64,000 nucleotides of DNA from Nitratiruptor tergarcus DSM 16512 (lineage in GTDB: Bacteria > Campylobacterota > Campylobacteria > Campylobacterales > Nitratiruptoraceae), in the NCBI RefSeq assembly GCF_027946175.1, contig NZ_AP026671.1, positions 186,001-250,000 of the forward strand, written 5' to 3'. A program made the translations under genes and the position numbers. How positions within the stretch are numbered: position 1 is the first letter of the stretch; each line of letters starts with the position of its first letter. The notes under the pieces were generated by a model. That model did not search any database and was not told where the DNA came from. It saw only the letters and a program-made list of their open reading frames with translations. Below, piece by piece: positions 1 to 64,000 of the stretch.

Positions 1-165
1 AAAGAGTATTTTATCGTGGAGCCTGAATACAAGGTTGTAGAGCGGTTTGTTTTGGAAGGAAAGAAGTATCGATTTGATGCAAACTATACGCAAAATATGA
101 AGATGTGGATTGAGTGTATCGGCAAAGAGGTGGATGTGAGTGCTTTTTTTGAAGGAGTGGAATGA
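1..165 (+). CDS. C-terminal end of an unrecognised protein (partial)
   Basis: Fifty-four codons are open from the window edge to a TGA at 163-165, ending in SAFFEGVE. The stop overlaps the ATG of the next gene in an ATGA arrangement, so the two are probably translationally coupled and in one operon. The visible part is charged, with no membrane segment and no motif I recognise. The N-terminus and any function lie outside the window. Confidence 0.6.
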   Translation, partial: KEYFIVEPEYKVVERFVLEGKKYRFDANYTQNMKMWIECIGKEVDVSAFFEGVE

Positions 166-1208
166 GATTATCAAAAAAAGATGCGATTGATTTAATTAAA
201 AATGCAGACTTAATTGAGCTTGGGCAGATGGCCTTGGCAAAAAAGAGAGAACTGCATCCCAAAAAAATCACCACATTTATTGTTGATCGCAATATCAATT
301 ATACTAATATCTGCTGGGTAGATTGCGATTTTTGCGCATTTTACAGAAAGTCAAAAGACGAAGATGCCTATATTTTAAGCTATGATGAGATTGATCAAAA
401 AATAGAGGAGCTTTTAGAAATTGGTGGAACGCAGATCCTCTTTCAAGGCGGTGTCCATCCAAAGCTGAAGATTGACTACTATGAAGATCTAGTTGAGCAT
501 ATCCACAAAAAATATCCTGAGATTACTATCCATGGATTTAGTGCCGTAGAGATTAGCTATATTGCTAAGGTAAGCAAGCTGAGCTTCAAAGAGGTTTTAC
601 AGCGCCTCAAAGCTAAGGGGCTCAGTTCTATTCCAGGTGCTGGAGCAGAGATCTTAAGTGACAGGGTGCGAGATATCATTAGCCCGAAAAAACTAAGCTC
701 CCAAGAGTGGCTCGATATCCATCAAGCTGCTCATGAAGTGGGAATGAAGACAACGGCAACGATGATGTATGGAACAGTGGAGAGTGATGAAGAGATAGTA
801 GAGCATTGGGAGAAGATCAGAGATCTTCAAGATAAGACGGGTGGATTTCGTGCCTTTATCATGTGGAGCTTTCAGCCACACAATACAGCGTTACAAAAAA
901 AAGGAATCGTAACCCACAAAACAAGCTCTAACCGCTATTTGCGGCTTCTTGCAGTAAGTAGGCTCTTTTTAGATAATTTTAAAAATATCCAGTCTTCTTG
1001 GGTAACACAGGGAAGCCATATAGGTCAAATGGCACTCCTTTATGGTGCAAATGACCTTGGTTCAACAATGATGGAAGAGAATGTGGTAAAAGCAGCAGGC
1101 GCGCAAAACAGGATGAACCAAGAGGAGATGATACGACTCATTAAAGATATCGGTGAGATTCCTGCAAAGCGCAATACGGCCTACGAGATATTGGAGGTCT
1201 ATGAATGA
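162..1208 (+). CDS. mqnC: Cyclic dehypoxanthine futalosine synthase (radical SAM)
   Basis: This is a radical SAM enzyme of the futalosine pathway to menaquinone; by family knowledge MqnC cyclises dehypoxanthine futalosine. The iron-sulfur motif CxxxCxxC is visible as C51, C55 and C58 (CWVDCDFC), preceded by a typical N-terminal strand and followed by the SAM-binding stretch GGTQILFQGGVHP. The 348-residue length fits the family. The start has an AGGAG about 6 nt upstream and overlaps the previous stop. Its own stop overlaps the next ATG. The pathway suits an anaerobic or microaerophilic respirer using menaquinone. MqnE is a related radical SAM enzyme, but the HPKLKIDYYE region and length point to MqnC. 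Confidence 0.93.
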   Translation: MRLSKKDAIDLIKNADLIELGQMALAKKRELHPKKITTFIVDRNINYTNICWVDCDFCAFYRKSKDEDAYILSYDEIDQKIEELLEIGGTQILFQGGVHPKLKIDYYEDLVEHIHKKYPEITIHGFSAVEISYIAKVSKLSFKEVLQRLKAKGLSSIPGAGAEILSDRVRDIISPKKLSSQEWLDIHQAAHEVGMKTTATMMYGTVESDEEIVEHWEKIRDLQDKTGGFRAFIMWSFQPHNTALQKKGIVTHKTSSNRYLRLLAVSRLFLDNFKNIQSSWVTQGSHIGQMALLYGANDLGSTMMEENVVKAAGAQNRMNQEEMIRLIKDIGEIPAKRNTAYEILEVYE

Positions 1209-2491
1209 GGTTTGTTTTTTTACTTATTCTTTTAGTACAAGGGGTGTTGATGAGTGCAGAGTTAAAGCACATTGAGATAAAAGGTGTAAAAATTCCAGTT
1301 ATTTATGAAAAGGATACCAATTTACCTATAGCTGGGTTACAAATAGTTTTTCAAAAGAGTGGAAGTATTGAAGATGGGGAACTGCCAGGTCTAGCAAAAA
1401 TGAGTGCAAAGATGCTGAGTCAAGGCACCAAAAGTCTTGGTAATGTAGGATTTGCTAAAAAACTTGAAGAGCGTGCAGTTCGTTTTAGTGTTACCACTGG
1501 TGTAGAGACTATGGTAATGGAAGTAAGCTCTCTCAAAGAGGAGTTGAAAAACGCAATTGAGCTTGTAAAAAAGATTTTTGTCGAGCCAAATTTGACTCCA
1601 AAGGCCTTAGAGCAGGTGAAAACAACTACACTTGGATATCTCTCTCGCAAAAAGAAAGATTACGACTATATTGCAAGTATCAATCTTAAAAAGATTCTCT
1701 TTGCAGGTACGCCTCTGCAAAATCCAAGTGATGGAACCCAAGAGAGTATTCAAAAAATATCACTCCAAAATATTGAAGAGTTTTTGCAAAAACACTTGGT
1801 GCTCAAAAGAGCAATTGTAGTAGTGGGGGGAGATCTTGAGTTTTCCGAGGCAAAGAAGTTAATTCAAGAGCTTTTAGAACCACTTGCAGTTGGCAAAAGC
1901 GAGCCATTGCCTTTTTATGAGGCAAGTAGCAAGCAGCAAGAGATAGTTCAAAAAGAGAAAGAAACAAAGCAAGCTTATATCTATTTTGGAAGTCCATATA
2001 ATGAGCGGGTAACAAGTGATGATTTGCATCTCTCTCGCTTGGCAATGTTTATTTTAGGAACTGGTGGCTTTGGAAGCAGGCTCATGGAGGAGATTCGTGT
2101 CAAAAGAGGCCTAGCATATTCAGCTTACTCTATGGCGCGTATCAACAAAAGTCATAGCTACTTTACTGGATATCTTCAAACTAAACTTGAGAGTGCAGAT
2201 GAAGCGAAAAAACTTGTCAAAGAGGTTATTGCTGACTTTGTTGCAAAAGGAGCAACACAAAAAGAGTTGGAGAGTGCGAAAAAATTTCTTCTGGGAAGTG
2301 AGCCTCTACGCAATGAGACACTCTCACAAAGACTGAGTCGCGCATTTCATGAATTTTATACTGGCAAGCCTCTTGGGTATTCTAAAGAGGAGCTTAAAAA
2401 GATTGAAAAAGTCACTCTATCTGAGCTTAATGATTTCATCAAAAAACATAGTGAAATAGAAAAACTGAGTTTCTCCATCGTTACACAATGA
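1205..2491 (+). CDS. M16-family peptidase homologue without the zinc-binding motif
   Basis: A 428-residue protein with an N-terminal signal-like segment (residues 1-18) and the two-lobed layout of M16 (insulinase/processing-peptidase) proteins. Active M16 enzymes carry HxxEH in the first lobe; at the equivalent place here (about residues 62-70) the sequence is GLAKMSAKM, so the metal ligands are missing. The second-lobe signature with an R...Y pair is kept (RVKRGLAYSAYS). In bacteria such inactive M16 proteins often pair with an active subunit; none is seen here. It lies between mqnC and recG with 4-bp overlaps on both sides. Likely exported and periplasmic, function unknown. Confidence 0.85.
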   Translation: MRFVFLLILLVQGVLMSAELKHIEIKGVKIPVIYEKDTNLPIAGLQIVFQKSGSIEDGELPGLAKMSAKMLSQGTKSLGNVGFAKKLEERAVRFSVTTGVETMVMEVSSLKEELKNAIELVKKIFVEPNLTPKALEQVKTTTLGYLSRKKKDYDYIASINLKKILFAGTPLQNPSDGTQESIQKISLQNIEEFLQKHLVLKRAIVVVGGDLEFSEAKKLIQELLEPLAVGKSEPLPFYEASSKQQEIVQKEKETKQAYIYFGSPYNERVTSDDLHLSRLAMFILGTGGFGSRLMEEIRVKRGLAYSAYSMARINKSHSYFTGYLQTKLESADEAKKLVKEVIADFVAKGATQKELESAKKFLLGSEPLRNETLSQRLSRAFHEFYTGKPLGYSKEELKKIEKVTLSELNDFIKKHSEIEKLSFSIVTQ

Positions 2492-4281
2492 ACGAAAAGC
2501 TACGCAAAGCTGGCATAAAAGACATTTTAGAGCTGGCTTTGTTTACTCCTGCATCCTATCACGACTATCGTATAAAAGATTTTATAGATTTCGAAGAACA
2601 ACTTTTTGAGGTGCAAATCCTAAAAAAACAGAAGTTACAAAAGCTGCAAAAATATCAAGCGTATGCTAAAAATATTCAAAAAGAGATTGCACTCATTTTC
2701 TTTCGCACATCTTCGTATCATGATTACACTTTTATAGAGGGTGCTACACTCTATATTAGTGGCAAAATAAAAAAGAGTTTTGGTGAACTACAGTTAATAC
2801 AGCCACAAAAAATCGCTAACTATAAGGTGGGAAAGATTTTTCCCTCCTATAAAATAAAAATACGAAGTGATATTTTCGAAGAGTTAAAATCTCACTACTT
2901 AACAAAAGAGAACCTTCAAAATACTGGACTTCCAGAAGATATATACGAAAGGCTTCTCAAGATTCACTATCCAGATGAGGAGCTTTATCGCGGATTTAAG
3001 CGCCATGGTGGATTTTATGGAAAATATCTAGAAGCGCTGAAATTTACTGAAGCTTTTCGCTATATGAAAGGACTCAAAATTAAGCGTATTTATTATCCTT
3101 CTGTGTGCAAAATTGAGACCAATTTGGAGCCATTCTATGAGCAACTCCCTTTTACGCCAACAAGCGATCAAAGAAAAGCTTTAGAAGATGCAAAGAGTGA
3201 TCTAGCTAAAAGTATTGCAGCAAGGCGTGTGATTGTCGGTGATGTTGGCAGTGGTAAATCGCTTGTAATGTTTGGTATAGCCTATATGGCAGGCAAAAAG
3301 CGAGCAATTCTTATGGCACCTACAACTATTTTAGCTACGCAACTTTTTCAAGAGGCAAAGAGACTTTTACCATCTTCACTCCGCATTGCCCTTATAACCT
3401 CACAATCCAAAGAACAAGATTTAGAGGAGTTTGACTTTATAATTGGTACGCATGCACTGCTGTATCGTAAGCTTCCAAAAGCGTGCGTGGTTATGGTGGA
3501 TGAGCAGCATAGATTTGGCACAGAGCAGAGGAGTAAACTCAAAAAACTTGTGGAATCAAAAGAGGGAAGTCCCCACTTTTTTCAATTTAGCGCTACACCA
3601 ATTCCTCGCACCAAAGCGATGATGGAGAGTGCTTTAGTTGATTATAGTTTTATCAAAGAGCTTCCTTTTAAAAAAGATATTACAACCGAAGTGATTAGTA
3701 AGGGGGACTTTAAAAGACTTCTTGCTCATATAATAAGGGAGATTGAGCAAGATCATCAAGTACTCATTGTCTACCCAATAGTAGAGGAGAGTGAGCACTA
3801 TAACTATAAGTCTTTAGAAGAGGCAAGTTCTTTTTGGATGCGCTACTTTGATGGAGTCTACTATACTCACGGTAAAGACAAAGAAAAAGAGGAGATATTG
3901 CAAGAGTTTCGCGATAAGGGAAAGATCTTATTAGCAACTACTGTGATAGAGGTAGGAATCTCTTTGCCAAGACTTACTACTATTGTAATAGTGGGAGCAG
4001 AAAATATGGGGCTTGCAACGCTTCATCAATTGCGAGGCCGTGTCTCTCGCACAGGCCTTAAGGGATACTGCTTTTTGTATACGCATGATAAAAACAATAA
4101 AAGGCTCCAGGAATTTAGCAAAATTACAAACGGCTTTGCAATAGCAGAGCTTGATCTCAAATATAGGAAAAGTGGCGATATATTAAGCGGCAAAGAGCAA
4201 AGTGGAAAGATGTTTCAATATCTCAATATGGCTGAGGATAAAGCTATAGTAGAGAGGGCAAAAGCCCTGCTTGATCAATAA
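2488..4281 (+). CDS. recG: ATP-dependent DNA helicase RecG
   Basis: RecG reverses stalled forks and branch-migrates Holliday junctions. The 597-residue protein has an N-terminal wedge/OB region (about 1-200), the Walker A GDVGSGKS at 251-258, the DEQH box at 338-341 followed by RFGTEQR, the motif SATPIPRT and, near the C-terminus, QLRGRVSR. It is shorter than the roughly 690-residue enterobacterial enzyme, as is usual in Epsilonproteobacteria. The start overlaps the M16 stop by 4 bp. The end overlaps the convergent hpf gene by 7 bp. Confidence 0.95.
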   Translation: MNEKLRKAGIKDILELALFTPASYHDYRIKDFIDFEEQLFEVQILKKQKLQKLQKYQAYAKNIQKEIALIFFRTSSYHDYTFIEGATLYISGKIKKSFGELQLIQPQKIANYKVGKIFPSYKIKIRSDIFEELKSHYLTKENLQNTGLPEDIYERLLKIHYPDEELYRGFKRHGGFYGKYLEALKFTEAFRYMKGLKIKRIYYPSVCKIETNLEPFYEQLPFTPTSDQRKALEDAKSDLAKSIAARRVIVGDVGSGKSLVMFGIAYMAGKKRAILMAPTTILATQLFQEAKRLLPSSLRIALITSQSKEQDLEEFDFIIGTHALLYRKLPKACVVMVDEQHRFGTEQRSKLKKLVESKEGSPHFFQFSATPIPRTKAMMESALVDYSFIKELPFKKDITTEVISKGDFKRLLAHIIREIEQDHQVLIVYPIVEESEHYNYKSLEEASSFWMRYFDGVYYTHGKDKEKEEILQEFRDKGKILLATTVIEVGISLPRLTTIVIVGAENMGLATLHQLRGRVSRTGLKGYCFLYTHDKNNKRLQEFSKITNGFAIAELDLKYRKSGDILSGKEQSGKMFQYLNMAEDKAIVERAKALLDQ

Positions 4282-4817
4282 AGACCAAATTTTCCGTCTG
4301 TTCTTTTGTAAAGTACGCGCGTTTTTCCGCTTTTGTCTTCAAAGACGATGAAGTATTTGTTAGAGTTTTTGAGGATTTCAACTGCCTCTTCTACACTTAT
4401 AGGTTTATCTACATCAAATGGTGTTGGCACTACTTCGTCAGTATAGTTGAGCGCTTCTTGAATCTCCTCTTCAAGCATAGGAGCTGCCATAATCTCTTCA
4501 AGTGAGATATTTTTATGATTTTTGATCTTATCTGCGTAGCGTCTAAGAACCTTTTTTGCTCGAGCAAGTGCCAAATCTATTGCAGCATAGACATCTTTAT
4601 CTTTTTGTGTGATGACTACATTTCCTTTTTTAGCTACATGGATATCAAATTCAAAAGTAAAACCTTTTTTCCCATTGCGCTCATCTGCTGAGACTGTAGC
4701 ATTGATACCTGTGATATCGAGACCCAGTTTGAGCAGTGAGTCAGCTGCATCTTTAATATAGGCCTTTATAGGGTCTGTGAGCTCGAAATTTTTCCCATAT
4801 ACGTGCAAATAATCCAT
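4275..4817 (-). CDS. hpf: Long-form ribosome hibernation promoting factor
   Basis: Residues 1 to about 100 are the S30AE/HPF domain that binds the 30S decoding region. The last 45 or so residues (PISVEEAVEILKNSNKYFIV to KTDGKFGLY-type end) are the dimerisation domain of long HPF, which by family knowledge joins ribosomes into inactive 100S dimers in stationary phase. The start at MDYLHVYGKN (4817) is chosen over an upstream in-frame ATG at 4856 because AAGGATT lies just before it and homology begins there. The gene is convergent with recG and overlaps its last 7 bp. It is 180 residues with this start, typical for the family. Confidence 0.9.
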   Translation of the reverse strand: MDYLHVYGKNFELTDPIKAYIKDAADSLLKLGLDITGINATVSADERNGKKGFTFEFDIHVAKKGNVVITQKDKDVYAAIDLALARAKKVLRRYADKIKNHKNISLEEIMAAPMLEEEIQEALNYTDEVVPTPFDVDKPISVEEAVEILKNSNKYFIVFEDKSGKTRVLYKRTDGKFGLY

Positions 4818-4869
4818 TGCAATCCTTTTGTCAAATTTTTTCCCACATTTTAGCAATTTTTAACTTAAA

Positions 4870-5295
4870 TTAGAGTTTTTGAATGGTTCTTTTTACATAT
4901 GATATAGGTGCACTATCTTGTGCTAAACTTGGTCGCAAAGAGACTTTCGTATCTATTATCAAAGTTTTATTACTCTCTTGGTTGTTAAGATTATTATCAA
5001 GCATATTACATCCTGCTGGTAGTCCGCTCCCAATATAGTAGAGGGTTATATTAATATCGAAACTATTTTGGTATGTAAAGTTGACAGCATTGAGACAACT
5101 ATTGTTTGGATGAGCACTAGCTGCTAAAACCGCATAATCTGTTGCACTTTGTGCAAGAAGTTTTGCTTGTTCATAAATGTAAATTTGCGTAGTTTTAGAG
5201 ACATTTGTTGAAAGCAAAGAGATAGTAAGGGATAAAATCAAACCAATAATGAGCATAAAGATAATGGCCGTTAACATACTCAATCCTTTTTTCAT
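4870..5295 (-). CDS. PilX/PulK-like minor pilin or pilus-assembly protein
   Basis: A 141-residue protein with a short basic N-terminus and one long hydrophobic helix (MLTAIIFMLIIGLILSLTI) followed by a small polar domain. It has no Glu5 in a FTLIE-type cleavage site, which fits the PilX/GspK-like members that accompany minor pilins. The start at 5295 is fixed by a TGATG overlap with the preceding gene. It is the last gene of the leftward locus with the two prepilin-like genes and the giant secreted protein. I infer a role at the tip of a type IV pilus or pseudopilus; the sequence does not show which. Confidence 0.6.
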   Translation of the reverse strand: MKKGLSMLTAIIFMLIIGLILSLTISLLSTNVSKTTQIYIYEQAKLLAQSATDYAVLAASAHPNNSCLNAVNFTYQNSFDINITLYYIGSGLPAGCNMLDNNLNNQESNKTLIIDTKVSLRPSLAQDSAPISYVKRTIQKL

Positions 5296-6176
5296 CAAAA
5301 AACCACCTTTGCTGAACAAAATGTTGTATTGTAGTCGCCTTTACCAGAGCGAGCGCAGAGTTTGAGCTCTATGGCTCTATCGAGTCTACGAAAGTTAAAT
5401 TTTGTTAAATTGGTAATAAGTACGCTTTTTTTCCCATTTTTATAGGTCTGCCCCATCCAAGGCTGATAGTCATAGTAGAGTGTAAGATTATAATCTCCTG
5501 GATTTCCTTCTGGAACAAGTGCATAGGCACTACAGGCAAGATAGTAGTGTTCATAGATCTCTTTTGGACTTGTTGTATCTTCAAAATAGAGTATGTCGTT
5601 GGAACTGCCTATATATATGCGTAGTTTATTCGTTGTACCAGATGAGGAGTAGTAATCTTTTAAGATGCTTTCATCTGCATTTGGTACTGGGAAAAAAATA
5701 GCACAATTATTATTATGTTGCGATATATCTATGCCATGCAATGCTTGAATTATTTTTTGTGCATAATCTAATCTACTCCCTCTTGTTTTTACAGAGGCTT
5801 TGGAGGTATTTGCGTCACTTAGATCTATAAAGCCACTCCATCCTGGCTGGTTAAAAGATCCATTATAAGATCCGCGTCGTGCCTCCCACTCATAGCCAAT
5901 CCATTGTAAAATGGGATACTTTGTAGTGATTGCTAGAGTATGAGGATAAGAGGCATTACCAAATTGAAGAGTCGACTCACTCCCGCGTATGCGATAGGTG
6001 AGTCTTTTTGCAATCTGCTCAATTGCTAAGTCTGTTTTATATGCAGCTTCTGAGACATGTTGAGAGAGAATATAGTTTTCATAGGCTTTAAAAATAATAT
6101 CGCTTCCTATAGCAGAGATAATACCTATGATAATAATAACAAAGATGATTTCAATGAGCGTAAATGCTTTTTTCAT
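5295..6176 (-). CDS. Prepilin-like protein with type IV N-terminal methylation motif
   Basis: The N-terminus MKKAFTLIEIIFVIIII is a classical prepilin leader: two lysines, cleavage before Phe, Glu at +5 and a hydrophobic helix. The 293-residue length, with a large polar C-terminal region containing several cysteines, fits a minor pilin or pseudopilin such as PilW/GspJ rather than the major pilin. A prepilin peptidase would be needed for processing; none is in the window. It overlaps the upstream pilin gene by 4 bp and the downstream gene by 1 bp. Confidence 0.8.
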   Translation of the reverse strand: MKKAFTLIEIIFVIIIIGIISAIGSDIIFKAYENYILSQHVSEAAYKTDLAIEQIAKRLTYRIRGSESTLQFGNASYPHTLAITTKYPILQWIGYEWEARRGSYNGSFNQPGWSGFIDLSDANTSKASVKTRGSRLDYAQKIIQALHGIDISQHNNNCAIFFPVPNADESILKDYYSSSGTTNKLRIYIGSSNDILYFEDTTSPKEIYEHYYLACSAYALVPEGNPGDYNLTLYYDYQPWMGQTYKNGKKSVLITNLTKFNFRRLDRAIELKLCARSGKGDYNTTFCSAKVVF

Positions 6177-6838
6177 TGGAAAATCCTATGCTGTAAAATA
6201 GGCTGGCCATTATTACATGCAAAAGCGCGCATAATAAGTATTGTTTTATTATGGGGATCTGTGACATTAGTTTCAATCAATTTTAAATTTGTGGAAAGAG
6301 AGCTCGTATCAAGTGAGGGAGAGAGATGAGAAAAAGAGAGATTTGTTTGAGTATAGTCACTACTATCTTGTAAATAGGAGATTTTAGTCTTTATATTCAT
6401 ATCAACAATAAAATCATCTTGCTCTTTTTTAACTGTAATAACTTTGTTATTGAAATCATCTATATCATCTGCAAAGCTCTCCCCACTCTCCAAACCCAAT
6501 GTATCACTTGCAAAGCGTGAGAGGTCAATTTGTCGTGAAACTGCTCCGATGCGATAGTTTGGGTTGTTGACTTTTGTAGCTTTAAGTTCGTTGTCTCCAC
6601 CTTTGGTGTTAAGTGCAACGGTATAAGAGGTGTTGTAGTCTTGAATTTTACTATTCTCATCCCATCGATATGTGAGAATATTGCCATTTTGAAAATAGGC
6701 ATAAAATACAGCCTCTTTTTTGATTATCTCCTCAATAGAAGATGTTGTTTGTGTAAAAATACCAGGAATTGCCATCATAACGATAGATATGACAACAATG
6801 GCAAAAATGAGTTCTAAAAGCGAAAAAGAGCGCTTCAC
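6173..6838 (-). CDS. Prepilin-like protein with type IV N-terminal methylation motif
   Basis: The N-terminus MKRSFSLLELIFAIVVISIV has a basic leader, cleavage before Phe, Glu at +5 and a hydrophobic assembly helix. The remaining roughly 190 residues are polar, as in minor pilins. The start codon overlaps the stop of the 1671-residue gene by 4 bp (6835-6838), indicating coupling with it. Together with its neighbours it resembles the MshO/MshP/MshQ end of MSHA pilus loci. This analogy rests on gene order and the C-terminal domain of the large protein, not on close similarity. Confidence 0.8.
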   Translation of the reverse strand: MKRSFSLLELIFAIVVISIVMMAIPGIFTQTTSSIEEIIKKEAVFYAYFQNGNILTYRWDENSKIQDYNTSYTVALNTKGGDNELKATKVNNPNYRIGAVSRQIDLSRFASDTLGLESGESFADDIDDFNNKVITVKKEQDDFIVDMNIKTKISYLQDSSDYTQTNLSFSHLSPSLDTSSLSTNLKLIETNVTDPHNKTILIMRAFACNNGQPILQHRIFQ

Positions 6839-9800
6839 CAGTTGATCCTTCTCTCTTCTTCTTTTGAGCTATTGATTTCATCTGTTTGCTTAAAGTCTCC
6901 TACGCCATGCCAGATACCAGGATGAACAAAAAGAACCGAAAAGCTATTGGTTGTGGCATTATCATCGAATTGATTGTAGATGAGCCATGAGGATGCATTG
7001 ATATCGAGGCGAGCTCTGAATGGATACTCTTTGCTACCATCATAGCTAAAAAGCAGTTTTTGTGTACCATTGCTATAGCCTTGCAGAGTTGCTTTAGATA
7101 AAGGTGCATTAGCAGTACTTAAAATATCGCTGTTTTTATAAAAAATATTGAAGACTTTTCCAAAAGATGTTTGAGTATGTGCTGTGTTTACATACCATCC
7201 TAAATCGTCTATGCTCTCGTTTCCTTCAATACTGGCAGGATCACTTCTATTTGGATCGTAAACTTCATAGTAGAGGTTTACTTTAGCATTATTTGTACTA
7301 AATTTATTGACTGATGCATCGGGGGCATGAATACGAGCGTAGTAGAATTTAGCTGATTGATTAGGCTGTTCGCTTCCATTTACATCATCAGTATCTTTTA
7401 TTATGTTTTTTGTAATGGTAAATGTAAATGGAACAATAGGTTGCGATACAGAACGATCGAAATTAATATGGAAACGGAGGTGTGCAGAACCGTTATCATC
7501 TGTTGTAAAAATATTTTTTGAAAAATTTTGCACGATAGCATCAGATGTTGGCGTTTGGATAAGATTACTCTCATTACTCTCTTCATAAGAGATTATAGTG
7601 GCTAAAGGAGAGGGTATTTCAGAGTGTGATATAGAAATAGTGGTATCTTTAGCATAACAGCTTTTAGAATAATTGTATGTCGTAGTATTGTCTCGTGCTT
7701 TTGCTGTAATATTTGTTTCCATTAACATCGACATAAGTTTTGGTTTTTTAGCTAAATAGGTAAAAGAGTTGTTATTGAAATTATGAACTGATGAGACAAG
7801 AGAAAAATGGTCTGGAATAATTGTAATAGTGCTATTATATTCTTGAATTAATCGTTGTGCATCTTGTGTATCGTTACTATCGATTTTGGCAAACTCTTCT
7901 CCCTTTTTTTCTTTCAAAACTACTCTAAACACTCCTACATCAGGAAATTGGTAGCTAGTTCTATTATCTTCACCATTGATAAATTGGATTGTTGGGTTAA
8001 TATCTATTTTATTCATTTTACATTTTTTCGTAGGATCATCGATGGTAATATCGAGTGTAAAACTGCCATTTTGTGTCTCGTTGTAGTCATAAGTAGGCAC
8101 TCCATTAAAAGTAAGAGCTTGAAAGGAGAGATCGACAGGGACACCTGCTTTGATTTTACTGCTATTAGGAATAGTAAAAGAAAATCTCATAGGTCTAATG
8201 GAAAAGTAGTCAGAATCAGCTGATGCACACCAACTTTCCATTCCTTCTTTACATTTTCCATTGATACCTTCATTCCAACAATCTGTCCAATGCATATCGT
8301 TTCTTCTACAATATTTAAATTTGAAAAACATCTTTTTCGATGCTTTTGGCCATACATTATTTCCGTTTGGCCATTTGCTTGCTGGTAGCTCAAATCTTCC
8401 CGTCGTTTTATTGAAATCTTTCAATGAACCAAAATACCATATATCATTGGGTATCTCGTTTCCATTTTCTACTTTAATAGTTTCTAAAAAAATCCCTGCA
8501 CTTATGTTTTTATCTGGTTCTAATGCGTCAAAATCATCAGTAAGCAAAATAACATCGAGTTTTATGGGTTTATTAACCACTTTTGTGGTGATATATTTGT
8601 GTGCCAACTCCTCTCCTACAGGAACATTGTGATCTATTACGTCAAAAGGTCCTTTGATAAGTTTGTAACGTTTCGTAAAATCATAGTTATCCTCAGCCAT
8701 ACACATATAATCGTAATATGGATAATTACATCCCCAGTCATCGAGGTGTCTTACTCTTCCTTGTGAATCAAAAAGGAAGTTGAGCCAACATCCCTCTTCG
8801 TAGTTTCCATTTGGCTCATAGTAAGGCCAACTCCTTGAAGAGTAATCAAAATTCAGCCCTGCACCTGTGCGACTGATAAACCATTCATCTGTTTTGTTGA
8901 GATCATTATGACCAAGGATTGTTGTCCAGCCTTTATATCCCATGGTGTCTTTGTATTCATATTTGTTATCGTTGGCTCTTTTGTCTGTATTGGAGTATTT
9001 TCTTCTACTATCATTAAGTTTTGATTGAGGAAAGTTGGTCTTTGTCCAGGAGTAGTAGTCTCTATGGGAATTACCATTGTCATTAGCTAAATGATCATAA
9101 TCTGTAGTAATGGTTGGAATATTGTGCATTGGCGATCCACTCATGGGACCAGGATGATAAGGGTCTGATCCTACATCTTCTCCACCCCATTTAAAACTCC
9201 TTTCATGATGGTTGCTATCACCATCATCGTAGTAAAGACCAAAAGATCCATAAGGCCATATGAGAGAATTTCGTTCTGTTGCAAGATAGTAGTTTGCGCC
9301 ATAGAGGGCATGGAGCTTTTCTTGAATCGTGCCTGTATAGTGATCCCACTCACTCTTTTTTTCTGCTAAAAACTTTCTTACCCTTTCAAATGAATCTTCT
9401 CTATTGGGGACAAAAGGCCAAAGTCCCATCTGGGAACAGGTATCTTTCTTGTTTACAAGATCATATTTCGTAATTGTTCTTTTTCCATCAAGTGCAAGAA
9501 AAAATGTCCAGACCCAATCAAGATCTGTTTGGTACCAGCAATATGCTACAAATGGACGCTCTTTTGCCATAATATTGGTTCTGTCATATTCTCTATTATG
9601 TCCAAAAGGAGAAATCCAGAAGTGTCCTTTGATATTTTCGGAAGGTAAAACATTCTCTGGAACTGCTTCCGCCATTTTTCTACATGTTTTTTCTAGAACT
9701 TCTTGGTTATTGAATATTAGATAGTTATAATCATCCAAGAGTTTTAATTCCATATGATCTATATAACACCTTGCATTAGTATAATCGAGGGTATTTATTT

Positions 9801-11850
9801 TGACAGCTTGTCCATAATAGGCTTTGCGTAGTTTTGATGGATCACAGTGAGAGATTTGCGTATTGCTCCAATCAATAGCAAAAGGTGAGCCCAAAAGATT
9901 AATATTGCTAAATCCGTCTCCCATAATTTTATAATATCCATGATCCACAGGTTCTTTTTGATTTTGTTTTTTTACTATGAATCGCTTTTTGGATGTGTCT
10001 ATTTCTACTTCAATGGCATGAAAACTTTTGGAATTATTCGTTGCAAGCTGATAGTAGTCATTATTATTATATTTATCTTTATCGAAAATAAAATTGTTAA
10101 ATTTATTTTTTATAGGAAGAGCAATGAGAACTTTTTTGGGGCTATCATCACTACAAAAAATCTCTATACTTTTATTGATATCGTTGAATGGATTGATAAT
10201 ATGAAATCCTGTATCTAAATTAAGAGATTCACAATAACTCTTCGAACATTCACCAAGCCCCAATTTATTTGGCTGGCCATCATAGTAAAAATGTACATTA
10301 TTGCCAGCTAAATCTATATCACTTTCAGCTAAAAGGGCTCCATGTAGTTGGAAATTATGTGAATTGCTATTGAGGGAAATTTTACCTTTTGCGTAAATAT
10401 ATGCATTTATTTTTGGCCCTGCTCCTCCACCATTTCCATTTATGTTTAAATCATCATTTATATAAATTAAGAGATTCTTACTATCTCCATCCGCATTGAT
10501 TGAAACACTGTTCTTATCGATAGTAAGACTATTTTTGATAATTATCCTCACTATTCCTTTTTTTGGAAGAGTGATTTTAATATTGTTCCCTTGAAAGGAA
10601 AGTTGCTCAAAATAGTAATCTCCCGGTTCAAACTCAAGTGTAATATTGTTTGCATTGAGAGTAAAATTTCCAAGTTTCATATATTTTCTCTTATTATCGC
10701 TATAACTGATTGATGGATCGAAATGGAGTGTGACTTTGTGAGAATTGAGCGTGAAGTCTTTATAATCTGTTAGAGTAAAGTGAAAATTTGATGGAATAGC
10801 AGTAATTTTGCTACTTTGGAGAAGAGGAAAAGTATATTTATTTTTTGGAGGGTCTTTTTTCTTACAATTTTGCGGATTACCACATCTTTCATCTGAGGAA
10901 CACTGGAGTCGATTGTTTGGATCATCATAATTTTTTGCCGAAATAGAATCTCCACCGCAGACAATGGGATGTTGTCCATCTACATGTAATGTCTCATGTG
11001 TTACAAGGGCACTTAAGAAAATAGAACAGGTTTTGTTATTTGGAAATGGATCTCTCTTTTGCTGATCATCGTTGATGATAGTCCCTTTTGCTCTACTCTT
11101 TGCAAAAGTTCCATTATCAGAGATATTTGAGAGTTGTACATAGAACTCTTCATTATTTTCGTATTTTGTATCTCCTATGATGGGGATGGAAATCGTTTTT
11201 GAAGTCTCCCCTCGAGAAAATTTGATAGTACCAGAGCGCTTTTGATAATCTTCATCTAAAATAGCGGTGCCATCTTCTGTATGATAGGATAAGGAGAGCT
11301 CTTTTGACGGAGCAGGATTTGCTGTTATAGTAAAATAAAGATTTCTTATTCCATTGTTACCCTCTCGTATAGAAGCATCCAAAATAGTAATTTGACTCAC
11401 TGCATTTTGTGCTTCGAGACAAGTATCATCATAATTTTTCCGATGCCGATAATAATAATATACTCTATTGCAAAGGCGACCACTTTTTTTTATTCTTGCC
11501 TGTATAAACACTTTGAATGTAAAATTCTTCTTCTTTTTCTTTGTGAAACAATATACATATTTGCCATGATGATTTTCTAAAGAACAAGATACATCATCGG
11601 GCTTATCAGTGGAATATCCCATCAATTCAAAAGCGTTAGCTGTTGTACCCCAATACCATTCAGCAATTTTTTTATATGTTTCAATGCCATCTCTTATTTC
11701 AAATTTTTTATTACCTTTTCCTGTAGCAGTTATGGTAAAAGTGACGATATCACCTACTCTTGGATGAGTATTATTTACCTCTTTCGTTACAGAAATCTTT
11801 GCAGCAAAAAGAAAAGAAAAAGTAAAAAATGTAATTAAAAATATTCTCAT
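6835..11850 (-). CDS. Giant secreted MshQ-like protein with a Calx-beta domain
   Basis: The 1671-residue product starts with a cleavable signal peptide (MRIFLITFFTFSFLFAA). A short DUF11-like strand segment (GDIVTFTITATGKG) follows. A Calx-beta domain spans about residues 155-265, with the diagnostic acidic turns (LDEDYQ, KYENNEEFYV). A middle section reads like the polymer-associated part of MshQ proteins (IYAKGKISLNSN, about residue 490). The last 500 residues resemble DUF6701 of MshQ. Many cysteines suggest disulfides. It heads an overlapping operon with three pilin-like genes, so I infer a pilus-tip or surface adhesin. Its proC neighbour is only 11 bp upstream and could share the transcript. 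No close named homologue is recognised. Confidence 0.75.
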   Translation of the reverse strand: MRIFLITFFTFSFLFAAKISVTKEVNNTHPRVGDIVTFTITATGKGNKKFEIRDGIETYKKIAEWYWGTTANAFELMGYSTDKPDDVSCSLENHHGKYVYCFTKKKKKNFTFKVFIQARIKKSGRLCNRVYYYYRHRKNYDDTCLEAQNAVSQITILDASIREGNNGIRNLYFTITANPAPSKELSLSYHTEDGTAILDEDYQKRSGTIKFSRGETSKTISIPIIGDTKYENNEEFYVQLSNISDNGTFAKSRAKGTIINDDQQKRDPFPNNKTCSIFLSALVTHETLHVDGQHPIVCGGDSISAKNYDDPNNRLQCSSDERCGNPQNCKKKDPPKNKYTFPLLQSSKITAIPSNFHFTLTDYKDFTLNSHKVTLHFDPSISYSDNKRKYMKLGNFTLNANNITLEFEPGDYYFEQLSFQGNNIKITLPKKGIVRIIIKNSLTIDKNSVSINADGDSKNLLIYINDDLNINGNGGGAGPKINAYIYAKGKISLNSNSHNFQLHGALLAESDIDLAGNNVHFYYDGQPNKLGLGECSKSYCESLNLDTGFHIINPFNDINKSIEIFCSDDSPKKVLIALPIKNKFNNFIFDKDKYNNNDYYQLATNNSKSFHAIEVEIDTSKKRFIVKKQNQKEPVDHGYYKIMGDGFSNINLLGSPFAIDWSNTQISHCDPSKLRKAYYGQAVKINTLDYTNARCYIDHMELKLLDDYNYLIFNNQEVLEKTCRKMAEAVPENVLPSENIKGHFWISPFGHNREYDRTNIMAKERPFVAYCWYQTDLDWVWTFFLALDGKRTITKYDLVNKKDTCSQMGLWPFVPNREDSFERVRKFLAEKKSEWDHYTGTIQEKLHALYGANYYLATERNSLIWPYGSFGLYYDDGDSNHHERSFKWGGEDVGSDPYHPGPMSGSPMHNIPTITTDYDHLANDNGNSHRDYYSWTKTNFPQSKLNDSRRKYSNTDKRANDNKYEYKDTMGYKGWTTILGHNDLNKTDEWFISRTGAGLNFDYSSRSWPYYEPNGNYEEGCWLNFLFDSQGRVRHLDDWGCNYPYYDYMCMAEDNYDFTKRYKLIKGPFDVIDHNVPVGEELAHKYITTKVVNKPIKLDVILLTDDFDALEPDKNISAGIFLETIKVENGNEIPNDIWYFGSLKDFNKTTGRFELPASKWPNGNNVWPKASKKMFFKFKYCRRNDMHWTDCWNEGINGKCKEGMESWCASADSDYFSIRPMRFSFTIPNSSKIKAGVPVDLSFQALTFNGVPTYDYNETQNGSFTLDITIDDPTKKCKMNKIDINPTIQFINGEDNRTSYQFPDVGVFRVVLKEKKGEEFAKIDSNDTQDAQRLIQEYNSTITIIPDHFSLVSSVHNFNNNSFTYLAKKPKLMSMLMETNITAKARDNTTTYNYSKSCYAKDTTISISHSEIPSPLATIISYEESNESNLIQTPTSDAIVQNFSKNIFTTDDNGSAHLRFHINFDRSVSQPIVPFTFTITKNIIKDTDDVNGSEQPNQSAKFYYARIHAPDASVNKFSTNNAKVNLYYEVYDPNRSDPASIEGNESIDDLGWYVNTAHTQTSFGKVFNIFYKNSDILSTANAPLSKATLQGYSNGTQKLLFSYDGSKEYPFRARLDINASSWLIYNQFDDNATTNSFSVLFVHPGIWHGVGDFKQTDEINSSKEEERRINW

Positions 11851-11861
11851 TCATCTCTCCC

Positions 11862-12602
11862 TTATGATTTTGTTCTTTCATATGCTTTGATAATCGCCTC
11901 CAAAAATGCATTTCTCGTGCCTTTTTCTTCTAGCGCTTTAATGCCTGCAGCAGTGGTTCCTGCTGGGCTCATGACTCTGTCTTTGATAATGGCAGGATGT
12001 TCGTCTGTTAGATGTGAAAAGCTAAAAAAAAGTCCTTTAACAAACTCATAAGCCATCTCTCTTTTCATACCTGCATTTACTGCACCATCTGCAATAGCTT
12101 CTGCTACGAGAGCTAAAAATGCCGGACCACTTCCAGCCACAGCAGTTGCAATATCGAGCTCCTTTTCATTTTCTACCCAAATCACTTTTCCAATTGTTTT
12201 GAAAATAGCAATTGCCTCTTCTTTAGCTTTTATATCTCCTGTTATTGCTGTTGTAGAAGCGCCTTTAATAGCAGCAAGGTTTGGCATTGCTCGTATGTAG
12301 TGTTTTGCTGGGATAATGTGGAGATCTACTATGGAGGTGCCTGCTAGAATAGAGTAGAGGGTTTGTGCTTCACCTTGCAGTTGACTTGCTACTTCTTGCA
12401 GTGCATAAGGTTTTACAGCAAGGAGTATCTCTTTACCTGTAATGTCATAATTTTTTAGTGATGCAGTTTCTACACCATACAGATATGCAATCTCTTTGAG
12501 TTTTTTTTCATCTCTTCCAACAACTTGGAGAGGGATTTTTGCTTTTGTAAGTGGAGCGATAATTGCTTTTGCCATTTCACCATATCCAATAATTGCAAGC
12601 AT
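11862..12602 (-). CDS. proC: Pyrroline-5-carboxylate reductase
   Basis: ProC reduces pyrroline-5-carboxylate to proline with NAD(P)H. The N-terminal Rossmann motif is IIGYGEMAKAI, and the C-terminal dimerisation domain carries the family stretch MSPAGTTAAGIKALEEKG. The 246-residue length is a little short for the family (about 260-270) but nothing is missing. The start lies at 12602, next to the divergent bamD promoter. The proC-bamD-lon order matches what I recall from Campylobacter, although fliW is absent here. Confidence 0.93.
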   Translation of the reverse strand: MLAIIGYGEMAKAIIAPLTKAKIPLQVVGRDEKKLKEIAYLYGVETASLKNYDITGKEILLAVKPYALQEVASQLQGEAQTLYSILAGTSIVDLHIIPAKHYIRAMPNLAAIKGASTTAITGDIKAKEEAIAIFKTIGKVIWVENEKELDIATAVAGSGPAFLALVAEAIADGAVNAGMKREMAYEFVKGLFFSFSHLTDEHPAIIKDRVMSPAGTTAAGIKALEEKGTRNAFLEAIIKAYERTKS

Positions 12603-12649
12603 ATTTTTTCCTTTATTTTTTAAAAATACTAAAGCTATACAAATTTTGT

Positions 12650-12655
12650 TATAAT
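12650..12655 (+). promoter_or_regulatory. Promoter -10 box of bamD-lon
   Basis: TATAAT follows an A/T-rich tract with TTTTG just before it and lies 24 nt before the bamD start codon. Epsilonproteobacterial sigma-70 promoters typically lack a conserved -35, as here. It would drive bamD and, through a 9-bp gap, lon. Confidence 0.6.
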
Positions 12656-12679
12656 TTGCAAAACCACGAAAGAGGGTCT

Positions 12680-13315
12680 ATGAAAAAACTGGCACTATAC
12701 GCATTCATACTTTTTTTTATTATCGGATGTTCTTCTAAAAATGTTTTGGAATATAACAAAAGCGATATCTACTGGTATCAAAAGATGGTTCACTATGTAA
12801 GTGTGGGAGATCTAGATAAAGCAGATGAGTATTTTACCTCTTTACAAAGTGAGCACTTTGCATCGCCTCTGCTCAAAGAGGCAACGCTCATTATGGCGCA
12901 GGCACATATGGACAATGAAGAGTATCTCTTGGCAAAATATTATCTGGATGAATATATAAAACGCTATGCTGATAAGAAAAAAGAGGAGTTTGCAAAATTT
13001 CTTAAAATCAAAGCATCATTCTTAGCTTTTAAAAATATCAATCGGGATCAAAAGCTTCTGCGTGATACGATTGCTGAAGCATTGCAATTTGCAAAAGAGT
13101 ATCCTAAAAGTGAATATAGTCCTCTTGTACAGACAATACTGACAAAGCTCTATCTTGCACAGTATGTGCTAAATGATGAGATAGCTTCACTCTACGAAAG
13201 ACGCGGTAAAAGTAAAGCTGCAAAGATTTATAGAAAAAAAACAGAAAATTTCTGGCTCAAAAAAGATGAGATCGACGTGCCAACAAGTTGGTATGATTAT
13301 CTCATAAACTGGTAG
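12680..13315 (+). CDS. bamD: Outer-membrane assembly lipoprotein BamD
   Basis: BamD is the essential lipoprotein of the BAM complex that inserts beta-barrel proteins into the outer membrane. The signal peptide with lipobox is visible (ALYAFILFFIIGC), followed by tetratricopeptide-like helices (AHMDNEEYLLAKYYLDEYIK, YPKSEYSPLV). The start at 12680 is chosen because the signal peptide begins there and GAGGGT precedes it; an upstream in-frame ATG at 12593 would overlap the promoter and add no homologous sequence. The 211-residue length fits. It is followed 9 bp later by lon. Confidence 0.88.
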   Translation: MKKLALYAFILFFIIGCSSKNVLEYNKSDIYWYQKMVHYVSVGDLDKADEYFTSLQSEHFASPLLKEATLIMAQAHMDNEEYLLAKYYLDEYIKRYADKKKEEFAKFLKIKASFLAFKNINRDQKLLRDTIAEALQFAKEYPKSEYSPLVQTILTKLYLAQYVLNDEIASLYERRGKSKAAKIYRKKTENFWLKKDEIDVPTSWYDYLINW

Positions 13316-13324
13316 GGGGAGTAT

Positions 13325-15742
13325 ATGCAACTAAGTGATTATAGTGCATTTCCAACAACACTTCCGATTGTTGTTGAAGATGATATGTTTTTGTATCCTT
13401 TTATGATTTCACCAATATTTATTAGTGATGAAGCCAATATTGCAGCTGCCGAGACTGCTTTAAGGGATAATAGTCTCATACTTGTCTGTCCATCAAAAGA
13501 GGGGCATGAGGGAGAACGCAGTTTTGATGTTATCTATCCAGCTGGTGTTATTGGCTCAATTATGCGCAAAGTCAATCTCCCAGATGGAAGAGTGAAACTC
13601 CTCTTTCAGGGCTTAGCAAGGGGAAAAATTTTAGAGCAGGTATCAAATGCCCCTTTGAGAGCTGTTGTGGATGTGATAGAGTCAAAGCCATACAATGAGA
13701 TAAAAATAGATGCACTTTTGGAAGTGCTGCGTGAAAAGATCCGTACACTTGCAAGTATCAGTAGCTCTTTCCCTCAAGATCTCGTACGAACAGTCGAAGA
13801 GAATCATGAGCCAAACCGAATTGCAGATCTGGTAAGCTCTGTGCTTAAACTCAAAAAGAGCCGTGCGTACGAGATGTTTATCGAAGAGGATGTTGAAAAG
13901 AGGCTCATGCTTTTAATTGATGTAGTGAGCGAAGAGATTGAGCAAAGTAAATTGCAGCGTGAAATTAAGAGTAAAGTAAGCTCTAAGCTTGAACAAGCAA
14001 ATCGCGAATATTTCCTCAAAGAGCAGCTCAAACAGATCCAAAAAGAACTTGGCGTTGATACGCAGCGTGAAGAGGAGATAGAGGAGTACCGCAAAAAGCT
14101 TGAAAATCTCAAACCTCACCTCACAGAAGAGGCATATAAAGAGATAAAAAAGCAGATAGATCGCTATGCAAGAATGCATCCAGATAGTGCTGAGGCAGTT
14201 GTGATTCAAACCTATCTGGATTGGGTACTGGAGGTTCCTTTTGGTAAATACTCCAAAAAAAAGCTCGACATTCAAGAGGTCAAGGAGCGATTAGATAAAG
14301 ATCACTATGGTCTTGAGAAACCAAAAGAGCGTATTGTGGAGTATTTTGCAGTTAAAGAGCTTATGGAATTGCGAGGTGTAAAAAGAGAAAAGGGAAGTGG
14401 AGCAATTCTTTGTTTTGCAGGACCTCCGGGAATTGGTAAAACCTCCCTTGCTAACTCTATTGCTACTGCTTTGAAGCGCCCTCTAGTGCGCATTGCGCTT
14501 GGAGGACTGGAAGATGTAAATGAGCTACGTGGACATAGACGCACCTACATAGGTGCAATGCCAGGACGCATTGTGCAAGGACTTATTGAAGCTAAAGAGA
14601 TGGATCCGGTCATGGTGCTTGATGAGATCGATAAAGTTGGGCGAAGTATGCGAGGAGATCCTACTTCTGTGCTTTTAGAGATTTTAGACCCAGAGCAAAA
14701 CACTCATTTTCGCGACTATTATCTCAATTTCAGTATTGATCTTAGCAATGTTATATTCATTGCCACAGCAAATGATATTGGCTACATTCCCGCACCTTTG
14801 CGCGATAGGATGGAGTTTATTTTCCTCAGCTCCTACACACCAAACGAGAAGTATGAGATAGCAAAGCGCTATCTTATTCCACAAGAGCTAAGAAAACATG
14901 GGCTTAAAAAGAGTGAGCTTACTATTAGCAAGAGCGCATTAGAAGCAATTATAGAAAAGTATACAAGAGAAGCGGGTGTCAGAAATCTTCGTAGGCGCAT
15001 TGCAGATATTGTAAGAAAAGCAGCAAAAGAGCTTTTAGAGAATCCAGAAATTAAAAAAATCTCTATTACGCTTAAAAATCTCAGTAAATATCTTGAAAAG
15101 CCTGTTTTTGAAATAGAAGAGGCAGAAAAACATCCACAAGTAGGTGTAGTTAATGGTCTTGCGTGGACAGCTGTTGGTGGTGATGTGCTCAAAATTGAGT
15201 CTATTAAAATCAAAGGTAAAGGTTCTTTGCAACTAACTGGAAGACTGGGTGAAGTGATGAGAGAGTCTGCCTCAATTGCTTTTAGCGTAGTAAAGGTGTT
15301 GATTGATAGTGGAAAAATCAAAATTGATCAATCTGCCATTCCAAAAACATTTAAAGAAAAAGAGGAAAAAATCAAAGTCGATCCGAGTGAAGTATATAGA
15401 AGATATGATATCCTTCTCCATATTCCAGAAGGTGCAACGCCAAAAGATGGTCCAAGTGCCGGTATAACTATGGCTACATCGATTGCGTCGCTTTTGAGCG
15501 AAAGAAAAGTTCGTCCAGATGTTGCAATGACTGGGGAGCTGACTCTAACAGGTAAAGTGCTACCTATAGGAGGCCTCAAAGAGAAGCTTATTGCAGCGTA
15601 TAAAGCAAAAATTAAAAAAGTCCTTATTCCGAAAAAAAATTACGATAGAGATTTGGACGAGATCCCAGCAGAAGTGGTAGAAAATCTCAATATAGTACCT
15701 GTAACTACAATCGAAGAGGTACTTAAAGAAGCTCTCTTATAA
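13325..15742 (+). CDS. lon: ATP-dependent Lon protease
   Basis: Lon degrades damaged and regulatory proteins in the cytoplasm. The 805-residue protein shows the N-terminal substrate-binding domain (about 1-210), a coiled coil (220-290), the AAA+ module with Walker A GPPGIGKT at 366-373, and the C-terminal peptidase domain. The catalytic dyad is Ser711 in DGPSAGITM and Lys754 in GGLKEKLIAA, spaced 43 residues apart as in other Lon proteins. It follows bamD closely, with GGGGGAG as the ribosome-binding site. The gene ends one base from the convergent receiver gene. Confidence 0.97.
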   Translation: MQLSDYSAFPTTLPIVVEDDMFLYPFMISPIFISDEANIAAAETALRDNSLILVCPSKEGHEGERSFDVIYPAGVIGSIMRKVNLPDGRVKLLFQGLARGKILEQVSNAPLRAVVDVIESKPYNEIKIDALLEVLREKIRTLASISSSFPQDLVRTVEENHEPNRIADLVSSVLKLKKSRAYEMFIEEDVEKRLMLLIDVVSEEIEQSKLQREIKSKVSSKLEQANREYFLKEQLKQIQKELGVDTQREEEIEEYRKKLENLKPHLTEEAYKEIKKQIDRYARMHPDSAEAVVIQTYLDWVLEVPFGKYSKKKLDIQEVKERLDKDHYGLEKPKERIVEYFAVKELMELRGVKREKGSGAILCFAGPPGIGKTSLANSIATALKRPLVRIALGGLEDVNELRGHRRTYIGAMPGRIVQGLIEAKEMDPVMVLDEIDKVGRSMRGDPTSVLLEILDPEQNTHFRDYYLNFSIDLSNVIFIATANDIGYIPAPLRDRMEFIFLSSYTPNEKYEIAKRYLIPQELRKHGLKKSELTISKSALEAIIEKYTREAGVRNLRRRIADIVRKAAKELLENPEIKKISITLKNLSKYLEKPVFEIEEAEKHPQVGVVNGLAWTAVGGDVLKIESIKIKGKGSLQLTGRLGEVMRESASIAFSVVKVLIDSGKIKIDQSAIPKTFKEKEEKIKVDPSEVYRRYDILLHIPEGATPKDGPSAGITMATSIASLLSERKVRPDVAMTGELTLTGKVLPIGGLKEKLIAAYKAKIKKVLIPKKNYDRDLDEIPAEVVENLNIVPVTTIEEVLKEALL

Positions 15743-15756
15743 CTATGTAAGAGAGC
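15731..15756. terminator. Hairpin shared by the ends of lon and the receiver gene
   Basis: A perfect 9-bp stem, GCTCTCTTA with TAAGAGAGC and an 8-nt loop, spans both stop codons of two convergent genes. There is no long U-run on either side, so it is a weak or mixed terminator. It may mainly insulate the two transcripts. Confidence 0.45.
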
Positions 15757-16120
15757 CAAACTTCTCTATCTTTTCTTTAAGCTCTTTCTCTTTTACCGGT
15801 TTTATCATATAATCATTTGCACCTAGCTCTAACGCCTTTGTTTTTAGTGACTCATCTGTGCTAAGAATTATGACAGGTATATCTTTAAATCTCGGATCTT
15901 TTCTCATATACTCTAACATTTGTAGACCATTCATCTGTGGCATATAGATATCAAGTAACACAAAGTCTATATCACGGTTTTTATTAAGAATTTGCAAAGC
16001 CTCTTTGCCATCCTTTGCTTCAATCGCTTCATATATCAAAGAGTTTTGTTTGAGAAGATTTTGCAGCAGCATTCTATTAATGATATCATCATCTACATAG
16101 AGTACTTTGAGTTGTTTCAT
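15743..16120 (-). CDS. Single-domain response regulator (CheY-like)
   Basis: The 125-residue protein is a lone receiver domain: acidic pair near the N-terminus (LYVDDD), phospho-acceptor Asp57 in [11 protein letters not shown], the Thr/Ser of STDES and the Lys of IKPVKEKEL. With no output domain it must act by protein contact. Its start overlaps the stop of the hybrid kinase by 4 bp, so it probably receives phosphate through that kinase and the Hpt protein upstream. It could instead be a chemotaxis-type regulator, but no chemotaxis genes are nearby. Confidence 0.88.
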
Positions 16121-19100
16121 ACAGTTGTTTCCTTCTTCATGAGTTTATCGAGTTCTTTTTTGAAAAAGTCTTTCTTGATGATATTGCGTAAGATGTCATA
16201 GTAGAAACTTTTTTCTATAGATGGAAGAGTAGAGATGTCAAAGCTTGGTTCTACAAGGAGGATAAACATGGTCTGAGGCGCTTTTTCTTTGATTTGCTGT
16301 AAAATATGAAAATTGTATTCATCAGACTCTTTATCAATGAATGCCACTCTATATCGCTTATTCTCTAGACGCTTGGTAAAATCTTCAAGATCTAAAGCCA
16401 TATCAACGCTATACCCTAAAGATTTAAGTACATTTGCAAAAAGTTTTGCTTCAAGTGGACTCTTTTTGAGTAGTAATATATCAAAGTCATATTCATCTTT
16501 TTGGGACTCTTTTTGGCTTATACTCTTTTCTTCTTGCAGCTCTTCTTCAATGGTAGGGATATACTTTTTATCAGGCAAGAAAGCTTTGAGAATAGTTTCA
16601 ATATCTTTTCTGTTTATTGGTTTTGTGATATATTCATCAAATCCTTTCTCCATAAAACGCTCCCTGTCGCCTTTGAGAGCGTGCGCAGTAAGAGCAATGA
16701 TTGGTGTAGGAATAAGATGCATCTCTTTTTCATAGAGATGTATCTCTTGCATAGCTTCTACTCCATCCTTCACAGGCATTTGGATATCCATAAAGACAAT
16801 ATCATACTTGTTTGTTTTGAATTTTTCCAAAGCCTCAAGCCCATTGTCTGCAAGATCTACTTCAAGTCCAAAATCTTCGAGGGTTTTTTTAATAAGTTTT
16901 TGGTTAATAGAGTTGTCTTCTGCAACTAATGCTTTTGCATGAAATTTTATAGCACCAGTGCTAGCTAAAATTTCTGTTTTTTGTTGGAGATTTTTACTAT
17001 TTTGCAAGTAGTATTCAATAAGCTGTTTGAGTTTTGTAAAATTTGCTGGCTCATAGATATTTTTGATAATTTTTCCAGTAAACTCCTCAATTTTCTTTTT
17101 ATATGTGACTTTTGCAATGAGAGCAACAGGAATTTTATCTCGCACAAGACTATTGATAGTCTTGTCTTTAGCAAAATCGTAATCTATAAGAGCAAAGTTA
17201 ATACGCTCTTTTTGTGCTAAAATCTCTTTTATATCGCTATTTTGTAAAAATTGTACACCAAAAAACTTCATATATTCAGCTATGAACCTATTTTGTGTTT
17301 TTGGATGATCTTGAGGAGCATAAAAAGCTACTTTGAGACTAGAAAAACGATCCTTATAACTTTCTTGTAAAATTGGTATCTCTTCAAGCTCAAGAGTAAA
17401 ATAGAATCTACTCCCTTTATTCTCTTCGCTCTCTATTTTGAGCTCTCCTCCCATAAGCTTTACAAATTCACTAGAAATTGTAAGTCCAAGACCAGTTCCA
17501 CCATATTTGCGTGTAACTGAAATATCTGCTTGACTAAAGGCTTCGAAGATTTTATCTTTTTTATCTTTTGGTATACCTATACCTGTATCTCGTACTTCAA
17601 ACTGAATGACAGCATAAGAGTCCTTTTCACCAAGTTTGCGGATCTCAACAACAATCTCACCACCTTTTGGTGTAAATTTAACAGCATTGCTTATAAGATT
17701 GATGAGTACTTCTTTGATTTTTGTCGGATCGCCTTTGAGAGGTTTTTCTAACTTTGGATCTACAAAACATGCAAGGTCAATATTTTTTTCTGCTGCTTTT
17801 GGTGCATATACTTCAACAGCATTTTCAAACTCTGCAATTGGCTCGAACACAACACTTTCAAGCTCTATTTTATTGCTCTCGATTTTAGCAAAGTCGAGGA
17901 TATTATTGATAATTTCTAAAAGATTTTCTGAACTCTTTTCAATAATATTTACAAAATCTCTTTGCTCTTCAGAAAGGTTTGTATTTTTGAGTAGTTCGGT
18001 AAAGCCCATGATACCATTTAGAGGTGTACGTATCTCATGGCTCATATTGGCAAGAAACATACTTTTTGCTTTATTCGCCTCTTCTGCAGCCTCTTTGGCA
18101 TCTTCTGTACGCTTAAGGGCAAGATCAAGGAGCTCATAAGCTTTATCGATACCTTCTGTAGTATCAAGGTTGATCTCTTGTGCAAGATCTTTGTGAGTTT
18201 TGAGAATATCTTCAGAGAGTGCAACTTTTTTGAGAAGATTTTCAAGTTTTTCTATATTATGTGAGAAATCTTTAGCAAAAATATAGTTGAAGACAAAAAG
18301 TACTATTGAAAGGAGAAGAACAATCAAAGAAAATATTGCTGCTATGAAAAAAAAGTGCATCTTTTTTTGCACTTGTGCAGCGAGCATATTGTAGGCTGGT
18401 TGAGTGAAGTCAAAAAGTGCTGCTATCTTTTGATCATTAATATTTATCCAAGTATCAAAAGGTATAGGCTTGCCAGCAATGAAATTGATGCGCAGTGATT
18501 TTATTTTTTCATATAGTGATTGAAAGTTTGCATTTTGTGCTACTTTCATAGTAAATGCTGCTATAAAGGGATCAACTTTGGAGAGATTGAGAAAAAGGTC
18601 AGCTTTAGGGATATATGATAGCTCCAAAGTTGCAGTTTGAGGGTCAAATTGCTTTTGTGAGAGGATATAATATGACACAAGTCCCTCTTCTAAGGAGCTA
18701 TATTCTATACTTTGTAACAGGGTAGTATAGAGGTATCCCTTTTGGAGGATATCGCTGTTTGGTTGGTTTTCATTTATTTTTAATATGTAATTAAGTATCT
18801 GCTCAGCTACTGAATCGGTATAGAGGCCATAAAAAATCGATTTAAATGAATCGCTCCGATTTATCGTTTTTTGCCTTGCTATCTGTAAGATAGCAAGAGC
18901 ATTTTGAAGTGTGGGATCGATATGGGAACTAATCTGTTTAAATTCTGTTATCGCTTCATCTGTTTTTTTATACTGTTTTTGTAGTTCTGGGTTATCTTCA
19001 TTTTTTGCAAGATAAATAGCAGTAAGCGTCCGCTCTTTTCCCACTTCATAGAGTATTGATTGTAAAGATTTTGCATTTTCCAAAAATAGTTTGGATTTTT

Positions 19101-19215
19101 TTATTTGGAGGTATTTATCAAAAAAGTACCATGTTGAAATTATAGATGCGATAAAAAGAAGCAATATTGGCAGCAGTGTAACAATTTTTAATCTATTTTT
19201 CATTCCTATTGCCAT
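16117..19215 (-). CDS. Hybrid sensor histidine kinase with NIT-like sensor domain
   Basis: A 1032-residue membrane kinase. Transmembrane helices are at about 8-28 and 287-312. The periplasmic domain between them begins with a [13 protein letters not shown] helix typical of NIT (nitrate/nitrite-sensing) domains. The cytoplasm holds a HisKA domain with His393 in [13 protein letters not shown], a HATPase domain (N-box [13 protein letters not shown]-boxes DTGIGIP and GGTGLGLTI), a degenerate receiver, a full receiver with Asp810 in [11 protein letters not shown], and a last receiver-like stretch without a clear acceptor. The start may be Met1 or Met5. It sits between an Hpt protein and a CheY-like protein, so the three probably form one phosphorelay. 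The ligand is inferred only from the domain type. Confidence 0.85.
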
Positions 19216-19225
19216 TAAATTACCT

Positions 19226-20671
19226 TCAAAGTTTTCGTATATTTTCTTCTAAAGAGCTGATTGCGTCTTCAAGTTGTTTACTTAAAATATCATTAAGTGG
19301 ATAGTTGGAAATAATATTGTTGAGAAGTAAAACGAGATTACTTAGTCGTAGACTCTCTGCTACACTTTTGAGCTGTTTTGCTTTTTTTAAGAATTTTTCT
19401 TTGCGCATTTTGATACTGTTGAGAGTTTTAAGCTCGATTATGAGATCTTCAAGGATTTCAATGAAATCATCCTTGTCAATTTGTGTCAATTCTAAAGAAT
19501 CTTGCAGCTCTTCTAAAGAGATAGTAAATGGGCTTGGCTCTTTTTTGAGAGACTCAAGATCTTGTATACATTTTTTGACAAGCTCTGGATTTTGATTCAC
19601 ATTGACTTGATCAAGATATTTGGCACACTCTTGGAGATAGAGATTTCGTGCAAAAGATGCAAGTTTGTGAAGTTCATTATAGTTATTATATGCAAGATTG
19701 AGCTTAATTTCATTGATAAGTTCTTTAAGATACTCTTGATACTCATTTAACGAGAGTCCAAGCTCAGTGGCAGCCTCTTCAATTACTTCACCTTTGACTG
19801 ACGATGGTTGTTCGTTAGATGAAGATGGCTCTTCTCTTTGCTCTTGAGTATGAGTGGTGGCTGATGGTGTGAGTACATTGGGATTAAAAAGTTTAAGCTC
19901 TTTGTCTATTGTTACATTGAACTCTTTTGCTAAATATTTTATATAGGCGTAAAAATCTTGAAGTTTTTCTACCATCTCTTCTATAGAAGACTCTTTTTTA
20001 ACTTGTGAGAGAACCTCTTGAATTGGTTTAAGGCGAAGGTTTGCTGCTACACCTTTGAGTGTATGAATAGTGCTATAGAGATTTTTGGCGTCTCTTTTTT
20101 TTATAAAACTGTTTATTTCATCTAGTTTTTCAACTGCATGGCTAATATATTCTTTGATGAAATCTAAAATAATCTCTTGATCAAGATTGAGTTCGATAGA
20201 GATTGATTCGAGATCCAAAGAGGGCATCTCTTTTTCTTCAATATTAATATATTCTGGCTCTGGTTGCATTGCAGGGGCACTGGTTGCAGGTTGCGTCGGT
20301 TTTACTTGTGATTGTTGAGGTTGTATATTGGCAATTATGCACTCTTCATTGAATGTGTTAAATTCAAATGTAACAAGATAGTAATTTGAGAGATTATGCA
20401 GTGAACCAAGTTGAGTAACTTTAAGGAAAACTTCGAGGACTTTACCATCTTTTGTTTGAAGGAGGGCTCTATGTGTCACTGTGGTATTAGTTAAGACATA
20501 ATCTATCCAGTGAAAACTTCTAAATTGATGGATATATCCTGGTTTTTTTACAAAAAATTGTGAGAGATCTGTTACCTCTTTTTTGAACTCTTCCAGTGAA
20601 GAGTACCCTAACATCTCTAATGTCTGTTCATTGATGGCGATGATTCTCTTTTGCGCATCGTATAAAATCAC
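19226..20671 (-). CDS. PAS and Hpt phosphotransfer protein
   Basis: A 481-residue soluble protein. The N-terminal 110 residues look like a PAS domain ([18 protein letters not shown]). A histidine phosphotransfer domain follows, with His203 in [13 protein letters not shown]. Two further helical bundles (about 290-390 and 395-481) resemble Hpt domains but have no HxxKG. The start is a GTG at 20671, the only start after an in-frame stop that has a GAGGG ribosome-binding site. It lies 10 bp upstream of the hybrid kinase and is likely the intermediate in its phosphorelay. Confidence 0.75.
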
Positions 20672-20733
20672 TTCCAGGCCCTCACTTTATTCTCATCTTT
20701 TTATATTATTCCATAATAATCTGAAATTTTAAA

Positions 20734-22536
20734 TTAATTGAGGCTTTTTTTGATATTTTTTGCATCTTTTTTGTTAAGGACATCTGATAGCTCCTCTTCA
20801 CTGGCTAAGCGAATATTTTCAAAACTTCCAAAATAGTTAAGAAGTTTGCGAATTTTTGCTTCTCCTATACCAGAGATTTTGAGAAGTTCGAGCTCTTTAG
20901 CTTTTTTACTGCGCTGTTTGCGATGAAAAGTAATGGCAAATCTATGTGCTTCATCCCGTAACTTTTGTAAAAATTGTAATCTTTTGTCTGTTGGAAGGAG
21001 TCGAAGAACGCCATTTTGTGTATATATGAGATCTTTAGCTTTTCCTTTTGCTCTGTGGGCTTTTGCATCTATCTTCTCTTTTGCAATTGCTATGACATCG
21101 ATAGATACACCGAAGCTTTGCGCAATATCTTGTGCAAGTCTTCTGAGTGTCTCACCCCCATCAATGAGCCACATATCTGGGGGAGGATTTTTTGCAAAAC
21201 TCTCACATCTATGAGTGAGGAGTTCTTTCATCTGTGCATATTCATCTTGCGCGTGCAGATTATAGTGGCGGTAACTTTTTTTATCAAATGCTCCATTTTC
21301 ATAGACTATCATCGCTCCAACTGGAATGGAGCCGCTGATGTGAGAGTTGTCAAAAACCTCTATGCGGTAGGGTTTGCTATTAAGATCTAAAAGGTTTTGG
21401 AGTTGTTCTTCAATATCGCTTTTTGGTTTGCTTTTTGCAAGAATCTCTTTTGCATTGAGTTGCGCGATATCTGCAAGTCTTCGCTTTTCGCCTCTCTTGG
21501 GGTGTACTATAGTTATTTTTTTGTTAAATTTTTGACTTAAAAAATTCTCTAACTCCTCTCTTGCTTCAAAATCCTCCGCAACTACTATCAAAGAAGCAGT
21601 AAGCGGAGTTTGTGTAGTATAAAATTCTAAAAGTACTCTTTTATAAGCCTCTTCTTTGTCAAAACCTTTATACTCATCAATGCGCACAATATTTGAGCTG
21701 CTAGCTACTACTTTTCCTTCGCGCATAAACATTCTTACGATTGCAGCTTGGGTTTTGTCTGAAGCAATAGCGTAAACATCTATATCTTGGAGTTTTGCAA
21801 AATCTATTTCACTTTGGAACTCAATAGCGCGAATTTTATCTATGCGATCCCTTATCTGAGCAGCCTCTTCAAAGCGCAGTTGCGCAGAGAGTGCAAGCAT
21901 CTTTTGCTCAAGTTTTTGCAAAAGCAGTTTTTTATTGTGGATATGTGCAATCGCTTCATCGAGAATTTTTCTATACTCCTCTTTTGAAATTTTTCCCTCG
22001 CACGGTGCAAGGCATTTTTGCATCTGATAAAAGAGGCAAGCTTTTTTTCCTTTTATACAGGACTCTTTTTGCACAAGGGGAAATATTTCATAAATAGAGT
22101 CTACAATATCTTTTGCTGCACTAGGAAATGGACCAAAATATTTTACCTTTTTGCCTGCAAGAACTTTGCGTGTAATTTTTAGCCTTGGAAAATCTTCTGC
22201 AAAGTCTACATAAATATAGGGATAGGTTTTATCATCCCGCAAGAGAATGTTATATTTTGGTTTGAGCTGTTTAATAAGGGAGTTTTCGAGTATCAAAGCA
22301 TCATTTTCAGAAGAGACAACAATATATTCGAGATTTTTGATCTCATTTACCATTTTATATATGCGAGGTGAGAGGTTTGGAGCTGGTGCAAATGGGGTGA
22401 AGCGAAAATAGCTTTTGACCCTTTTTTTGAGGCTTTTAGCTTTGCCGATATAAAGCAGTCTTCCCTGCGCATCAAAATATTGATAGACGCCTGGTTGGTC
22501 AGGGAGCTTTTTAATTTTCTCTTTGAGCTGCTGCAT
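20734..22536 (-). CDS. uvrC: Excinuclease ABC subunit C
   Basis: UvrC makes both incisions in nucleotide excision repair after UvrAB damage recognition. The 600-residue protein has an N-terminal GIY-YIG domain (GVYQYFDAQGRLLYIGKAKS), a UVR motif binding UvrB (LRFEEAAQIRDRI), the RNase H-like nuclease with the DNSHISG stretch, and C-terminal helix-hairpin-helix repeats (ISGIGEAKIRKLLNYFGS). Length is normal for the family. The start overlaps the end of the DUF721-like gene by 26 bp, so they are co-transcribed. Confidence 0.96.
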   Translation of the reverse strand: MQQLKEKIKKLPDQPGVYQYFDAQGRLLYIGKAKSLKKRVKSYFRFTPFAPAPNLSPRIYKMVNEIKNLEYIVVSSENDALILENSLIKQLKPKYNILLRDDKTYPYIYVDFAEDFPRLKITRKVLAGKKVKYFGPFPSAAKDIVDSIYEIFPLVQKESCIKGKKACLFYQMQKCLAPCEGKISKEEYRKILDEAIAHIHNKKLLLQKLEQKMLALSAQLRFEEAAQIRDRIDKIRAIEFQSEIDFAKLQDIDVYAIASDKTQAAIVRMFMREGKVVASSSNIVRIDEYKGFDKEEAYKRVLLEFYTTQTPLTASLIVVAEDFEAREELENFLSQKFNKKITIVHPKRGEKRRLADIAQLNAKEILAKSKPKSDIEEQLQNLLDLNSKPYRIEVFDNSHISGSIPVGAMIVYENGAFDKKSYRHYNLHAQDEYAQMKELLTHRCESFAKNPPPDMWLIDGGETLRRLAQDIAQSFGVSIDVIAIAKEKIDAKAHRAKGKAKDLIYTQNGVLRLLPTDKRLQFLQKLRDEAHRFAITFHRKQRSKKAKELELLKISGIGEAKIRKLLNYFGSFENIRLASEEELSDVLNKKDAKNIKKSLN

Positions 22537-22963
22537 TTTTTTTGATACTCTCTTTGATGCGTAAAAGAATCTCGGCTAATTTTTCATTTTTGACTTCTAT
22601 AGCAAACTCTCCTTTTGCTCGCTCTTTGTATTTTTGTAATGAAGTTTGGGATTGCTCCTGTTTTGGTGGGCGAAATTTGGCATAGCACTTAATTTGTGAA
22701 AATTCGAGATTTTGACAATAAATATACTCTTTTTTTGCAAGTTTTAATACCTCATTTATATGTTTTTTATTATAATTGAACTCCATAACAAAGCCAGGAT
22801 GGTTGAGTACAAAGTAGAGGGTTCCTTGCTTTTTATATATGTAAAGAATATGATCTTGGAAACGTTGGGGAAGAAGTTTCATAATTCTTTGAAAACATCG
22901 CTGATAAACAAATTTTGGTTGATTGGAATAGAGATGCGAAAATATAGTATTTGGATTTTTCAT
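22511..22963 (-). CDS. DUF721/DciA-like protein
   Basis: A 150-residue protein beginning MKNPNTIFSHLYSNQPKF. The pattern of a strand-rich middle (GTLYFVLNHPGFVMEF) resembles the DUF721 family, whose better-known member DciA loads the replicative helicase. The assignment is tentative. The 22963 start is preferred over 23032 because a TATAAT lies just upstream and because the upstream extension would run deep into the divergent lipoprotein gene. Even so, the 5' ends of the two genes overlap by 30 bp. The 3' end overlaps uvrC. Confidence 0.6.
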   Translation of the reverse strand: MKNPNTIFSHLYSNQPKFVYQRCFQRIMKLLPQRFQDHILYIYKKQGTLYFVLNHPGFVMEFNYNKKHINEVLKLAKKEYIYCQNLEFSQIKCYAKFRPPKQEQSQTSLQKYKERAKGEFAIEVKNEKLAEILLRIKESIKKNAAAQREN

Positions 22964-23053
22964 ACCATAATTATAGCACTTTTGATGGGGGCTTTGAGCG
23001 GTTGCGGATATAAAGCTGACCCCGTCTATCAAAAACAGCAGGAAAAGAGATAA
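22934..23053 (+). CDS. lptM: Small LptM-like lipoprotein
   Basis: A 39-residue lipoprotein precursor: basic start, hydrophobic stretch, lipobox LSGC, then GYKADPVYQ and a short polar tail. Small proteins ending their signal with SGCGYK are typical of LptM (YifL). By published work LptM helps oxidative maturation of LptD in the LPS translocon, and lptD is in this window. The stop overlaps the nadB start as TAATG. It begins inside the divergent DUF721-like gene. The family call rests on the lipobox context only. Confidence 0.6.
   Translation: MRKYSIWIFHTIIIALLMGALSGCGYKADPVYQKQQEKR
22970..22975 (-). promoter_or_regulatory. -10 box predicting a leaderless DUF721-like mRNA
   Basis: On the minus strand TATAAT ends 6 nt before the ATG at 22963. 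Transcription would then begin at, or within a base of, the start codon, leaving no Shine-Dalgarno site; none is visible. The box lies inside the coding region of the divergent lipoprotein gene. Confidence 0.45.
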
Positions 23054-24489
23054 TGCAGTATGATTATATTATTGTTGGAGCTGGAATTGCTGGGCTCTAT
23101 GCCTCTTTGAATATCCCACAAAATAAAAAAGTACTCATACTCTCAAAAGATCCCATTTGGGAATGTAATACATTCTATGCGCAAGGCGGTGTAGCAACAG
23201 CAATCGATGAGAGTGATATTCCGGCTCATATTGAAGATACACTCAAAGCTGGAGCAGGTCTTTGCAATAAAGAAGCAGTAGAGATTCTTAGTCGCAACTC
23301 CATTGGAGTCATAGAGGATCTCATTATGCGTGGCTTTGAGTTTGATAAAGATGAAAAAGGTAATCTTCTTTTTACAAAAGAAGCAGCACACTCTAAAGCA
23401 CGTATACTTCATGCAGGAGGCGATGCCACAGGAAGAGAACTGCATAAATTTTTACTCCAGCACTGCAAGGCAAAAGTGCTTGAGGGTGTTATTGTTATAG
23501 ATCTTCTCATTGAAGAAGATAGAGTCTATGGCGTTACTGTGAGACAAGGGGCAAAGCAGTTTAACGTATATGCTAACTATGTCATTCTTGCAAGTGGCGG
23601 TATAGGATCTCTATATGAATATCACACTAATGCCAAAAAAATTAGTGCAGATTTGCAAGGTCTTGTAGCTATGAAGGGGCTGCGTCTAAAAGATATGGAG
23701 TTTACCCAGTTCCATCCAACGGTCTTTGTCTACAACACAAGAGCAAGAAAGTATCTTCTCACTGAAGCATTGCGAGGTGAGGGGGCAACGATTGTTGATG
23801 AAAATGGCTATAGATTTTTGTTTGAGTATGATGAAAGAGGGGAGCTAGCTCCACGCGATATTGTGAGTCGTGCTATTTATAAGTATCAAAGGGAAGGGCA
23901 CAAAGTCTATCTTAATTTTGAGAACTTTAGTGAAGAGTTTTTTAAAAAACGCTTTCCAACAATTTACCGTAATTTTCGCAATTTAGGATTTGCAGTACCG
24001 CATGAGCAGGTTCCTATCTCTCCAGCATTTCACTTTGCTATGGGTGGTATTGCTACTAATACTTGGGGTAAAGTTGAAGGCATGCAAAATCTCTATGCAA
24101 TTGGTGAAGTAGCTTGTACTGGTGTGCATGGCGCAAATAGATTGGCGAGTAACTCTTTGCTTGAAGGGCTTGTATTTTCTAAACGTGCTATAGAAGATAC
24201 GCTGCTTCAAAATGTTAACCTTACTTTTAAAGAGTTCAAATCTCGTAACTTTTTACTTTCCAAAAGCAAAGATAAAGAGTATAAATCCCTTCTTCGCCGC
24301 ACAATGTGGGAGAAGGTAGGAATTGTAAGACATAAAAAGGATCTACTGGAAGCTTTGGAAACTGTTAAGATGATAGCTTCACAAGATATTGGTCATCTCT
24401 TGCAGTTAAGAATTTTGAGTGCAAAAGCGATAATAGAAGCAGCACTGAAGAGAAAAGAGAGTATAGGTGCACACTATAGAGAAGATTGA
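23053..24489 (+). CDS. nadB: L-aspartate oxidase
   Basis: NadB oxidises L-aspartate to iminoaspartate, the first step of de novo NAD synthesis. The N-terminal FAD motif is IIVGAGIAGLYASLNI, followed by the family stretches FYAQGGVATAID and RILHAGGDATGRE. The C-terminal ANRLASNSLLEGLVFSKRA motif is diagnostic of NadB against succinate dehydrogenase flavoproteins. At 478 residues it is slightly short at the C-terminal helical domain. Its ATG overlaps the preceding stop. Confidence 0.95.
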   Translation: MQYDYIIVGAGIAGLYASLNIPQNKKVLILSKDPIWECNTFYAQGGVATAIDESDIPAHIEDTLKAGAGLCNKEAVEILSRNSIGVIEDLIMRGFEFDKDEKGNLLFTKEAAHSKARILHAGGDATGRELHKFLLQHCKAKVLEGVIVIDLLIEEDRVYGVTVRQGAKQFNVYANYVILASGGIGSLYEYHTNAKKISADLQGLVAMKGLRLKDMEFTQFHPTVFVYNTRARKYLLTEALRGEGATIVDENGYRFLFEYDERGELAPRDIVSRAIYKYQREGHKVYLNFENFSEEFFKKRFPTIYRNFRNLGFAVPHEQVPISPAFHFAMGGIATNTWGKVEGMQNLYAIGEVACTGVHGANRLASNSLLEGLVFSKRAIEDTLLQNVNLTFKEFKSRNFLLSKSKDKEYKSLLRRTMWEKVGIVRHKKDLLEALETVKMIASQDIGHLLQLRILSAKAIIEAALKRKESIGAHYRED

Positions 24490-24499
24490 AGGAGAATAA

Positions 24500-25801
24500 A
24501 TGCATGAAATTCATTTGACACAGACGTGGGTAGGATATCTTAACCTCGTTATTTTTATAGTTGGCTACTATTTTATAGCGGCTGAAGAGAAGTTCCATAT
24601 GAACAAAGCCAAGCCTGCTTTGCTTATTGGTACGCTCATGTTTATGCTGTTAGGTATCTATTTTACTTTAAACCATCTCGATCCAGAACCACTGCATAAT
24701 GAGATGGAAAAGCTTATTTTAGAAATTGCAGAGATATTCTTTTTTCTCTTTGTAGCTATGACCTTTATTGAGACATTAATTGAGAGAAAAGTATTTGATG
24801 TACTCAAATATAAGCTCACTTCAAAAGGGTATAGTTATAAAAAGCTTTTTTGGATAACTGGAGCACTTGCTTTTTGGATTTCTCCTGTTGCAGATAACTT
24901 AACAACAGCACTAATTCTCTCAACAGTGCTCTTTACAATTGATAAAACAAAAACGCAGTTTTTAGTTCCAGGAGCAATTAATATTGTAGTTGCGGCAAAT
25001 GCGGGGGGTGCATGGAGCCCTTTTGGTGATATTACTACTTTGATGGCCTGGACTGCAGGGAAGGGAGAGTTTGTAGATTTTCTCTATCTCTTTGTACCAA
25101 GTTTTGCAGGATGGGTGTTGACAGCCTGGCTACTTTCATTTTTTGTACCACAAGGTGAGCCCCATTTTGATGCAAGTTTGCCAAAAGCAGAGCTCAAACC
25201 GGGAGCAAAAGTGGTTATTTGGCTTGGAGCATTTACTATTTTTATAGCTGTTTTAGGTCACCAACTTTTCCATTTTCCTGCAATGTGGGGCATGATGTTT
25301 GGTTTGGCTCTTTTGAAGATGTATTCTTATTTGCATAAACGCAAAAACCAAGAAGATCACTTCGATGTCTATGTCAATATGAAAAATGTAGAAAATGATA
25401 CGTTGCTCTTTTTCTTTGGTATTTTGAGTGCAGTGGGAGCACTCCATTTTATGGGTTATCTTGAATATGTCGTCAAACTCTATGACATTATAGGACCAAC
25501 TGCTGGCAATATTGGTGTTGGATTTATTTCTGCAATCATCGATAACGTTCCTGTAATGAGTGCAATTTTGAAAGCCAATCCACCAATGGGAATAGATCAG
25601 TGGCTTCTTGTAACGCTTACTGCTGGTATTGGTGGGAGTCTTATTAGTTTTGGAAGTGCTGCTGGCGTGGGTGTCATGGGAAGACTCAAAGGTATCTACA
25701 CATTTGGCGCACATATGAAGTATGCATGGACAGTTTTAGCCGGCTATGTGCTTTCTATTATTTTATGGTATATTCAGTTTGAGATTTTAGGTCTATATTA
25801 A
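24500..25801 (+). CDS. nhaD: NhaD-type sodium/proton antiporter
   Basis: A 433-residue membrane protein with about 11-13 hydrophobic segments. The conserved ion-pathway stretches of the NhaD/ArsB superfamily are visible: WISPVADNLTTALILSTVLF, ANAGGAWSPFGDITTLMAW and ISAIIDNVPVMSAIL. It exchanges sodium for protons across the inner membrane, fitting a marine organism. A good ribosome-binding site (GAAGGAG) precedes the ATG. It lies between nadB and guaA with 10-bp gaps, probably in one transcript. Confidence 0.9.
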   Translation: MHEIHLTQTWVGYLNLVIFIVGYYFIAAEEKFHMNKAKPALLIGTLMFMLLGIYFTLNHLDPEPLHNEMEKLILEIAEIFFFLFVAMTFIETLIERKVFDVLKYKLTSKGYSYKKLFWITGALAFWISPVADNLTTALILSTVLFTIDKTKTQFLVPGAINIVVAANAGGAWSPFGDITTLMAWTAGKGEFVDFLYLFVPSFAGWVLTAWLLSFFVPQGEPHFDASLPKAELKPGAKVVIWLGAFTIFIAVLGHQLFHFPAMWGMMFGLALLKMYSYLHKRKNQEDHFDVYVNMKNVENDTLLFFFGILSAVGALHFMGYLEYVVKLYDIIGPTAGNIGVGFISAIIDNVPVMSAILKANPPMGIDQWLLVTLTAGIGGSLISFGSAAGVGVMGRLKGIYTFGAHMKYAWTVLAGYVLSIILWYIQFEILGLY

Positions 25802-25811
25802 AAGGAAATAG

Positions 25812-27362
25812 ATGAAGCAAGTTCCTATTGTAATTCTCGATTTTGGTTCACAATATACGCAACTTATTGCAAGAAGACTCAGAGAAGTTGGGGTTTATTG
25901 TGAGATATATCCCTATTTTGAAGATATTGAAAAGATCAAAGAAAAATCCCCGCAAGGAATTATTTTTAGTGGAGGACCTGCAAGTGTTTATGAGCCTGAC
26001 GCTCCAAGGGTAGATAAAGCGATATATGATTTGGGATTGCCAATACTTGGTATATGCTATGGCATGCAGCTGATTACTGTTGATTTTGGTGGAGAGGTGA
26101 TCCGCGCGCTGCATCATGAGTATGGCAAGGCCAAACTCTATTTTGATCCTATTCACGGACACGTTTCACCCCTCTTTGAAGGTACAAAAGATGGGCAGGT
26201 TGTATGGATGAGTCACGGGGATAAAGTAGAAGAACTTCCTGAAGGTTTTGTACGGATAGCTCATACTGACAATTCTCCTTATGCAGCCATTGCTAATGAG
26301 CAAAAGCAAATTTATGCTTTGCAGTTTCATCCTGAGGTCTCGCACTCAGAAGAGGGACAAAAGATTTTAGAAAATTTTGCCCGTCGTATTTGTAAGATTG
26401 AGTCAAAATGGGATATGGGGCATTTTGCTAAAGAGCAAATAGAAAAGATCCGCAAGCAAGTCGGTAATGATAAAGTATTGTGCGCACTCAGTGGTGGTGT
26501 TGATAGCTCTGTTGTGACTGCACTGCTCTATGAAGCTATTGGAGATCAGCTTATTCCTGTGTTTGTAGACAATGGGCTCTTGCGTGAGGGTGAGAGAGAA
26601 AAAGTGGAGCATGTCTTTAAGAATATGCTTCAAGTGCCTCTTGTTGTTATCGATGGGCAAAAGAAATTTTTAGAGGCTCTCAAAGGTGTGACTGAGCCAG
26701 AGCAAAAACGTAAAATCATAGGCCACACATTTATTGAACTCTTTGAAGAGGAAGCTAAAAAGCATAAAGATGTGAAGTATCTTGCACAAGGAACGCTTTA
26801 CCCTGATGTAATTGAGTCAGTTTCAGTTAAAGGGCCAAGTGAGACAATAAAATCGCATCACAATGTTGGAGGACTCCCAGATTGGATGCAGTTTGAGCTC
26901 ATTGAGCCTTTACGTGAACTTTTTAAGGATGAAGTAAGAAAATTGGGTTTAGAGCTAGGATTACCAAGAGAGATGGTCTATCGTCATCCTTTCCCAGGAC
27001 CGGGACTTGCAATCAGGATCTTAGGAGAAGTTAACGAAGAGTCTTTACAGCTTGTACGAAGGGCCGATACTATTTTGCTTGAAGAGATAAAAGCTCATGG
27101 GCTCTATGAGAAACTGTGGCAAAGTTTTGCGGTGTTGCTCAATGTCAAAAGCGTCGGAGTTATGGGTGATAAACGCACATATGAAAATACAGTAGCACTC
27201 AGAATTGTAGAGAGTAGTGATGGTATGACCGCAACCTTTGCCCATATACCTCATGATCTTTTAGAGCTTATTAGCAATCGTATCATTAATGAAGTAGATG
27301 GTATTAATCGCGTAGTCTATGATATTACTTCCAAACCGCCAGGAACAATAGAGTGGGAGTAG
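25812..27362 (+). CDS. guaA: GMP synthase (glutamine-hydrolysing)
   Basis: GuaA converts XMP to GMP. The class I amidotransferase domain (about 1-190) has the nucleophile Cys82 in LGICYGMQL and the His/Glu pair in [11 protein letters not shown]. The ATP pyrophosphatase P-loop SGGVDS begins at residue 227, and the dimerisation domain ends with the invariant KPPGTIEWE. The 516-residue length is standard. AAAGGAAAT precedes the start. Confidence 0.97.
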
Positions 27363-27363
27363 G

Positions 27364-27996
27364 GTGACTATTTATATCCTCTCTGATAGTGATGTTAAGG
27401 GAGCTAAAAAGCTCCCCCTCATCAAACAGATTCCACTTGTTTCTTCTATTGAGGTAGACGGTTTTGATTATCTAATTTTTACTTCCAAAAATAGCGTAAA
27501 AATTATCAATCATTTTAATCCCCTTTGGAAAAAGATTCCAGCTTTAGCTATTGGAAAAGCCACTGCAAAGACTATAGAGCAGTTGGGTGGTAAAGTTATA
27601 TATAAGGCAAAGAGTTTTTATGGCGAGGATTTTGCCAAAGAGATAGCTCAAAGATTTGATAAAAATAGTCGGTTTCTTTTAGTGCGAGGGAAAAAGAGTC
27701 TCAGTGATATCAAAGGAATTTTATCACAACATGGAATCAGTATTGATGAAAAGATAATTTATCAGACAGTTTGTGAAGAGTGCAAATCACTTGATAAGCC
27801 AGAAAAAGGTGCAACAATCATCTTCTCTTCTCCTTCGACTATTGAGTGCTTCTTTCGCTGTTTTACATGGGATCCTAGCTACCAAGCAGCTGTAATAGGT
27901 ACTAAAACTGCTGCGTATATGCCAGCAGATATTTCCTATAAGCTCTTTTCACAAAAGAGTTTACAAGAGATTGTTGATATTATAGGTAATTCCTAA
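27364..27996 (+). CDS. hemD: Uroporphyrinogen-III synthase
   Basis: HemD closes and inverts ring D to form uroporphyrinogen III in heme synthesis. The family is poorly conserved, but visible markers are DYLIFTSKNSVK, AIGKATAKTIEQLGGK and the second-domain FSSPSTIECFF with AVIGTKTAAY. The 210-residue length is typical. The start is a GTG one base after the guaA stop, so the two genes are co-translated. Confidence 0.85.
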   Translation: MTIYILSDSDVKGAKKLPLIKQIPLVSSIEVDGFDYLIFTSKNSVKIINHFNPLWKKIPALAIGKATAKTIEQLGGKVIYKAKSFYGEDFAKEIAQRFDKNSRFLLVRGKKSLSDIKGILSQHGISIDEKIIYQTVCEECKSLDKPEKGATIIFSSPSTIECFFRCFTWDPSYQAAVIGTKTAAYMPADISYKLFSQKSLQEIVDIIGNS

Positions 27997-28018
27997 GGTT
28001 TTACTGGGTAAATTTTGT

Positions 28019-28024
28019 TATAAT
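28019..28024 (+). promoter_or_regulatory. -10 box of the 6S RNA gene
   Basis: TATAAT preceded by TTTTG lies 6 nt before the predicted 5' end of the structured RNA at 28030. Confidence 0.6.
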
Positions 28025-28029
28025 TGCAT

Positions 28030-28233
28030 AAGAGCCTGAGCGGTGCGCTACCCGCAGTATGGGGGTCCGACAATCGCGAGATTGAGAGAGGCCAGTAGTT
28101 CTTGGTGTGTGTCGGCGACTTCGCTTGAGCTAAGGTGTCTTAGCGAGAAGTTGCCGCCTAATCCAAGACTCGCTCTCTCTAATTATGGTCTTAGGGACCA
28201 TTGCATTGCGTGAACGCCCGCTTGGGCTTTTTG
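28030..28233 (+). ncRNA. ssrS: 6S RNA (RNA polymerase regulator)
   Basis: A roughly 204-nt gap between hemD and purD is GC-richer than its surroundings and codes for no protein. Its ends pair over about 14 bp (AAGAGCCTGAGCGG with CCGCTTGGGCTT, allowing G-U), and internal arms such as GGTGCGCTACC and GCGACTTCGC are present, giving a long rod-like RNA. 6S RNA has this shape and, to my recollection, lies upstream of purD in Helicobacter. It mimics an open promoter and holds sigma-70 RNA polymerase in stationary phase. SRP RNA was considered and rejected, as its GGAAGCAGCC loop is absent. Confidence 0.7.
28214..28233 (+). terminator. Intrinsic terminator at the 6S RNA 3' end
   Basis: GCCC-GCTT-GGGC followed by TTTTT forms a short hairpin with a U-run. 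The same bases also form the 3' half of the closing stem, so termination and mature folding are alternatives. Leaky readthrough could feed purD. Confidence 0.6.
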
Positions 28234-28270
28234 TTTATACCCACAACTCTTCAATAAAGGTATCAAAAAT

Positions 28271-29551
28271 ATGAAAGTCATGGTTGTAGGCAGTGGTGGC
28301 CGCGAATATGCAATAGGGTTAGCACTCAAAAAAGATAAAAATGTAGAAGAGATTTTTTTTGCTCCTGGAAATGGTGCCACCCTTGAACTTGGAGAAAATG
28401 TAGAGATAAGTGATTTTGAAGAATTGGCAAAATTCGCCGGGCAAAGAGGTATTGATTTAACTGTTGTAGGCCCTGAAGCACCATTGGTTGAAGGCATTGT
28501 AGATATCTTTAGAAAATATGGATTAAAAATTTTTGGCCCTACCCAAAAGGCTGCGCTTTTGGAAGGATCCAAAATTTATATGAAAAATTTTTTGAAAAAA
28601 TATAATATTCCAACTGCACGCTATATCGAAACATCTATTATGGAAGAGGCTGCAGCGTTTATAGATGAGCTTACTCCTCCTATTGTAGTAAAAGCAGATG
28701 GATTGTGCGCTGGCAAGGGAGTTATTATTGCACAGAGCAAAGAAGAGGCAAAAGAAGCAGCTGCAAGTATGCTCAGTGGTGAAGCTTTCGGGCCTGCAGG
28801 GGAGAGAGTTATAGTTGAGGAGTATCTCGATGGGTATGAGTTGAGCATATTTGCTGTATGTGATGGAAAAAACTACAAAATACTTCCAGCAGCCCAAGAT
28901 CATAAAAGACTTTTAGATGGAGATAAGGGGCCAAATACTGGCGGTATGGGAGCGTATGCACCAACGCCACTTATTGATGAAGAGCTCTATAAAAAGATTG
29001 AAGAGAGGATAATAGCACCTACCATTGAAGGAATGGCACAAGAGGGTGTCCCTTATGAAGGGGTGCTTTTTGCAGGACTCATGATAGTTGGTGGAGAGCC
29101 TTATGTACTTGAATATAATGTGCGCTTTGGAGATCCTGAGTGTGAAGTATTGATGCCACTTCTCAAAACTCCTGCAAGTGAGCTTTTTTATAAAGCTGCT
29201 ACAAAACAGCTTGACTCATTAGATATTGAGTTTTATGATAAATATGCTGTAGGTGTGGTAATGGCAAGTGAAAACTATCCTTATGGCAAGAGTAAACCGA
29301 GTGAGATTATCATTGATGAAATAGTACACAAAGAACTTGCAGAGCGTGCCCATATCTGTTTTGCAGGAGTGAGTCTGATTGAAGGTAAACTCTATGCAAC
29401 AGGTGGAAGAGTTTTGGTCTGTGTTGGAATTGGTGATAGTATCAAAGAAGCAAGAGATTATGCATATATGCTAACGGGACAGGTACATTTTGCAGGGAAA
29501 AAATTTAGAACAGATATCGCCTATCAAGCTTTGCAAGTAAATGAGTCCTAA
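28271..29551 (+). CDS. purD: Phosphoribosylamine-glycine ligase
   Basis: PurD makes glycinamide ribonucleotide in de novo purine synthesis. The 426-residue ATP-grasp protein starts [15 protein letters not shown], the family's N-terminal signature. It has [13 protein letters not shown] in the grasp domain, [10 protein letters not shown], and [17 protein letters not shown] in the metal-binding site. AAAGGT precedes the start. The end overlaps lptD by 11 bp. Confidence 0.97.
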
Positions 29552-31619
29552 ATATTTCTCTCTCTTTTGTCTCTGTGTGGCACTTCTTGCAAAAGAGGTG
29601 CCTGTTAGAATCTACAGTTATGAAGTAGAAGCACAGCAAAATCAAGTAGTAGCAAAAAAACGTGTGGTAGTGGAATATAAGAGCTATCACATAGAAGCAG
29701 ATAGAGCCGAGTACGATAAAAAACTTCAAATTGTTAAATTTTATGGCGACATCACTATACTTGATGATGCAAAATATAGTGCAGTAAGTGACTTTGCTAT
29801 TCTTGATCTTATTCATGATAAAGTTTTGATAAAACCCTTTTTTTTTGATGAGTTTGGATCTAATACATGGATTGGTGGAACGAGCGCAAAGGCAAACCCT
29901 CAAAAGATTGAATTAAAAAATGCTTTTCTCTCTAGTTGTGATGTACGATGCAGTGACTGGAAACTGGGATTTGCTAAAGGAGTACTTGATCGCAAAAAGC
30001 ATTGGATAGATCTCTATCATATACAATTTTTTGCTAAAGATATCCCTCTTTTATATGTTCCTTATATCGGATTTTCTACCCTCAAGCAGCGCCATACCGG
30101 GCTTTTGCGTCCAAATCTCGGGATTTCTCAAGATGAAGGCTTTATATATCTACAGCCATTTTATATTGCTGAGCAAAACTGGTGGGATTTGGAAATTACT
30201 CCCCAAATTCGTACTAAAAGAGGGCAAGGAGTTTATTCAACATTTCGCTTTGTCGATTCGCCAGATTCATTTGGAAAAATCACAACAGGAGTTTTTTACG
30301 AAAAGGAGAGTTATCAGCAAAGAGAAAAGATAAAAAACCGAAAGCATTATGGACTTGATATATTCTATCAGCATGAAAATATCTTTACACCAAAAGAGAA
30401 TATCTATAAAAACGATGGCCTTTATAGTGATATTCATAGCTATAATGATGTTGATTACTATAATCTGCAAAAACACAAAGAAATTGAGGGGGTAGAGTCT
30501 CAAATCACTTCAAGGCTCAATTATGTCTTTAGCTTTAATAAGCACTATTTTGGTATGTATATGAAATATTTCAAAGATAACCGCAAAACTCATAATGCTA
30601 ATACTCTGCAACTTGTACCTTCGTTGCAGTATCATAAATATCGTACACAGTTTTTCAATCGTCACTTCTCTTATGATGTGGATATCAAGCTCAATCACTT
30701 TTATCGTGAAGAGGGACTAAATGCTCTTGAATATCGACTCAATATCCCTGTACGTTTTACTACCACTTTTTTTGATGACTTTCTAGGATTTTCTATAAGT
30801 GAAAATCTTTTTGCCAATTATGCTGATTACAATTTTGTTAACAAACATCTTAATAAAAAATGGAAAAATAACTATATCTATCGCAATCAACACCAAATAT
30901 CTTTCTATAGCGATCTTTTTAAAAATTATAAAGATTTTTTTCATATACTCCATCTTGATACAACCTTCTACATCCCTAGTTTTGAAAAGATACGAGGAGA
31001 TCAAGCGCCTTTTATTAATATTGGTAATAATGCGAAAAAAGTGGTTTTAAGTCTGAGTGAATATTTTTACGATAAAACTGGAGAAGAGATGTTGTATCAT
31101 AGACTCGTACAGCCAATTAATTATGATGAACAAGATAAACTCGATGATCTTGAAAACGAAATAGGAGTGAAATTTGATAATGGATTGGCTTTTAATACTG
31201 ATATCTTCTATTCTCACAACCGTTCTATATTGAGTGAAGCTGTGACTACAGCCAGTTACAAAGATGATTTACAAGAGCTGTTCTTATCGCACTTTTACAA
31301 AAATAGAGTAAAAGGTGAAAGAGATTCTCATTTCATACGGTTTATAGGTAGTCGTAATTTATCAAAAAAATATAAACTATTTGCTACAATAGATTACGAT
31401 TTAAAAGATGGCACATCACGCAATTGGAGTATTGGCTGGGGGATGCGAAAAAAGTGTTGGAGTTATGAGATAAGTTATAAAGAGGAGGTATTGCCAACTC
31501 TCACAAGAGAGGGTAGTAGATCGTATGAAAACAATACAATCTATTTTCGGTTGGAGTTTTATCCGCTGGGTGGTTTTTCTAAATCTATCATTGATACAGT
31601 GAGCGAAAGGGCATTATAA
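29541..31619 (+). CDS. lptD: LPS-assembly outer-membrane protein LptD
   Basis: LptD is the outer-membrane barrel that inserts lipopolysaccharide. A signal peptide covers residues 1-17. An OstA/LptA-like beta-jellyroll follows (about 30-130, with [17 protein letters not shown]). Long stretches of alternating beta strands form the barrel to residue 692, with the characteristic [19 protein letters not shown]. Two early cysteines lie in [10 protein letters not shown], and one more near the C-terminus ([10 protein letters not shown]) is the conserved barrel element. Shorter than E. coli LptD (784), as usual in this phylum. The start overlaps purD by 11 bp. Confidence 0.9.
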
Positions 31620-33086
31620 TTGAAAATTGAAGCAAAAGTTGGGCTTTTTGTTGCTATAGGATTAGTGTTTTTATTTTTACTGACTACACAAGTAAATAAA
31701 TTTTCCAATTTAGGTAAAAAAGGGTATGAAATTTATGCATTGCTTGATGATGCAAGTGGATTAGAGAAAAATGCGAAAGTAAAAATCAAGGGTGTAGATG
31801 TTGGATTTGTTAAAGATCTTGGACTTGAGGGCGCAAAAGTCAAAGCCTTACTTTTTATTTTTGAAGGTGTAAAAATTCCTCAAGACTCTATAATTGTTTT
31901 ACAGCAGCAAAGTCTCTTGGGAACAAAATATTTAGCAATAGAGCCTGGAAGTTCAACAGAGTATGTGCAAAAAGGTCAAACGCTCCAAAGGCAAAAAGAG
32001 TTTGTATCTTTTGATCAAACTTCTACTACTATTAACGATGCAGCTAAAGAGTTCAAGAGCTTTATAGCAGAGTTACGCAAATCGATCGCTGGCGCAAGTG
32101 GGGAAGATCTCAAAAAAAGTATAGAGAATTTGCAAGAAATCACGCAAAACCTCAAAGAACTTATTAAAAAAAATCACGATAATATAAGTGCAAGTATAGA
32201 GAATATTAAAAAAATGGGTGAGGAGTTGGCTGCTGCTGGTAAGAAGTTTGGAAACATGAGTGATAAATTTGCCTACACTGCAGATAGCATCAATAAAGAT
32301 CTTCCAAAAATATTGCAGCGTGTAGATGAAATCACACTCTATCTACGAGATAGTGGAAAGGATCTTAAAGATAAACTCCCTATACTTATGGACAGATTTG
32401 CCACAATTGAAGAAGATCTGCAAGATATCCTCAAAAACAATAAACAACCGCTCTCTCGTGCAATAAAATCTGCAGATAACTTTTTTAGTAGTGGAAGTAG
32501 CTCTTTTAAAAAGCTTGACAATTACCTTGCAGCTATAGGAAAGAGCCAAATAGATGTAAATTTTAACAGTTTCTATATGATTGATGATAATTACAATAAA
32601 AACAGTTTCAGTGTGAGTTATATTCCGACACCTAATAAATACTATATTTTAGGAATTGTATCAATGGATGATTATTCGCAAAAAGATAAAAACGGAAATT
32701 TCATTCCTCCAAAGAAGCATGAAGATGCAGCCTATTATGTGAATGCAGAGTATGCGAGAAGATATGCAAATTTGCGTTTTCGTTTAGGACTGATAGAAAA
32801 TACCGGAGGAGTAGGACTAGATTACTATCTTTTTAATGATAAGGGAGAGGCTTCGGTTGATCTTTACGATTTTAATGCCGTAAATGACGTAAGAGGAGAT
32901 GAACCCCATCTAACACTGCGTTATCGCCATAGATTTCTCAAGCATTTAGATGCCTATATTGGTGCAGATAATATTTTGAATGATAAATGTCGTAACTTTT
33001 TTGTAGGCATGGGGCTCGATTTTGTGGATGAAGACATGAAGTATCTTTTAGGAACAGTTAGTGGGGCAGGATCGTTTATCAAATGA
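31620..33086 (+). CDS. MCE/MlaD-domain lipid-transport protein
   Basis: A 488-residue protein with one N-terminal transmembrane helix (about 7-25) and an MCE domain (about 35-115, ending QQQSLLGTKYLAIEPG). A long helical region (about 140-300) and a strand-rich C-terminal region follow. MCE proteins carry lipids between membranes. The ATPase and permease partners are not in the window. The start is a TTG directly after the lptD stop, and the end overlaps the J-domain gene by 4 bp. The C-terminal 180 residues look barrel-like (YIPTPNKYYILGIVSMDDYS), which is unusual for MlaD. Confidence 0.85.
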   Translation: MKIEAKVGLFVAIGLVFLFLLTTQVNKFSNLGKKGYEIYALLDDASGLEKNAKVKIKGVDVGFVKDLGLEGAKVKALLFIFEGVKIPQDSIIVLQQQSLLGTKYLAIEPGSSTEYVQKGQTLQRQKEFVSFDQTSTTINDAAKEFKSFIAELRKSIAGASGEDLKKSIENLQEITQNLKELIKKNHDNISASIENIKKMGEELAAAGKKFGNMSDKFAYTADSINKDLPKILQRVDEITLYLRDSGKDLKDKLPILMDRFATIEEDLQDILKNNKQPLSRAIKSADNFFSSGSSSFKKLDNYLAAIGKSQIDVNFNSFYMIDDNYNKNSFSVSYIPTPNKYYILGIVSMDDYSQKDKNGNFIPPKKHEDAAYYVNAEYARRYANLRFRLGLIENTGGVGLDYYLFNDKGEASVDLYDFNAVNDVRGDEPHLTLRYRHRFLKHLDAYIGADNILNDKCRNFFVGMGLDFVDEDMKYLLGTVSGAGSFIK

Positions 33087-33355
33087 GACGAGATCCTGTG
33101 ACACTTATCCATGAAGCTTTAGAGACATTGGGGCTTCCTCCAATGGTTTCTTATAAAGAGATAAAAGAGCGTTATCGAGAACTGAGCAAGCGCTATCATC
33201 CTGATAGAGGAGATGAGAGCGAAAAAATGGCGCAAATTAACCATGCATATGAGATACTTAAAAACTATATTGAAAATTATAAATTTAGTTTTTCCCAAGA
33301 GGAGATTTTAAAACAGTTTCCTTTTGAAGAGTATGTAAATAAATTTAGATTCTGA
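33083..33355 (+). CDS. Small J-domain protein
   Basis: A 90-residue protein consisting almost only of a J-domain: helix II with REL-KRY, the catalytic HPD in RYHPDRGDE, and helix III with AQINHAYEIL. J-domains stimulate DnaK ATPase; without zinc or substrate domains it is a specialised or membrane-adjacent co-chaperone. It starts within the end of the MCE gene (ATGA) and lies 10 bp before pnp. Confidence 0.85.
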   Translation: MRRDPVTLIHEALETLGLPPMVSYKEIKERYRELSKRYHPDRGDESEKMAQINHAYEILKNYIENYKFSFSQEEILKQFPFEEYVNKFRF

Positions 33356-33365
33356 AAGGATATGG

Positions 33366-35570
33366 ATGAAGTGCAGATTTGAGTTTGAAATGGATAATCT
33401 CAAAGAGATTTATGAAATAGGAGAAGTGGCACGCCAAGCCAATGGTGCAGTGCTGCTACGCAGTGGTAAAACTGTTATGCTTGCAACTGTGGTATTAGAT
33501 GAAGAGCCTGTAGAGGAAGACTTTTTGCCACTGACTGTGCAATATATTGAAAAAAGCTATGCAGCAGGGAAGATTCCAGGAGGATTTGTCAAAAGAGAGC
33601 AAAAACCAGGTGACTTTGAAACACTTACAGCAAGAGTCGTAGATAGGGCACTCCGCCCCCTCTTTCCAAAAGGCTTTTTATATCCTGTAGTAATTACTGT
33701 TATGGTACTGAGTGCAGATAAAGAGAGTGATTTACAAGTTTTAGCACTGAAAGCTGCTAGTGCTGCTCTATATGTTTCAGATATACCTATTCGTCAAGCA
33801 GTAAGTGGAATACGCGTTGCTAAAATAGATGAAGAAGTGGTATTTAATCCAACTTTAGAGCAACTCAAAGAGAGTACACTTGATCTTTATCTTGCAGGAA
33901 CGAAAGATGATCTTCTTATGATCGAAATGGCTTCTTTGGGAACATATAGAACAGAAGTGGTACCTACTACGCCAGTAGATCCATTCATGGATCCGACGCT
34001 AGCTGAAGAGGTTATTATGATAAAAGAGCCCAATGAAGTTGATGAAGAGGAGCTTGTAAAACTCATTGAAGAGGGTAAAAAACTTCTTAACCGTGAGTGT
34101 GAGGAGTATGAGAAATATTTCATTGAATCTGCTAAACCGATGCGAGAACTTCCTCTAGCATCTGAGACGATTGATGAAAATATTTGGATCTATATTGATG
34201 AGATCTATAAAGAGGATATAAAAGATGCAGTAACTGCTATGGCAAAAAGTGAGCGCAATCAATTGCTTCGTGATATTGCGAAAAAAATTGCTGAAGATGA
34301 TGTAGCCAAAGAGCAGGGATGGGAATTTGAGATCATCTATAAAGTAGTAGAAAAGTATAAAAGAAAAATCGTACGCGAAATGATCCTCAATGAAAGAAAA
34401 AGAGCTGATGGAAGAGGGCTCAAAGATGTAAGACCTATCGATATCAAAACAAATATTCTCCCAGCAGCCCATGGATCATGCCTCTTTACACGCGGTGAGA
34501 CGCAGGCACTAGTGGTGTGTACTATTGGAGAAAAAACCGATGCACAAATGTTTGAAAACCTTACGAGCAGTGGTCCAGAGTATGAGCATTTTATGGTGCA
34601 CTATAACTTTCCTCCATTTAGTGTAGGTGAGGCGAAACCAATTGGTGCTCCTGGACGTAGAGAACTTGGACATGGAAATTTAGCAAGACGAGCGTTAGAG
34701 CCTGTAGTAGATGTACCAGAAGAGAAAACGTACAGACTTGTATCAGAGATTTTAGAATCAAATGGATCCTCATCTATGGCAACAGTATGCGGTGGTGCTC
34801 TTGCTCTGCGTGCAGCAAATATTGAGCTTGCGGATCTCGTGGCTGGAGTTGCAATGGGACTTGTTGTCGAAGATGAGCGCTACGCGATCCTTACAGATAT
34901 TATGGGGCTAGAAGATCATGATGGAGATATGGATTTTAAAGTTGCAGGAACACACAAAGGCGTAACTGCTATGCAGATGGATATTAAGCTAGGTGGAATT
35001 AAGCCCGAAATATTAAAAGAGGCTTTAGGTCAGGCTAAAGAGGCAAGGCTCCATATTCTAGAAATCATGAAAAAAGCTGAAAATGAGATAGAGATCAATG
35101 AAGAGAATTTACCAACAACTGAGACGATTTTTGTCCATCCGAGTAAAGTAGCAGAGATTATTGGGCAAGCAGGAAAAACTATCAAAGAGATCATCGAAAA
35201 ATTTGAGGTAACCGTCGATATCGATAGAGAGAAAGGAAAAGTGCGGGTTACCGGAAAAAGCAAGCCAAAAGTTGTAGCTGCGTGTGAACATATTGAAAAT
35301 ATTACTAGTAAACCTACCCCTGAGCCTGTGAAATTTACTTCTGGAGAAATTCTCAAAGGAAGAGTCAAACGTACTACATCCTTTGGAGCATTCGTAGAGC
35401 TTCCAGGTGGTGTTGATGGATTGCTACATATCTCCAAACTCTCTTCTGGTCGTGTTGAAAGAGTAGAAGATGTAGTTGAGAGTGGAGACGAAGTAGAAGT
35501 AGAGGTACTTAGCCAAAAAGGGCATAAAATAGAGCTTGCTTTGAAGCAAGTTATCAAGAAAAATGGGTAA
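33366..35570 (+). CDS. pnp: Polynucleotide phosphorylase
   Basis: PNPase degrades RNA 3' to 5' with phosphate and is a core mRNA-decay enzyme. Two RNase PH domains (about 10-230 and 330-550; GKIPGGFVKREQKPGDFETL and FSVGEAKPIGAPGRRELGHG), a KH domain (FVHPSKVAEIIGQAGKTIKE) and an S1 domain (GRVKRTTSFGAFVELPGG) are all present. Length 734, slightly above the usual 700. GAAAGGAT precedes the ATG. The alternative ATG at 33362 runs into an early stop. Confidence 0.97.
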   Translation: MKCRFEFEMDNLKEIYEIGEVARQANGAVLLRSGKTVMLATVVLDEEPVEEDFLPLTVQYIEKSYAAGKIPGGFVKREQKPGDFETLTARVVDRALRPLFPKGFLYPVVITVMVLSADKESDLQVLALKAASAALYVSDIPIRQAVSGIRVAKIDEEVVFNPTLEQLKESTLDLYLAGTKDDLLMIEMASLGTYRTEVVPTTPVDPFMDPTLAEEVIMIKEPNEVDEEELVKLIEEGKKLLNRECEEYEKYFIESAKPMRELPLASETIDENIWIYIDEIYKEDIKDAVTAMAKSERNQLLRDIAKKIAEDDVAKEQGWEFEIIYKVVEKYKRKIVREMILNERKRADGRGLKDVRPIDIKTNILPAAHGSCLFTRGETQALVVCTIGEKTDAQMFENLTSSGPEYEHFMVHYNFPPFSVGEAKPIGAPGRRELGHGNLARRALEPVVDVPEEKTYRLVSEILESNGSSSMATVCGGALALRAANIELADLVAGVAMGLVVEDERYAILTDIMGLEDHDGDMDFKVAGTHKGVTAMQMDIKLGGIKPEILKEALGQAKEARLHILEIMKKAENEIEINEENLPTTETIFVHPSKVAEIIGQAGKTIKEIIEKFEVTVDIDREKGKVRVTGKSKPKVVAACEHIENITSKPTPEPVKFTSGEILKGRVKRTTSFGAFVELPGGVDGLLHISKLSSGRVERVEDVVESGDEVEVEVLSQKGHKIELALKQVIKKNG

Positions 35571-36285
35571 AATTTTTTTCTTCTTGCTTCTGAGCATGAC
35601 TCTTTTTGCTGCAGAGGGGCTTCTTATTCCCTTCTATCACTATCCTCTGCTTGAAAATGATAAAGAGATTGATAAACTTCTCACATATAAAAGAAAATAT
35701 CCTCAAATAGAGTTTTTTGTCATTGTTAATCCAGCTAATGGAGATTTCAGATCTGAACAGTACAACTTTGCTTCTATGATCGATAGATTACATGAAGCAA
35801 ATATTACTATCTTGGGTTATGTATACACAAAATATGCTGCGAGGAATCCCGAAGATGTTAAAAAGCGTATAGATGCATGGGAAAAGTTTTATAAAAAATG
35901 GGGTGTAGAGGGTATTTTTTTTGATGAAGTAAATAGTAGTAATAAAGCTTTTGTATATTACCGAGATCTGTGCACTTATGCACGCAAAAAATTTCCTCTC
36001 ATTGTGCTCAATCCAGGTACGACTATTGCACGCCAATATGAAAAGATAGCTGATATTATTGTGGTGCATGAATCAAATGTATTACCTATGGAAAAAGATG
36101 ATATCAATAAAAGTGCATTACTACTCTATGATATACAAGAGTTTAACATTACGCAACCTTTACTGCAGAGATTTCGTTATATTTATATTACTGATCACAA
36201 TGGTAGTAATCCTTGGGAGAGACTTTCTTTACATATGGATAAGCTTTTGCAAGTTTTAGAGGAAAAAAAGCGGCTTTTTCAATAA
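35563..36285 (+). CDS. Spherulin-4-like secreted protein
   Basis: A 240-residue protein with a signal peptide (residues 1-17) and the spherulation-specific family 4 fold: GLLIPFYHYPLL, FFVIVNPANGDF, ILGYVYTKYAARN and EGIFFDEVNSSN. The family is predicted to be TIM-barrel glycosidase-like, and the Asp/Glu in FFDEV would sit at the barrel end. No specific substrate is known. It overlaps the pnp end by 8 bp, so it is expressed with it. Confidence 0.8.
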   Translation: MGKIFFFLLLSMTLFAAEGLLIPFYHYPLLENDKEIDKLLTYKRKYPQIEFFVIVNPANGDFRSEQYNFASMIDRLHEANITILGYVYTKYAARNPEDVKKRIDAWEKFYKKWGVEGIFFDEVNSSNKAFVYYRDLCTYARKKFPLIVLNPGTTIARQYEKIADIIVVHESNVLPMEKDDINKSALLLYDIQEFNITQPLLQRFRYIYITDHNGSNPWERLSLHMDKLLQVLEEKKRLFQ

Positions 36286-36304
36286 CATTTAAATTTCTTT
36301 TTTG

Positions 36305-36359
36305 TACAATTTCACTGCAAAGTGACAAGTAGGGACACGCAAGCCGAACGGACTTTGCA
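36305..36359 (+). promoter_or_regulatory. atpE promoter and leader hairpin
   Basis: TACAAT at 36305-36310, with TTTTTTG just upstream, is a plausible -10 box. The transcribed leader contains a perfect inverted repeat, TGCAAAGT (36316-36323) and ACTTTGCA (36352-36359), before the strong AGGAGG site of atpE. The hairpin may stabilise the abundant atpE mRNA. Confidence 0.5.
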
Positions 36360-36379
36360 AAATATATTAGGAGGATTTT

Positions 36380-36685
36380 ATGAAAAAGTTGATGCTTTTG
36401 TTGGTTGCATTCGTAGGTTTCGCTTTTGCAGGTGAAGGTGAAAGCATGATTCAAGCTTACAGTGTACTTGCTGCTGGTGTTGGTCTTGGTATTGCTGCAG
36501 CTGGTGGTGGTATCGGTATGGGACATACTGCAGCTGCTACAATTGCTGGAACTGCTAGAAACCCAGGACTTGGTGGTAAGCTAATGACTACAATGTTCAT
36601 TGCTCTAGCGATGATCGAAGCGCAAGTTATCTATACACTTGTTATTGCTCTTATTGCTCTTTACGCAAATCCTTTCTTGGGATAA
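36380..36685 (+). CDS. atpE: F0 ATP synthase c subunit
   Basis: A 101-residue proteolipid forming the rotor ring of ATP synthase. It has an N-terminal signal-like segment (LMLLLVAFVGFAFAG), as is usual for epsilonproteobacterial c subunits, then two transmembrane helices. The glycine-rich GLGIAAAGGGIGMG is in helix 1 and the ion-binding Glu in MFIALAMIEAQVIY is in helix 2. The gene is separate from the other atp genes, which are not in the window. AGGAGG lies 8 nt before the ATG, and a strong terminator follows. Confidence 0.95.
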   Translation: MKKLMLLLVAFVGFAFAGEGESMIQAYSVLAAGVGLGIAAAGGGIGMGHTAAATIAGTARNPGLGGKLMTTMFIALAMIEAQVIYTLVIALIALYANPFLG

Positions 36686-36692
36686 AAAACTT

Positions 36693-36725
36693 CCAAAGGC
36701 TCTTGCCTTTGGATAACTTTTTTGC
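36693..36725 (+). terminator. Intrinsic terminator of atpE
   Basis: CCAAAGGC-TCTT-GCCTTTGG is a perfect 8-bp hairpin with a tetraloop, followed by ATAACTTTTTT. Confidence 0.85.
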
Positions 36726-36731
36726 TACAAT
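36726..36731 (+). promoter_or_regulatory. -10 box of tRNA-Leu
   Basis: TACAAT with TTTTTTGC directly before it resembles the atpE promoter and lies 16 nt upstream of the tRNA. Confidence 0.5.
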
Positions 36732-36746
36732 TTCATCACTTCAAAC

Positions 36747-36834
<88 letters not shown>

Positions 36835-37095
36835 CGGAATTTCCTATAATCCACATAAAATCGGACTTTAAGGAAACTTCAGATTATTTTGTACCGCATT
36901 ATGTACCGCAAAAAATCATCAACGTAGATAGACTTACAGTAAGTTTTTAGCTATCCATTTCTTAGCAGATTTTTCTATCTTATCAATTATTTCAGACCAG
37001 GGAAGTTAATATACAGACTTTGCAAAAACAAGTGACCAAAGGCAAACGAAAAACAATGATAGGTAAAAAGCTGTATTATTGGAAGAGGAGACAGT
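36835..37095. other. Island left junction without an intact gene
   Basis: This 261-bp stretch between the tRNA and the first phage gene has no intact coding region. On the minus strand a short open remnant (37005-36934) reads LPWSEIIDKIEKSAKKWIAK and then stops. It may be the last scrap of a lost gene such as an integrase, but I cannot show that. ATGTACCGCA and the TACCGCATTATGTACCGC repeat near 36890-36910 are short direct repeats. Confidence 0.3.
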
Positions 37096-37527
37096 TTATA
37101 CCTTCCAAAACTGCTTTCCAGTTCCATCCCATTTCATATTGTTTTTGGCATAGAATGAACGCACAGCTTTTAGTAAAAAAGTTGCATACCATACAAGATA
37201 CACCATATCTTTTGCATTGACAATGTTATATTTTATAGCATTAAGTACTTCTAAATCATTTTCATCCAGAGGTAGGTTGTTTGCAAGTACCTGTTGCCAC
37301 AACTCAGCCAGTTCAATTGCCAGAGGTTTGACCTTGGCAAAGTATTCGTCGTGATAGGATCTGTTTTTAGGCGAGATGATATAGTCTGCATTGTAATAGT
37401 CGTATGGTGCCTGGTTGCAGTTATGATACAGGCGATAGAGCTCTTCAAAAACCATCGTTACCATAAGCGAGATTTTATTACAATATTCAGTGTGTTTTGT
37501 TTGTGACAAATCTTTTATTTGAATCAT
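37096..37527 (-). CDS. Unrecognised phage protein downstream of terminase
   Basis: A 143-residue mainly helical protein starting MIQIKDLSQTKHTEYC, with no motif I recognise. The start at 37527 is set by AAAAAAGGAGA before it; the longer in-frame start at 37611 overlaps the terminase end and has no such site. It follows the large terminase gene by 49 bp on the same strand, the place where portal or small head genes often lie. At this size it is not a portal protein. Confidence 0.55.
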   Translation of the reverse strand: MIQIKDLSQTKHTEYCNKISLMVTMVFEELYRLYHNCNQAPYDYYNADYIISPKNRSYHDEYFAKVKPLAIELAELWQQVLANNLPLDENDLEVLNAIKYNIVNAKDMVYLVWYATFLLKAVRSFYAKNNMKWDGTGKQFWKV

Positions 37528-37576
37528 TTTTTTCTCCTTTTTTGATTTAAAATATTTTGAACAACCAACTGCCAAC

Positions 37577-38815
37577 CTACCAGAAAAAACTATCTTTATA
37601 ATTAAGACCAATCATCGCATCAATAAACTTGGCTGCCAGATATCCACCCTCATACGTAAATACGGCATAGCGCAGCGCGTCAATGAGATGATCGTTGTTT
37701 TTGGCAGGCTTGTCGGTGAGCTGTTCATTCCTGTCCACTTGCCAGGTATAGGTTGAGAGTTCATCCTGCAACTGATACAAATCGTCAAACACAAGCAGTT
37801 TTTTGCTTCTGAACATTGCATCGAGCATACTGATTCCTGCAAGGACGTCTTTTTTGGCTACACTCATAGGCAGTCCCCGACGCTTCAGTGTTTCCAGTGC
37901 ATCTTTTCCTGCAGGATCGGCATAGATGGTTCCGTATCCTTTTTTCAGTACCGCTTCCAGATCATCAATATTTGTTTGGCTCTTTTTCCATTCGCCAACC
38001 ACATAGACAGTATCGTTGTTGTTAGGGTCAAGCGCCAGCTGTACAACGGCATTGGGGTTGTTGAAACCAAAATCCAGACCTCTGAAATAGATACAGTTTG
38101 GCGGAAGCTGGAATCTTGGTATATAGGTGACTTCTTCAAAAATGAGTCCTGCCGGTTTGGTAAATTTTGCCTCGAAAAACATCTCATATTTCCATTTGGG
38201 AAGCATAGTCCTGGCTCTTTCTATTTCACTGAGCGGATAAAAAGGATTGTCTGAAGATTGCGGGTTGACAACAAATATATTGCTGTCTCCCTCAAGCCAG
38301 GCATCATATACTTCACTTTTGAGCCAGTGGTTGCTGCCGTAGGGAGTGGAGAGAATCAGGAGCTGCCCGCTGTGGAATGCCAGCCTCTGCAGTGCTGTAT
38401 CAAACACAGGCTTTGCCATAAGACCGGCTTCATCCATTACTATTAGCGAAGCATGGATTCCCTGCATACTCTCATAGCTTTCGGCACTGATAAGATAAAT
38501 GACTCCATAGGAGAATGTGATGGTCATCTCACTTTTGTTGAGCGTATATGGAATACCAAGTTCGTCGAATCTTTGTCTGATATATTTCAATGGGTTTCGT
38601 AAAAGCATTTTGTGAGTGGGAGCAAGAACGATAATTTCCATTGGTGTACCGGAACTTCCAAAGTGTTCCAGTGCCTTGTAGAAGATTGCAATAGGCAGCA
38701 AAAATGTTTTCCCGCATCCCGTACCCCCTATGAGTGCAGTGATTTTCTGCTTTGCCTGCAAAAATCGAACCTGGTAGTCGATGAGTTTGTATTCGATTAC
38801 AGGCTTATGACTCAT
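37577..38815 (-). CDS. Phage terminase large subunit
   Basis: The ATPase-nuclease that packages phage DNA. Walker A is IGGTGCGKTF, Walker B is LIVMDEAGL, and the C-terminal nuclease has FRGLDFGFNNPNAVVQL and a later DAL-RYAVF. The 412-residue length fits Terminase_6-like proteins. The start MSHKPVIEYK at 38815 has AAGAGA before it; an upstream ATG at 38845 has no ribosome-binding site. It overlaps the small subunit by 11 bp. The gene appears intact although structural genes are missing downstream. Confidence 0.88.
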   Translation of the reverse strand: MSHKPVIEYKLIDYQVRFLQAKQKITALIGGTGCGKTFLLPIAIFYKALEHFGSSGTPMEIIVLAPTHKMLLRNPLKYIRQRFDELGIPYTLNKSEMTITFSYGVIYLISAESYESMQGIHASLIVMDEAGLMAKPVFDTALQRLAFHSGQLLILSTPYGSNHWLKSEVYDAWLEGDSNIFVVNPQSSDNPFYPLSEIERARTMLPKWKYEMFFEAKFTKPAGLIFEEVTYIPRFQLPPNCIYFRGLDFGFNNPNAVVQLALDPNNNDTVYVVGEWKKSQTNIDDLEAVLKKGYGTIYADPAGKDALETLKRRGLPMSVAKKDVLAGISMLDAMFRSKKLLVFDDLYQLQDELSTYTWQVDRNEQLTDKPAKNNDHLIDALRYAVFTYEGGYLAAKFIDAMIGLNYKDSFFW

Positions 38816-39209
38816 TGTTCTCTTTTTTTCTGCTTGGTATTTCATTGAAAACTATAGTGACAGGGACGGATTCTGTTGCTTCATTTGCTTCCTCCAGTCC
38901 CAGTTTTCGATCCAGTGCGTTGAATCTGAAAATCTCCTTGACTGCAGCCAGTCTCGCTCTGTCATCATACCCCTCAAGGATCTCTTCTAGTACTGCCATT
39001 GAACGCATTGCCAGTCTGGTAAACCTTTCATTGAAAAAAGCCTTTTCAAGCTCCTCGATACGCTGGGAAACAGTTTCATTACCAAGAAGAGCATACGCTT
39101 TTTTTTCTGCATAACTTTTGGAATAGCCGGCTTTCAATGCAGAAGCCTTCGCATCACGGGTAGCAACATAATTGATACAGAATGCCTCCTGTTTTTTTGT
39201 AAGACCCAT
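38805..39209 (-). CDS. Phage terminase small subunit
   Basis: A 134-residue Terminase_2-type protein that recognises the packaging site. It starts MGLTKKQEAFCINYVATRD, with the helix-turn-helix region ASALKAGYSKSYAEKKAYALL. The start at 39209 follows GGAAGG and is where similarity begins. The gene runs directly into the large subunit, the usual order. It faces away from the rightward DUF932-Rad52 cluster. Confidence 0.85.
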   Translation of the reverse strand: MGLTKKQEAFCINYVATRDAKASALKAGYSKSYAEKKAYALLGNETVSQRIEELEKAFFNERFTRLAMRSMAVLEEILEGYDDRARLAAVKEIFRFNALDRKLGLEEANEATESVPVTIVFNEIPSRKKENNES

Positions 39210-39432
39210 CGAAAACCTTCCAATTTCTATCCATTTTCTTCGATTATAGCATCGCAGTATCCAAAAACAAAGAGTAGAAAACAGAGTAACGGGGATGCAG
39301 AGTGATAATTTTTTCAAAAAACTGGTCATATATCTATGAGGGAATGTTTATGTCCGATTTCCTCAGTTTTTCATACTGTAATCGGCAAATGCCATTATGG
39401 TATGTAAATTTAAATATTCCAAAGGAGGTACC

Positions 39433-39504
39433 ATGCCATGGATAGATATTCTTGTAGCAGTCGGCACAATACTTTTGACTGTAGCCAAAGAGCTCAAAAA
39501 ATAG
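39433..39504 (+). CDS. 23-residue hydrophobic peptide with a strong ribosome-binding site
   Basis: AAAGGAGGT lies 3 nt before an ATG that opens 23 codons, MPWIDILVAVGTILLTVAKE and LKK, then TAG. The peptide is one potential membrane helix with a basic tail, as in type I toxin peptides and small phage membrane proteins. The perfect Shine-Dalgarno is better than those of most genes here. No antisense RNA or promoter can be assigned. It lies in the gap between the divergent phage gene sets. It may be only a leader peptide. Confidence 0.4.
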   Translation: MPWIDILVAVGTILLTVAKELKK

Positions 39505-39668
39505 TTGATGATCCAAAATCATCCTGTCTTGAAAGATTGTTGCTGTGGCTGAAACAGTTTGTGAAACACAGTCCTGCCAACAACATCTCTTTTCAACCTG
39601 CCAATCCAACAGTTTCTTAGTCATCCGCTAATTTTCCACATTCAACATATCACTACAAAGGATCACCT

Positions 39669-40480
39669 ATGTCAGCACTGCATCCGTTAACAAATGAGGA
39701 ATTGATGGAGTACGCCCCATCTCTGTTCACCAATCAGCCTTACCATAAGGCAAGCAACAAATACCATTTCATCCCAACGATTGAGGTCATTAATGAACTA
39801 AGAGCCCACAAATGGCATCCTGTCAATGTACAGGAAGCTGGTGTGAGAAATATTGAAAAAATAGGTTATCAAAGGCATCTTGTTCGGTTCCGCCATCTCG
39901 ATGACCTTATCAATCCCCAAAAAATGCAGTTGAGCTTTTACTGTTTAACTCACACGACAGAACAACGGCATTCAGTATCAGCGCAGGCATCTACCGCTTT
40001 GCCTGCGCCAACGGTCTGGTAATAGCCAACAGTGTGTTTAAAAGCTATAAAATCAGACACATCGGATACAAAGAGAGTAATGTTCTTGCAGCTTTGGAGA
40101 ATATCGCATCCTTCAAACCAACGCTGCAAAAAAAGATCAGTTTATTTGAATCCATCAGACTTTCTGCTGATGAAAAGCTTGCATTTGCCAATGCTGCAAT
40201 ACCTCTGAGGTTTAATGAGCATATAGAGGTCAATACCGATGATATTGTAAGACCCAGAAGAGAAGAGGATCAAAAAGATGATCTTTACACAGTTTTTAAT
40301 GTTATTCAGGAAAACCTGCTTCGGGGAAATCTAAAAGTAACAAACAAAAATAGTGGCAAAAGTTACAGAAGCAGACAGATTCGATCTATCTTGAAAGATA
40401 TTCAAATCAATCAGGCTCTTTGGAATATTGCGGAACAAATTGCTAAATCACAATCAAACCATCTTGCTATTGCTGCATAA
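39669..40480 (+). pseudogene. DUF932 phage/plasmid protein broken by a one-base frameshift
   Basis: Two adjoining frames make one DUF932 protein. The first part ends its good similarity at INPQK near 39924. The second continues as ELLLFNSHDRTTAFSISAG then YRFACANGLVIAN and runs to 40480. Adding one A to the A6 run at 39919-39924 restores QKNAVELLLFNSHD. The rejoined protein would be about 270 residues. DUF932 proteins are common on phages and plasmids; function unknown. It starts a rightward cluster with Gp157 and Rad52-like genes. A sequencing error cannot be excluded. Confidence 0.7.
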
Positions 40481-40509
40481 CCAAACAAAAAAACCATAAG
40501 GAGTCCATT

Positions 40510-41085
40510 ATGAAAACAACCAACTACAGACTGCAAACTGAAATTGAGCATCTCACTTCACCATCGAAAAAAGAGTGGTTCAAGAACTATCTCAAAGAGA
40601 TTTTGGAATCAGACAAGCCATACTATGTCAAATGCGACTACATTGCACTGTCCTTCTTGGAGCTGGACAACAAAATAGCCTATTTAAGCAGTGAGATAAA
40701 AATTCTTACTGAACTGAAGAAAAAGCTGCAGCAGGCTAAAACATTGGGACTGGAAATTGCAGCTGAAATACTGCAAGAGTATGGCATAGATAAAATTGAA
40801 GGCACTGCCATCTCATCCTTTACCATTACGCCACCAAGAAAAAATATAAAAACTGATATACGCATCAAAGATCCCCAAAAAGTGATGGAGCTTGGCTATG
40901 TCAAATTTGATGTGGACAAAAAAGCAATAGAAAAAGCCCTGCAATTTCCAGAACTCTTTGAAGAGCTGGAACCATATGTAGATGTTGAATACATAGAAGA
41001 AGATGTGCCTGCAAGGCTGAAAATCAACAAAAAACGAAACAGTGTCAATTCTGCCGATACGGTGGAGATAATTAATGCTGCCTAA
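40510..41085 (+). CDS. Siphovirus Gp157-like protein
   Basis: A 191-residue protein with the helical N-terminal half of the Gp157 family (KIAYLSSEIKILTELKKKLQ) and the conserved second half (FTITPPRKN, then strands and DVEYIEEDVPARLKINKK). Gp157 of S. thermophilus phages was linked to phage resistance; biochemical role unclear. Usually it sits beside recombination genes, as here, where a Rad52-like gene follows. AAGGAG precedes the ATG. Confidence 0.8.
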   Translation: MKTTNYRLQTEIEHLTSPSKKEWFKNYLKEILESDKPYYVKCDYIALSFLELDNKIAYLSSEIKILTELKKKLQQAKTLGLEIAAEILQEYGIDKIEGTAISSFTITPPRKNIKTDIRIKDPQKVMELGYVKFDVDKKAIEKALQFPELFEELEPYVDVEYIEEDVPARLKINKKRNSVNSADTVEIINAA

Positions 41086-41095
41086 GGAGATACCA

Positions 41096-41761
41096 ATGTT
41101 TACAGACAAACAGATTCAACTATTAAAATACAATCTTGATGGAAAACGGGTTAAAACCAGAAAGCAAGGAAATATTATCTTAAGCTATCTGGAAGGGCAC
41201 GATATTATCGATACTGCAAACTTCATCTTAGGATTTGGAAACTGGAGCTACAAAGTTACCGCATTAGATCAAGTCAGCGAAGAGACCAATCAAAACGGCA
41301 ATATAGTAATCGGATATCGGGCTATTGTGAAAGTGACCGTTTACAACATATACCGAAAAGCAAGTGTTACAAGAGAAGATGTGGGCTTTGGAACAGGTGT
41401 TGCAAAAGAGTATGCCATGGCGCATGAAGGAGCAGGCAAGGAGGCAGTGACAGATGCTTTGAAAAGAGCCTTCAGAACCTTTGGCAACCAGTTTGGCAAT
41501 GCCCTCTATGACAAAGAACAGAAGAATGTGGATCACAGCCAGCAATCCATCAAATCACAACATACTGATTCTAACAATCAGACACAACAAGACCCCTATG
41601 TAAAACTCAAACAGCTGGGACTCGGTGTAGAAGAAAGAGACGGCGAGCTTATCGTTACAGGATCAACATATGGAAAGCAGCAATATATCAAACCGTTGGG
41701 CTTTCGATGGGATGCGAGTAGAAAAGTGTGGTATCAGCCGATACAGAAGCAGGTGGCGTGA
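41096..41761 (+). CDS. Rad52-type single-strand annealing protein
   Basis: A 221-residue Rad52/22-family recombinase. Visible are the N-terminal helix (QIQLLKYNLDGKRVKTRKQG), the fold core LSYLEGHDIIDTANFILGFG, and the signature GAGKEAVTDALKRAFRTFGNQFGNALY. These phage proteins anneal single strands during replication and recombination. The start MFTDKQ at 41096 has AAGGAGATACC just upstream, better than the ATG at 41075, which lies in the end of the Gp157 gene. A hairpin follows the stop. Confidence 0.85.
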   Translation: MFTDKQIQLLKYNLDGKRVKTRKQGNIILSYLEGHDIIDTANFILGFGNWSYKVTALDQVSEETNQNGNIVIGYRAIVKVTVYNIYRKASVTREDVGFGTGVAKEYAMAHEGAGKEAVTDALKRAFRTFGNQFGNALYDKEQKNVDHSQQSIKSQHTDSNNQTQQDPYVKLKQLGLGVEERDGELIVTGSTYGKQQYIKPLGFRWDASRKVWYQPIQKQVA

Positions 41762-41789
41762 GAAGGAAAATTTGAATGGCTTTTTATAT

Positions 41790-41815
41790 CCCTCCTGGAA
41801 GGGAGGGTATAAATA
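41790..41815 (+). terminator. Probable terminator after the Rad52-like gene
   Basis: CCCTCC-TGGAAG-GGAGGG forms a 6-bp GC-rich stem followed by TATAAATATTTTT, an A/T tract with a late U-run. It ends the rightward phage cluster. Confidence 0.5.
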
Positions 41816-42419
41816 TTTTTGAAATAAAGCACGTCAATATGACAAGTATTGGATTTAAATTCACACTCTTTTAATTGTAAATTGAATTTCTTTTGTGAAA
41901 GATTTTAAATTATTCTAGTATAATACCAAAATTATTTTATTCTATTGAAATGATTGTCCCTGTCTCTTGATATTAATTATTTCTGTGATTGACTTTAAAA
42001 TATTTATAATAGCCAATATCAACAAGGTCATCCTATCCCTTCCATTTTATCATGTTATTAATTGAAATTTTTCCATTAAATGATTTGTAATTTTTTTCTT
42101 TTAAATAACCAAAAAACTATCTTTGAGTTCTCTTTTCCTTTTACGCATCTATCTTTTTTACTTCGTTACTCTTTTTTAATCGAAATAGCTTTCTTTTAAT
42201 AATCTCTATATCTCCTTGAAAGGAGAATCTATTTAACATAGTTTGACAAATTTTTATTTATTTTATTGAATTCATTTAACATTTTTCTGTGATAAAATGT
42301 CCTTTATTTTGAAATGTTTTTATTTTTACATAATGTGGTATTCATTAGAATAATTTAAATAAGTTGCGATTTTTGAAATAGAAGTAATAAGTTGAGGATA
42401 AATTGCAGAAGGATATGCA
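41816..42419. other. AT-rich 600-bp gap before the FtsZ-like gene
   Basis: No coding frame of note on either strand. It is very AT-rich, with T-runs and pyrimidine-rich tracts. A small hairpin TCTCCT-TGAA-AGGAGA (42211-42226), preceded by TATA, resembles the one at 41790. TTGACA at 42243-42248 and GATAAAAT at 42291-42298 could be promoter elements for the next gene, which leaves a long leader of over 100 nt. I see no RNA gene. Confidence 0.35.
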
Positions 42420-42995
42420 ATGAATAAAAAATGTTGTATTATAGGAATTGGTGGTGGTGGATGTAAAATGTTAGAACTACTTGCAGAATCAGATTTGTTA
42501 TGTACATTAATAGCAGTAAATAATGAAAAAGGAACATTAAATTTTCTTGATAGTTGTATAACTAATAAAATTTATGTGAATAAAGATCAAGAAGCGCTCA
42601 AGGGATATCTTGAAAATCCATATAATGAAGAAAATATTTTAGATGAAAATATCAAGAACAACCTTTACGAATTGACAAAAGATTGTAATGAGATTGCCAT
42701 TGTTATGACAGGAGGTGGAGTAACAGGTGGTACAATTGCACCTATTATTGCAAAATATTTGAAATCTTTATCAAAAACAGTTGTTGCATTTACAACACTT
42801 CCTTTTACATTTGAAGGAAAAAAACGGGAAAAGATTGCAAGAAAAACTATAGAAAATTTAGAAGAGATATGTGATCAAATTGAAGTTATTGATAATAATA
42901 AAATTTTAAAATCTTTAAATAAAAACGATAATATGGATGACTTGAATGTAAAATTATCAAATATAATTTTAAGAAAAATTAAAAATATATTCTAA
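42420..42995 (+). CDS. Minimal FtsZ/tubulin-like GTPase
   Basis: The 191 residues match only the GTP-binding half of FtsZ. Present are IIGIGGGGCKM (residues 7-17, like GVGGGGGNAV), LIAVNNEKGTL (30-40), the signature region MTGGGVTGGT (96-105, in place of GGGTGTG), TLPFTFEGKKR (126-136) and IDNNKIL (157-163). The H7 helix, T7 catalytic loop and C-terminal domain are missing. So the protein cannot form a normal FtsZ filament active site by itself. The end is natural, because the convergent Nmad3 gene occupies the following DNA. AAGGATA precedes the ATG. Makarova and Koonin described divergent FtsZ-like families, but this short form I do not recognise. Cell-division FtsZ is ruled out. Confidence 0.75.
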   Translation: MNKKCCIIGIGGGGCKMLELLAESDLLCTLIAVNNEKGTLNFLDSCITNKIYVNKDQEALKGYLENPYNEENILDENIKNNLYELTKDCNEIAIVMTGGGVTGGTIAPIIAKYLKSLSKTVVAFTTLPFTFEGKKREKIARKTIENLEEICDQIEVIDNNKILKSLNKNDNMDDLNVKLSNIILRKIKNIF

Positions 42996-43805
42996 TATTT
43001 TCCCTTTTTCTGATGTAGAATCTAAATCTAATACAAACTCTTGACCTATATATGGAGCTTTAATGTTAACAAAATCATTATTGGCAATAAAATTTTTTAC
43101 ATATGTAAAAGCTTGCGGCTGATTGAAAAAACTTGGTAATTTCCAATAACTTCTTCCTTTATAATTTTCTATATCGCTAAGTAGTGTATAATTGTTATAT
43201 TTTAATCTTTTAAAATTTTTTGAAATAAAGATGATATTGGGATTTTTCCTAGTAATTTCAATATGGGGATGTTTCGCTAAGAAAGGGTATATTTGCAATA
43301 TCTTATTGGTATTATCATTATTAATATGCAAAACCTTTCCAACTTCCATATATCCCCATATAACATGCAAATCTTTTGCATCCTTTTTATATTGCCATTT
43401 ATTATCTATTTTTTCGACTTCTTTAAACCATCCATAAAAGAGAAAAATGTCACCTTCTTGAACTTTTTGATTTATAAGATGCGATGCTGAAGCACCTTCT
43501 TGTCCAAAGGCTATTCCATTAAATTGATCATTTTCAAAAATCATAGGATCGAAATGGCATTTAAATTTATCTGAAAAATAATCGCAATCATGTTTTTTCC
43601 CAGATCGGATTTTTTTATTAGTCAAATCATTTAAAATTCTTTGAATAGGCTCTCCCTCATAGGTAAATTTCAAATCTTTGTAAGAAATCGATGTTTTTTT
43701 ATCAGGTATAGGCACAGAAAATAGTGTTCCATCAGGAAAAATAGGACTTGCATAGCCACCATGAGATGAATCAAATCCCTTTCTACTGAAAATAATTTTC
43801 ATCAT
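42969..43805 (-). CDS. Nmad3 domain protein (nucleotide-modification-associated)
   Basis: A 278-residue protein starting MMKIIFSRKGFDSSHGGYAS and PIFPDGTLFSVPIP, the signature of nucleotide modification associated domain 3. The family was predicted by Aravind and colleagues from gene neighbourhoods of base-modification systems; its chemistry is not known to me. Further conserved stretches are HFDP, FGQEGASASHL and FYGWFKE. It overlaps the Nmad2 gene by 4 bp and the convergent FtsZ-like gene by 27 bp. It lies beside other likely defence genes. Confidence 0.75.
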   Translation of the reverse strand: MMKIIFSRKGFDSSHGGYASPIFPDGTLFSVPIPDKKTSISYKDLKFTYEGEPIQRILNDLTNKKIRSGKKHDCDYFSDKFKCHFDPMIFENDQFNGIAFGQEGASASHLINQKVQEGDIFLFYGWFKEVEKIDNKWQYKKDAKDLHVIWGYMEVGKVLHINNDNTNKILQIYPFLAKHPHIEITRKNPNIIFISKNFKRLKYNNYTLLSDIENYKGRSYWKLPSFFNQPQAFTYVKNFIANNDFVNIKAPYIGQEFVLDLDSTSEKGKILEYIFNFS

Positions 43806-44638
43806 GAACCCCTACAAGAAAATCGTTTTTCTTTCATTTCATTATTTGCATTCTTTGATATTTTATTGGATAGTTCACTTTTGCAAGATGATTTCTTTTC
43901 ATCTATTTCGTCATTACAGCCATTATCGATACAACAATTTATCGGCTTGCCGTGAACGCCATATCCATATTTTTTTATTCGATCATCTATAAATTCTTTC
44001 AATTCTTTATATCTTTTATCGTTTGGACGGCAATATTTAAATCCTCGACTTTTAGGTGCACATTCTAATAGTTCTTGTGGAAATTTAACACCTTTGTTTC
44101 CAAAATATAGAAATTTTTTTGATATGAATACTCTATCTCCTTTTAAATCTTGCAATATGACTCCATATTTTTTTATTTTTTCTTCGTCTTTCAAATATTC
44201 ATAAAGTTTGTCTTCATCAAAAAAAACATCTTCATCAGGCAAATCTCTTAAGCGTCTTGGTTCGTGTTCATGCCCCCTTATCCATTTCCACTTATTATTT
44301 TCTTTATAATAGTTGTTGTCTCCATTTTGTTCTTTCCAATTGCCATCTTTTTTGAATTTTTTAGCTTGAAACCTTGGATCTCTAAAATATTGGTCTAAAC
44401 TCAAACATTCATCTATTTTGGCTGCATAAATTAGTAATTGTTCTATATCAGGATTGCAACCTTTCGCAATTCTTTTCTTTGCTAATTCTTTGCTTTCTAT
44501 ACCTATTATCCATTCACCAGGGTGCAAATTTGCTCTTCTATGATTAGGTGTGCAAGCAGCAACAGTTAAATAGCCCCAAAAAGGATTAGGAGTAAAACCG
44601 CCATCATAAGTCATTCTATAAATGAGATATCTTTCCAT
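43802..44638 (-). CDS. Nmad2 domain protein (nucleotide-modification-associated)
   Basis: A 278-residue protein whose N-terminus, RYLIYRMTYDGGFTPNPFWG and later AACTPNHRRANLHPGEWIIG, is the typical Nmad2 start. The region is followed by a charged middle and a cysteine-containing C-terminus (CCIDNGCNDEID). Nmad2 and Nmad3 are often adjacent, and here their coding regions overlap by 4 bp. Inferred role: base-modification or defence-associated; no catalytic residue can be named. TATA-rich DNA separates it from the divergent gene at 44726. Confidence 0.75.
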   Translation of the reverse strand: MERYLIYRMTYDGGFTPNPFWGYLTVAACTPNHRRANLHPGEWIIGIESKELAKKRIAKGCNPDIEQLLIYAAKIDECLSLDQYFRDPRFQAKKFKKDGNWKEQNGDNNYYKENNKWKWIRGHEHEPRRLRDLPDEDVFFDEDKLYEYLKDEEKIKKYGVILQDLKGDRVFISKKFLYFGNKGVKFPQELLECAPKSRGFKYCRPNDKRYKELKEFIDDRIKKYGYGVHGKPINCCIDNGCNDEIDEKKSSCKSELSNKISKNANNEMKEKRFSCRGS

Positions 44639-44694
44639 ACTATACCTTCAAAATTTATAGCTATTAATTTGTACTTAAATATTTTTACTTAAAA

Positions 44695-44700
44695 TATAAT
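44695..44700 (+). promoter_or_regulatory. -10 box of the 44726-45815 gene pair
   Basis: TATAAT within an A-rich tract lies 25 nt before the start codon used here. It faces away from the Nmad pair. Confidence 0.5.
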
Positions 44701-44725
44701 AAAAGTATATAAAAGAGGTATGGAT

Positions 44726-45415
44726 ATGAATCTAATACAAACAATTTTTGGCCAAACAAATATATCAAATCAAGGTTTTCCCGTAAACAAGAATACAATA
44801 CATAAATTTCAAAAATATTGGAATATAGAAGAAGAATTTGAAAATATCAAAAAAGAGATAAGAAAAGAGGTGATGAAGGCTTTGATTAAAAAATTAAAGC
44901 AACACTATGATGTAATTTATGCCGAAGAGTTTTTAAGCGGAGAAAAATTGCAACCTCTCTTTATTTCTTATGATAAATATCTTGAAAATCTAAATGTAGA
45001 TTATGCAATAGAATCTGATAAACCAAATTTTTTGAAGTTGAGGCTTGGAATCAGAGCAGATTTTTGTGATGAAAAAAAACCAATGGATAAGATTATTCAA
45101 ATAACGAAGAATAAAGAGTATCAAAAGCAAGTCATTCATAAATTTTATCCAAATTTTGAAAGTGCAGAAGATTTGATAAATAAGATAAAAAGGGAAGCGA
45201 AAATCTATTTTGGCGAGAATATAGATGAAAAACCATGTTGGCTGGTAACCGGACATTTTAAGTCTTACTATGGTGACAACAGTCAAAAAGAGTTCTATTT
45301 GGAAATTTTAGAAAAAGGATTTGAAGAAGTAGCTAATGTATATCTTGAAGAGATTAAGGATTTTATCATGAAAACAGTCAATCCTTTTTCAGTGTTGAAT
45401 GAAATAGAAGATTAA
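44726..45415 (+). CDS. Unrecognised protein, paralogue of the one at 56671
   Basis: About 229 residues, mixed helix and strand, with a C-terminal segment QKEFYLEILEKGFEEVANVY and LEEIKDFIM. The gene at 56671-57357 carries a matching end, QKEFYNKVFEKGIDQVASYY, in the same position, and both have a middle WxxxGxFK/WW-type segment. The second copy is next to a PD-(D/E)XK nuclease gene. In larger PDDEXK_4-type proteins such regions can follow the nuclease, so it may be a detached partner domain. The start at 44726 is chosen because AGAGG lies 7 nt before it; 44720 is an alternative. Function unknown. Confidence 0.6.
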   Translation: MNLIQTIFGQTNISNQGFPVNKNTIHKFQKYWNIEEEFENIKKEIRKEVMKALIKKLKQHYDVIYAEEFLSGEKLQPLFISYDKYLENLNVDYAIESDKPNFLKLRLGIRADFCDEKKPMDKIIQITKNKEYQKQVIHKFYPNFESAEDLINKIKREAKIYFGENIDEKPCWLVTGHFKSYYGDNSQKEFYLEILEKGFEEVANVYLEEIKDFIMKTVNPFSVLNEIED

Positions 45416-45428
45416 AAGGATAGTTGCA

Positions 45429-45815
45429 ATGACTGTTTTGATGGTCAGCAGGTATTTTAATGATCATCCAAAAGTGTTGGATTTATTTAAAAAAGAGATT
45501 ATTGCTTTTATTGACCAGTATAATGGAAACAATGTAATCCGAATGGGAAATATTTTGACAGGTAATATCAGAAAGTTTCTAGAGGAAAATGGCTATGAAA
45601 TAGATGTTATATCCATGCCACGTAGAGGCAAAGGATTGTACAACAAAAATATAAAAATGATCAAAGAAGCCACTAAAGTGCTTGCAATACAGTATGAAAA
45701 TAGTCCCAATATTCAAAAGTTTATCAATTATGCCAAGCAGTTACAAAAACCTATCGAAATCCTCCATCTACAAAAGTTAGATATTGATAAAAAACTTGGT
45801 AGCAGTAGGAAATAA
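45429..45815 (+). CDS. Small SLOG/Rossmann-like protein
   Basis: A 128-residue alpha/beta protein. The second half follows the SLOG/LOG pattern: a loop with GKGLYNKNIKMIKEATKVLA, a strand, a small loop, then the helix KFINYAKQLQKPIEILHL. SLOG domains bind or cleave nucleotides and occur in defence and stress systems. It lacks a clear GGxxG glycine motif, so the nucleotide-binding role is uncertain. It is 13 bp behind the previous gene, with AAAAGGAT before its ATG, and is probably co-transcribed. It converges on the UDG-like gene with a 2-bp gap. Confidence 0.5.
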   Translation: MTVLMVSRYFNDHPKVLDLFKKEIIAFIDQYNGNNVIRMGNILTGNIRKFLEENGYEIDVISMPRRGKGLYNKNIKMIKEATKVLAIQYENSPNIQKFINYAKQLQKPIEILHLQKLDIDKKLGSSRK

Positions 45816-45817
45816 GG

Positions 45818-46510
45818 CTAAGAAAGCCCTTTAAATTTCTTGAACGAAACAAGAATTGGATTCATCTCATCCTTGAAAAGTTTGATATAATCATCAGAAA
45901 GTCCGATTGTTCCAGAAGGATGAGGAAATGCAGCTATATCGCAATTTTCAAAACTTTGAAAGCCTATTTTGAATCGCTTTCCTGGAAAATCTTTTTGAAT
46001 AAATTTTAAAGGTTTTGTTTCTTTACCCATAATTTTTTCAAACTCATTTTTTATATCGGGATTATTTAATACTTTTATCATTTCAGCTCCCAAAAATATT
46101 ATCAATCTTGGTTTGAACTCACGAACGTGAGCCAAGAAATTATCTTTGCAATTAAGCAATTTATGATATCTATTGCCATTGAAAGCGTGATTCTGACTAT
46201 CACACCAGTTGGTTTGCAAAATAGTCTTTTCAAATTCTCCATTATCTCTTTTTAATGGATGACCCCATAATCCAAACCATTTGATGATTCTTTCATCATA
46301 TTGATAATAATGTTTTAGTGAGTATTTTTTATAAAGATTGACTTTGTTTGAAAATGTGGAAGGCTCTTTTTGAAAATCTATCGGATTGATTTTTCCGTTT
46401 TTATATGCTTCCTGTTCCTCTTTTGAAAATCCCCATTCATACCCACACAACATGATACCTTTTTTGTCGTTATACCCTTTGAATATTGAATTACCTACAT
46501 TCCATTGCAT
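45818..46510 (-). CDS. Uracil-DNA-glycosylase-fold protein
   Basis: A 230-residue protein with the landmarks of the UDG fold. The N-terminal loop after a strand is IMLCGYEWGFS, in the place of GQDPY-type motif A. A middle strand is PRLIIFLGAEMIKVL, and the second motif is AAFPHPSGTIGLS, with the His of motif B. UDG enzymes excise uracil or altered bases; the unusual motif A without a clear Asp/Asn suggests altered specificity. It is last in the leftward AAA+ operon. A role in acting on modified phage DNA is inference. Confidence 0.6.
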   Translation of the reverse strand: MQWNVGNSIFKGYNDKKGIMLCGYEWGFSKEEQEAYKNGKINPIDFQKEPSTFSNKVNLYKKYSLKHYYQYDERIIKWFGLWGHPLKRDNGEFEKTILQTNWCDSQNHAFNGNRYHKLLNCKDNFLAHVREFKPRLIIFLGAEMIKVLNNPDIKNEFEKIMGKETKPLKFIQKDFPGKRFKIGFQSFENCDIAAFPHPSGTIGLSDDYIKLFKDEMNPILVSFKKFKGLS

Positions 46511-46526
46511 CTTTTATCTCCTTTAA

Positions 46527-47444
46527 TTACAATTTAAAAAACTTCTGATCATCTATTGTTATCTCACTCCAGAATGAAAGCTCTGTAGTTATGATTCTCA
46601 ATCCGAAAAACTCTATCAAATGCCAAAAAAGTCGGCAAACTTCCATATTATTTAACTCTCTTAAATGATATAAAACACCATCTTCAAACATCTCTTCTGT
46701 ATAAAAGAGTTCTAAAATTTGCTCATATCCTAATATTGTATCAAAAACTTTCACTTTTATCTCAATATTGTAATCACTTATTTTTTTACTTTTGATTTCT
46801 CTCAAAGACTCTTTTACTCGCTTTCCTAAATCCTCTTCTATTTTTCTAAAAATCTTGTCTTTCTTCTTTGCAATTGGTATGAGGCTCAATCTATACTCAT
46901 TATATGTTTTCCAAAACTCCTCTATGCTCAAATTTTTGCCATCTTTTTGCAGTTCTAAATCTTTTGTTAATGTTACTCCAAGCTCGGTAATAGTAAATGG
47001 TAAAAGCTCTGGCTCTTTCAAAAACTCTTTTTCTTGGTTTCTTACTTTTTCAAAATCAATGATCCAATGTTTGGCATAAGGATCCATAAATATGAACTCA
47101 TCATCACGATCTCTTAAAAAATATTCACAAAACTTCTCACCAAACTTTTCAACAATATTTTTAGGAATAGTAAATTTGCTATAATCCCACCGTAAAGATC
47201 TAAAAAGTTTTTCTACTTCATATAAGCTTTCTTTTGAAAATCTGAATCTCAAATAGTCATATAACTCATCCACTTTTTGCGTTTCTATTTCTATAAATTT
47301 ATTATTTTCCTTCTTGAAAGGAACTATTTCAAGATCGGGATGACCCGAATAGAGTATCCAAAGATAATAGATTCCTTCTTCATCTACAAAAACACGAGTC
47401 ATTTGAGAATTATTACGATTTATATTACAAATTCTTAAACTCAT
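46527..47444 (-). CDS. Unrecognised operon protein (305 residues)
   Basis: No family is recognised. The sequence is hydrophilic with a strand-rich beginning (TRVFVDEEGIYYLWILYSGH), a helical middle including a basic coiled region (KKDKIFRKIEEDLGKRVKES) and aromatic-rich ends (FWHLIEFFGLRIITTELSFW). No transmembrane helix or signal. It lies 12 bp behind the SLOG gene and 16 bp before the UDG-like gene. Its start has a weak ribosome-binding site. It probably works with the AAA+ ATPase at 47999, since the four genes form a single leftward transcription unit. Confidence 0.6.
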   Translation of the reverse strand: MSLRICNINRNNSQMTRVFVDEEGIYYLWILYSGHPDLEIVPFKKENNKFIEIETQKVDELYDYLRFRFSKESLYEVEKLFRSLRWDYSKFTIPKNIVEKFGEKFCEYFLRDRDDEFIFMDPYAKHWIIDFEKVRNQEKEFLKEPELLPFTITELGVTLTKDLELQKDGKNLSIEEFWKTYNEYRLSLIPIAKKKDKIFRKIEEDLGKRVKESLREIKSKKISDYNIEIKVKVFDTILGYEQILELFYTEEMFEDGVLYHLRELNNMEVCRLFWHLIEFFGLRIITTELSFWSEITIDDQKFFKL

Positions 47445-47456
47445 TCCTATATTCCA

Positions 47457-47987
47457 CTATTTGGTTATGAGATCTAAAATATTTCCATAATACTTCCCTG
47501 CCTCTTTTGCCCGTTTTATCGTATCCATAGTGCCAGATGAATTGTATTTCATATAAGAAATTACGATATCCACCATATCAACCATATATTGATTGCGGGC
47601 AAAAAAAGAAGATCCAATGTTTTTGTATCTCTTTGAAATCTCTTCATATCCAGCACTCTTTTTCGCATATTCCAAAATTTCATCATAGCGGATGGCACTC
47701 TCTTTTCGTGCTTTGTGCCAATAGATTTTATGGGGAATTGCTGCAAAAAGAGCCAAGCCATTATTCATGGCATAGAGCGCAAATATCTCATCCACGCCCC
47801 TTGCCATTCCCGAAATAAGAACAACTTCATTTTTATCAACGGACAAGTCTTGGAAAATTCTATTCATCATCGAATCGATTTCTCCATAGACTTTATTGAA
47901 TATATCTTCATCATACTTTCTGTAATCGATTAGCTTTTTGCCGTTTGCTTTTTCTATGTTTACATGTCCGGTGATCGCTATTTTCAT
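47457..47987 (-). CDS. SLOG-family nucleotide-binding protein
   Basis: A 176-residue Rossmann-like protein. The opening strand and loop are KIAITGHVNI. The glycine segment is VLISGMARGVDEIFALYAMN, the next strand LALFAAIPH, and the closing region is FARNQYMVDMVDIVISYMKY then SSGTMDTIKRAKEAGK. This matches the YspA/DprA-type SLOG branch that binds nucleotides or nucleotide-derived ligands. By family knowledge SLOG proteins can sense or process signals in antiphage systems. It sits 11 bp after the AAA+ gene with AAGGAGAG before its start. Confidence 0.75.
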   Translation of the reverse strand: MKIAITGHVNIEKANGKKLIDYRKYDEDIFNKVYGEIDSMMNRIFQDLSVDKNEVVLISGMARGVDEIFALYAMNNGLALFAAIPHKIYWHKARKESAIRYDEILEYAKKSAGYEEISKRYKNIGSSFFARNQYMVDMVDIVISYMKYNSSGTMDTIKRAKEAGKYYGNILDLITK

Positions 47988-47998
47988 GGACTCTCCTT

Positions 47999-50098
47999 TT
48001 ATGAAGCGACAAATCCCATTTTTATATTTGAAGAAACGTTTTTCATCATTACTTCTTCTTGAAGCCGTTTTGCGAAATCTTCGGCATCTTTAATTGGATG
48101 GAATCTGTTTTGTCTCAAAACTGCTGCAAAATCTCCAGGGGTAAGATTTCTTAGTGATGCAACTATACAAAGAATGTCGTTGTCCGGACTTTTCAAATCC
48201 AGTATTTGACACAATTCTATGAACATAGTTTTTGCCTGATTCAGTCTCATGTAATCAAAATGCAGCTTCAAATCAAATCTTCTAAGACTGGCCTGATCGA
48301 GATTTTCCATCAAGTTTGTCGTAGCGATAAATATGCCTTCAAATGCTTCCATTTGTGTAAGCAGTTCATTTACCTGTGTCACTTCCCAGCTTCTATGTGC
48401 CTGGTGACGATCTTGTAAAAGCCCATCGATTTCATCAAATATCAAAACAGCATCATCTTTTTCGGCTTCTTGAAATGCATTGGCAATATTTTTTTCCGTG
48501 CCTCCGACCCACATACTGAGCAGATCGCTTCCTTTTTTTACAATGAAGGGTCTATCAAGTCTGTTTGCCAACCATTTTCCAAATGCACTCTTACCTGTTC
48601 CGGGAGGTCCATAGAGACAAATTCTGGCATTTGGGTTCTCAGCTATTCCTTGTGCGATATGTTCAAGATCTATAGTTGTATTTATATACGCCGGATTGTA
48701 TGAAAAAGAGATTAAATTTTTTAGCTTGGACAGTGGTTTATGACCTTGGGCTTCAAGCATAGAAGATATGATGAAATGAGCTTCTTTGTCAGCACGCTTT
48801 TTTTGATTTGTTATCAAATCCAATACATTGGAAGCCTTTGAAATTGTTGCCGGAGCAATATTTTCATGTTCACTGATAATGTTAATAGTCTGTTTGGATA
48901 CATATTTTCCAAGAAATTGTTCAGCAATGGCTTTTCGTTTGGATCGTGGGGGAACTGGCATATGAATTACAAGATCAAAACGTCTTATGATGGCTGGATC
49001 TATTATATCGATAGAATTGGAAATCCAAACTGTAGGAACTCTATTTTTTTCTAAAATATGGTTTATCCATCCTTTGTTTTCCTGTGTAGGACGTTTGCCT
49101 AGAAAAGCTGAGGCTAAATGGATGTCATCAAACACATCTTCAATTTCATCAAATAAAAGCATCACTGATTTTTGACCAAAGAGATATTGGGCAACTTTAT
49201 AGGCTGCTATTCTTTCTTTTCCATTAATTGGCTCATCTCTCTTATCAGCATAGCTTACTTCAAAAAGTTCAACATTAAGTATTTTTGCTAAAAATTTGGC
49301 AAGTTCGGTTTTCCCAGTCCCTGGTTTACCGTAGATCAAAATGTTTGTTCCTATTCTTTTTTGTTTTATGGATGAAGAAAGGAAATCACGGAGAACTTGA
49401 ATCTCATGAGAAATATGAGAAAAATCATTGTATGTCAATGTGACCGATGAGACTCTTCTGATCGCATCTTTAAATAAATCATACACATCATCATTTTCAT
49501 AATCTACCATAATATCAACAAATGTACTTGAGAATGGATCCAAGTATTCATATAGCTCAGAACTTCTGTATCGAATTGTTATCAAGCCAGATAGAGAGAG
49601 TGTAGAATTTGGTGATAAAGCTTTCTTTATAGATTTTTCGCTAAGTTCTAACAATAAAGAGAGGATTTTTAAATTACTTCTTTCTTGATTTATTTTTTCC
49701 TCTAGAACAAATAAGGCGTTTTGTATTTCTGAACTATAATCCATTATTATCGCAAATTTCAATATTTCTTGCTCTGTATCTGTGAGATCAATAGTTTTAT
49801 AAAGAGATGCAACATTTTTTTCCAAATTGGATGGATATGGAGATCGTGTAGTTTCAATAATCTCATGACATACTTTTTGTATACGTTCAATCACAAATTG
49901 TGGATTTTTTTCTGATTCATCTTTCAAGTCTTTCATTCCAAGAACAGATGCTAATTTTGGACGTCGAAAAAAACCAAGCGTAACATACGGTTCTATAAGA
50001 TCTAATTGATATAATATATTTGCTACCCAATAGCGGATTGAGGCTATTTTTTCTTGTTCCAATGTATTTTCTTTTTCCTCTTTTATCAATGCCGCCAT
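47999..50098 (-). CDS. Tandem AAA+ ATPase, copy 1
   Basis: The 699-residue protein has an N-terminal helical region (about 1-230) and two AAA+ modules. Module 1 has Walker A GKPGTGKT near 258 and Walker B LLFDEIEDVF. Module 2 has GPPGTGKS near 498, LIFDEIDGLL and the arginine-finger stretch ASLRRFDLKL. Its layout resembles CDC48-type double-ring ATPases, but the N-terminal domain is not recognised. The gene at 53545 is a clear paralogue, matching over nearly the whole length. AAGGAGGTG precedes the start. A palindrome lies 47 nt upstream. It heads the operon AAA-SLOG-unknown-UDG. Likely a remodelling motor within a defence system; this is inference. Confidence 0.85.
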   Translation of the reverse strand: MAALIKEEKENTLEQEKIASIRYWVANILYQLDLIEPYVTLGFFRRPKLASVLGMKDLKDESEKNPQFVIERIQKVCHEIIETTRSPYPSNLEKNVASLYKTIDLTDTEQEILKFAIIMDYSSEIQNALFVLEEKINQERSNLKILSLLLELSEKSIKKALSPNSTLSLSGLITIRYRSSELYEYLDPFSSTFVDIMVDYENDDVYDLFKDAIRRVSSVTLTYNDFSHISHEIQVLRDFLSSSIKQKRIGTNILIYGKPGTGKTELAKFLAKILNVELFEVSYADKRDEPINGKERIAAYKVAQYLFGQKSVMLLFDEIEDVFDDIHLASAFLGKRPTQENKGWINHILEKNRVPTVWISNSIDIIDPAIIRRFDLVIHMPVPPRSKRKAIAEQFLGKYVSKQTINIISEHENIAPATISKASNVLDLITNQKKRADKEAHFIISSMLEAQGHKPLSKLKNLISFSYNPAYINTTIDLEHIAQGIAENPNARICLYGPPGTGKSAFGKWLANRLDRPFIVKKGSDLLSMWVGGTEKNIANAFQEAEKDDAVLIFDEIDGLLQDRHQAHRSWEVTQVNELLTQMEAFEGIFIATTNLMENLDQASLRRFDLKLHFDYMRLNQAKTMFIELCQILDLKSPDNDILCIVASLRNLTPGDFAAVLRQNRFHPIKDAEDFAKRLQEEVMMKNVSSNIKMGFVAS

Positions 50099-50144
50099 TG
50101 TTGCACCTCCTTGTTAAGTTCCATCGTAGTTTGACATAGAATGG

Positions 50145-50160
50145 CGACAACATTTTGTCG
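50145..50160. promoter_or_regulatory. Regulon operator 1, before tandem AAA+ copy 1
   Basis: CGACAACATTTTGTCG: 16 nt with arms CGACAA and TTGTCG around CATT, ending 47 nt before the start codon of the leftward AAA+ gene. It matches the sites at 55681, 58925 and 59668. On the minus strand one arm (TTGTCG) is placed like a -35 box, which would suit a repressor. The rightward RhuM-Fic gene starts 109 nt away on the other side. Confidence 0.7.
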
Positions 50161-50268
50161 TGATAAATACTATAATCATATCAGGGAATTTGTGGAGATT
50201 GACCAAACTGCATACACTATATAAGCAGGATATAATAAGTAAATTGTGAAATATAAAAGGGTAAAAAA

Positions 50269-51243
50269 ATGGAAAATAAGCTTATTATTTTTGAAGATAA
50301 AGATAAGAGAATTGAAGTTCAATTAAAAGAAGAGACATTATGGCTCGATGCACATAAGTTAGCCCAACTTTTTGATGTTGATAGAACAGTGATTGTAAAA
50401 CACATTAGAAATATCTACAAAGATGGAGAACTTGACGAAAATACAACCTGTGCAAAAATTGCACAGGTTGCCGCGGATGGTAGAAAAAGAAAAATGAATC
50501 TATATAATCTAGATGTAATAATCGCCGTTGGTTACCGGGTAAACTCTAAAAAAGCAACAAAATTTAGAATATGGGCTACAAATGTTTTGAAAAATTACCT
50601 TGTTAAAGGGTACGCAATAAATGAAAAGAAACTTACTAAAGAAAAATTGAAAGAGCTCGAAAATGCTATAAAGTTTATAAAAGACAATATCAATACCCCT
50701 TCTTTGACAGCCTCCGAGGCAAAAGGAATGCTTGAAATTATTGAAAAATACGCTTTGGTTTGGAAATGGATAGAAGAGTATGACACAGGAAAAATAGAGG
50801 TAAAAATTACAAGAGAGGATAGAAAAAAAATAAGTTATGAAGAAGCAAAGGAGGTAATTGCAGAACTTAAAAACTATCTCATTGAACATAACGAAGCATC
50901 AGATATATTTGGAGTAGAAAGAGACAGAGGACTATTTGAGAGCGCATTAAATACTATCTATCAAAGTTTTGAAGGCAGAGAGCTTTATCCGTCATTTGAA
51001 GAAAAAGCGGCAAACTTGCTTTATTTGATTATTAAAAACCATCCCTTTGTAGATGGCAATAAACGAATAGGAGCTTTGCTCTTTTTAAAATTTTTATATG
51101 AAAATCTATCCAAAGAGGAACTGTTTCAAAAATTTAACAGCAATACTTTAACTGCTCTATGTTATCTCGTAGCAGCAAGTCCGGCCGAGCAAAAAGAGCA
51201 ACTTATAAAACTTATTATGAATTTCATAGTATTTGAAGGATAA
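50269..51243 (+). CDS. RhuM-Fic fusion protein
   Basis: The 324-residue protein joins an N-terminal RhuM/KilA-type region (about 1-120: LAQLFDVDRTVIVKHIRNIY, AADGRKRKMNLYNLDVIIAV, GYRVNSKKATKFRIWATNVL) to a C-terminal Fic/Doc domain. The Fic motif begins at His258, HPFVDGNKRIG, and is intact. Fic/Doc proteins transfer AMP or phosphate groups to target proteins. The first part is common in phage and mobile-element proteins. AAAAGGG precedes the ATG. It is monocistronic or precedes the Sir2 gene (58-bp gap). A toxin or defence effector role is inferred. Confidence 0.85.
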   Translation: MENKLIIFEDKDKRIEVQLKEETLWLDAHKLAQLFDVDRTVIVKHIRNIYKDGELDENTTCAKIAQVAADGRKRKMNLYNLDVIIAVGYRVNSKKATKFRIWATNVLKNYLVKGYAINEKKLTKEKLKELENAIKFIKDNINTPSLTASEAKGMLEIIEKYALVWKWIEEYDTGKIEVKITREDRKKISYEEAKEVIAELKNYLIEHNEASDIFGVERDRGLFESALNTIYQSFEGRELYPSFEEKAANLLYLIIKNHPFVDGNKRIGALLFLKFLYENLSKEELFQKFNSNTLTALCYLVAASPAEQKEQLIKLIMNFIVFEG

Positions 51244-51301
51244 AAAAAGAAAAAGACTTAAAAAATTATCGTTAGGTGAATGATAAAGCAAAGAGAATAA
51301 G

Positions 51302-52129
51302 ATGAAAACTGCACAAGAAATAGTAAAAGAATCGGATGTAATAATTATAACTGCTGGTGCTGGAATGGGGGTAGATAGTGGCTTGCCTGATTTTAGAGGT
51401 AATGAAGGTATGTGGAAAGCGTATCCTCTTCTTGGTAAAAAAAGAATATCGTTTAAAAAAATAGCAAATCCAAACGCTTTTAAATACAAACCTGAACTTG
51501 CTTGGGGATTTTACGGACATAGATATGACCTTTATAAAAACACGAAACCTCATATCGGATTTAATGCTTTGTTGGAGCTTGTAAAAACAAAAGAAGATTA
51601 TTTTGTAGTTACATCAAATGTTGATGGACATTTTCAAAAGGCTGGATTTGATGATAAAAAAATTTATGAAATTCACGGAAGAATTAGAGTATTTCAATGC
51701 ACCGTATGTAACAATATTTGGATACCATCACCAGATTTAAAATTTGATGTAAATCCTGAAACTTTAGAAATTAAAACAGAGATTCCAAGGTGTTCAAGTT
51801 GTGGAGAGATTGCAAGACCAAATATAATGATGTTTAATGATTATTCATTTAATTCAAGTATTAATTATCAACAAAAGAAGCGATATGATTCTTTTATGAG
51901 AAAATATTATAATAGTGATACAAAAATAGCTATACTTGAATTTGGAGCAGGAACAGCTTTGCCAACCATCAGAATAATGGGAGAAGAGATGCAAGAAAAA
52001 ATATCAAATGCCACATTAATTAGAATAAATCCAAGAGAAGCCAAAGGACCAAAAGGAACAATTTCTATTGCCAAAGGTGCACTTGAAGCTATTTTTGAGG
52101 ATATTTTTTATAATGATATTAAGGTTTAA
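51302..52129 (+). CDS. Sir2-family NAD-dependent protein
   Basis: A 275-residue sirtuin. The NAD loop GAGMGVDSG is at 19-27, followed by LPDFRG. TSNVDGH is at 104-110, the catalytic His is 125 (YEIHGRI), and the zinc cysteines are C133, C136, C164 and C167. All canonical residues for NAD use are present. Most sirtuins deacetylate proteins, but Sir2 domains in defence islands often degrade NAD on infection. Here no second effector domain is fused. Its context beside Fic, AAA+ and nuclease genes favours defence but does not prove it. Confidence 0.85.
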   Translation: MKTAQEIVKESDVIIITAGAGMGVDSGLPDFRGNEGMWKAYPLLGKKRISFKKIANPNAFKYKPELAWGFYGHRYDLYKNTKPHIGFNALLELVKTKEDYFVVTSNVDGHFQKAGFDDKKIYEIHGRIRVFQCTVCNNIWIPSPDLKFDVNPETLEIKTEIPRCSSCGEIARPNIMMFNDYSFNSSINYQQKKRYDSFMRKYYNSDTKIAILEFGAGTALPTIRIMGEEMQEKISNATLIRINPREAKGPKGTISIAKGALEAIFEDIFYNDIKV

Positions 52130-52298
52130 GAAAAATTTACTGTGAAATTTTTTGTTAACAATATCTGGTATGGCTCTATTTATAGCTCCAAATAGTTTAT
52201 CTAATTTTCCTTCGCTTATGTTTTATTAGTTTATACTTCCCCCCCCAACTGCACAGGATATAATACATAAAGAGTAAGAAACAAAAGGGTCAACAAGA

Positions 52299-52619
52299 AT
52301 GGAGAAATTAAATAAAAATCAAGAAGAGATAAAGCGTTTTACAGCAAAGAAGAAAGCTTCCATAGTCATGGATATTTTTCAAGGGAAAACTACAGTATCT
52401 GAAGTTGCGAGAAAGTATGATTTGGCACCTGGAGCAATAGAGGAGTGGATGGAAGATGCACGTAGAGGTATGGAGAATCAATTAAGAGCCAGACCTAAAG
52501 ATATAGCTGCCATGTATGAAGAGAAGATAAAAGATATGAAGGCAGTTATAGGTGAATTGACATTGGAGAATATCGCATTAAAAAAGTACGACGCTTCTGT
52601 AGGAAAAGAGAAGAAGTGA
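52299..52619 (+). CDS. IS3-family orfA
   Basis: A 106-residue protein with a helix-turn-helix near the N-terminus (ASIVMDIFQGKTTVSEVARK, then YDLAPGAIEEWM) and a C-terminal coiled coil (EEKIKDMKAVIGELTLENIA). It helps bind the element ends. Its TGA overlaps the orfB start. In IS3 elements a frameshift can join orfA and orfB. Confidence 0.8.
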   Translation: MEKLNKNQEEIKRFTAKKKASIVMDIFQGKTTVSEVARKYDLAPGAIEEWMEDARRGMENQLRARPKDIAAMYEEKIKDMKAVIGELTLENIALKKYDASVGKEKK

Positions 52620-53471
52620 TGCAAGTACAGAGCAAAATGAGAAGCGAGGGCTACCCAATAAGCATCACAAAACTCTGTAAGCTGTTGAATATTCCTCGCA
52701 GGAGCTTTTATTACAAGCCCGTCAAAAGAATACGGAAATTGGATGAAGAGCGTGTTAAAAAAGTCAAAGAGAAGATAGAGAAATTTCCAACGTATGGCTA
52801 TCGTCGTTTAGCTTTGCTGCTTGGGATGAACAAAAAAGCAGTGCAGCGCATTCTGCAACTAAAAAGTTGGCAGGTAAAAAAGCGTTAAAGGGCATAGGCC
52901 ACGAGCCAAAATGATGCCTTCGTGTTCACACTATCCCAATCAAAGATGGACTATTGATATGACCCGCATCTACAGTATTAATGATGGCTGGAGCACTTTG
53001 GCTTGTGTGATTGATACTTGTATCCGTGAAATCGTTGGATGGAGACTCTCAAAAAGCGGTAAAGCAAAAACAGCAGAAGCTGCTTTGCAAAAAGGCTTGA
53101 TCTATCGATTTGGAAGACTTCAGCGATTGAAAGAGCCCATTGTATTACGAAGTGATAATGGATTGGTTTTTACCAGTAAATCGTTCACCAAAACAATCAA
53201 AGATTACAACTTCACTCAGGAGTTCATCACTCCTTATACTCCTGAACGTCCGAGCGAAGCGACAACCCCGCAGGCGAAGCCGAGGACAAATGGCATGATT
53301 GAAAGGTTCTTCCGAACCATCAAGGAAGAGTGTATCTGGCACTATAACTTCAAATCACTCAAGGAGTCTAACAAAATTATTGAAGAATGGATCAATTTTT
53401 ACAATCAAAAACGAAAGCATTCAGCGCTGCAGTACAAAACACCTGTAGAAGTGTTTCACTTGGTAGCTTAG
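52616..53471 (+). pseudogene. IS3-family orfB transposase, frameshifted
   Basis: An IS3 DDE transposase cut into two frames. The first frame (52616-52888, GTG or ATG start) ends QLKSWQVKKR with a stop. The second resumes as KSVKGHRPRAKMMPSCSHYP, with catalytic regions TIDMTRIY, LRSDNGLVF and GMIERFFRTIKEE. Adding one A to the A6 run at 52876-52881 joins them. The break falls before all three catalytic residues, so the element is probably immobile unless complemented, or the base call is wrong. Confidence 0.75.
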
Positions 53472-53544
53472 GTGTGCAGAAAAGGTGGGGTCATTACACT
53501 TTAGTCATAACGGTTCTCAAAATTTCATTTCTTTATTTAACATA

Positions 53545-55635
53545 TCACACAAATCCCATCACATTTCTATCTTCCATATTTTTCACTTCAATCTCATCTT
53601 TTAGTCTTTGAAGTAGATCTTTTATATTTTCAATCGGTCTAAATCTACTTTGTCTCACAACCGCTGCAAAGTCTCCTGGAGTTAAGAATTGTAGATGTTC
53701 AACCTCTTTTTTTATGCTGTTTTTTGGGTTTGGAAGTCCTAATTCTTTGCAATAGGCTTTGAAAATCTGCCATGATTGGCTTTTGGTTAAAAAATCAAAT
53801 TTTAGCTTTAGATCAAATCGTCTCAAACTTGCTCTATCAAGATTTTCCATAAGGTTTGTAGTAGCTATGAAAATGCCATCAAAGTTTTCCATTTGCACCA
53901 ACATCTCATTGACTTGGCTTACCTCCCAAGAAGCTCTCGCATGCATTCTATCTTGCAAGAAACTGTCAACTTCATCAAAAATAAGCACTGCATCGCTCTT
54001 CTTAGCCTCTTCAAAAGCTCTTGCTATATTTTTTTCTGTGCCTCCAACCCACATGCTTTGTAAATCACTCGCTTTTTTTAAGATGAATGATTTATTTAGG
54101 CATTTAGCAATATATTTTGCAAAAGCGCTTTTGCCTGTTCCCGGAGGTCCATAAAGACAAATTCTTGCATTTGGGTGATTTTTGATTCCTTGGGTTAGTT
54201 TTTCAAGATCAGTTGTTGTATTGACAAATCTTGGATCGTAAACTTTAGGCAAAGAGGCACTATCTTTTTTTGTAGATACAATCTCCTTATGCCCTTGCGC
54301 TTTGAGTGTATTGTTTATAATACGGATAAAAGTATCTTCTTGCTCTTTTGTTTCAATGATTTTTACAACTTTGGAGGCTCTGCTTATAATTGCAGGAACA
54401 ATATGTTCGTGTTCTGAGAGCACTTCAATTGCGTTTTCATTCAAAAGATTATTGATATATTTTTTTATGATCTTTTTTCTTTGATTTTTATGGGGTATAG
54501 GTAACTCCAAAACATAATCAAATCTTCTGATTATTGCATTATCGATACTATCAATATTATTTGTTATCCAAATCGTTGGCAAATCGTTATTTTCCAATGT
54601 TCTATTGATCCAGGCTTTGTTTTCCTGTCTCTTTGGTGCAAAAAAAGTATCGCTTTTGTCAAAAATATCTTCTGCTTCATCGTATAAAAGAAGGATATTT
54701 TTATTGGATAAAAGTGCTTGAGCCGCTTTTAAAGCGCGAATCCGTCTATGTCCGTCAATGGCTTCATCCTCTTCGTCTGCGTAACTTACTTCAAACAGTT
54801 CTAGTTGCAAACTTTTAGCGATAGTTTTTGCAAACTCTGTTTTTCCGGTTCCTGGAATTCCATAGAGTAAAATATTTACACCCTTTTGTCTCTTTTTTAT
54901 TGTATGTTTGAGATAGTTTAAAATAGTATGAGCATCTTTTGCAATATATTCATAATCTTGCAGTGACAAAGTCTCTTTACTCTCTACTTTTCTTATTATG
55001 TCTTTGAGAAGCAATGCAATATCTTCATCAAACGTGCAGATATTTTCAACAAATTTTTCTGAAATCACCTCTATTTTGTCACTAAAATAGCCTTTATAGG
55101 GACTTATAGAAATAATTCCAGACTTAATGAGTTTGCTATTAGGTTTTAGTGCTTCATTGATATGTGAAATTGGAATATCAAGAAGAAGGCTCAAAGCTTT
55201 TCTTGTACGCGTTAGATTGAAAGTTTCATCCATCATATTTAAAGCTCTTTCCAAAATGTCATAATAGTTCATGAAAATCACAAACTCCAAAATCGCAATT
55301 TCCACCTCATTAAGATCCATTAATGCAGCGATTTTTTTGAGATTGTTTGTAAGAATCTTGTGAGAAGTAAAATCTTTTCTTTTTTCCAACTCTATATATT
55401 TTTCATGAAGCTTTTCAAAAACTTCAGATTTTTTAATATCACTGCGATTAACATACTCTTCTAAACCCAAAAAATAGGCAAGGGAGTCATGATGAAAATT
55501 ACCATAGGAGTCTAAAAAAGCATTGAAACTATCAAGTCTAAATATCACTCGCAATATCCAAAGAGTGATTTTATCGCTAACCTCTTTGTCTACATATTTC
55601 CAGGAGCTAACACCACTTCTCTTTTTTATTCTCAT
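53545..55635 (-). CDS. Tandem AAA+ ATPase, copy 2
   Basis: A 696-residue protein with the same plan as the ATPase at 47999. It has a helical N-terminal region, module 1 with GIPGTGKTE near 258 and LLLYDEAEDIF, and module 2 with GPPGTGKSA near 496, IFDEVDSFL and ASLRRFDLKL. Module 2 is nearly superimposable between the copies (SMWVGGTEKNIA, GIFIATTNLMENLD in both). The start at 55635 is chosen because AAGGAGTC precedes it. The longer ATG at 55689 lies inside the upstream palindrome. It follows the WYL regulator gene on the same strand, but its own operator suggests its own promoter. Confidence 0.85.
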   Translation of the reverse strand: MRIKKRSGVSSWKYVDKEVSDKITLWILRVIFRLDSFNAFLDSYGNFHHDSLAYFLGLEEYVNRSDIKKSEVFEKLHEKYIELEKRKDFTSHKILTNNLKKIAALMDLNEVEIAILEFVIFMNYYDILERALNMMDETFNLTRTRKALSLLLDIPISHINEALKPNSKLIKSGIISISPYKGYFSDKIEVISEKFVENICTFDEDIALLLKDIIRKVESKETLSLQDYEYIAKDAHTILNYLKHTIKKRQKGVNILLYGIPGTGKTEFAKTIAKSLQLELFEVSYADEEDEAIDGHRRIRALKAAQALLSNKNILLLYDEAEDIFDKSDTFFAPKRQENKAWINRTLENNDLPTIWITNNIDSIDNAIIRRFDYVLELPIPHKNQRKKIIKKYINNLLNENAIEVLSEHEHIVPAIISRASKVVKIIETKEQEDTFIRIINNTLKAQGHKEIVSTKKDSASLPKVYDPRFVNTTTDLEKLTQGIKNHPNARICLYGPPGTGKSAFAKYIAKCLNKSFILKKASDLQSMWVGGTEKNIARAFEEAKKSDAVLIFDEVDSFLQDRMHARASWEVSQVNEMLVQMENFDGIFIATTNLMENLDRASLRRFDLKLKFDFLTKSQSWQIFKAYCKELGLPNPKNSIKKEVEHLQFLTPGDFAAVVRQSRFRPIENIKDLLQRLKDEIEVKNMEDRNVMGFV

Positions 55636-55680
55636 TGCAGACTCCTTTAAGATTTCTACAAGAAGTTTGGCACAATATGA

Positions 55681-55696
55681 TGACAACATTATGTCA
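55681..55696. promoter_or_regulatory. Regulon operator 2, before tandem AAA+ copy 2
   Basis: TGACAACATTATGTCA, arms TGACA/TGTCA, ends 46 nt before the 55635 start codon. It sits in the 79-bp gap after the WYL gene. Identity with operator 1 covers 13 of the 14 core positions. Confidence 0.7.
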
Positions 55697-55714
55697 CTAT
55701 AGAGGTAAAGGAGT

Positions 55715-56674
55715 TTAGAATTCGTCTAAGTAGGTTTTAATATCTTCTTTTATCATCTCATCAAGCCACTTTGGCTCCAAAACTCTGATGTGAGGTAGCC
55801 ACTGTTTGATGATTGGAATGATTTCCATTTCGTGAGTTATCTTGAGTGCAATCTCAATACTTCCATCTTGATCTTCTCCAAGAATTATTTGTGATGGAGC
55901 AAGGGGTTTGTATTTAAAATATTTGGCAACTTTTCCATCAATAAAAAGTCGCACTTCAAAAGGCTCAATGTCTGGATCGAACCAGATGGAGAGAGCTTTG
56001 GAGATCTTTTCATGAAGATTTTTAGGAGGAGTAAATTTTTCATCGCTTATTTTTACTTGAGCAATTTGGCGCAAAAGATACTTTTTTATCACTCCATCTT
56101 TCATATCTTCAGCCACCAAATACCAAAATCCTTGAAAATTAGCGATTTGAAAAGGTTTGACTGTTACATTAAAAAAACTTTCTTGTATGGTGTATCTAAA
56201 TTGAATGATATTGTGCTCTTTGATAGCTTTTTCAATCTCGATTAAAATAGGTAAAAAATCATCTATCTTTTCAATATCAAGCCGTGTATAGTATGGATTG
56301 AAAGAGTTGATTTTCTTTAAAATTTTGTGTGCTTTTTCGTAAAAAGCACTCCCTTGATTTTTGCTTAGATTATCGAGCATCTCCAATACTGCAATCTCTT
56401 CTTCGCTCCAGTCAATCTTTTTTTCTTTCACCCAATCAAGACTAAAAAGATCTCCATCTTTTTTTATGGGAAAATAAGCTAAACGCTCATTGACATATCT
56501 TTGAATCGTTCGTTTGGAAACTTGGCACTCTTTGGCTAACTCTTTCATAGAAAGGGTTTTGCCATCATAAAGCCTTGCTAAAATTTTTGCAATACACTCA
56601 TTGACATTTTTGTATTTTTTTATTCGTGATTCTTTAGTCGTATGATGTTGTTTGTTGAAAGGATGATTTTTCAA
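55715..56674 (-). CDS. WYL-domain transcriptional regulator
   Basis: The 319-residue protein has an N-terminal helix-turn-helix (about 25-65: TLSMKELAKECQVSKRTIQR) and a WYL domain (about 145-230: IQFRYTIQES, then FQGFWYLVAED). A C-terminal dimerisation-like region (about 235-319) follows. WYL proteins sense nucleic acids or nucleotides and often repress defence operons. It overlaps the preceding gene by 4 bp and lies 79 bp before the second AAA+ gene. It is the only DNA-binding regulator near the four palindromes, so it is the best candidate to bind them, though that is inference. Confidence 0.85.
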   Translation of the reverse strand: MKNHPFNKQHHTTKESRIKKYKNVNECIAKILARLYDGKTLSMKELAKECQVSKRTIQRYVNERLAYFPIKKDGDLFSLDWVKEKKIDWSEEEIAVLEMLDNLSKNQGSAFYEKAHKILKKINSFNPYYTRLDIEKIDDFLPILIEIEKAIKEHNIIQFRYTIQESFFNVTVKPFQIANFQGFWYLVAEDMKDGVIKKYLLRQIAQVKISDEKFTPPKNLHEKISKALSIWFDPDIEPFEVRLFIDGKVAKYFKYKPLAPSQIILGEDQDGSIEIALKITHEMEIIPIIKQWLPHIRVLEPKWLDEMIKEDIKTYLDEF

Positions 56675-57357
56675 ATGAGACCTTTTTCCTTTTTATATTT
56701 TTCTATAAATTTATCAATATCATCTTGAGTTTGCTCGATTAAAGACTCCAATTCATTAACATAATATGAAGCAACTTGATCTATACCTTTCTCAAATACC
56801 TTATTATAAAATTCTTTTTGGTTCATACTCCCATATGGTTCAGTAAAAAATTTGTAAAATGGCCACCATTTAGTTGTTAGAGAAAATCCTTGTTTTCTAA
56901 ATTTTTCTTGAAGTTTTTTTAACTCCTCTATATTTTCTGGAGTTTTACCTACATATGGAGTATATTCATCTTTTTTGCAAATCCCATAATACATGCCTAT
57001 ATAATTATTTTTATCGAACTCTAGCGCATAGCTCAATATTGGTCTTTCGTTTTTATTTATTTGCCAATTTTTTGGAAAAAATAAAAAAGCTTCCCAATGA
57101 ACTCCTTTGCAAAATCCACTGTCTATAAAATCAAAACTCTTATATTTTTCTTCTTTTTCTATTTTTTCTTTCAGTATTTTACATATCTTATGTGTCACTA
57201 ACGCTCTTATAGGCTTTCTAATATTGTTTTCAAAATTCTCCCAAATATCCCATGCAATTTCAAAACTCTTTTTAGCTTCCTCATCTGCAGGAAACTTGAC
57301 TTTTGAAATCTTTTCTTCTCCAAAAATTATTTTTGTTATTAACTTGTCCTTATCCAT
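56671..57357 (-). CDS. Unrecognised protein, paralogue of the one at 44726
   Basis: A 228-residue protein with no recognised family. Its C-terminal QKEFYNKVFEKGIDQVASYY parallels the end of the protein at 44726, and both have an aromatic segment before it (TKWWPFYKFFTEP here). It is translated one base after the nuclease stop (GGAGG inside the nuclease end) and overlaps the WYL start by 4 bp. Such tight coupling with a PD-(D/E)XK nuclease suggests it is the nuclease's partner or specificity subunit. Confidence 0.6.
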   Translation of the reverse strand: MDKDKLITKIIFGEEKISKVKFPADEEAKKSFEIAWDIWENFENNIRKPIRALVTHKICKILKEKIEKEEKYKSFDFIDSGFCKGVHWEAFLFFPKNWQINKNERPILSYALEFDKNNYIGMYYGICKKDEYTPYVGKTPENIEELKKLQEKFRKQGFSLTTKWWPFYKFFTEPYGSMNQKEFYNKVFEKGIDQVASYYVNELESLIEQTQDDIDKFIEKYKKEKGLI

Positions 57358-57358
57358 C

Positions 57359-58036
57359 TTAAAACTCCTCCATTTCTTTGAAATTTCTCTCTATCCATTC
57401 TTGAAAATCTTTGACGAAAAATTTCACCTTTTGACTCTCACAATTTTTGTAGCACTCTTTCAGCCATGGAACTAGTAGCGCTTTATATGTTGTATTGAGA
57501 AATTTATCTGAATTTTTATGTTCTTTAGAAATACTTATAGGATCTCTTTTTGTCCCCGCAAGAAATATAAGTATAAAGTCTTTTTTGCTTTTTATTAAAT
57601 AGTTGTAATAAGCTTCTAATTGCTCATCTTGTTCACCTGCCCATGGTTTATTTTCAATGGCAACAATGAAATCATCAAACTCTATTACAATATCTATTCT
57701 TCTATTCTCATCTGTTGGTTTTTCTGTAGCAATTACTACACTTTTTGTGCTATAAAATAGATCTCTTTTCGATAAATCTTTAAGTTGTTTCAAAAAAAGT
57801 TCCAAAAAAAGATTTCCTTGTCCATGCGTTCCGTTTGGTTCCAATAAAATTTTGAGTAGTATCGAGATTTTATTTTCATCTGGACTTATAATATCAATGA
57901 AATTGAAATCTGTAGATAGGTATCTATCGATTTCTCTTTTTACTTTTTTATAAAGCTCGTATTCAAAAAGTGCTTTTTGGAAAAATTTTTTTAAATTTTC
58001 TTCATATTTTTCTTGTGCAATGTATTCAGGATGCAT
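57359..58036 (-). CDS. PD-(D/E)XK nuclease-family protein
   Basis: A 225-residue protein with a PDDEXK_4-like nuclease core. Asp115 is in RRIDIVIEF, and Glu128 and Lys130 are in AIENKPWAG. QLEAYYNYL follows, with a strand FILIFLAG. The D-x12-E-x-K spacing is right for a metal-dependent endonuclease. An HGQGN segment at 71-75 comes before. It is first in the cluster with the unknown partner and the WYL regulator. No methyltransferase accompanies it, so it is not an ordinary restriction enzyme. Confidence 0.75.
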   Translation of the reverse strand: MHPEYIAQEKYEENLKKFFQKALFEYELYKKVKREIDRYLSTDFNFIDIISPDENKISILLKILLEPNGTHGQGNLFLELFLKQLKDLSKRDLFYSTKSVVIATEKPTDENRRIDIVIEFDDFIVAIENKPWAGEQDEQLEAYYNYLIKSKKDFILIFLAGTKRDPISISKEHKNSDKFLNTTYKALLVPWLKECYKNCESQKVKFFVKDFQEWIERNFKEMEEF

Positions 58037-58067
58037 ATAATTCCTTTATTTATTTATGGCAAAAATT

Positions 58068-58193
58068 CATACCAGCCTACTACGAACAGAAGACAATTAA
58101 AGCATAACAAAAAAAGGAAGCATATACAACGAACAGCAAGTAATTCATAAATGCTTCCTTGTAACTGTTCCACCAAAAATAGAGGCTGGTATG
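58068..58193. ncRNA. Three-segment nested inverted repeat, possible structured RNA
   Basis: Three perfect arm pairs are nested in order. CATACCAGCCT (58068-58078) pairs with AGGCTGGTATG (58183-58193). GAACAG (58084-58089) pairs with CTGTTC (58165-58170). AAGGAAGCAT (58114-58123) pairs with ATGCTTCCTT (58151-58160). Together they could fold into one long interrupted hairpin of 126 nt. The segment lies between two leftward genes and codes for no protein. It could be a regulatory RNA, an attenuator of the nuclease operon or a small palindromic element. Strand unknown. Confidence 0.45.
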
Positions 58194-58200
58194 GCTATTT

Positions 58201-58218
58201 GTCTCTAATGTTAGAGAC
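58201..58218. terminator. Short perfect hairpin GTCTCTAA-TG-TTAGAGAC
   Basis: An 8-bp perfect stem with a 2-nt loop, followed by TTTT on the plus strand. It lies downstream of the coiled-coil gene (minus strand), where no U-run follows, so termination is more likely for plus-strand RNA. It might instead be a protein-binding site. Confidence 0.35.
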
Positions 58219-58247
58219 TTTTGCTAAAACAGCAGGGCGAATAGCGG

Positions 58248-58883
58248 CTACCCAAGACCAACTAATTCCGCCGTACTTTTATAGATTTTAATTTCAATTT
58301 CATTTGATGCATTAAGCATAGTAATCTCTTTTTCAAGCTCTAAAATCTTTCTATTTGCTTCTATAGAAAGATTTTTTGCTGTTTCATGATTATAAAAAAG
58401 TATCTTGATATCGATACATTCAATTTCGTTGTCACTATTTTTCAAAAACTCTTTTGCTCTTTCAATTACTTTTTTGTTATCTGTTTCGCAATCAAGACAC
58501 TCTCTAAACTGTTGATAATATTGGATTCTATGCTTCAATATCTCAATTTGAGATAGTTTTTGGCTAATACCAGAGTTTACATTAAATCTGAAAAGTGCTT
58601 CTTTTATAGATAACAAATCTTCTTCTAACTCCGTCGAAATCTTTCTGTATTTATATCTTTGGATAAATTGGTTTTCAAATTTTTCCAAAATTGTATCAGT
58701 ATCAACATTGATATCCATCTTTTTCAAACTATGCGTTAAATTAATATCATTTGAATTTCCATTTATAACGACATCTTCATATTCCATATATTTTATACTG
58801 CTTTTTATTCTATCCATTATTTTGTGGATCTGATTTGGAGTTACTTTGATTGTTAGCCTATTTTCGAATTCGAATGGATTCAT
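58248..58883 (-). CDS. Coiled-coil-containing unknown protein
   Basis: A 211-residue hydrophilic protein with no recognised family. It begins MNPFEFENRLTIKVTPNQIH. Helical, heptad-like stretches are at about 85-145 (LEEDLLSIKEALFRF) and 175-200 (SIEANRKILELEKEITMLNA). A short CxxC-like pair CLDCE occurs near 120. No membrane segment is visible. AAGGGG precedes the start, and a palindrome lies 42 nt upstream. It shares the predicted operator with both AAA+ genes. Confidence 0.6.
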   Translation of the reverse strand: MNPFEFENRLTIKVTPNQIHKIMDRIKSSIKYMEYEDVVINGNSNDINLTHSLKKMDINVDTDTILEKFENQFIQRYKYRKISTELEEDLLSIKEALFRFNVNSGISQKLSQIEILKHRIQYYQQFRECLDCETDNKKVIERAKEFLKNSDNEIECIDIKILFYNHETAKNLSIEANRKILELEKEITMLNASNEIEIKIYKSTAELVGLG

Positions 58884-58924
58884 TTTTGTCCCCTTAATTT
58901 TTGTTTTATTGTATACATACTTTA

Positions 58925-58940
58925 TGTCAACATCATGTCT
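58925..58940. promoter_or_regulatory. Regulon operator 3, before the coiled-coil protein
   Basis: TGTCAACATCATGTCT matches the core GACAACATTATGTC at 12 of 14 positions and begins 42 nt before the start codon at 58883. On the minus strand one arm reads TTGACA, a consensus -35 box. It is the weakest of the four sites. Confidence 0.5.
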
Positions 58941-59077
58941 TTACCATGTTTTTTGAAATTCTGTCTTTTCATTAAAATCACGATTTAAGATGTGACATAT
59001 TTAAGTTATATTTGAAAAGAAGAATAGGGGGAATATTTGACTATAACCTTGTATTTGTTAAAGATTTAGCCAAAAAT

Positions 59078-59626
59078 CTATATACAGTTTAGTCTTAAAA
59101 CAGCATCCGCAATAATAATACCTGCTGCTGTAGATACGTTCAATGAATTCCCCATTCCATACATTGGAATAAAGGCAGCCATATCGCAACAATTTATAAC
59201 TTCTTGTGAAAGGCCATAGTTTTCGTTCCCGAAAACATATGCGACTTTAGCATTCAATGGAATACAATTATACTGACGTGCTTTCTTAGTAAGTTCTACT
59301 GCAATTATTGTATAACCATCATTTCGTAAGTCATTTATTATTTTTTTTGTATCTGTGGTATGTTCAATATCAAGCCATTTTTGAGTTCCAAGAGCAGTTT
59401 TTTTCACTTTTTTGCTTAACAAAAGATTTCGTGTTTTGTTACAAACATACAGTTTTTCTATTTTAAAAGCTTCACATAATCTGATAATTACTCCTATGTT
59501 ATACGCGTTGCTTAAATTGTCCAATACGCAAATTATTGGATGTTTAGGTAGTGAGTGAAAATTTTCTCTGTTTGCTTTTATCTCTCTCAACTCTTGTTTT
59601 GAAAGTTGATAGTCATTATTTTTCAT
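59078..59626 (-). CDS. SpoU/TrmH-family RNA methyltransferase
   Basis: The 182-residue protein has all three SpoU motifs. Motif 1 is LDNLSNAYNIGVIIRLCEAF, motif 2 FGNENYGLSQEV, and motif 3 FIPMYGMGNSLNVSTAAGII. These knot enzymes methylate ribose 2'-OH of tRNA or rRNA with SAM. It has no extra RNA-binding domain. Its predicted operator matches the AAA+ genes, and it sits at the island edge beside insertion elements. A housekeeping copy would normally be elsewhere in the genome. GAGGTG precedes its start. Confidence 0.88.
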   Translation of the reverse strand: MKNNDYQLSKQELREIKANRENFHSLPKHPIICVLDNLSNAYNIGVIIRLCEAFKIEKLYVCNKTRNLLLSKKVKKTALGTQKWLDIEHTTDTKKIINDLRNDGYTIIAVELTKKARQYNCIPLNAKVAYVFGNENYGLSQEVINCCDMAAFIPMYGMGNSLNVSTAAGIIIADAVLRLNCI

Positions 59627-59667
59627 ATGTTCACCTCAAAATTTTTTTATCATTGTACTGTTTGTCA

Positions 59668-59683
59668 AGACAACATTGTGTCT
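59668..59683. promoter_or_regulatory. Regulon operator 4, before the SpoU methyltransferase
   Basis: AGACAACATTGTGTCT, arms AGACA/TGTCT, begins 42 nt before the 59626 start codon. Its core differs from operator 2 at one base. GTTTGTCA lies just upstream on the plus strand and may extend the site. Confidence 0.7.
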
Positions 59684-59841
59684 ATCTTTTATCGATGGTA
59701 GTGATAAAAATCTATTTGGAATAATCGCAAATCAGATTTCTTTAAAGGATGTTTTTTCATCTGATTGAACTTTAATGATGAAATATCAAACTTTATTATT
59801 GTTTTGATTTTGCAGATATTAAAATATATACATGAATTATT

Positions 59842-61255
59842 GATAGTGTACACTAATGTTCGCAATTTAACCTGAAGACTCTTTAAAGACTTTTCAAAAA
59901 TTGAAAAGAGAAAAAAGAGTTGGATAGACTTCCCAGTGAGAGAAAAAAACAAACAGGAGGAAGCCTATCCATGAGCAATAATAGCAAAAAAGAGTTAAAA
60001 ATTTTCAAAGAGATAATGACACAGTTTGTAGTAGAGGATGATCCACTGCTTGCAATGATGAAATGGATGATGGAGCAGTTGATGAAGATTGAATCAGAGA
60101 TAAAAGTTGGAGCCAAAAAAGGAGAGCATAACAGTGAGAGAAAAAGCTATTTCAGCGGTTATCGTCCAAGAAGGTTTGATACAAGACTTGGCACTGTGTA
60201 TCTTATGGTTCCAAAGATCAGAAAAGGAGGCTATATTCCCTTTTTTATAACAGAGAGAAAAAGAAGTGAGCAGGCTTTGATTTCGATGGTCAAAGAGGCA
60301 TATGTAAACGGAGTTTCAACAAGGAAGATAGAGCGTTTGGCAAAAGAGCTTAGGATAGAAAATATCAGCGCATCTCAGGTATCATAAATTAATAAAGGAC
60401 TCGATGAGCAAGCTGAAGCTTTTCGTAATCGTCAGCTGCAAAAAGAGTATCCATTCGTTTGGGTTGATGCTTTGTATGAGAAAGTGAGAGACTATGAAGG
60501 AAGAGTGGTATCTACCGCTATTATGATAGCTTACGGTGTAACACTAGAAGGCAAAAGAGAGGTATTGGCAATAGAGCCATTTATCAATGAGTCTTATGAA
60601 ACTTGGAAAAACTTCTTTGATAAATTAAAACAAAGAGGTTTACAAAAAATAGCACTGCTTATCAGCGATGCCCATCAAGGGATCCAAAAAGCTTTCAAAG
60701 AGGTTTACCTTGGTGCATCATGGCAACGATGCAAAGTCCATTTTATGCGTAATATCCTGGTACATATTCCTCACAAAGCAAAAGGGAAATTTGCAGCAAA
60801 ACTCAAACAAATATGGCTGCAAAACAGCAAAAAAGAAGCGTATCTTATAGCCCAAGCTATTATCGATGAATATGGCAAAAAGTTCCCTGAAGCCATTGAA
60901 ACACTTCAAAATGGTTTGGAAGATTCACTCCAATTTTATCACTTTCCACAAATCGATAAAAGAAGGATAAGCTCGACCAATGTACTTGAAAGGATAAACA
61001 AAGAGATACGAAGACGTTCAAAAGTTGTATCAATCTTTCCATTAAGAGAGTCTTACTTAAGACTTATTGCTACATATCTGATGGAATATACTGAAGACTG
61101 GGAGGTTGATAGATGCTATATTCAACCTGACAAACTTCATCAGGTGATGGAAATTTATGAGGTGCAGCTTCAAAAAGCTGCTTGAATTGATAACTTAAAT
61201 TTATGATTTGAAAAATTCACTGGGAAGGAAATTGCGAACATTACTTGACAGTATC
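59842..61255 (+). mobile_element. IS256-family element 1
   Basis: About 1.41 kb with terminal inverted repeats of about 27 bp. The left end (59842) reads GATAGTGTACAC and the right end, in reverse complement, GATACTGTCAAG. Both continue into the perfect 15-bp TAATGTTCGCAATTT (59854-59868 and 61229-61243). It carries one transposase gene, broken by a nonsense codon. No clear target duplication is seen next to the ends. Confidence 0.75.
59971..61185 (+). pseudogene. IS256-family transposase with an in-frame stop
   Basis: A mutator-type transposase of about 404 codons. The frame stays open throughout except for TAA at 60385-60387, in SASQVS-stop-INKGLDEQ, where family members have Glu (GAA to TAA, one base). 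Catalytic regions after the stop are intact: VWVDALYEKV, ALLISDAHQGIQKAF and NVLERINKEIRRR. The start at 59971 has AGGAGG before it; an earlier ATG at 59920 has none. Without readthrough only the N-terminal third is made, so the element is probably dead. Confidence 0.8.
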
Positions 61256-61365
61256 GATAGGTCAAATGAGTTAACACTAAAAAAGAAATTATTCAAATAT
61301 CTTTTATAAGAAAACATTAGTAGACACTGACAATAACTAGTAAAATGCCCATATTACAGTACTTT

Positions 61366-61393
61366 GAGTGTCAGAAATAAAAGGTTGACACTC
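61366..61393. repeat. Inverted repeat GAGTGTCA/TGACACTC
   Basis: GAGTGTCA (61366-61373) and TGACACTC (61386-61393) form an 8-bp inverted repeat with a 12-nt loop. It lies in the 150-bp spacer between the two IS256-family elements, close to the left end of the second. It may be a leftover operator or insertion target feature; there is no gene here. Confidence 0.4.
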
Positions 61394-61400
61394 GCTGACA

Positions 61401-61408
61401 CGGTTGAC
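61401..61408 (+). repeat. Left target-site duplication of IS256 element 2
   Basis: CGGTTGAC directly precedes the left end of the element and recurs directly after its right end at 63978-63985. Eight base pairs is typical for this family. Confidence 0.75.
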
Positions 61409-61467
61409 GGGAGCGTTAGAAATTTTGTGTCAATCCGATAGAATATTAAATTTTAAAGGAAAGACAC

Positions 61468-62065
61468 ATGAAAAAGACATTCGATTTAGAGGAAGCTCTT
61501 GAACAGATAAAGGCAGGAGCATCCATTGACGGCAAAGATGGAGTACTTGCTCCACTTATCAAACAATTGACAGAAGCTGCTCTTGAGGCAGAACTGGAAT
61601 CTCATCTTTCCAAAGAGATCCGCAATCGAAAGAACGGTAAATCCTCCAAACGTATGAAAAGTTCCGTAGGTGAGTTCGATCTTGAAGTTCCCAGAGACCG
61701 TAACGGTACCTTTGAACCCCAACTGGTTAAAAAGCACCAGACCCATATGAGCGATCAGATAGAACAGAAGATCCTCTCCTTGTACGCATTGGGGAATAGT
61801 TATGCACAGATATCTGAACATATAGAAGATTTTTATGGAATACATTTTTCCAAAGCTACCATTAGCGCAGTGACAGATAAAGTTATTCCGCTACTGAAAG
61901 AATGGCAACAGCGCCCTCTTGAAAGCGTCTATCCTTTTGTCTGGCTCGATGCCATACACTATAAGATCAAAGAGAACGGTCGTTATGTCTCTAAAGCTAT
62001 CTATACGATATTGGGTGTCAGTCTTAATGGCAGAAAAGAGATACTTGGATTATATCTTTCTGGAC
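61468..62065 (+). pseudogene. IS256-family transposase, 5' half
   Basis: Codons 1 to 199 of a mutator-type transposase, from MKKTFDLEEALEQIK to VWLDAIHYKI and ILGLYLSG, before the IS3 insertion at 62066. The reading continues a few codons into the IS3 end (to 62082) and then stops. AAAGGAAAG precedes the start. The first catalytic Asp (VWLD) is on this side and the other residues are on the far side, so no active protein is made. Confidence 0.8.
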
Positions 62066-62071
62066 TGACCC

Positions 62072-62949
62072 CTATTCGGTAGACACAAAATTAGACGCTA
62101 AAACCTCTTTCTTTTCAATGTCCGAATAATATTTTATCTCAAAATTATCTGGAGAGAGATAATTAAGATAACTGTGTCGTCTTTTTGGGTTGTAGAACAT
62201 CTCGATATATTCGAAAATCTTTCGTTTCGCCTCTTCTCTGGTTTTGAAGATATATTTCGTAACACACTCTTTTTTGAGTGTCTTAAAAAACTCTCTGCTA
62301 CTGCATTGTCATAACAGTTTCCTCGTCTACTCATACTGGGAATAATATTATATTTCTTTAAAGCCCTTTGCCAGTCCGAAGAGGCAAACTGCGAACCTTG
62401 ATCAGAATGCAGGATCACTTTATTATGGATATTCCTGCGTACTACTGCCATATGGAATGCATTCAATGCAATCTGTCGTGTCATTCTGTGGCTCATCGAC
62501 CAGCCGATTACTTTACGGCTGAAGAGATCGAGTATTATTGCTAAATAGAGCCAGCCTTCATGGGTACGAATATAAGTGATATCTGTCACCCAAAGCTCAT
62601 TGGGTTTACTTGCCATAAAACATTGCTGTAGATGATTTGGATGCTTATGATGTGGTCTGCCGGCTTTATGTTTAGGCCGTTTTTTGATCATGCCTGCACC
62701 ATAAAGTTTATGCAAGCTCATCAGCCGTGCTACTCTCTTTTTATTAATGCGAATACCAGACTCCACAAGATCCTTATGGATATTCCTATAACCATATGTA
62801 TGATTGCTTTGCTCGTAGCACTCTTTAATTTTTCTCAAAATCTCCTTATTGTCTTTTGCTCTTGGAGATTCAAGCTCATTCAGCCAAGCATAGTAGCCAC
62901 TTGGATGTACTTTGAGAACTTTGCACATTCTTCTCACCGAATATTCCAA
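62072..62949 (-). pseudogene. IS3-family orfB, frameshifted near its end
   Basis: The transposase runs MEYSVRRMCKVLKVHPSGYY through HTH and DDE regions: LWVTDITYIR, LHSDQGSQF and NAVAESF. After AESF the frame is lost. Restoring a seventh T (A on the plus strand, run 62285-62290) gives AESFFKTLKKECVTK and continues to a stop at 62072-62074. The open frame as it stands ends at 62134 with an unrelated tail. The catalytic residues precede the break, but the C-terminal end is garbled. Confidence 0.75.
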
Positions 62950-62975
62950 AGCATGGGTACGAATAAACGCGTACT

Positions 62976-63248
62976 TCAGCTTTGGTGCTTTGCAAAGTAC
63001 GCGGCGGCCTTTTTTAAGATATCTCTCTCTTCGGTAACTCGCATGAGCTCCTTTTTAAGTCGAAGAATCTCCTGGTCTTTACTATCCTCTTTTGCATGAG
63101 CAACGGGATCTTTGTACTGTTTTACCCATTTCCCCAATGAGTGGGGATGAACCCCCAAACGCTCCGCTGTCTCTTTAATCCCGTATCAGTTATCGAGCAC
63201 CTGACGTGCCGCTTCCTCTTTAAACTCTGCTGTATATCTTGGTGGCAT
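62976..63248 (-). pseudogene. IS3-family orfA with an in-frame stop
   Basis: Translation from the ATG at 63248 (AAAGGAG upstream) gives MPPRYTAEFKEEAARQVLDN, then TGA at 63186-63188, then YGIKETAERLGVHPHSLGKW and onward to 62976. Family members have Gly (GGA) at the stop. The later part contains the leucine-zipper helix (EILRLKKELMRVTEERDILK). The orfA-orfB junction keeps a plausible -1 frameshift layout. Confidence 0.75.
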
Positions 63249-63318
63249 TGCTTCACTCCTTTACTGCCTTATTATAGTCTAATTAGCGAGTAAAAAAGTG
63301 TCTATGGTTTGGGGGTCA

Positions 63319-63933
63319 TTCCATTCAGAGAATGAAGGTGCAAACTTCTGGCTGCAGGTTCTTACCGATCTGCGCAACAGAGGGGTGGAAGATATTCTGA
63401 TTGCTTCAGTTGACGGTTTAAAAGGCTTCCCTGAAGCCATAAACGCCACTTTCCCACAAACAGAAGTACAGTTATGTATCATACATCAGATTAGAAATTC
63501 ACTCAAATATGTAGCTTCCAAGAATCAGAAGGAATTCATGAAGGATCTTAAACAGGTCTATCAGGCGATCTCCAAAGAGGCTGCAGAACTGGAATTGGAT
63601 CGGCTTGAAGAGAAGTGGGGCAAAAAGTATCCTATTGTTATCAATTCCTGGAGGAACAAGTGGGAGAACCTCTCTTACTATTTCAAGTATCCCCAGGAGA
63701 TCAGACGCATCATCTATACGACCAATATCATTGAATCCGTGCATCGTCAGTTCAGAAAACTAACTAAAACAAAAGGAGCTTTCCCCAATGAAAACAGCCT
63801 ATTGAAATTGCTTTATATGGGAATTCAAAATGCCCAAAAAAAGTGGACAATGCCCATTCAGAATTGGAGCCTTACCATCTCTCAATTGGCTATCTACTTT
63901 GAAGGTAGATTGGATAAGGCTCTGGAGTTGTGA
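63319..63933 (+). pseudogene. IS256-family transposase, 3' half
   Basis: The remainder of the transposase split at 62066. It begins after the IS3 right end with SENEGANFWLQVLTDLRNRG and includes the DGLKGFPEAI catalytic region, LCIIHQIRNS and IYTTNIIESVHRQFRK with the catalytic Glu, ending at 63933. A frame is open from 63298, but its first codons belong to the IS3 end. Confidence 0.8.
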
Positions 63934-63977
63934 TATAATTCCTAACTATCGGGTGACACAAAATTCTGAACGGTCTC

Positions 63978-63985
63978 CGGTTGAC
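63978..63985 (+). repeat. Right target-site duplication of IS256 element 2
   Basis: CGGTTGAC, identical to 61401-61408, follows the right inverted repeat directly. Confidence 0.75.
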
Positions 63986-64000
63986 ACTTTTTATTTGTCT

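Follow-up and report, generated by a model that had tools for sequence, protein, structure and literature searches.

A short gene in a mobile island of Nitratiruptor tergarcus DSM 16512 encodes one half of an FtsZ protein, which raises the question of whether it is the remnant of a broken gene or a protein in its own right and what such a half-protein could do. Two traits normally define the tubulin/FtsZ proteins: their subunits polymerise head to tail, and neighbouring subunits share an active site. The window, as the term is used below, is the whole 64,000-nucleotide stretch of DNA analysed.

The half-FtsZ gene and its product

The gene, its signals and its nearest neighbours are as follows.

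42325 to 42354, + strand: candidate sigma-70-like promoter, TTTACA-18-AATAAT (consensus match only, 10/12)
42407 to 42411, + strand: AAGGA upstream of the ATG, a ribosome-binding site recognised from the sequence itself
42420 to 42995, + strand: FtsZ N-domain-only protein, 191 aa, from loop T1 to the first half of helix H7 (PF00091, E 1.2e-20)
42969 to 43805, − strand: Nmad3 gene (PF18754, E 3.5e-60), convergent with the FtsZ-like gene
43802 to 44638, − strand: Nmad2 gene (PF18753, E 1.3e-38)

The reading frame has an ATG start, 191 codons and a TAA stop. The candidate promoter is weak because such sites are frequent in an AT-rich stretch; the G+C content of the gene is 25%, compared with 36% in the window. 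The gene looks monocistronic, and the nearest gene for a WYL regulator is 13 kb away.

The product is a GTPase domain of the FtsZ/tubulin superfamily. PF00091, the tubulin/FtsZ GTPase domain, covers residues 5-166 with 75.1 bits against a curated cut-off of 33, and the top sequence match in the PDB is B. subtilis FtsZ (E 7e-17). The AF2 model (pLDDT 87.5, pTM 0.86) has the FtsZ fold, and all PDB matches listed by Foldseek are FtsZ (best E 3.8e-13, TM mostly 0.75-0.84), although this shape is partly imposed because the input was limited to seven sequences, of which six were full FtsZ. Coordinates, domain match and predicted structure therefore agree with an earlier note on this DNA, which had described a 191-residue FtsZ-like protein with the GTP-binding half only and had proposed structure prediction as a check. 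The motifs GGGVTGGT and PFTFEGKKR, quoted there, are present.

The same note had stated that H7, the T7 loop and the C-terminal domain are missing. The latter two are indeed absent, but the N-terminal half of H7 is present: the protein begins with strand S1 and includes ~19 residues at the start of H7 (model positions 172-190), stopping inside this helix, before the T7 loop. It fails the TIGR00065 equivalog test for FtsZ (90.5 bits against a cut-off of 295.2, positions 19-202 of 353), and two of the features that define this family, the NxDxxD T7 synergy loop and the C-terminal domain, are both lacking. In FtsZ, loops T1-T4 bind the phosphates, T5 the ribose and T6 the guanine, and T7 is catalytic for the neighbouring subunit (PMC8936486). 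As had been noted earlier, the window protein cannot complete the catalytic site on its own, and its setting is a defence-like mobile island.

The truncation is not due to a frameshift in a full-length gene. A search at maximum sensitivity detected no trace of an FtsZ C domain in any of the window's reading frames, and no separate FtsZ_C is encoded in the genome, where only the host ftsZ carries this domain. The 3' end of the gene is overlapped over 27 bases by the Nmad3 gene; the earlier reading had placed another gene on the opposite strand in the next DNA. The normal host ftsZ is located elsewhere in the genome (G000:C1:473.6-474.5 kb). Its product is 57% identical to FtsZ of Campylobacter jejuni; the window protein matches host FtsZ with ~30% identity over 84 residues only.

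A family of N-domain-only proteins

Relatives were sought in 397 genomes of the phylum; those with extra matches were looked at more closely, and 377 genomes were also searched with a profile. This yielded six more intact N-domain-only proteins.

L068 (genome G030): 257 aa, with an N-terminal transmembrane-like and coiled-coil-like stretch
L069 (G120): 174 aa
L193 (G120): 175 aa
L072 (G362): 170 aa
L073 (G202): 158 aa
L070 (G134): 203 aa

Together with the window protein they make seven, in six genera and five families. The features proposed to define the family (no T7 loop or C domain in the protein; T1, T5 and T6 conserved; occurrence in several genera) are found in these seven proteins from six genera. 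Five of the seven (window, L068, L069, L072 and L073) stop in H7 at positions only a few residues apart, and L070 and L193 extend ~30 residues beyond this common end point. The family is thus one of small, very divergent, stand-alone FtsZ GTPase (N) domains in mobile defence islands of the phylum. The homologues are not fragments of full genes, which would have undermined the earlier interpretation, but intact proteins, mostly with one end point in H7.

The gene could still be decaying cargo, left over from an island FtsZ paralogue and without function. Broken relatives, which are pseudogenes, are present in G142 and G346, and the window gene is very AT-rich and lies beside a prophage remnant, all of which is consistent with decay. 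Seven intact, strongly diverged reading frames, mostly with one end point and with the same pocket residues, are unexpected under it, and this explanation is improbable.

Several other FtsZ forms were encountered. Full-length but atypical FtsZ paralogues occur in G278, G300 and G374, the latter two without the T3 region. A short candidate in G028 (L040/L067) proved to be the chromosomal ftsZ, which lies behind ftsA and is truncated where the contig ends. The extra matches in G235 and G033 (L075, L076) are a different thing, N-truncated FtsZ copies just downstream of ftsZ. This copy, of 216 aa, directly follows ftsZ, lacks the first ~115-130 residues, is open in two related genomes and represents the mirror-image truncation. 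A lone 105-aa ORF in G276 (L125, 1853-2170, − strand) matches the FtsZ C-terminal domain only; it has a WYL regulator on one side and a phosphoesterase-like gene on the other, with a dual-AAA gene ~7 kb off. In G278 a full-length FtsZ-like gene is directly followed by an ORF of 143 aa (L077, 10085-10516, + strand) that weakly matches the FtsZ C domain. Plasmid pTs485 of Ca. Thiodictyon syntrophicum (L156) carries an FtsZ paralogue in which MPCPFEG replaces KPFxFEG, next to a Sir2-family gene.

INPHARED, PLSDB and IMG/VR yielded no recognisable N-domain-only relative. A phage-borne gene is not indicated, as the matches examined in these collections are full-length FtsZ and the rest are short and partial, mostly to annotated ftsZ. 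The only match in one scan of genome contigs was a Muiribacterium chromosomal FtsZ; alignment A2 was too diverged for such a scan.

Conservation of the nucleotide pocket and of the subunit interface

In alignment A5, which holds six of the proteins, nine of the ten invariant columns fall in T1, T4, T5 and T6. All seven members share the Glu that binds ribose and the T6 Asn that binds guanine, so that conservation of nucleotide-binding residues among the homologues, on which the earlier reading depended, holds for those that contact ribose and guanine. PF is kept in all seven, and the T1 glycines and the first two T4 glycines are mostly kept. The phosphate end has fared differently: T3, the gamma-phosphate loop, is missing in five of the seven, and the second half of T4 (GTGTG) has drifted. 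The glycine-rich GTP-binding loops described earlier do belong to a genuine FtsZ GTPase domain, but in the window protein the changes extend to T3 and half of T4, and therefore its GTP site is not simply intact. Guanine binding by the window protein may be weak, because the position of the stacking Phe183 in H7 is occupied by Asn and that of D187 by Ser.

In S. aureus FtsZ, D46, Q48 and G72 contact the T7 loop of the next subunit (PMC8936486). These positions are lost or changed in most members of the family; that of Q48 is retained in L068 alone and that of D46 in four of the seven. L068, next to which a catalytic-looking C domain is still present, retains D46, Q48 and T3. Partner domain and interface are thus lost together, and the guanosine end of the pocket persists.

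These data bear on the possibility that the protein is a division-arrest effector, in which the N domain would bind the exposed T7/bottom face at the growing end of a host FtsZ filament and, because it offers no bottom face to the next subunit, would cap it, so that division stops as an abortive response. The growing end does expose the bottom/T7 face, incoming subunits dock by their GTP-bound top face, and bottom-interface mutants of FtsZ are toxic (PMC8936486); the N and C domains of FtsZ are largely independent (PMC5414002), and the basic residue of H5 at the R143 position is Arg or Lys in all seven proteins. Yet the interface positions D46, Q48 and G72 have been lost or changed in most members, and the window protein is only ~30% identical to host FtsZ over 84 residues. 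The filament cap suggested in the earlier note is weakened accordingly, the guanosine pocket having been kept where the contacts to the T7 loop were not, and an arrest of division by capping is rather unlikely. The other suggestion, a nucleotide sensor, appears to fit the pattern of conservation better, although any FtsZ-derived sequence also shows conservation of the pocket loops.

Split forms and origin

Two of the seven N-domain-only genes, L068 and L069, are followed by separate ORFs for a C-terminal domain and represent a 'split FtsZ'. In L068 two overlapping ORFs after the N-domain gene jointly make up an FtsZ C-terminal domain with an intact T7, NLDVDDL. In L069 the N-domain protein, a 104-aa protein and a 148-aa C-domain ORF follow in this order on one strand; the FtsZ_C match of the last is below cut-off, and its T7 has degenerated to KLSLQDL. 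Homologous ~105-aa proteins with no Pfam match lie beside the FtsZ-like genes of L069 (1336-1650, − strand) and L079 (10008-10328, + strand), in two genera.

A split FtsZ could operate in trans, with the N domain and a C domain supplied by another protein forming a heteromeric filament or GTPase. The arrangement in L068 and L069 and the crystallisation of FtsZ in domain-swapped forms (PMC5414002) are in keeping with this. Against it, the window and the genome hold no C-domain partner besides host FtsZ, none lies beside L070, L072 and L073 within the DNA examined, and the C domain of L069 has lost part of its T7 motif; complementation in trans is quite unlikely.

In a tree, the six N-domain-only proteins tested fall on one side of a branch against full-length FtsZ with support of 85/95, on long branches and with an unsettled bootstrap, and the window protein groups with L069 (97/92). 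The tree's own checks warn of long-branch joins. The forms found suggest an origin from island FtsZ paralogues, either full-length or split. The simplest reading is that a full-length island FtsZ was split and then lost its C domain; given the long branches, the warnings and the unsettled bootstrap, we put this order forward as an inference only.

The island

The window island begins at a tRNA-Leu gene and continues through a prophage remnant (36747-41761), which lies right after the tRNA and extends from terminase genes as far as a Rad52-like gene at 41.8 kb. Within 36747-41761 of the window, an integrase was not noticed. Beyond the remnant, the island holds Nmad3, Nmad2, a SLOG protein, two dual-AAA genes, RhuM-Fic, SIR2, IS genes and a WYL regulator. 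Features other than those listed above are:

36747 to 36834, + strand: tRNA-Leu (ARAGORN), probable integration point of the prophage remnant or island
45818 to 46510, − strand: weak uracil-DNA-glycosylase-like protein (PF03167, E 0.005, below cut-off)
46527 to 47444, − strand: 305-aa protein, no assigned function (BLAST relatives)
47457 to 47987, − strand: SLOG/DprA-like protein (PF02481, E 2.5e-9; PADLOC ShosA, E 6e-11)
47999 to 50098, − strand: dual-AAA ATPase (Pfam AAA, E 2.9e-47; PADLOC IetA, E 1e-45)
50269 to 51243, + strand: RhuM-type domain fused to a Fic domain
53545 to 55689, − strand: second dual-AAA ATPase (BLAST identity to other copies)
55715 to 56674, − strand: WYL-domain regulator (WYL, E 4.9e-8; WCX, E 2.8e-10)

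Relatives of several of these proteins are found at other FtsZ-like loci. One of the 305-aa protein, 54-58% identical, adjoins the split-FtsZ locus L069 in G120. Homologues of the first dual-AAA ATPase (42-44% identity) lie near the FtsZ-like genes of L068, L078 and L079; the second has a 90% identical copy in the same genome and is 51-58% identical to the proteins of L068 and other loci. Homologues of the WYL regulator directly adjoin the FtsZ-like genes of L070, L073 and L078. A second module of WYL, dual-AAA, SLOG and 305-aa genes is present in the N. tergarcus genome (L110, G000:C1:1897.6-1902.3 kb), 87-92% identical to window 46527-56674, with adjacent GmrSD-like (DUF262-type) genes and no FtsZ-like gene.

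The Nmad genes, to which the earlier note had tied the protein, are not conserved companions. Nmad3 occurs in one of the 397 phylum genomes, and the two Nmad3 loci found elsewhere (L028, L029) have no FtsZ-like gene; an Nmad-linked system was therefore rejected. In Burkholderia stagnalis (L029) an Nmad2-like N-terminus also follows Nmad3.

Defence genes around the FtsZ-like loci

The company of the FtsZ-like genes across loci includes established defence genes: DruE, a PbeA/type IV-like helicase with HNH, GmrSD, IetA-like AAA and WYL genes. In L073 an integrase, a WYL gene 35 bp away and Druantia DruE (E 4e-207) stand beside the half-FtsZ; in L070 the WYL regulator is 59 bp from the FtsZ-like gene; and L068 has GmrSD and a dual-AAA gene that overlaps, at its stop, the start of the FtsZ-like gene. 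At L193 the neighbours include HNH and an SF2 helicase that scores as PbeA/type IV restriction, and GIY-YIG and exonuclease genes adjoin the FtsZ-like gene of L072. At L078 a divergent WYL gene lies 274 bp off, and at L079 WYL and FtsZ-like genes form part of a tight four-gene string. PADLOC gave no match for the FtsZ-like proteins of the window, L072 and L068.

Since WYL genes number only ~0.6 per genome (200 genomes), their proximity to FtsZ-like genes in L070, L073, L078 and L079 is far above genome-wide chance, but it is an association and not proof, because islands concentrate such genes. Adjacency in general overstates function, as defence islands gather unrelated genes, and the partner genes differ between the FtsZ-like loci. 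The dual-AAA gene was rejected as an obligate partner: it is present in 35 of the 397 genomes and near an FtsZ-like gene in only four examined loci (window, L068, L078 and L079), and is thus a frequent neighbour.

Similar pairs exist in Pseudoalteromonas. In all four replicons examined, plasmids or chromids of P. shioyasakiensis, P. donghaensis, HL-AS1 and HL-AS2 (L144, L145, L153 and L154), a WYL gene is directly upstream of a full-length FtsZ paralogue. The surrounding genes differ (viperin and reverse transcriptase, McrC, HipA, a nuclease), and a tyrosine integrase adjoins the pair in two of the four. These paralogues are probably able to polymerise, because they are full length, with an intact T7 (NVDLxDF) and the C-terminal peptide DIPAFIR.

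Comparison with known systems

The window protein shares with bacterial FtsZ (TIGR00065; PF00091 and PF12327) the GTPase-domain fold, T1, PFxFEG/T5, T6 and the start of H7. Unlike it, the window protein lacks the T7 loop, the C-terminal domain and the FtsA-binding peptide at the C-terminus, and its T3 and half of T4 are changed. Two FtsZ-like families described by Makarova and Koonin in 2010 (PMC2875224) are also distinct. FtsZl1 has a divergent FtsZ-like N domain and no recognisable standard C domain, but its T6-H7 region is unrecognisable, whereas the half-FtsZ family keeps T6; and it has long coiled-coil and helical C-terminal regions with vWA, OmpA or kinase neighbours, whereas the half-FtsZ proteins are N-domain only and lie in defence islands. 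The window protein, of 191 aa, has nothing past H7, and no vWA match was found among the neighbours scanned. FtsZl2 is likewise an FtsZ-like paralogue outside cell division, but it has all loops T1-T7, an extra C-terminal region of ~300 aa and no conserved neighbours (PMC2875224). The Pseudoalteromonas pairs also place an FtsZ paralogue beside a WYL regulator in a defence island; their FtsZ, however, is full length with T7 and the C-terminal peptide. No published description of FtsZ-like genes beside WYL regulators in defence islands was found in a literature search mostly without subscription papers.

FtsZ is part of antiphage sensing in the case of CapRel-Ebc, which senses the complex of phage T7 Gp0.4 with monomeric FtsZ; there, the host FtsZ itself is used and not an island-encoded FtsZ-like domain (PMC13423816). 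It is a precedent for FtsZ as phage bait in immunity, and a monomeric FtsZ-like domain in defence islands would fit a guard or decoy, in which the N domain mimics FtsZ and either soaks up a phage FtsZ inhibitor or triggers neighbouring defence genes. A decoy is, however, expected to stay close to its model, and the window protein is highly diverged from host FtsZ. We also know of no phage FtsZ inhibitor for these hosts, and a guard or decoy is unlikely.

Proposed role and implications

The reading tentatively preferred here, as a possible one, is that this divergent island-borne FtsZ N domain, having lost its C domain, serves as a guanine-nucleotide-binding sensor or adaptor which neither polymerises nor hydrolyses. 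FtsZ paralogues would initially have resided in defence islands in full-length or split form, and the C-terminal domain would have been lost afterwards. The domain is predicted to fold like the N domain of FtsZ and to bind a guanine nucleotide through T1, T5 and T6. Lacking T7 and the C-terminal domain, and with its interface residues eroded, it would probably not hydrolyse the nucleotide or form FtsZ-type filaments. With more reserve, the nucleotide-bound form may act as a sensor or adaptor for the island; it might respond to the state of the nucleotide, or to a change that infection brings about in FtsZ or guanine nucleotides, and relay the signal to a partner such as the WYL regulator or the dual-AAA machine. 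This role is ranked above that of a filament cap because the partner domain and the interface were lost together and the guanosine end of the pocket was kept.

On a broader scale, it is conceivable, at a similarly tentative level, that immunity has repeatedly recruited FtsZ into mobile islands, from full-length, WYL-paired proteins through split forms to a bare guanine-nucleotide-binding sensor or division-arrest module. The defence-island setting, together with the WYL-FtsZ pairs in another phylum, would tie cell division to antiphage immunity, as the sensing of Gp0.4-FtsZ by CapRel has already done (PMC13423816). Islands of related bacteria hold at least six half-proteins of this kind, most of them with one end point, which suggests that a division filament protein has been cut down and reused, perhaps as an immunity sensor or switch. 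If this is true, the FtsZ fold can serve as a monomeric nucleotide-binding switch, in which the polymerisation half has been dropped and the guanosine pocket kept.
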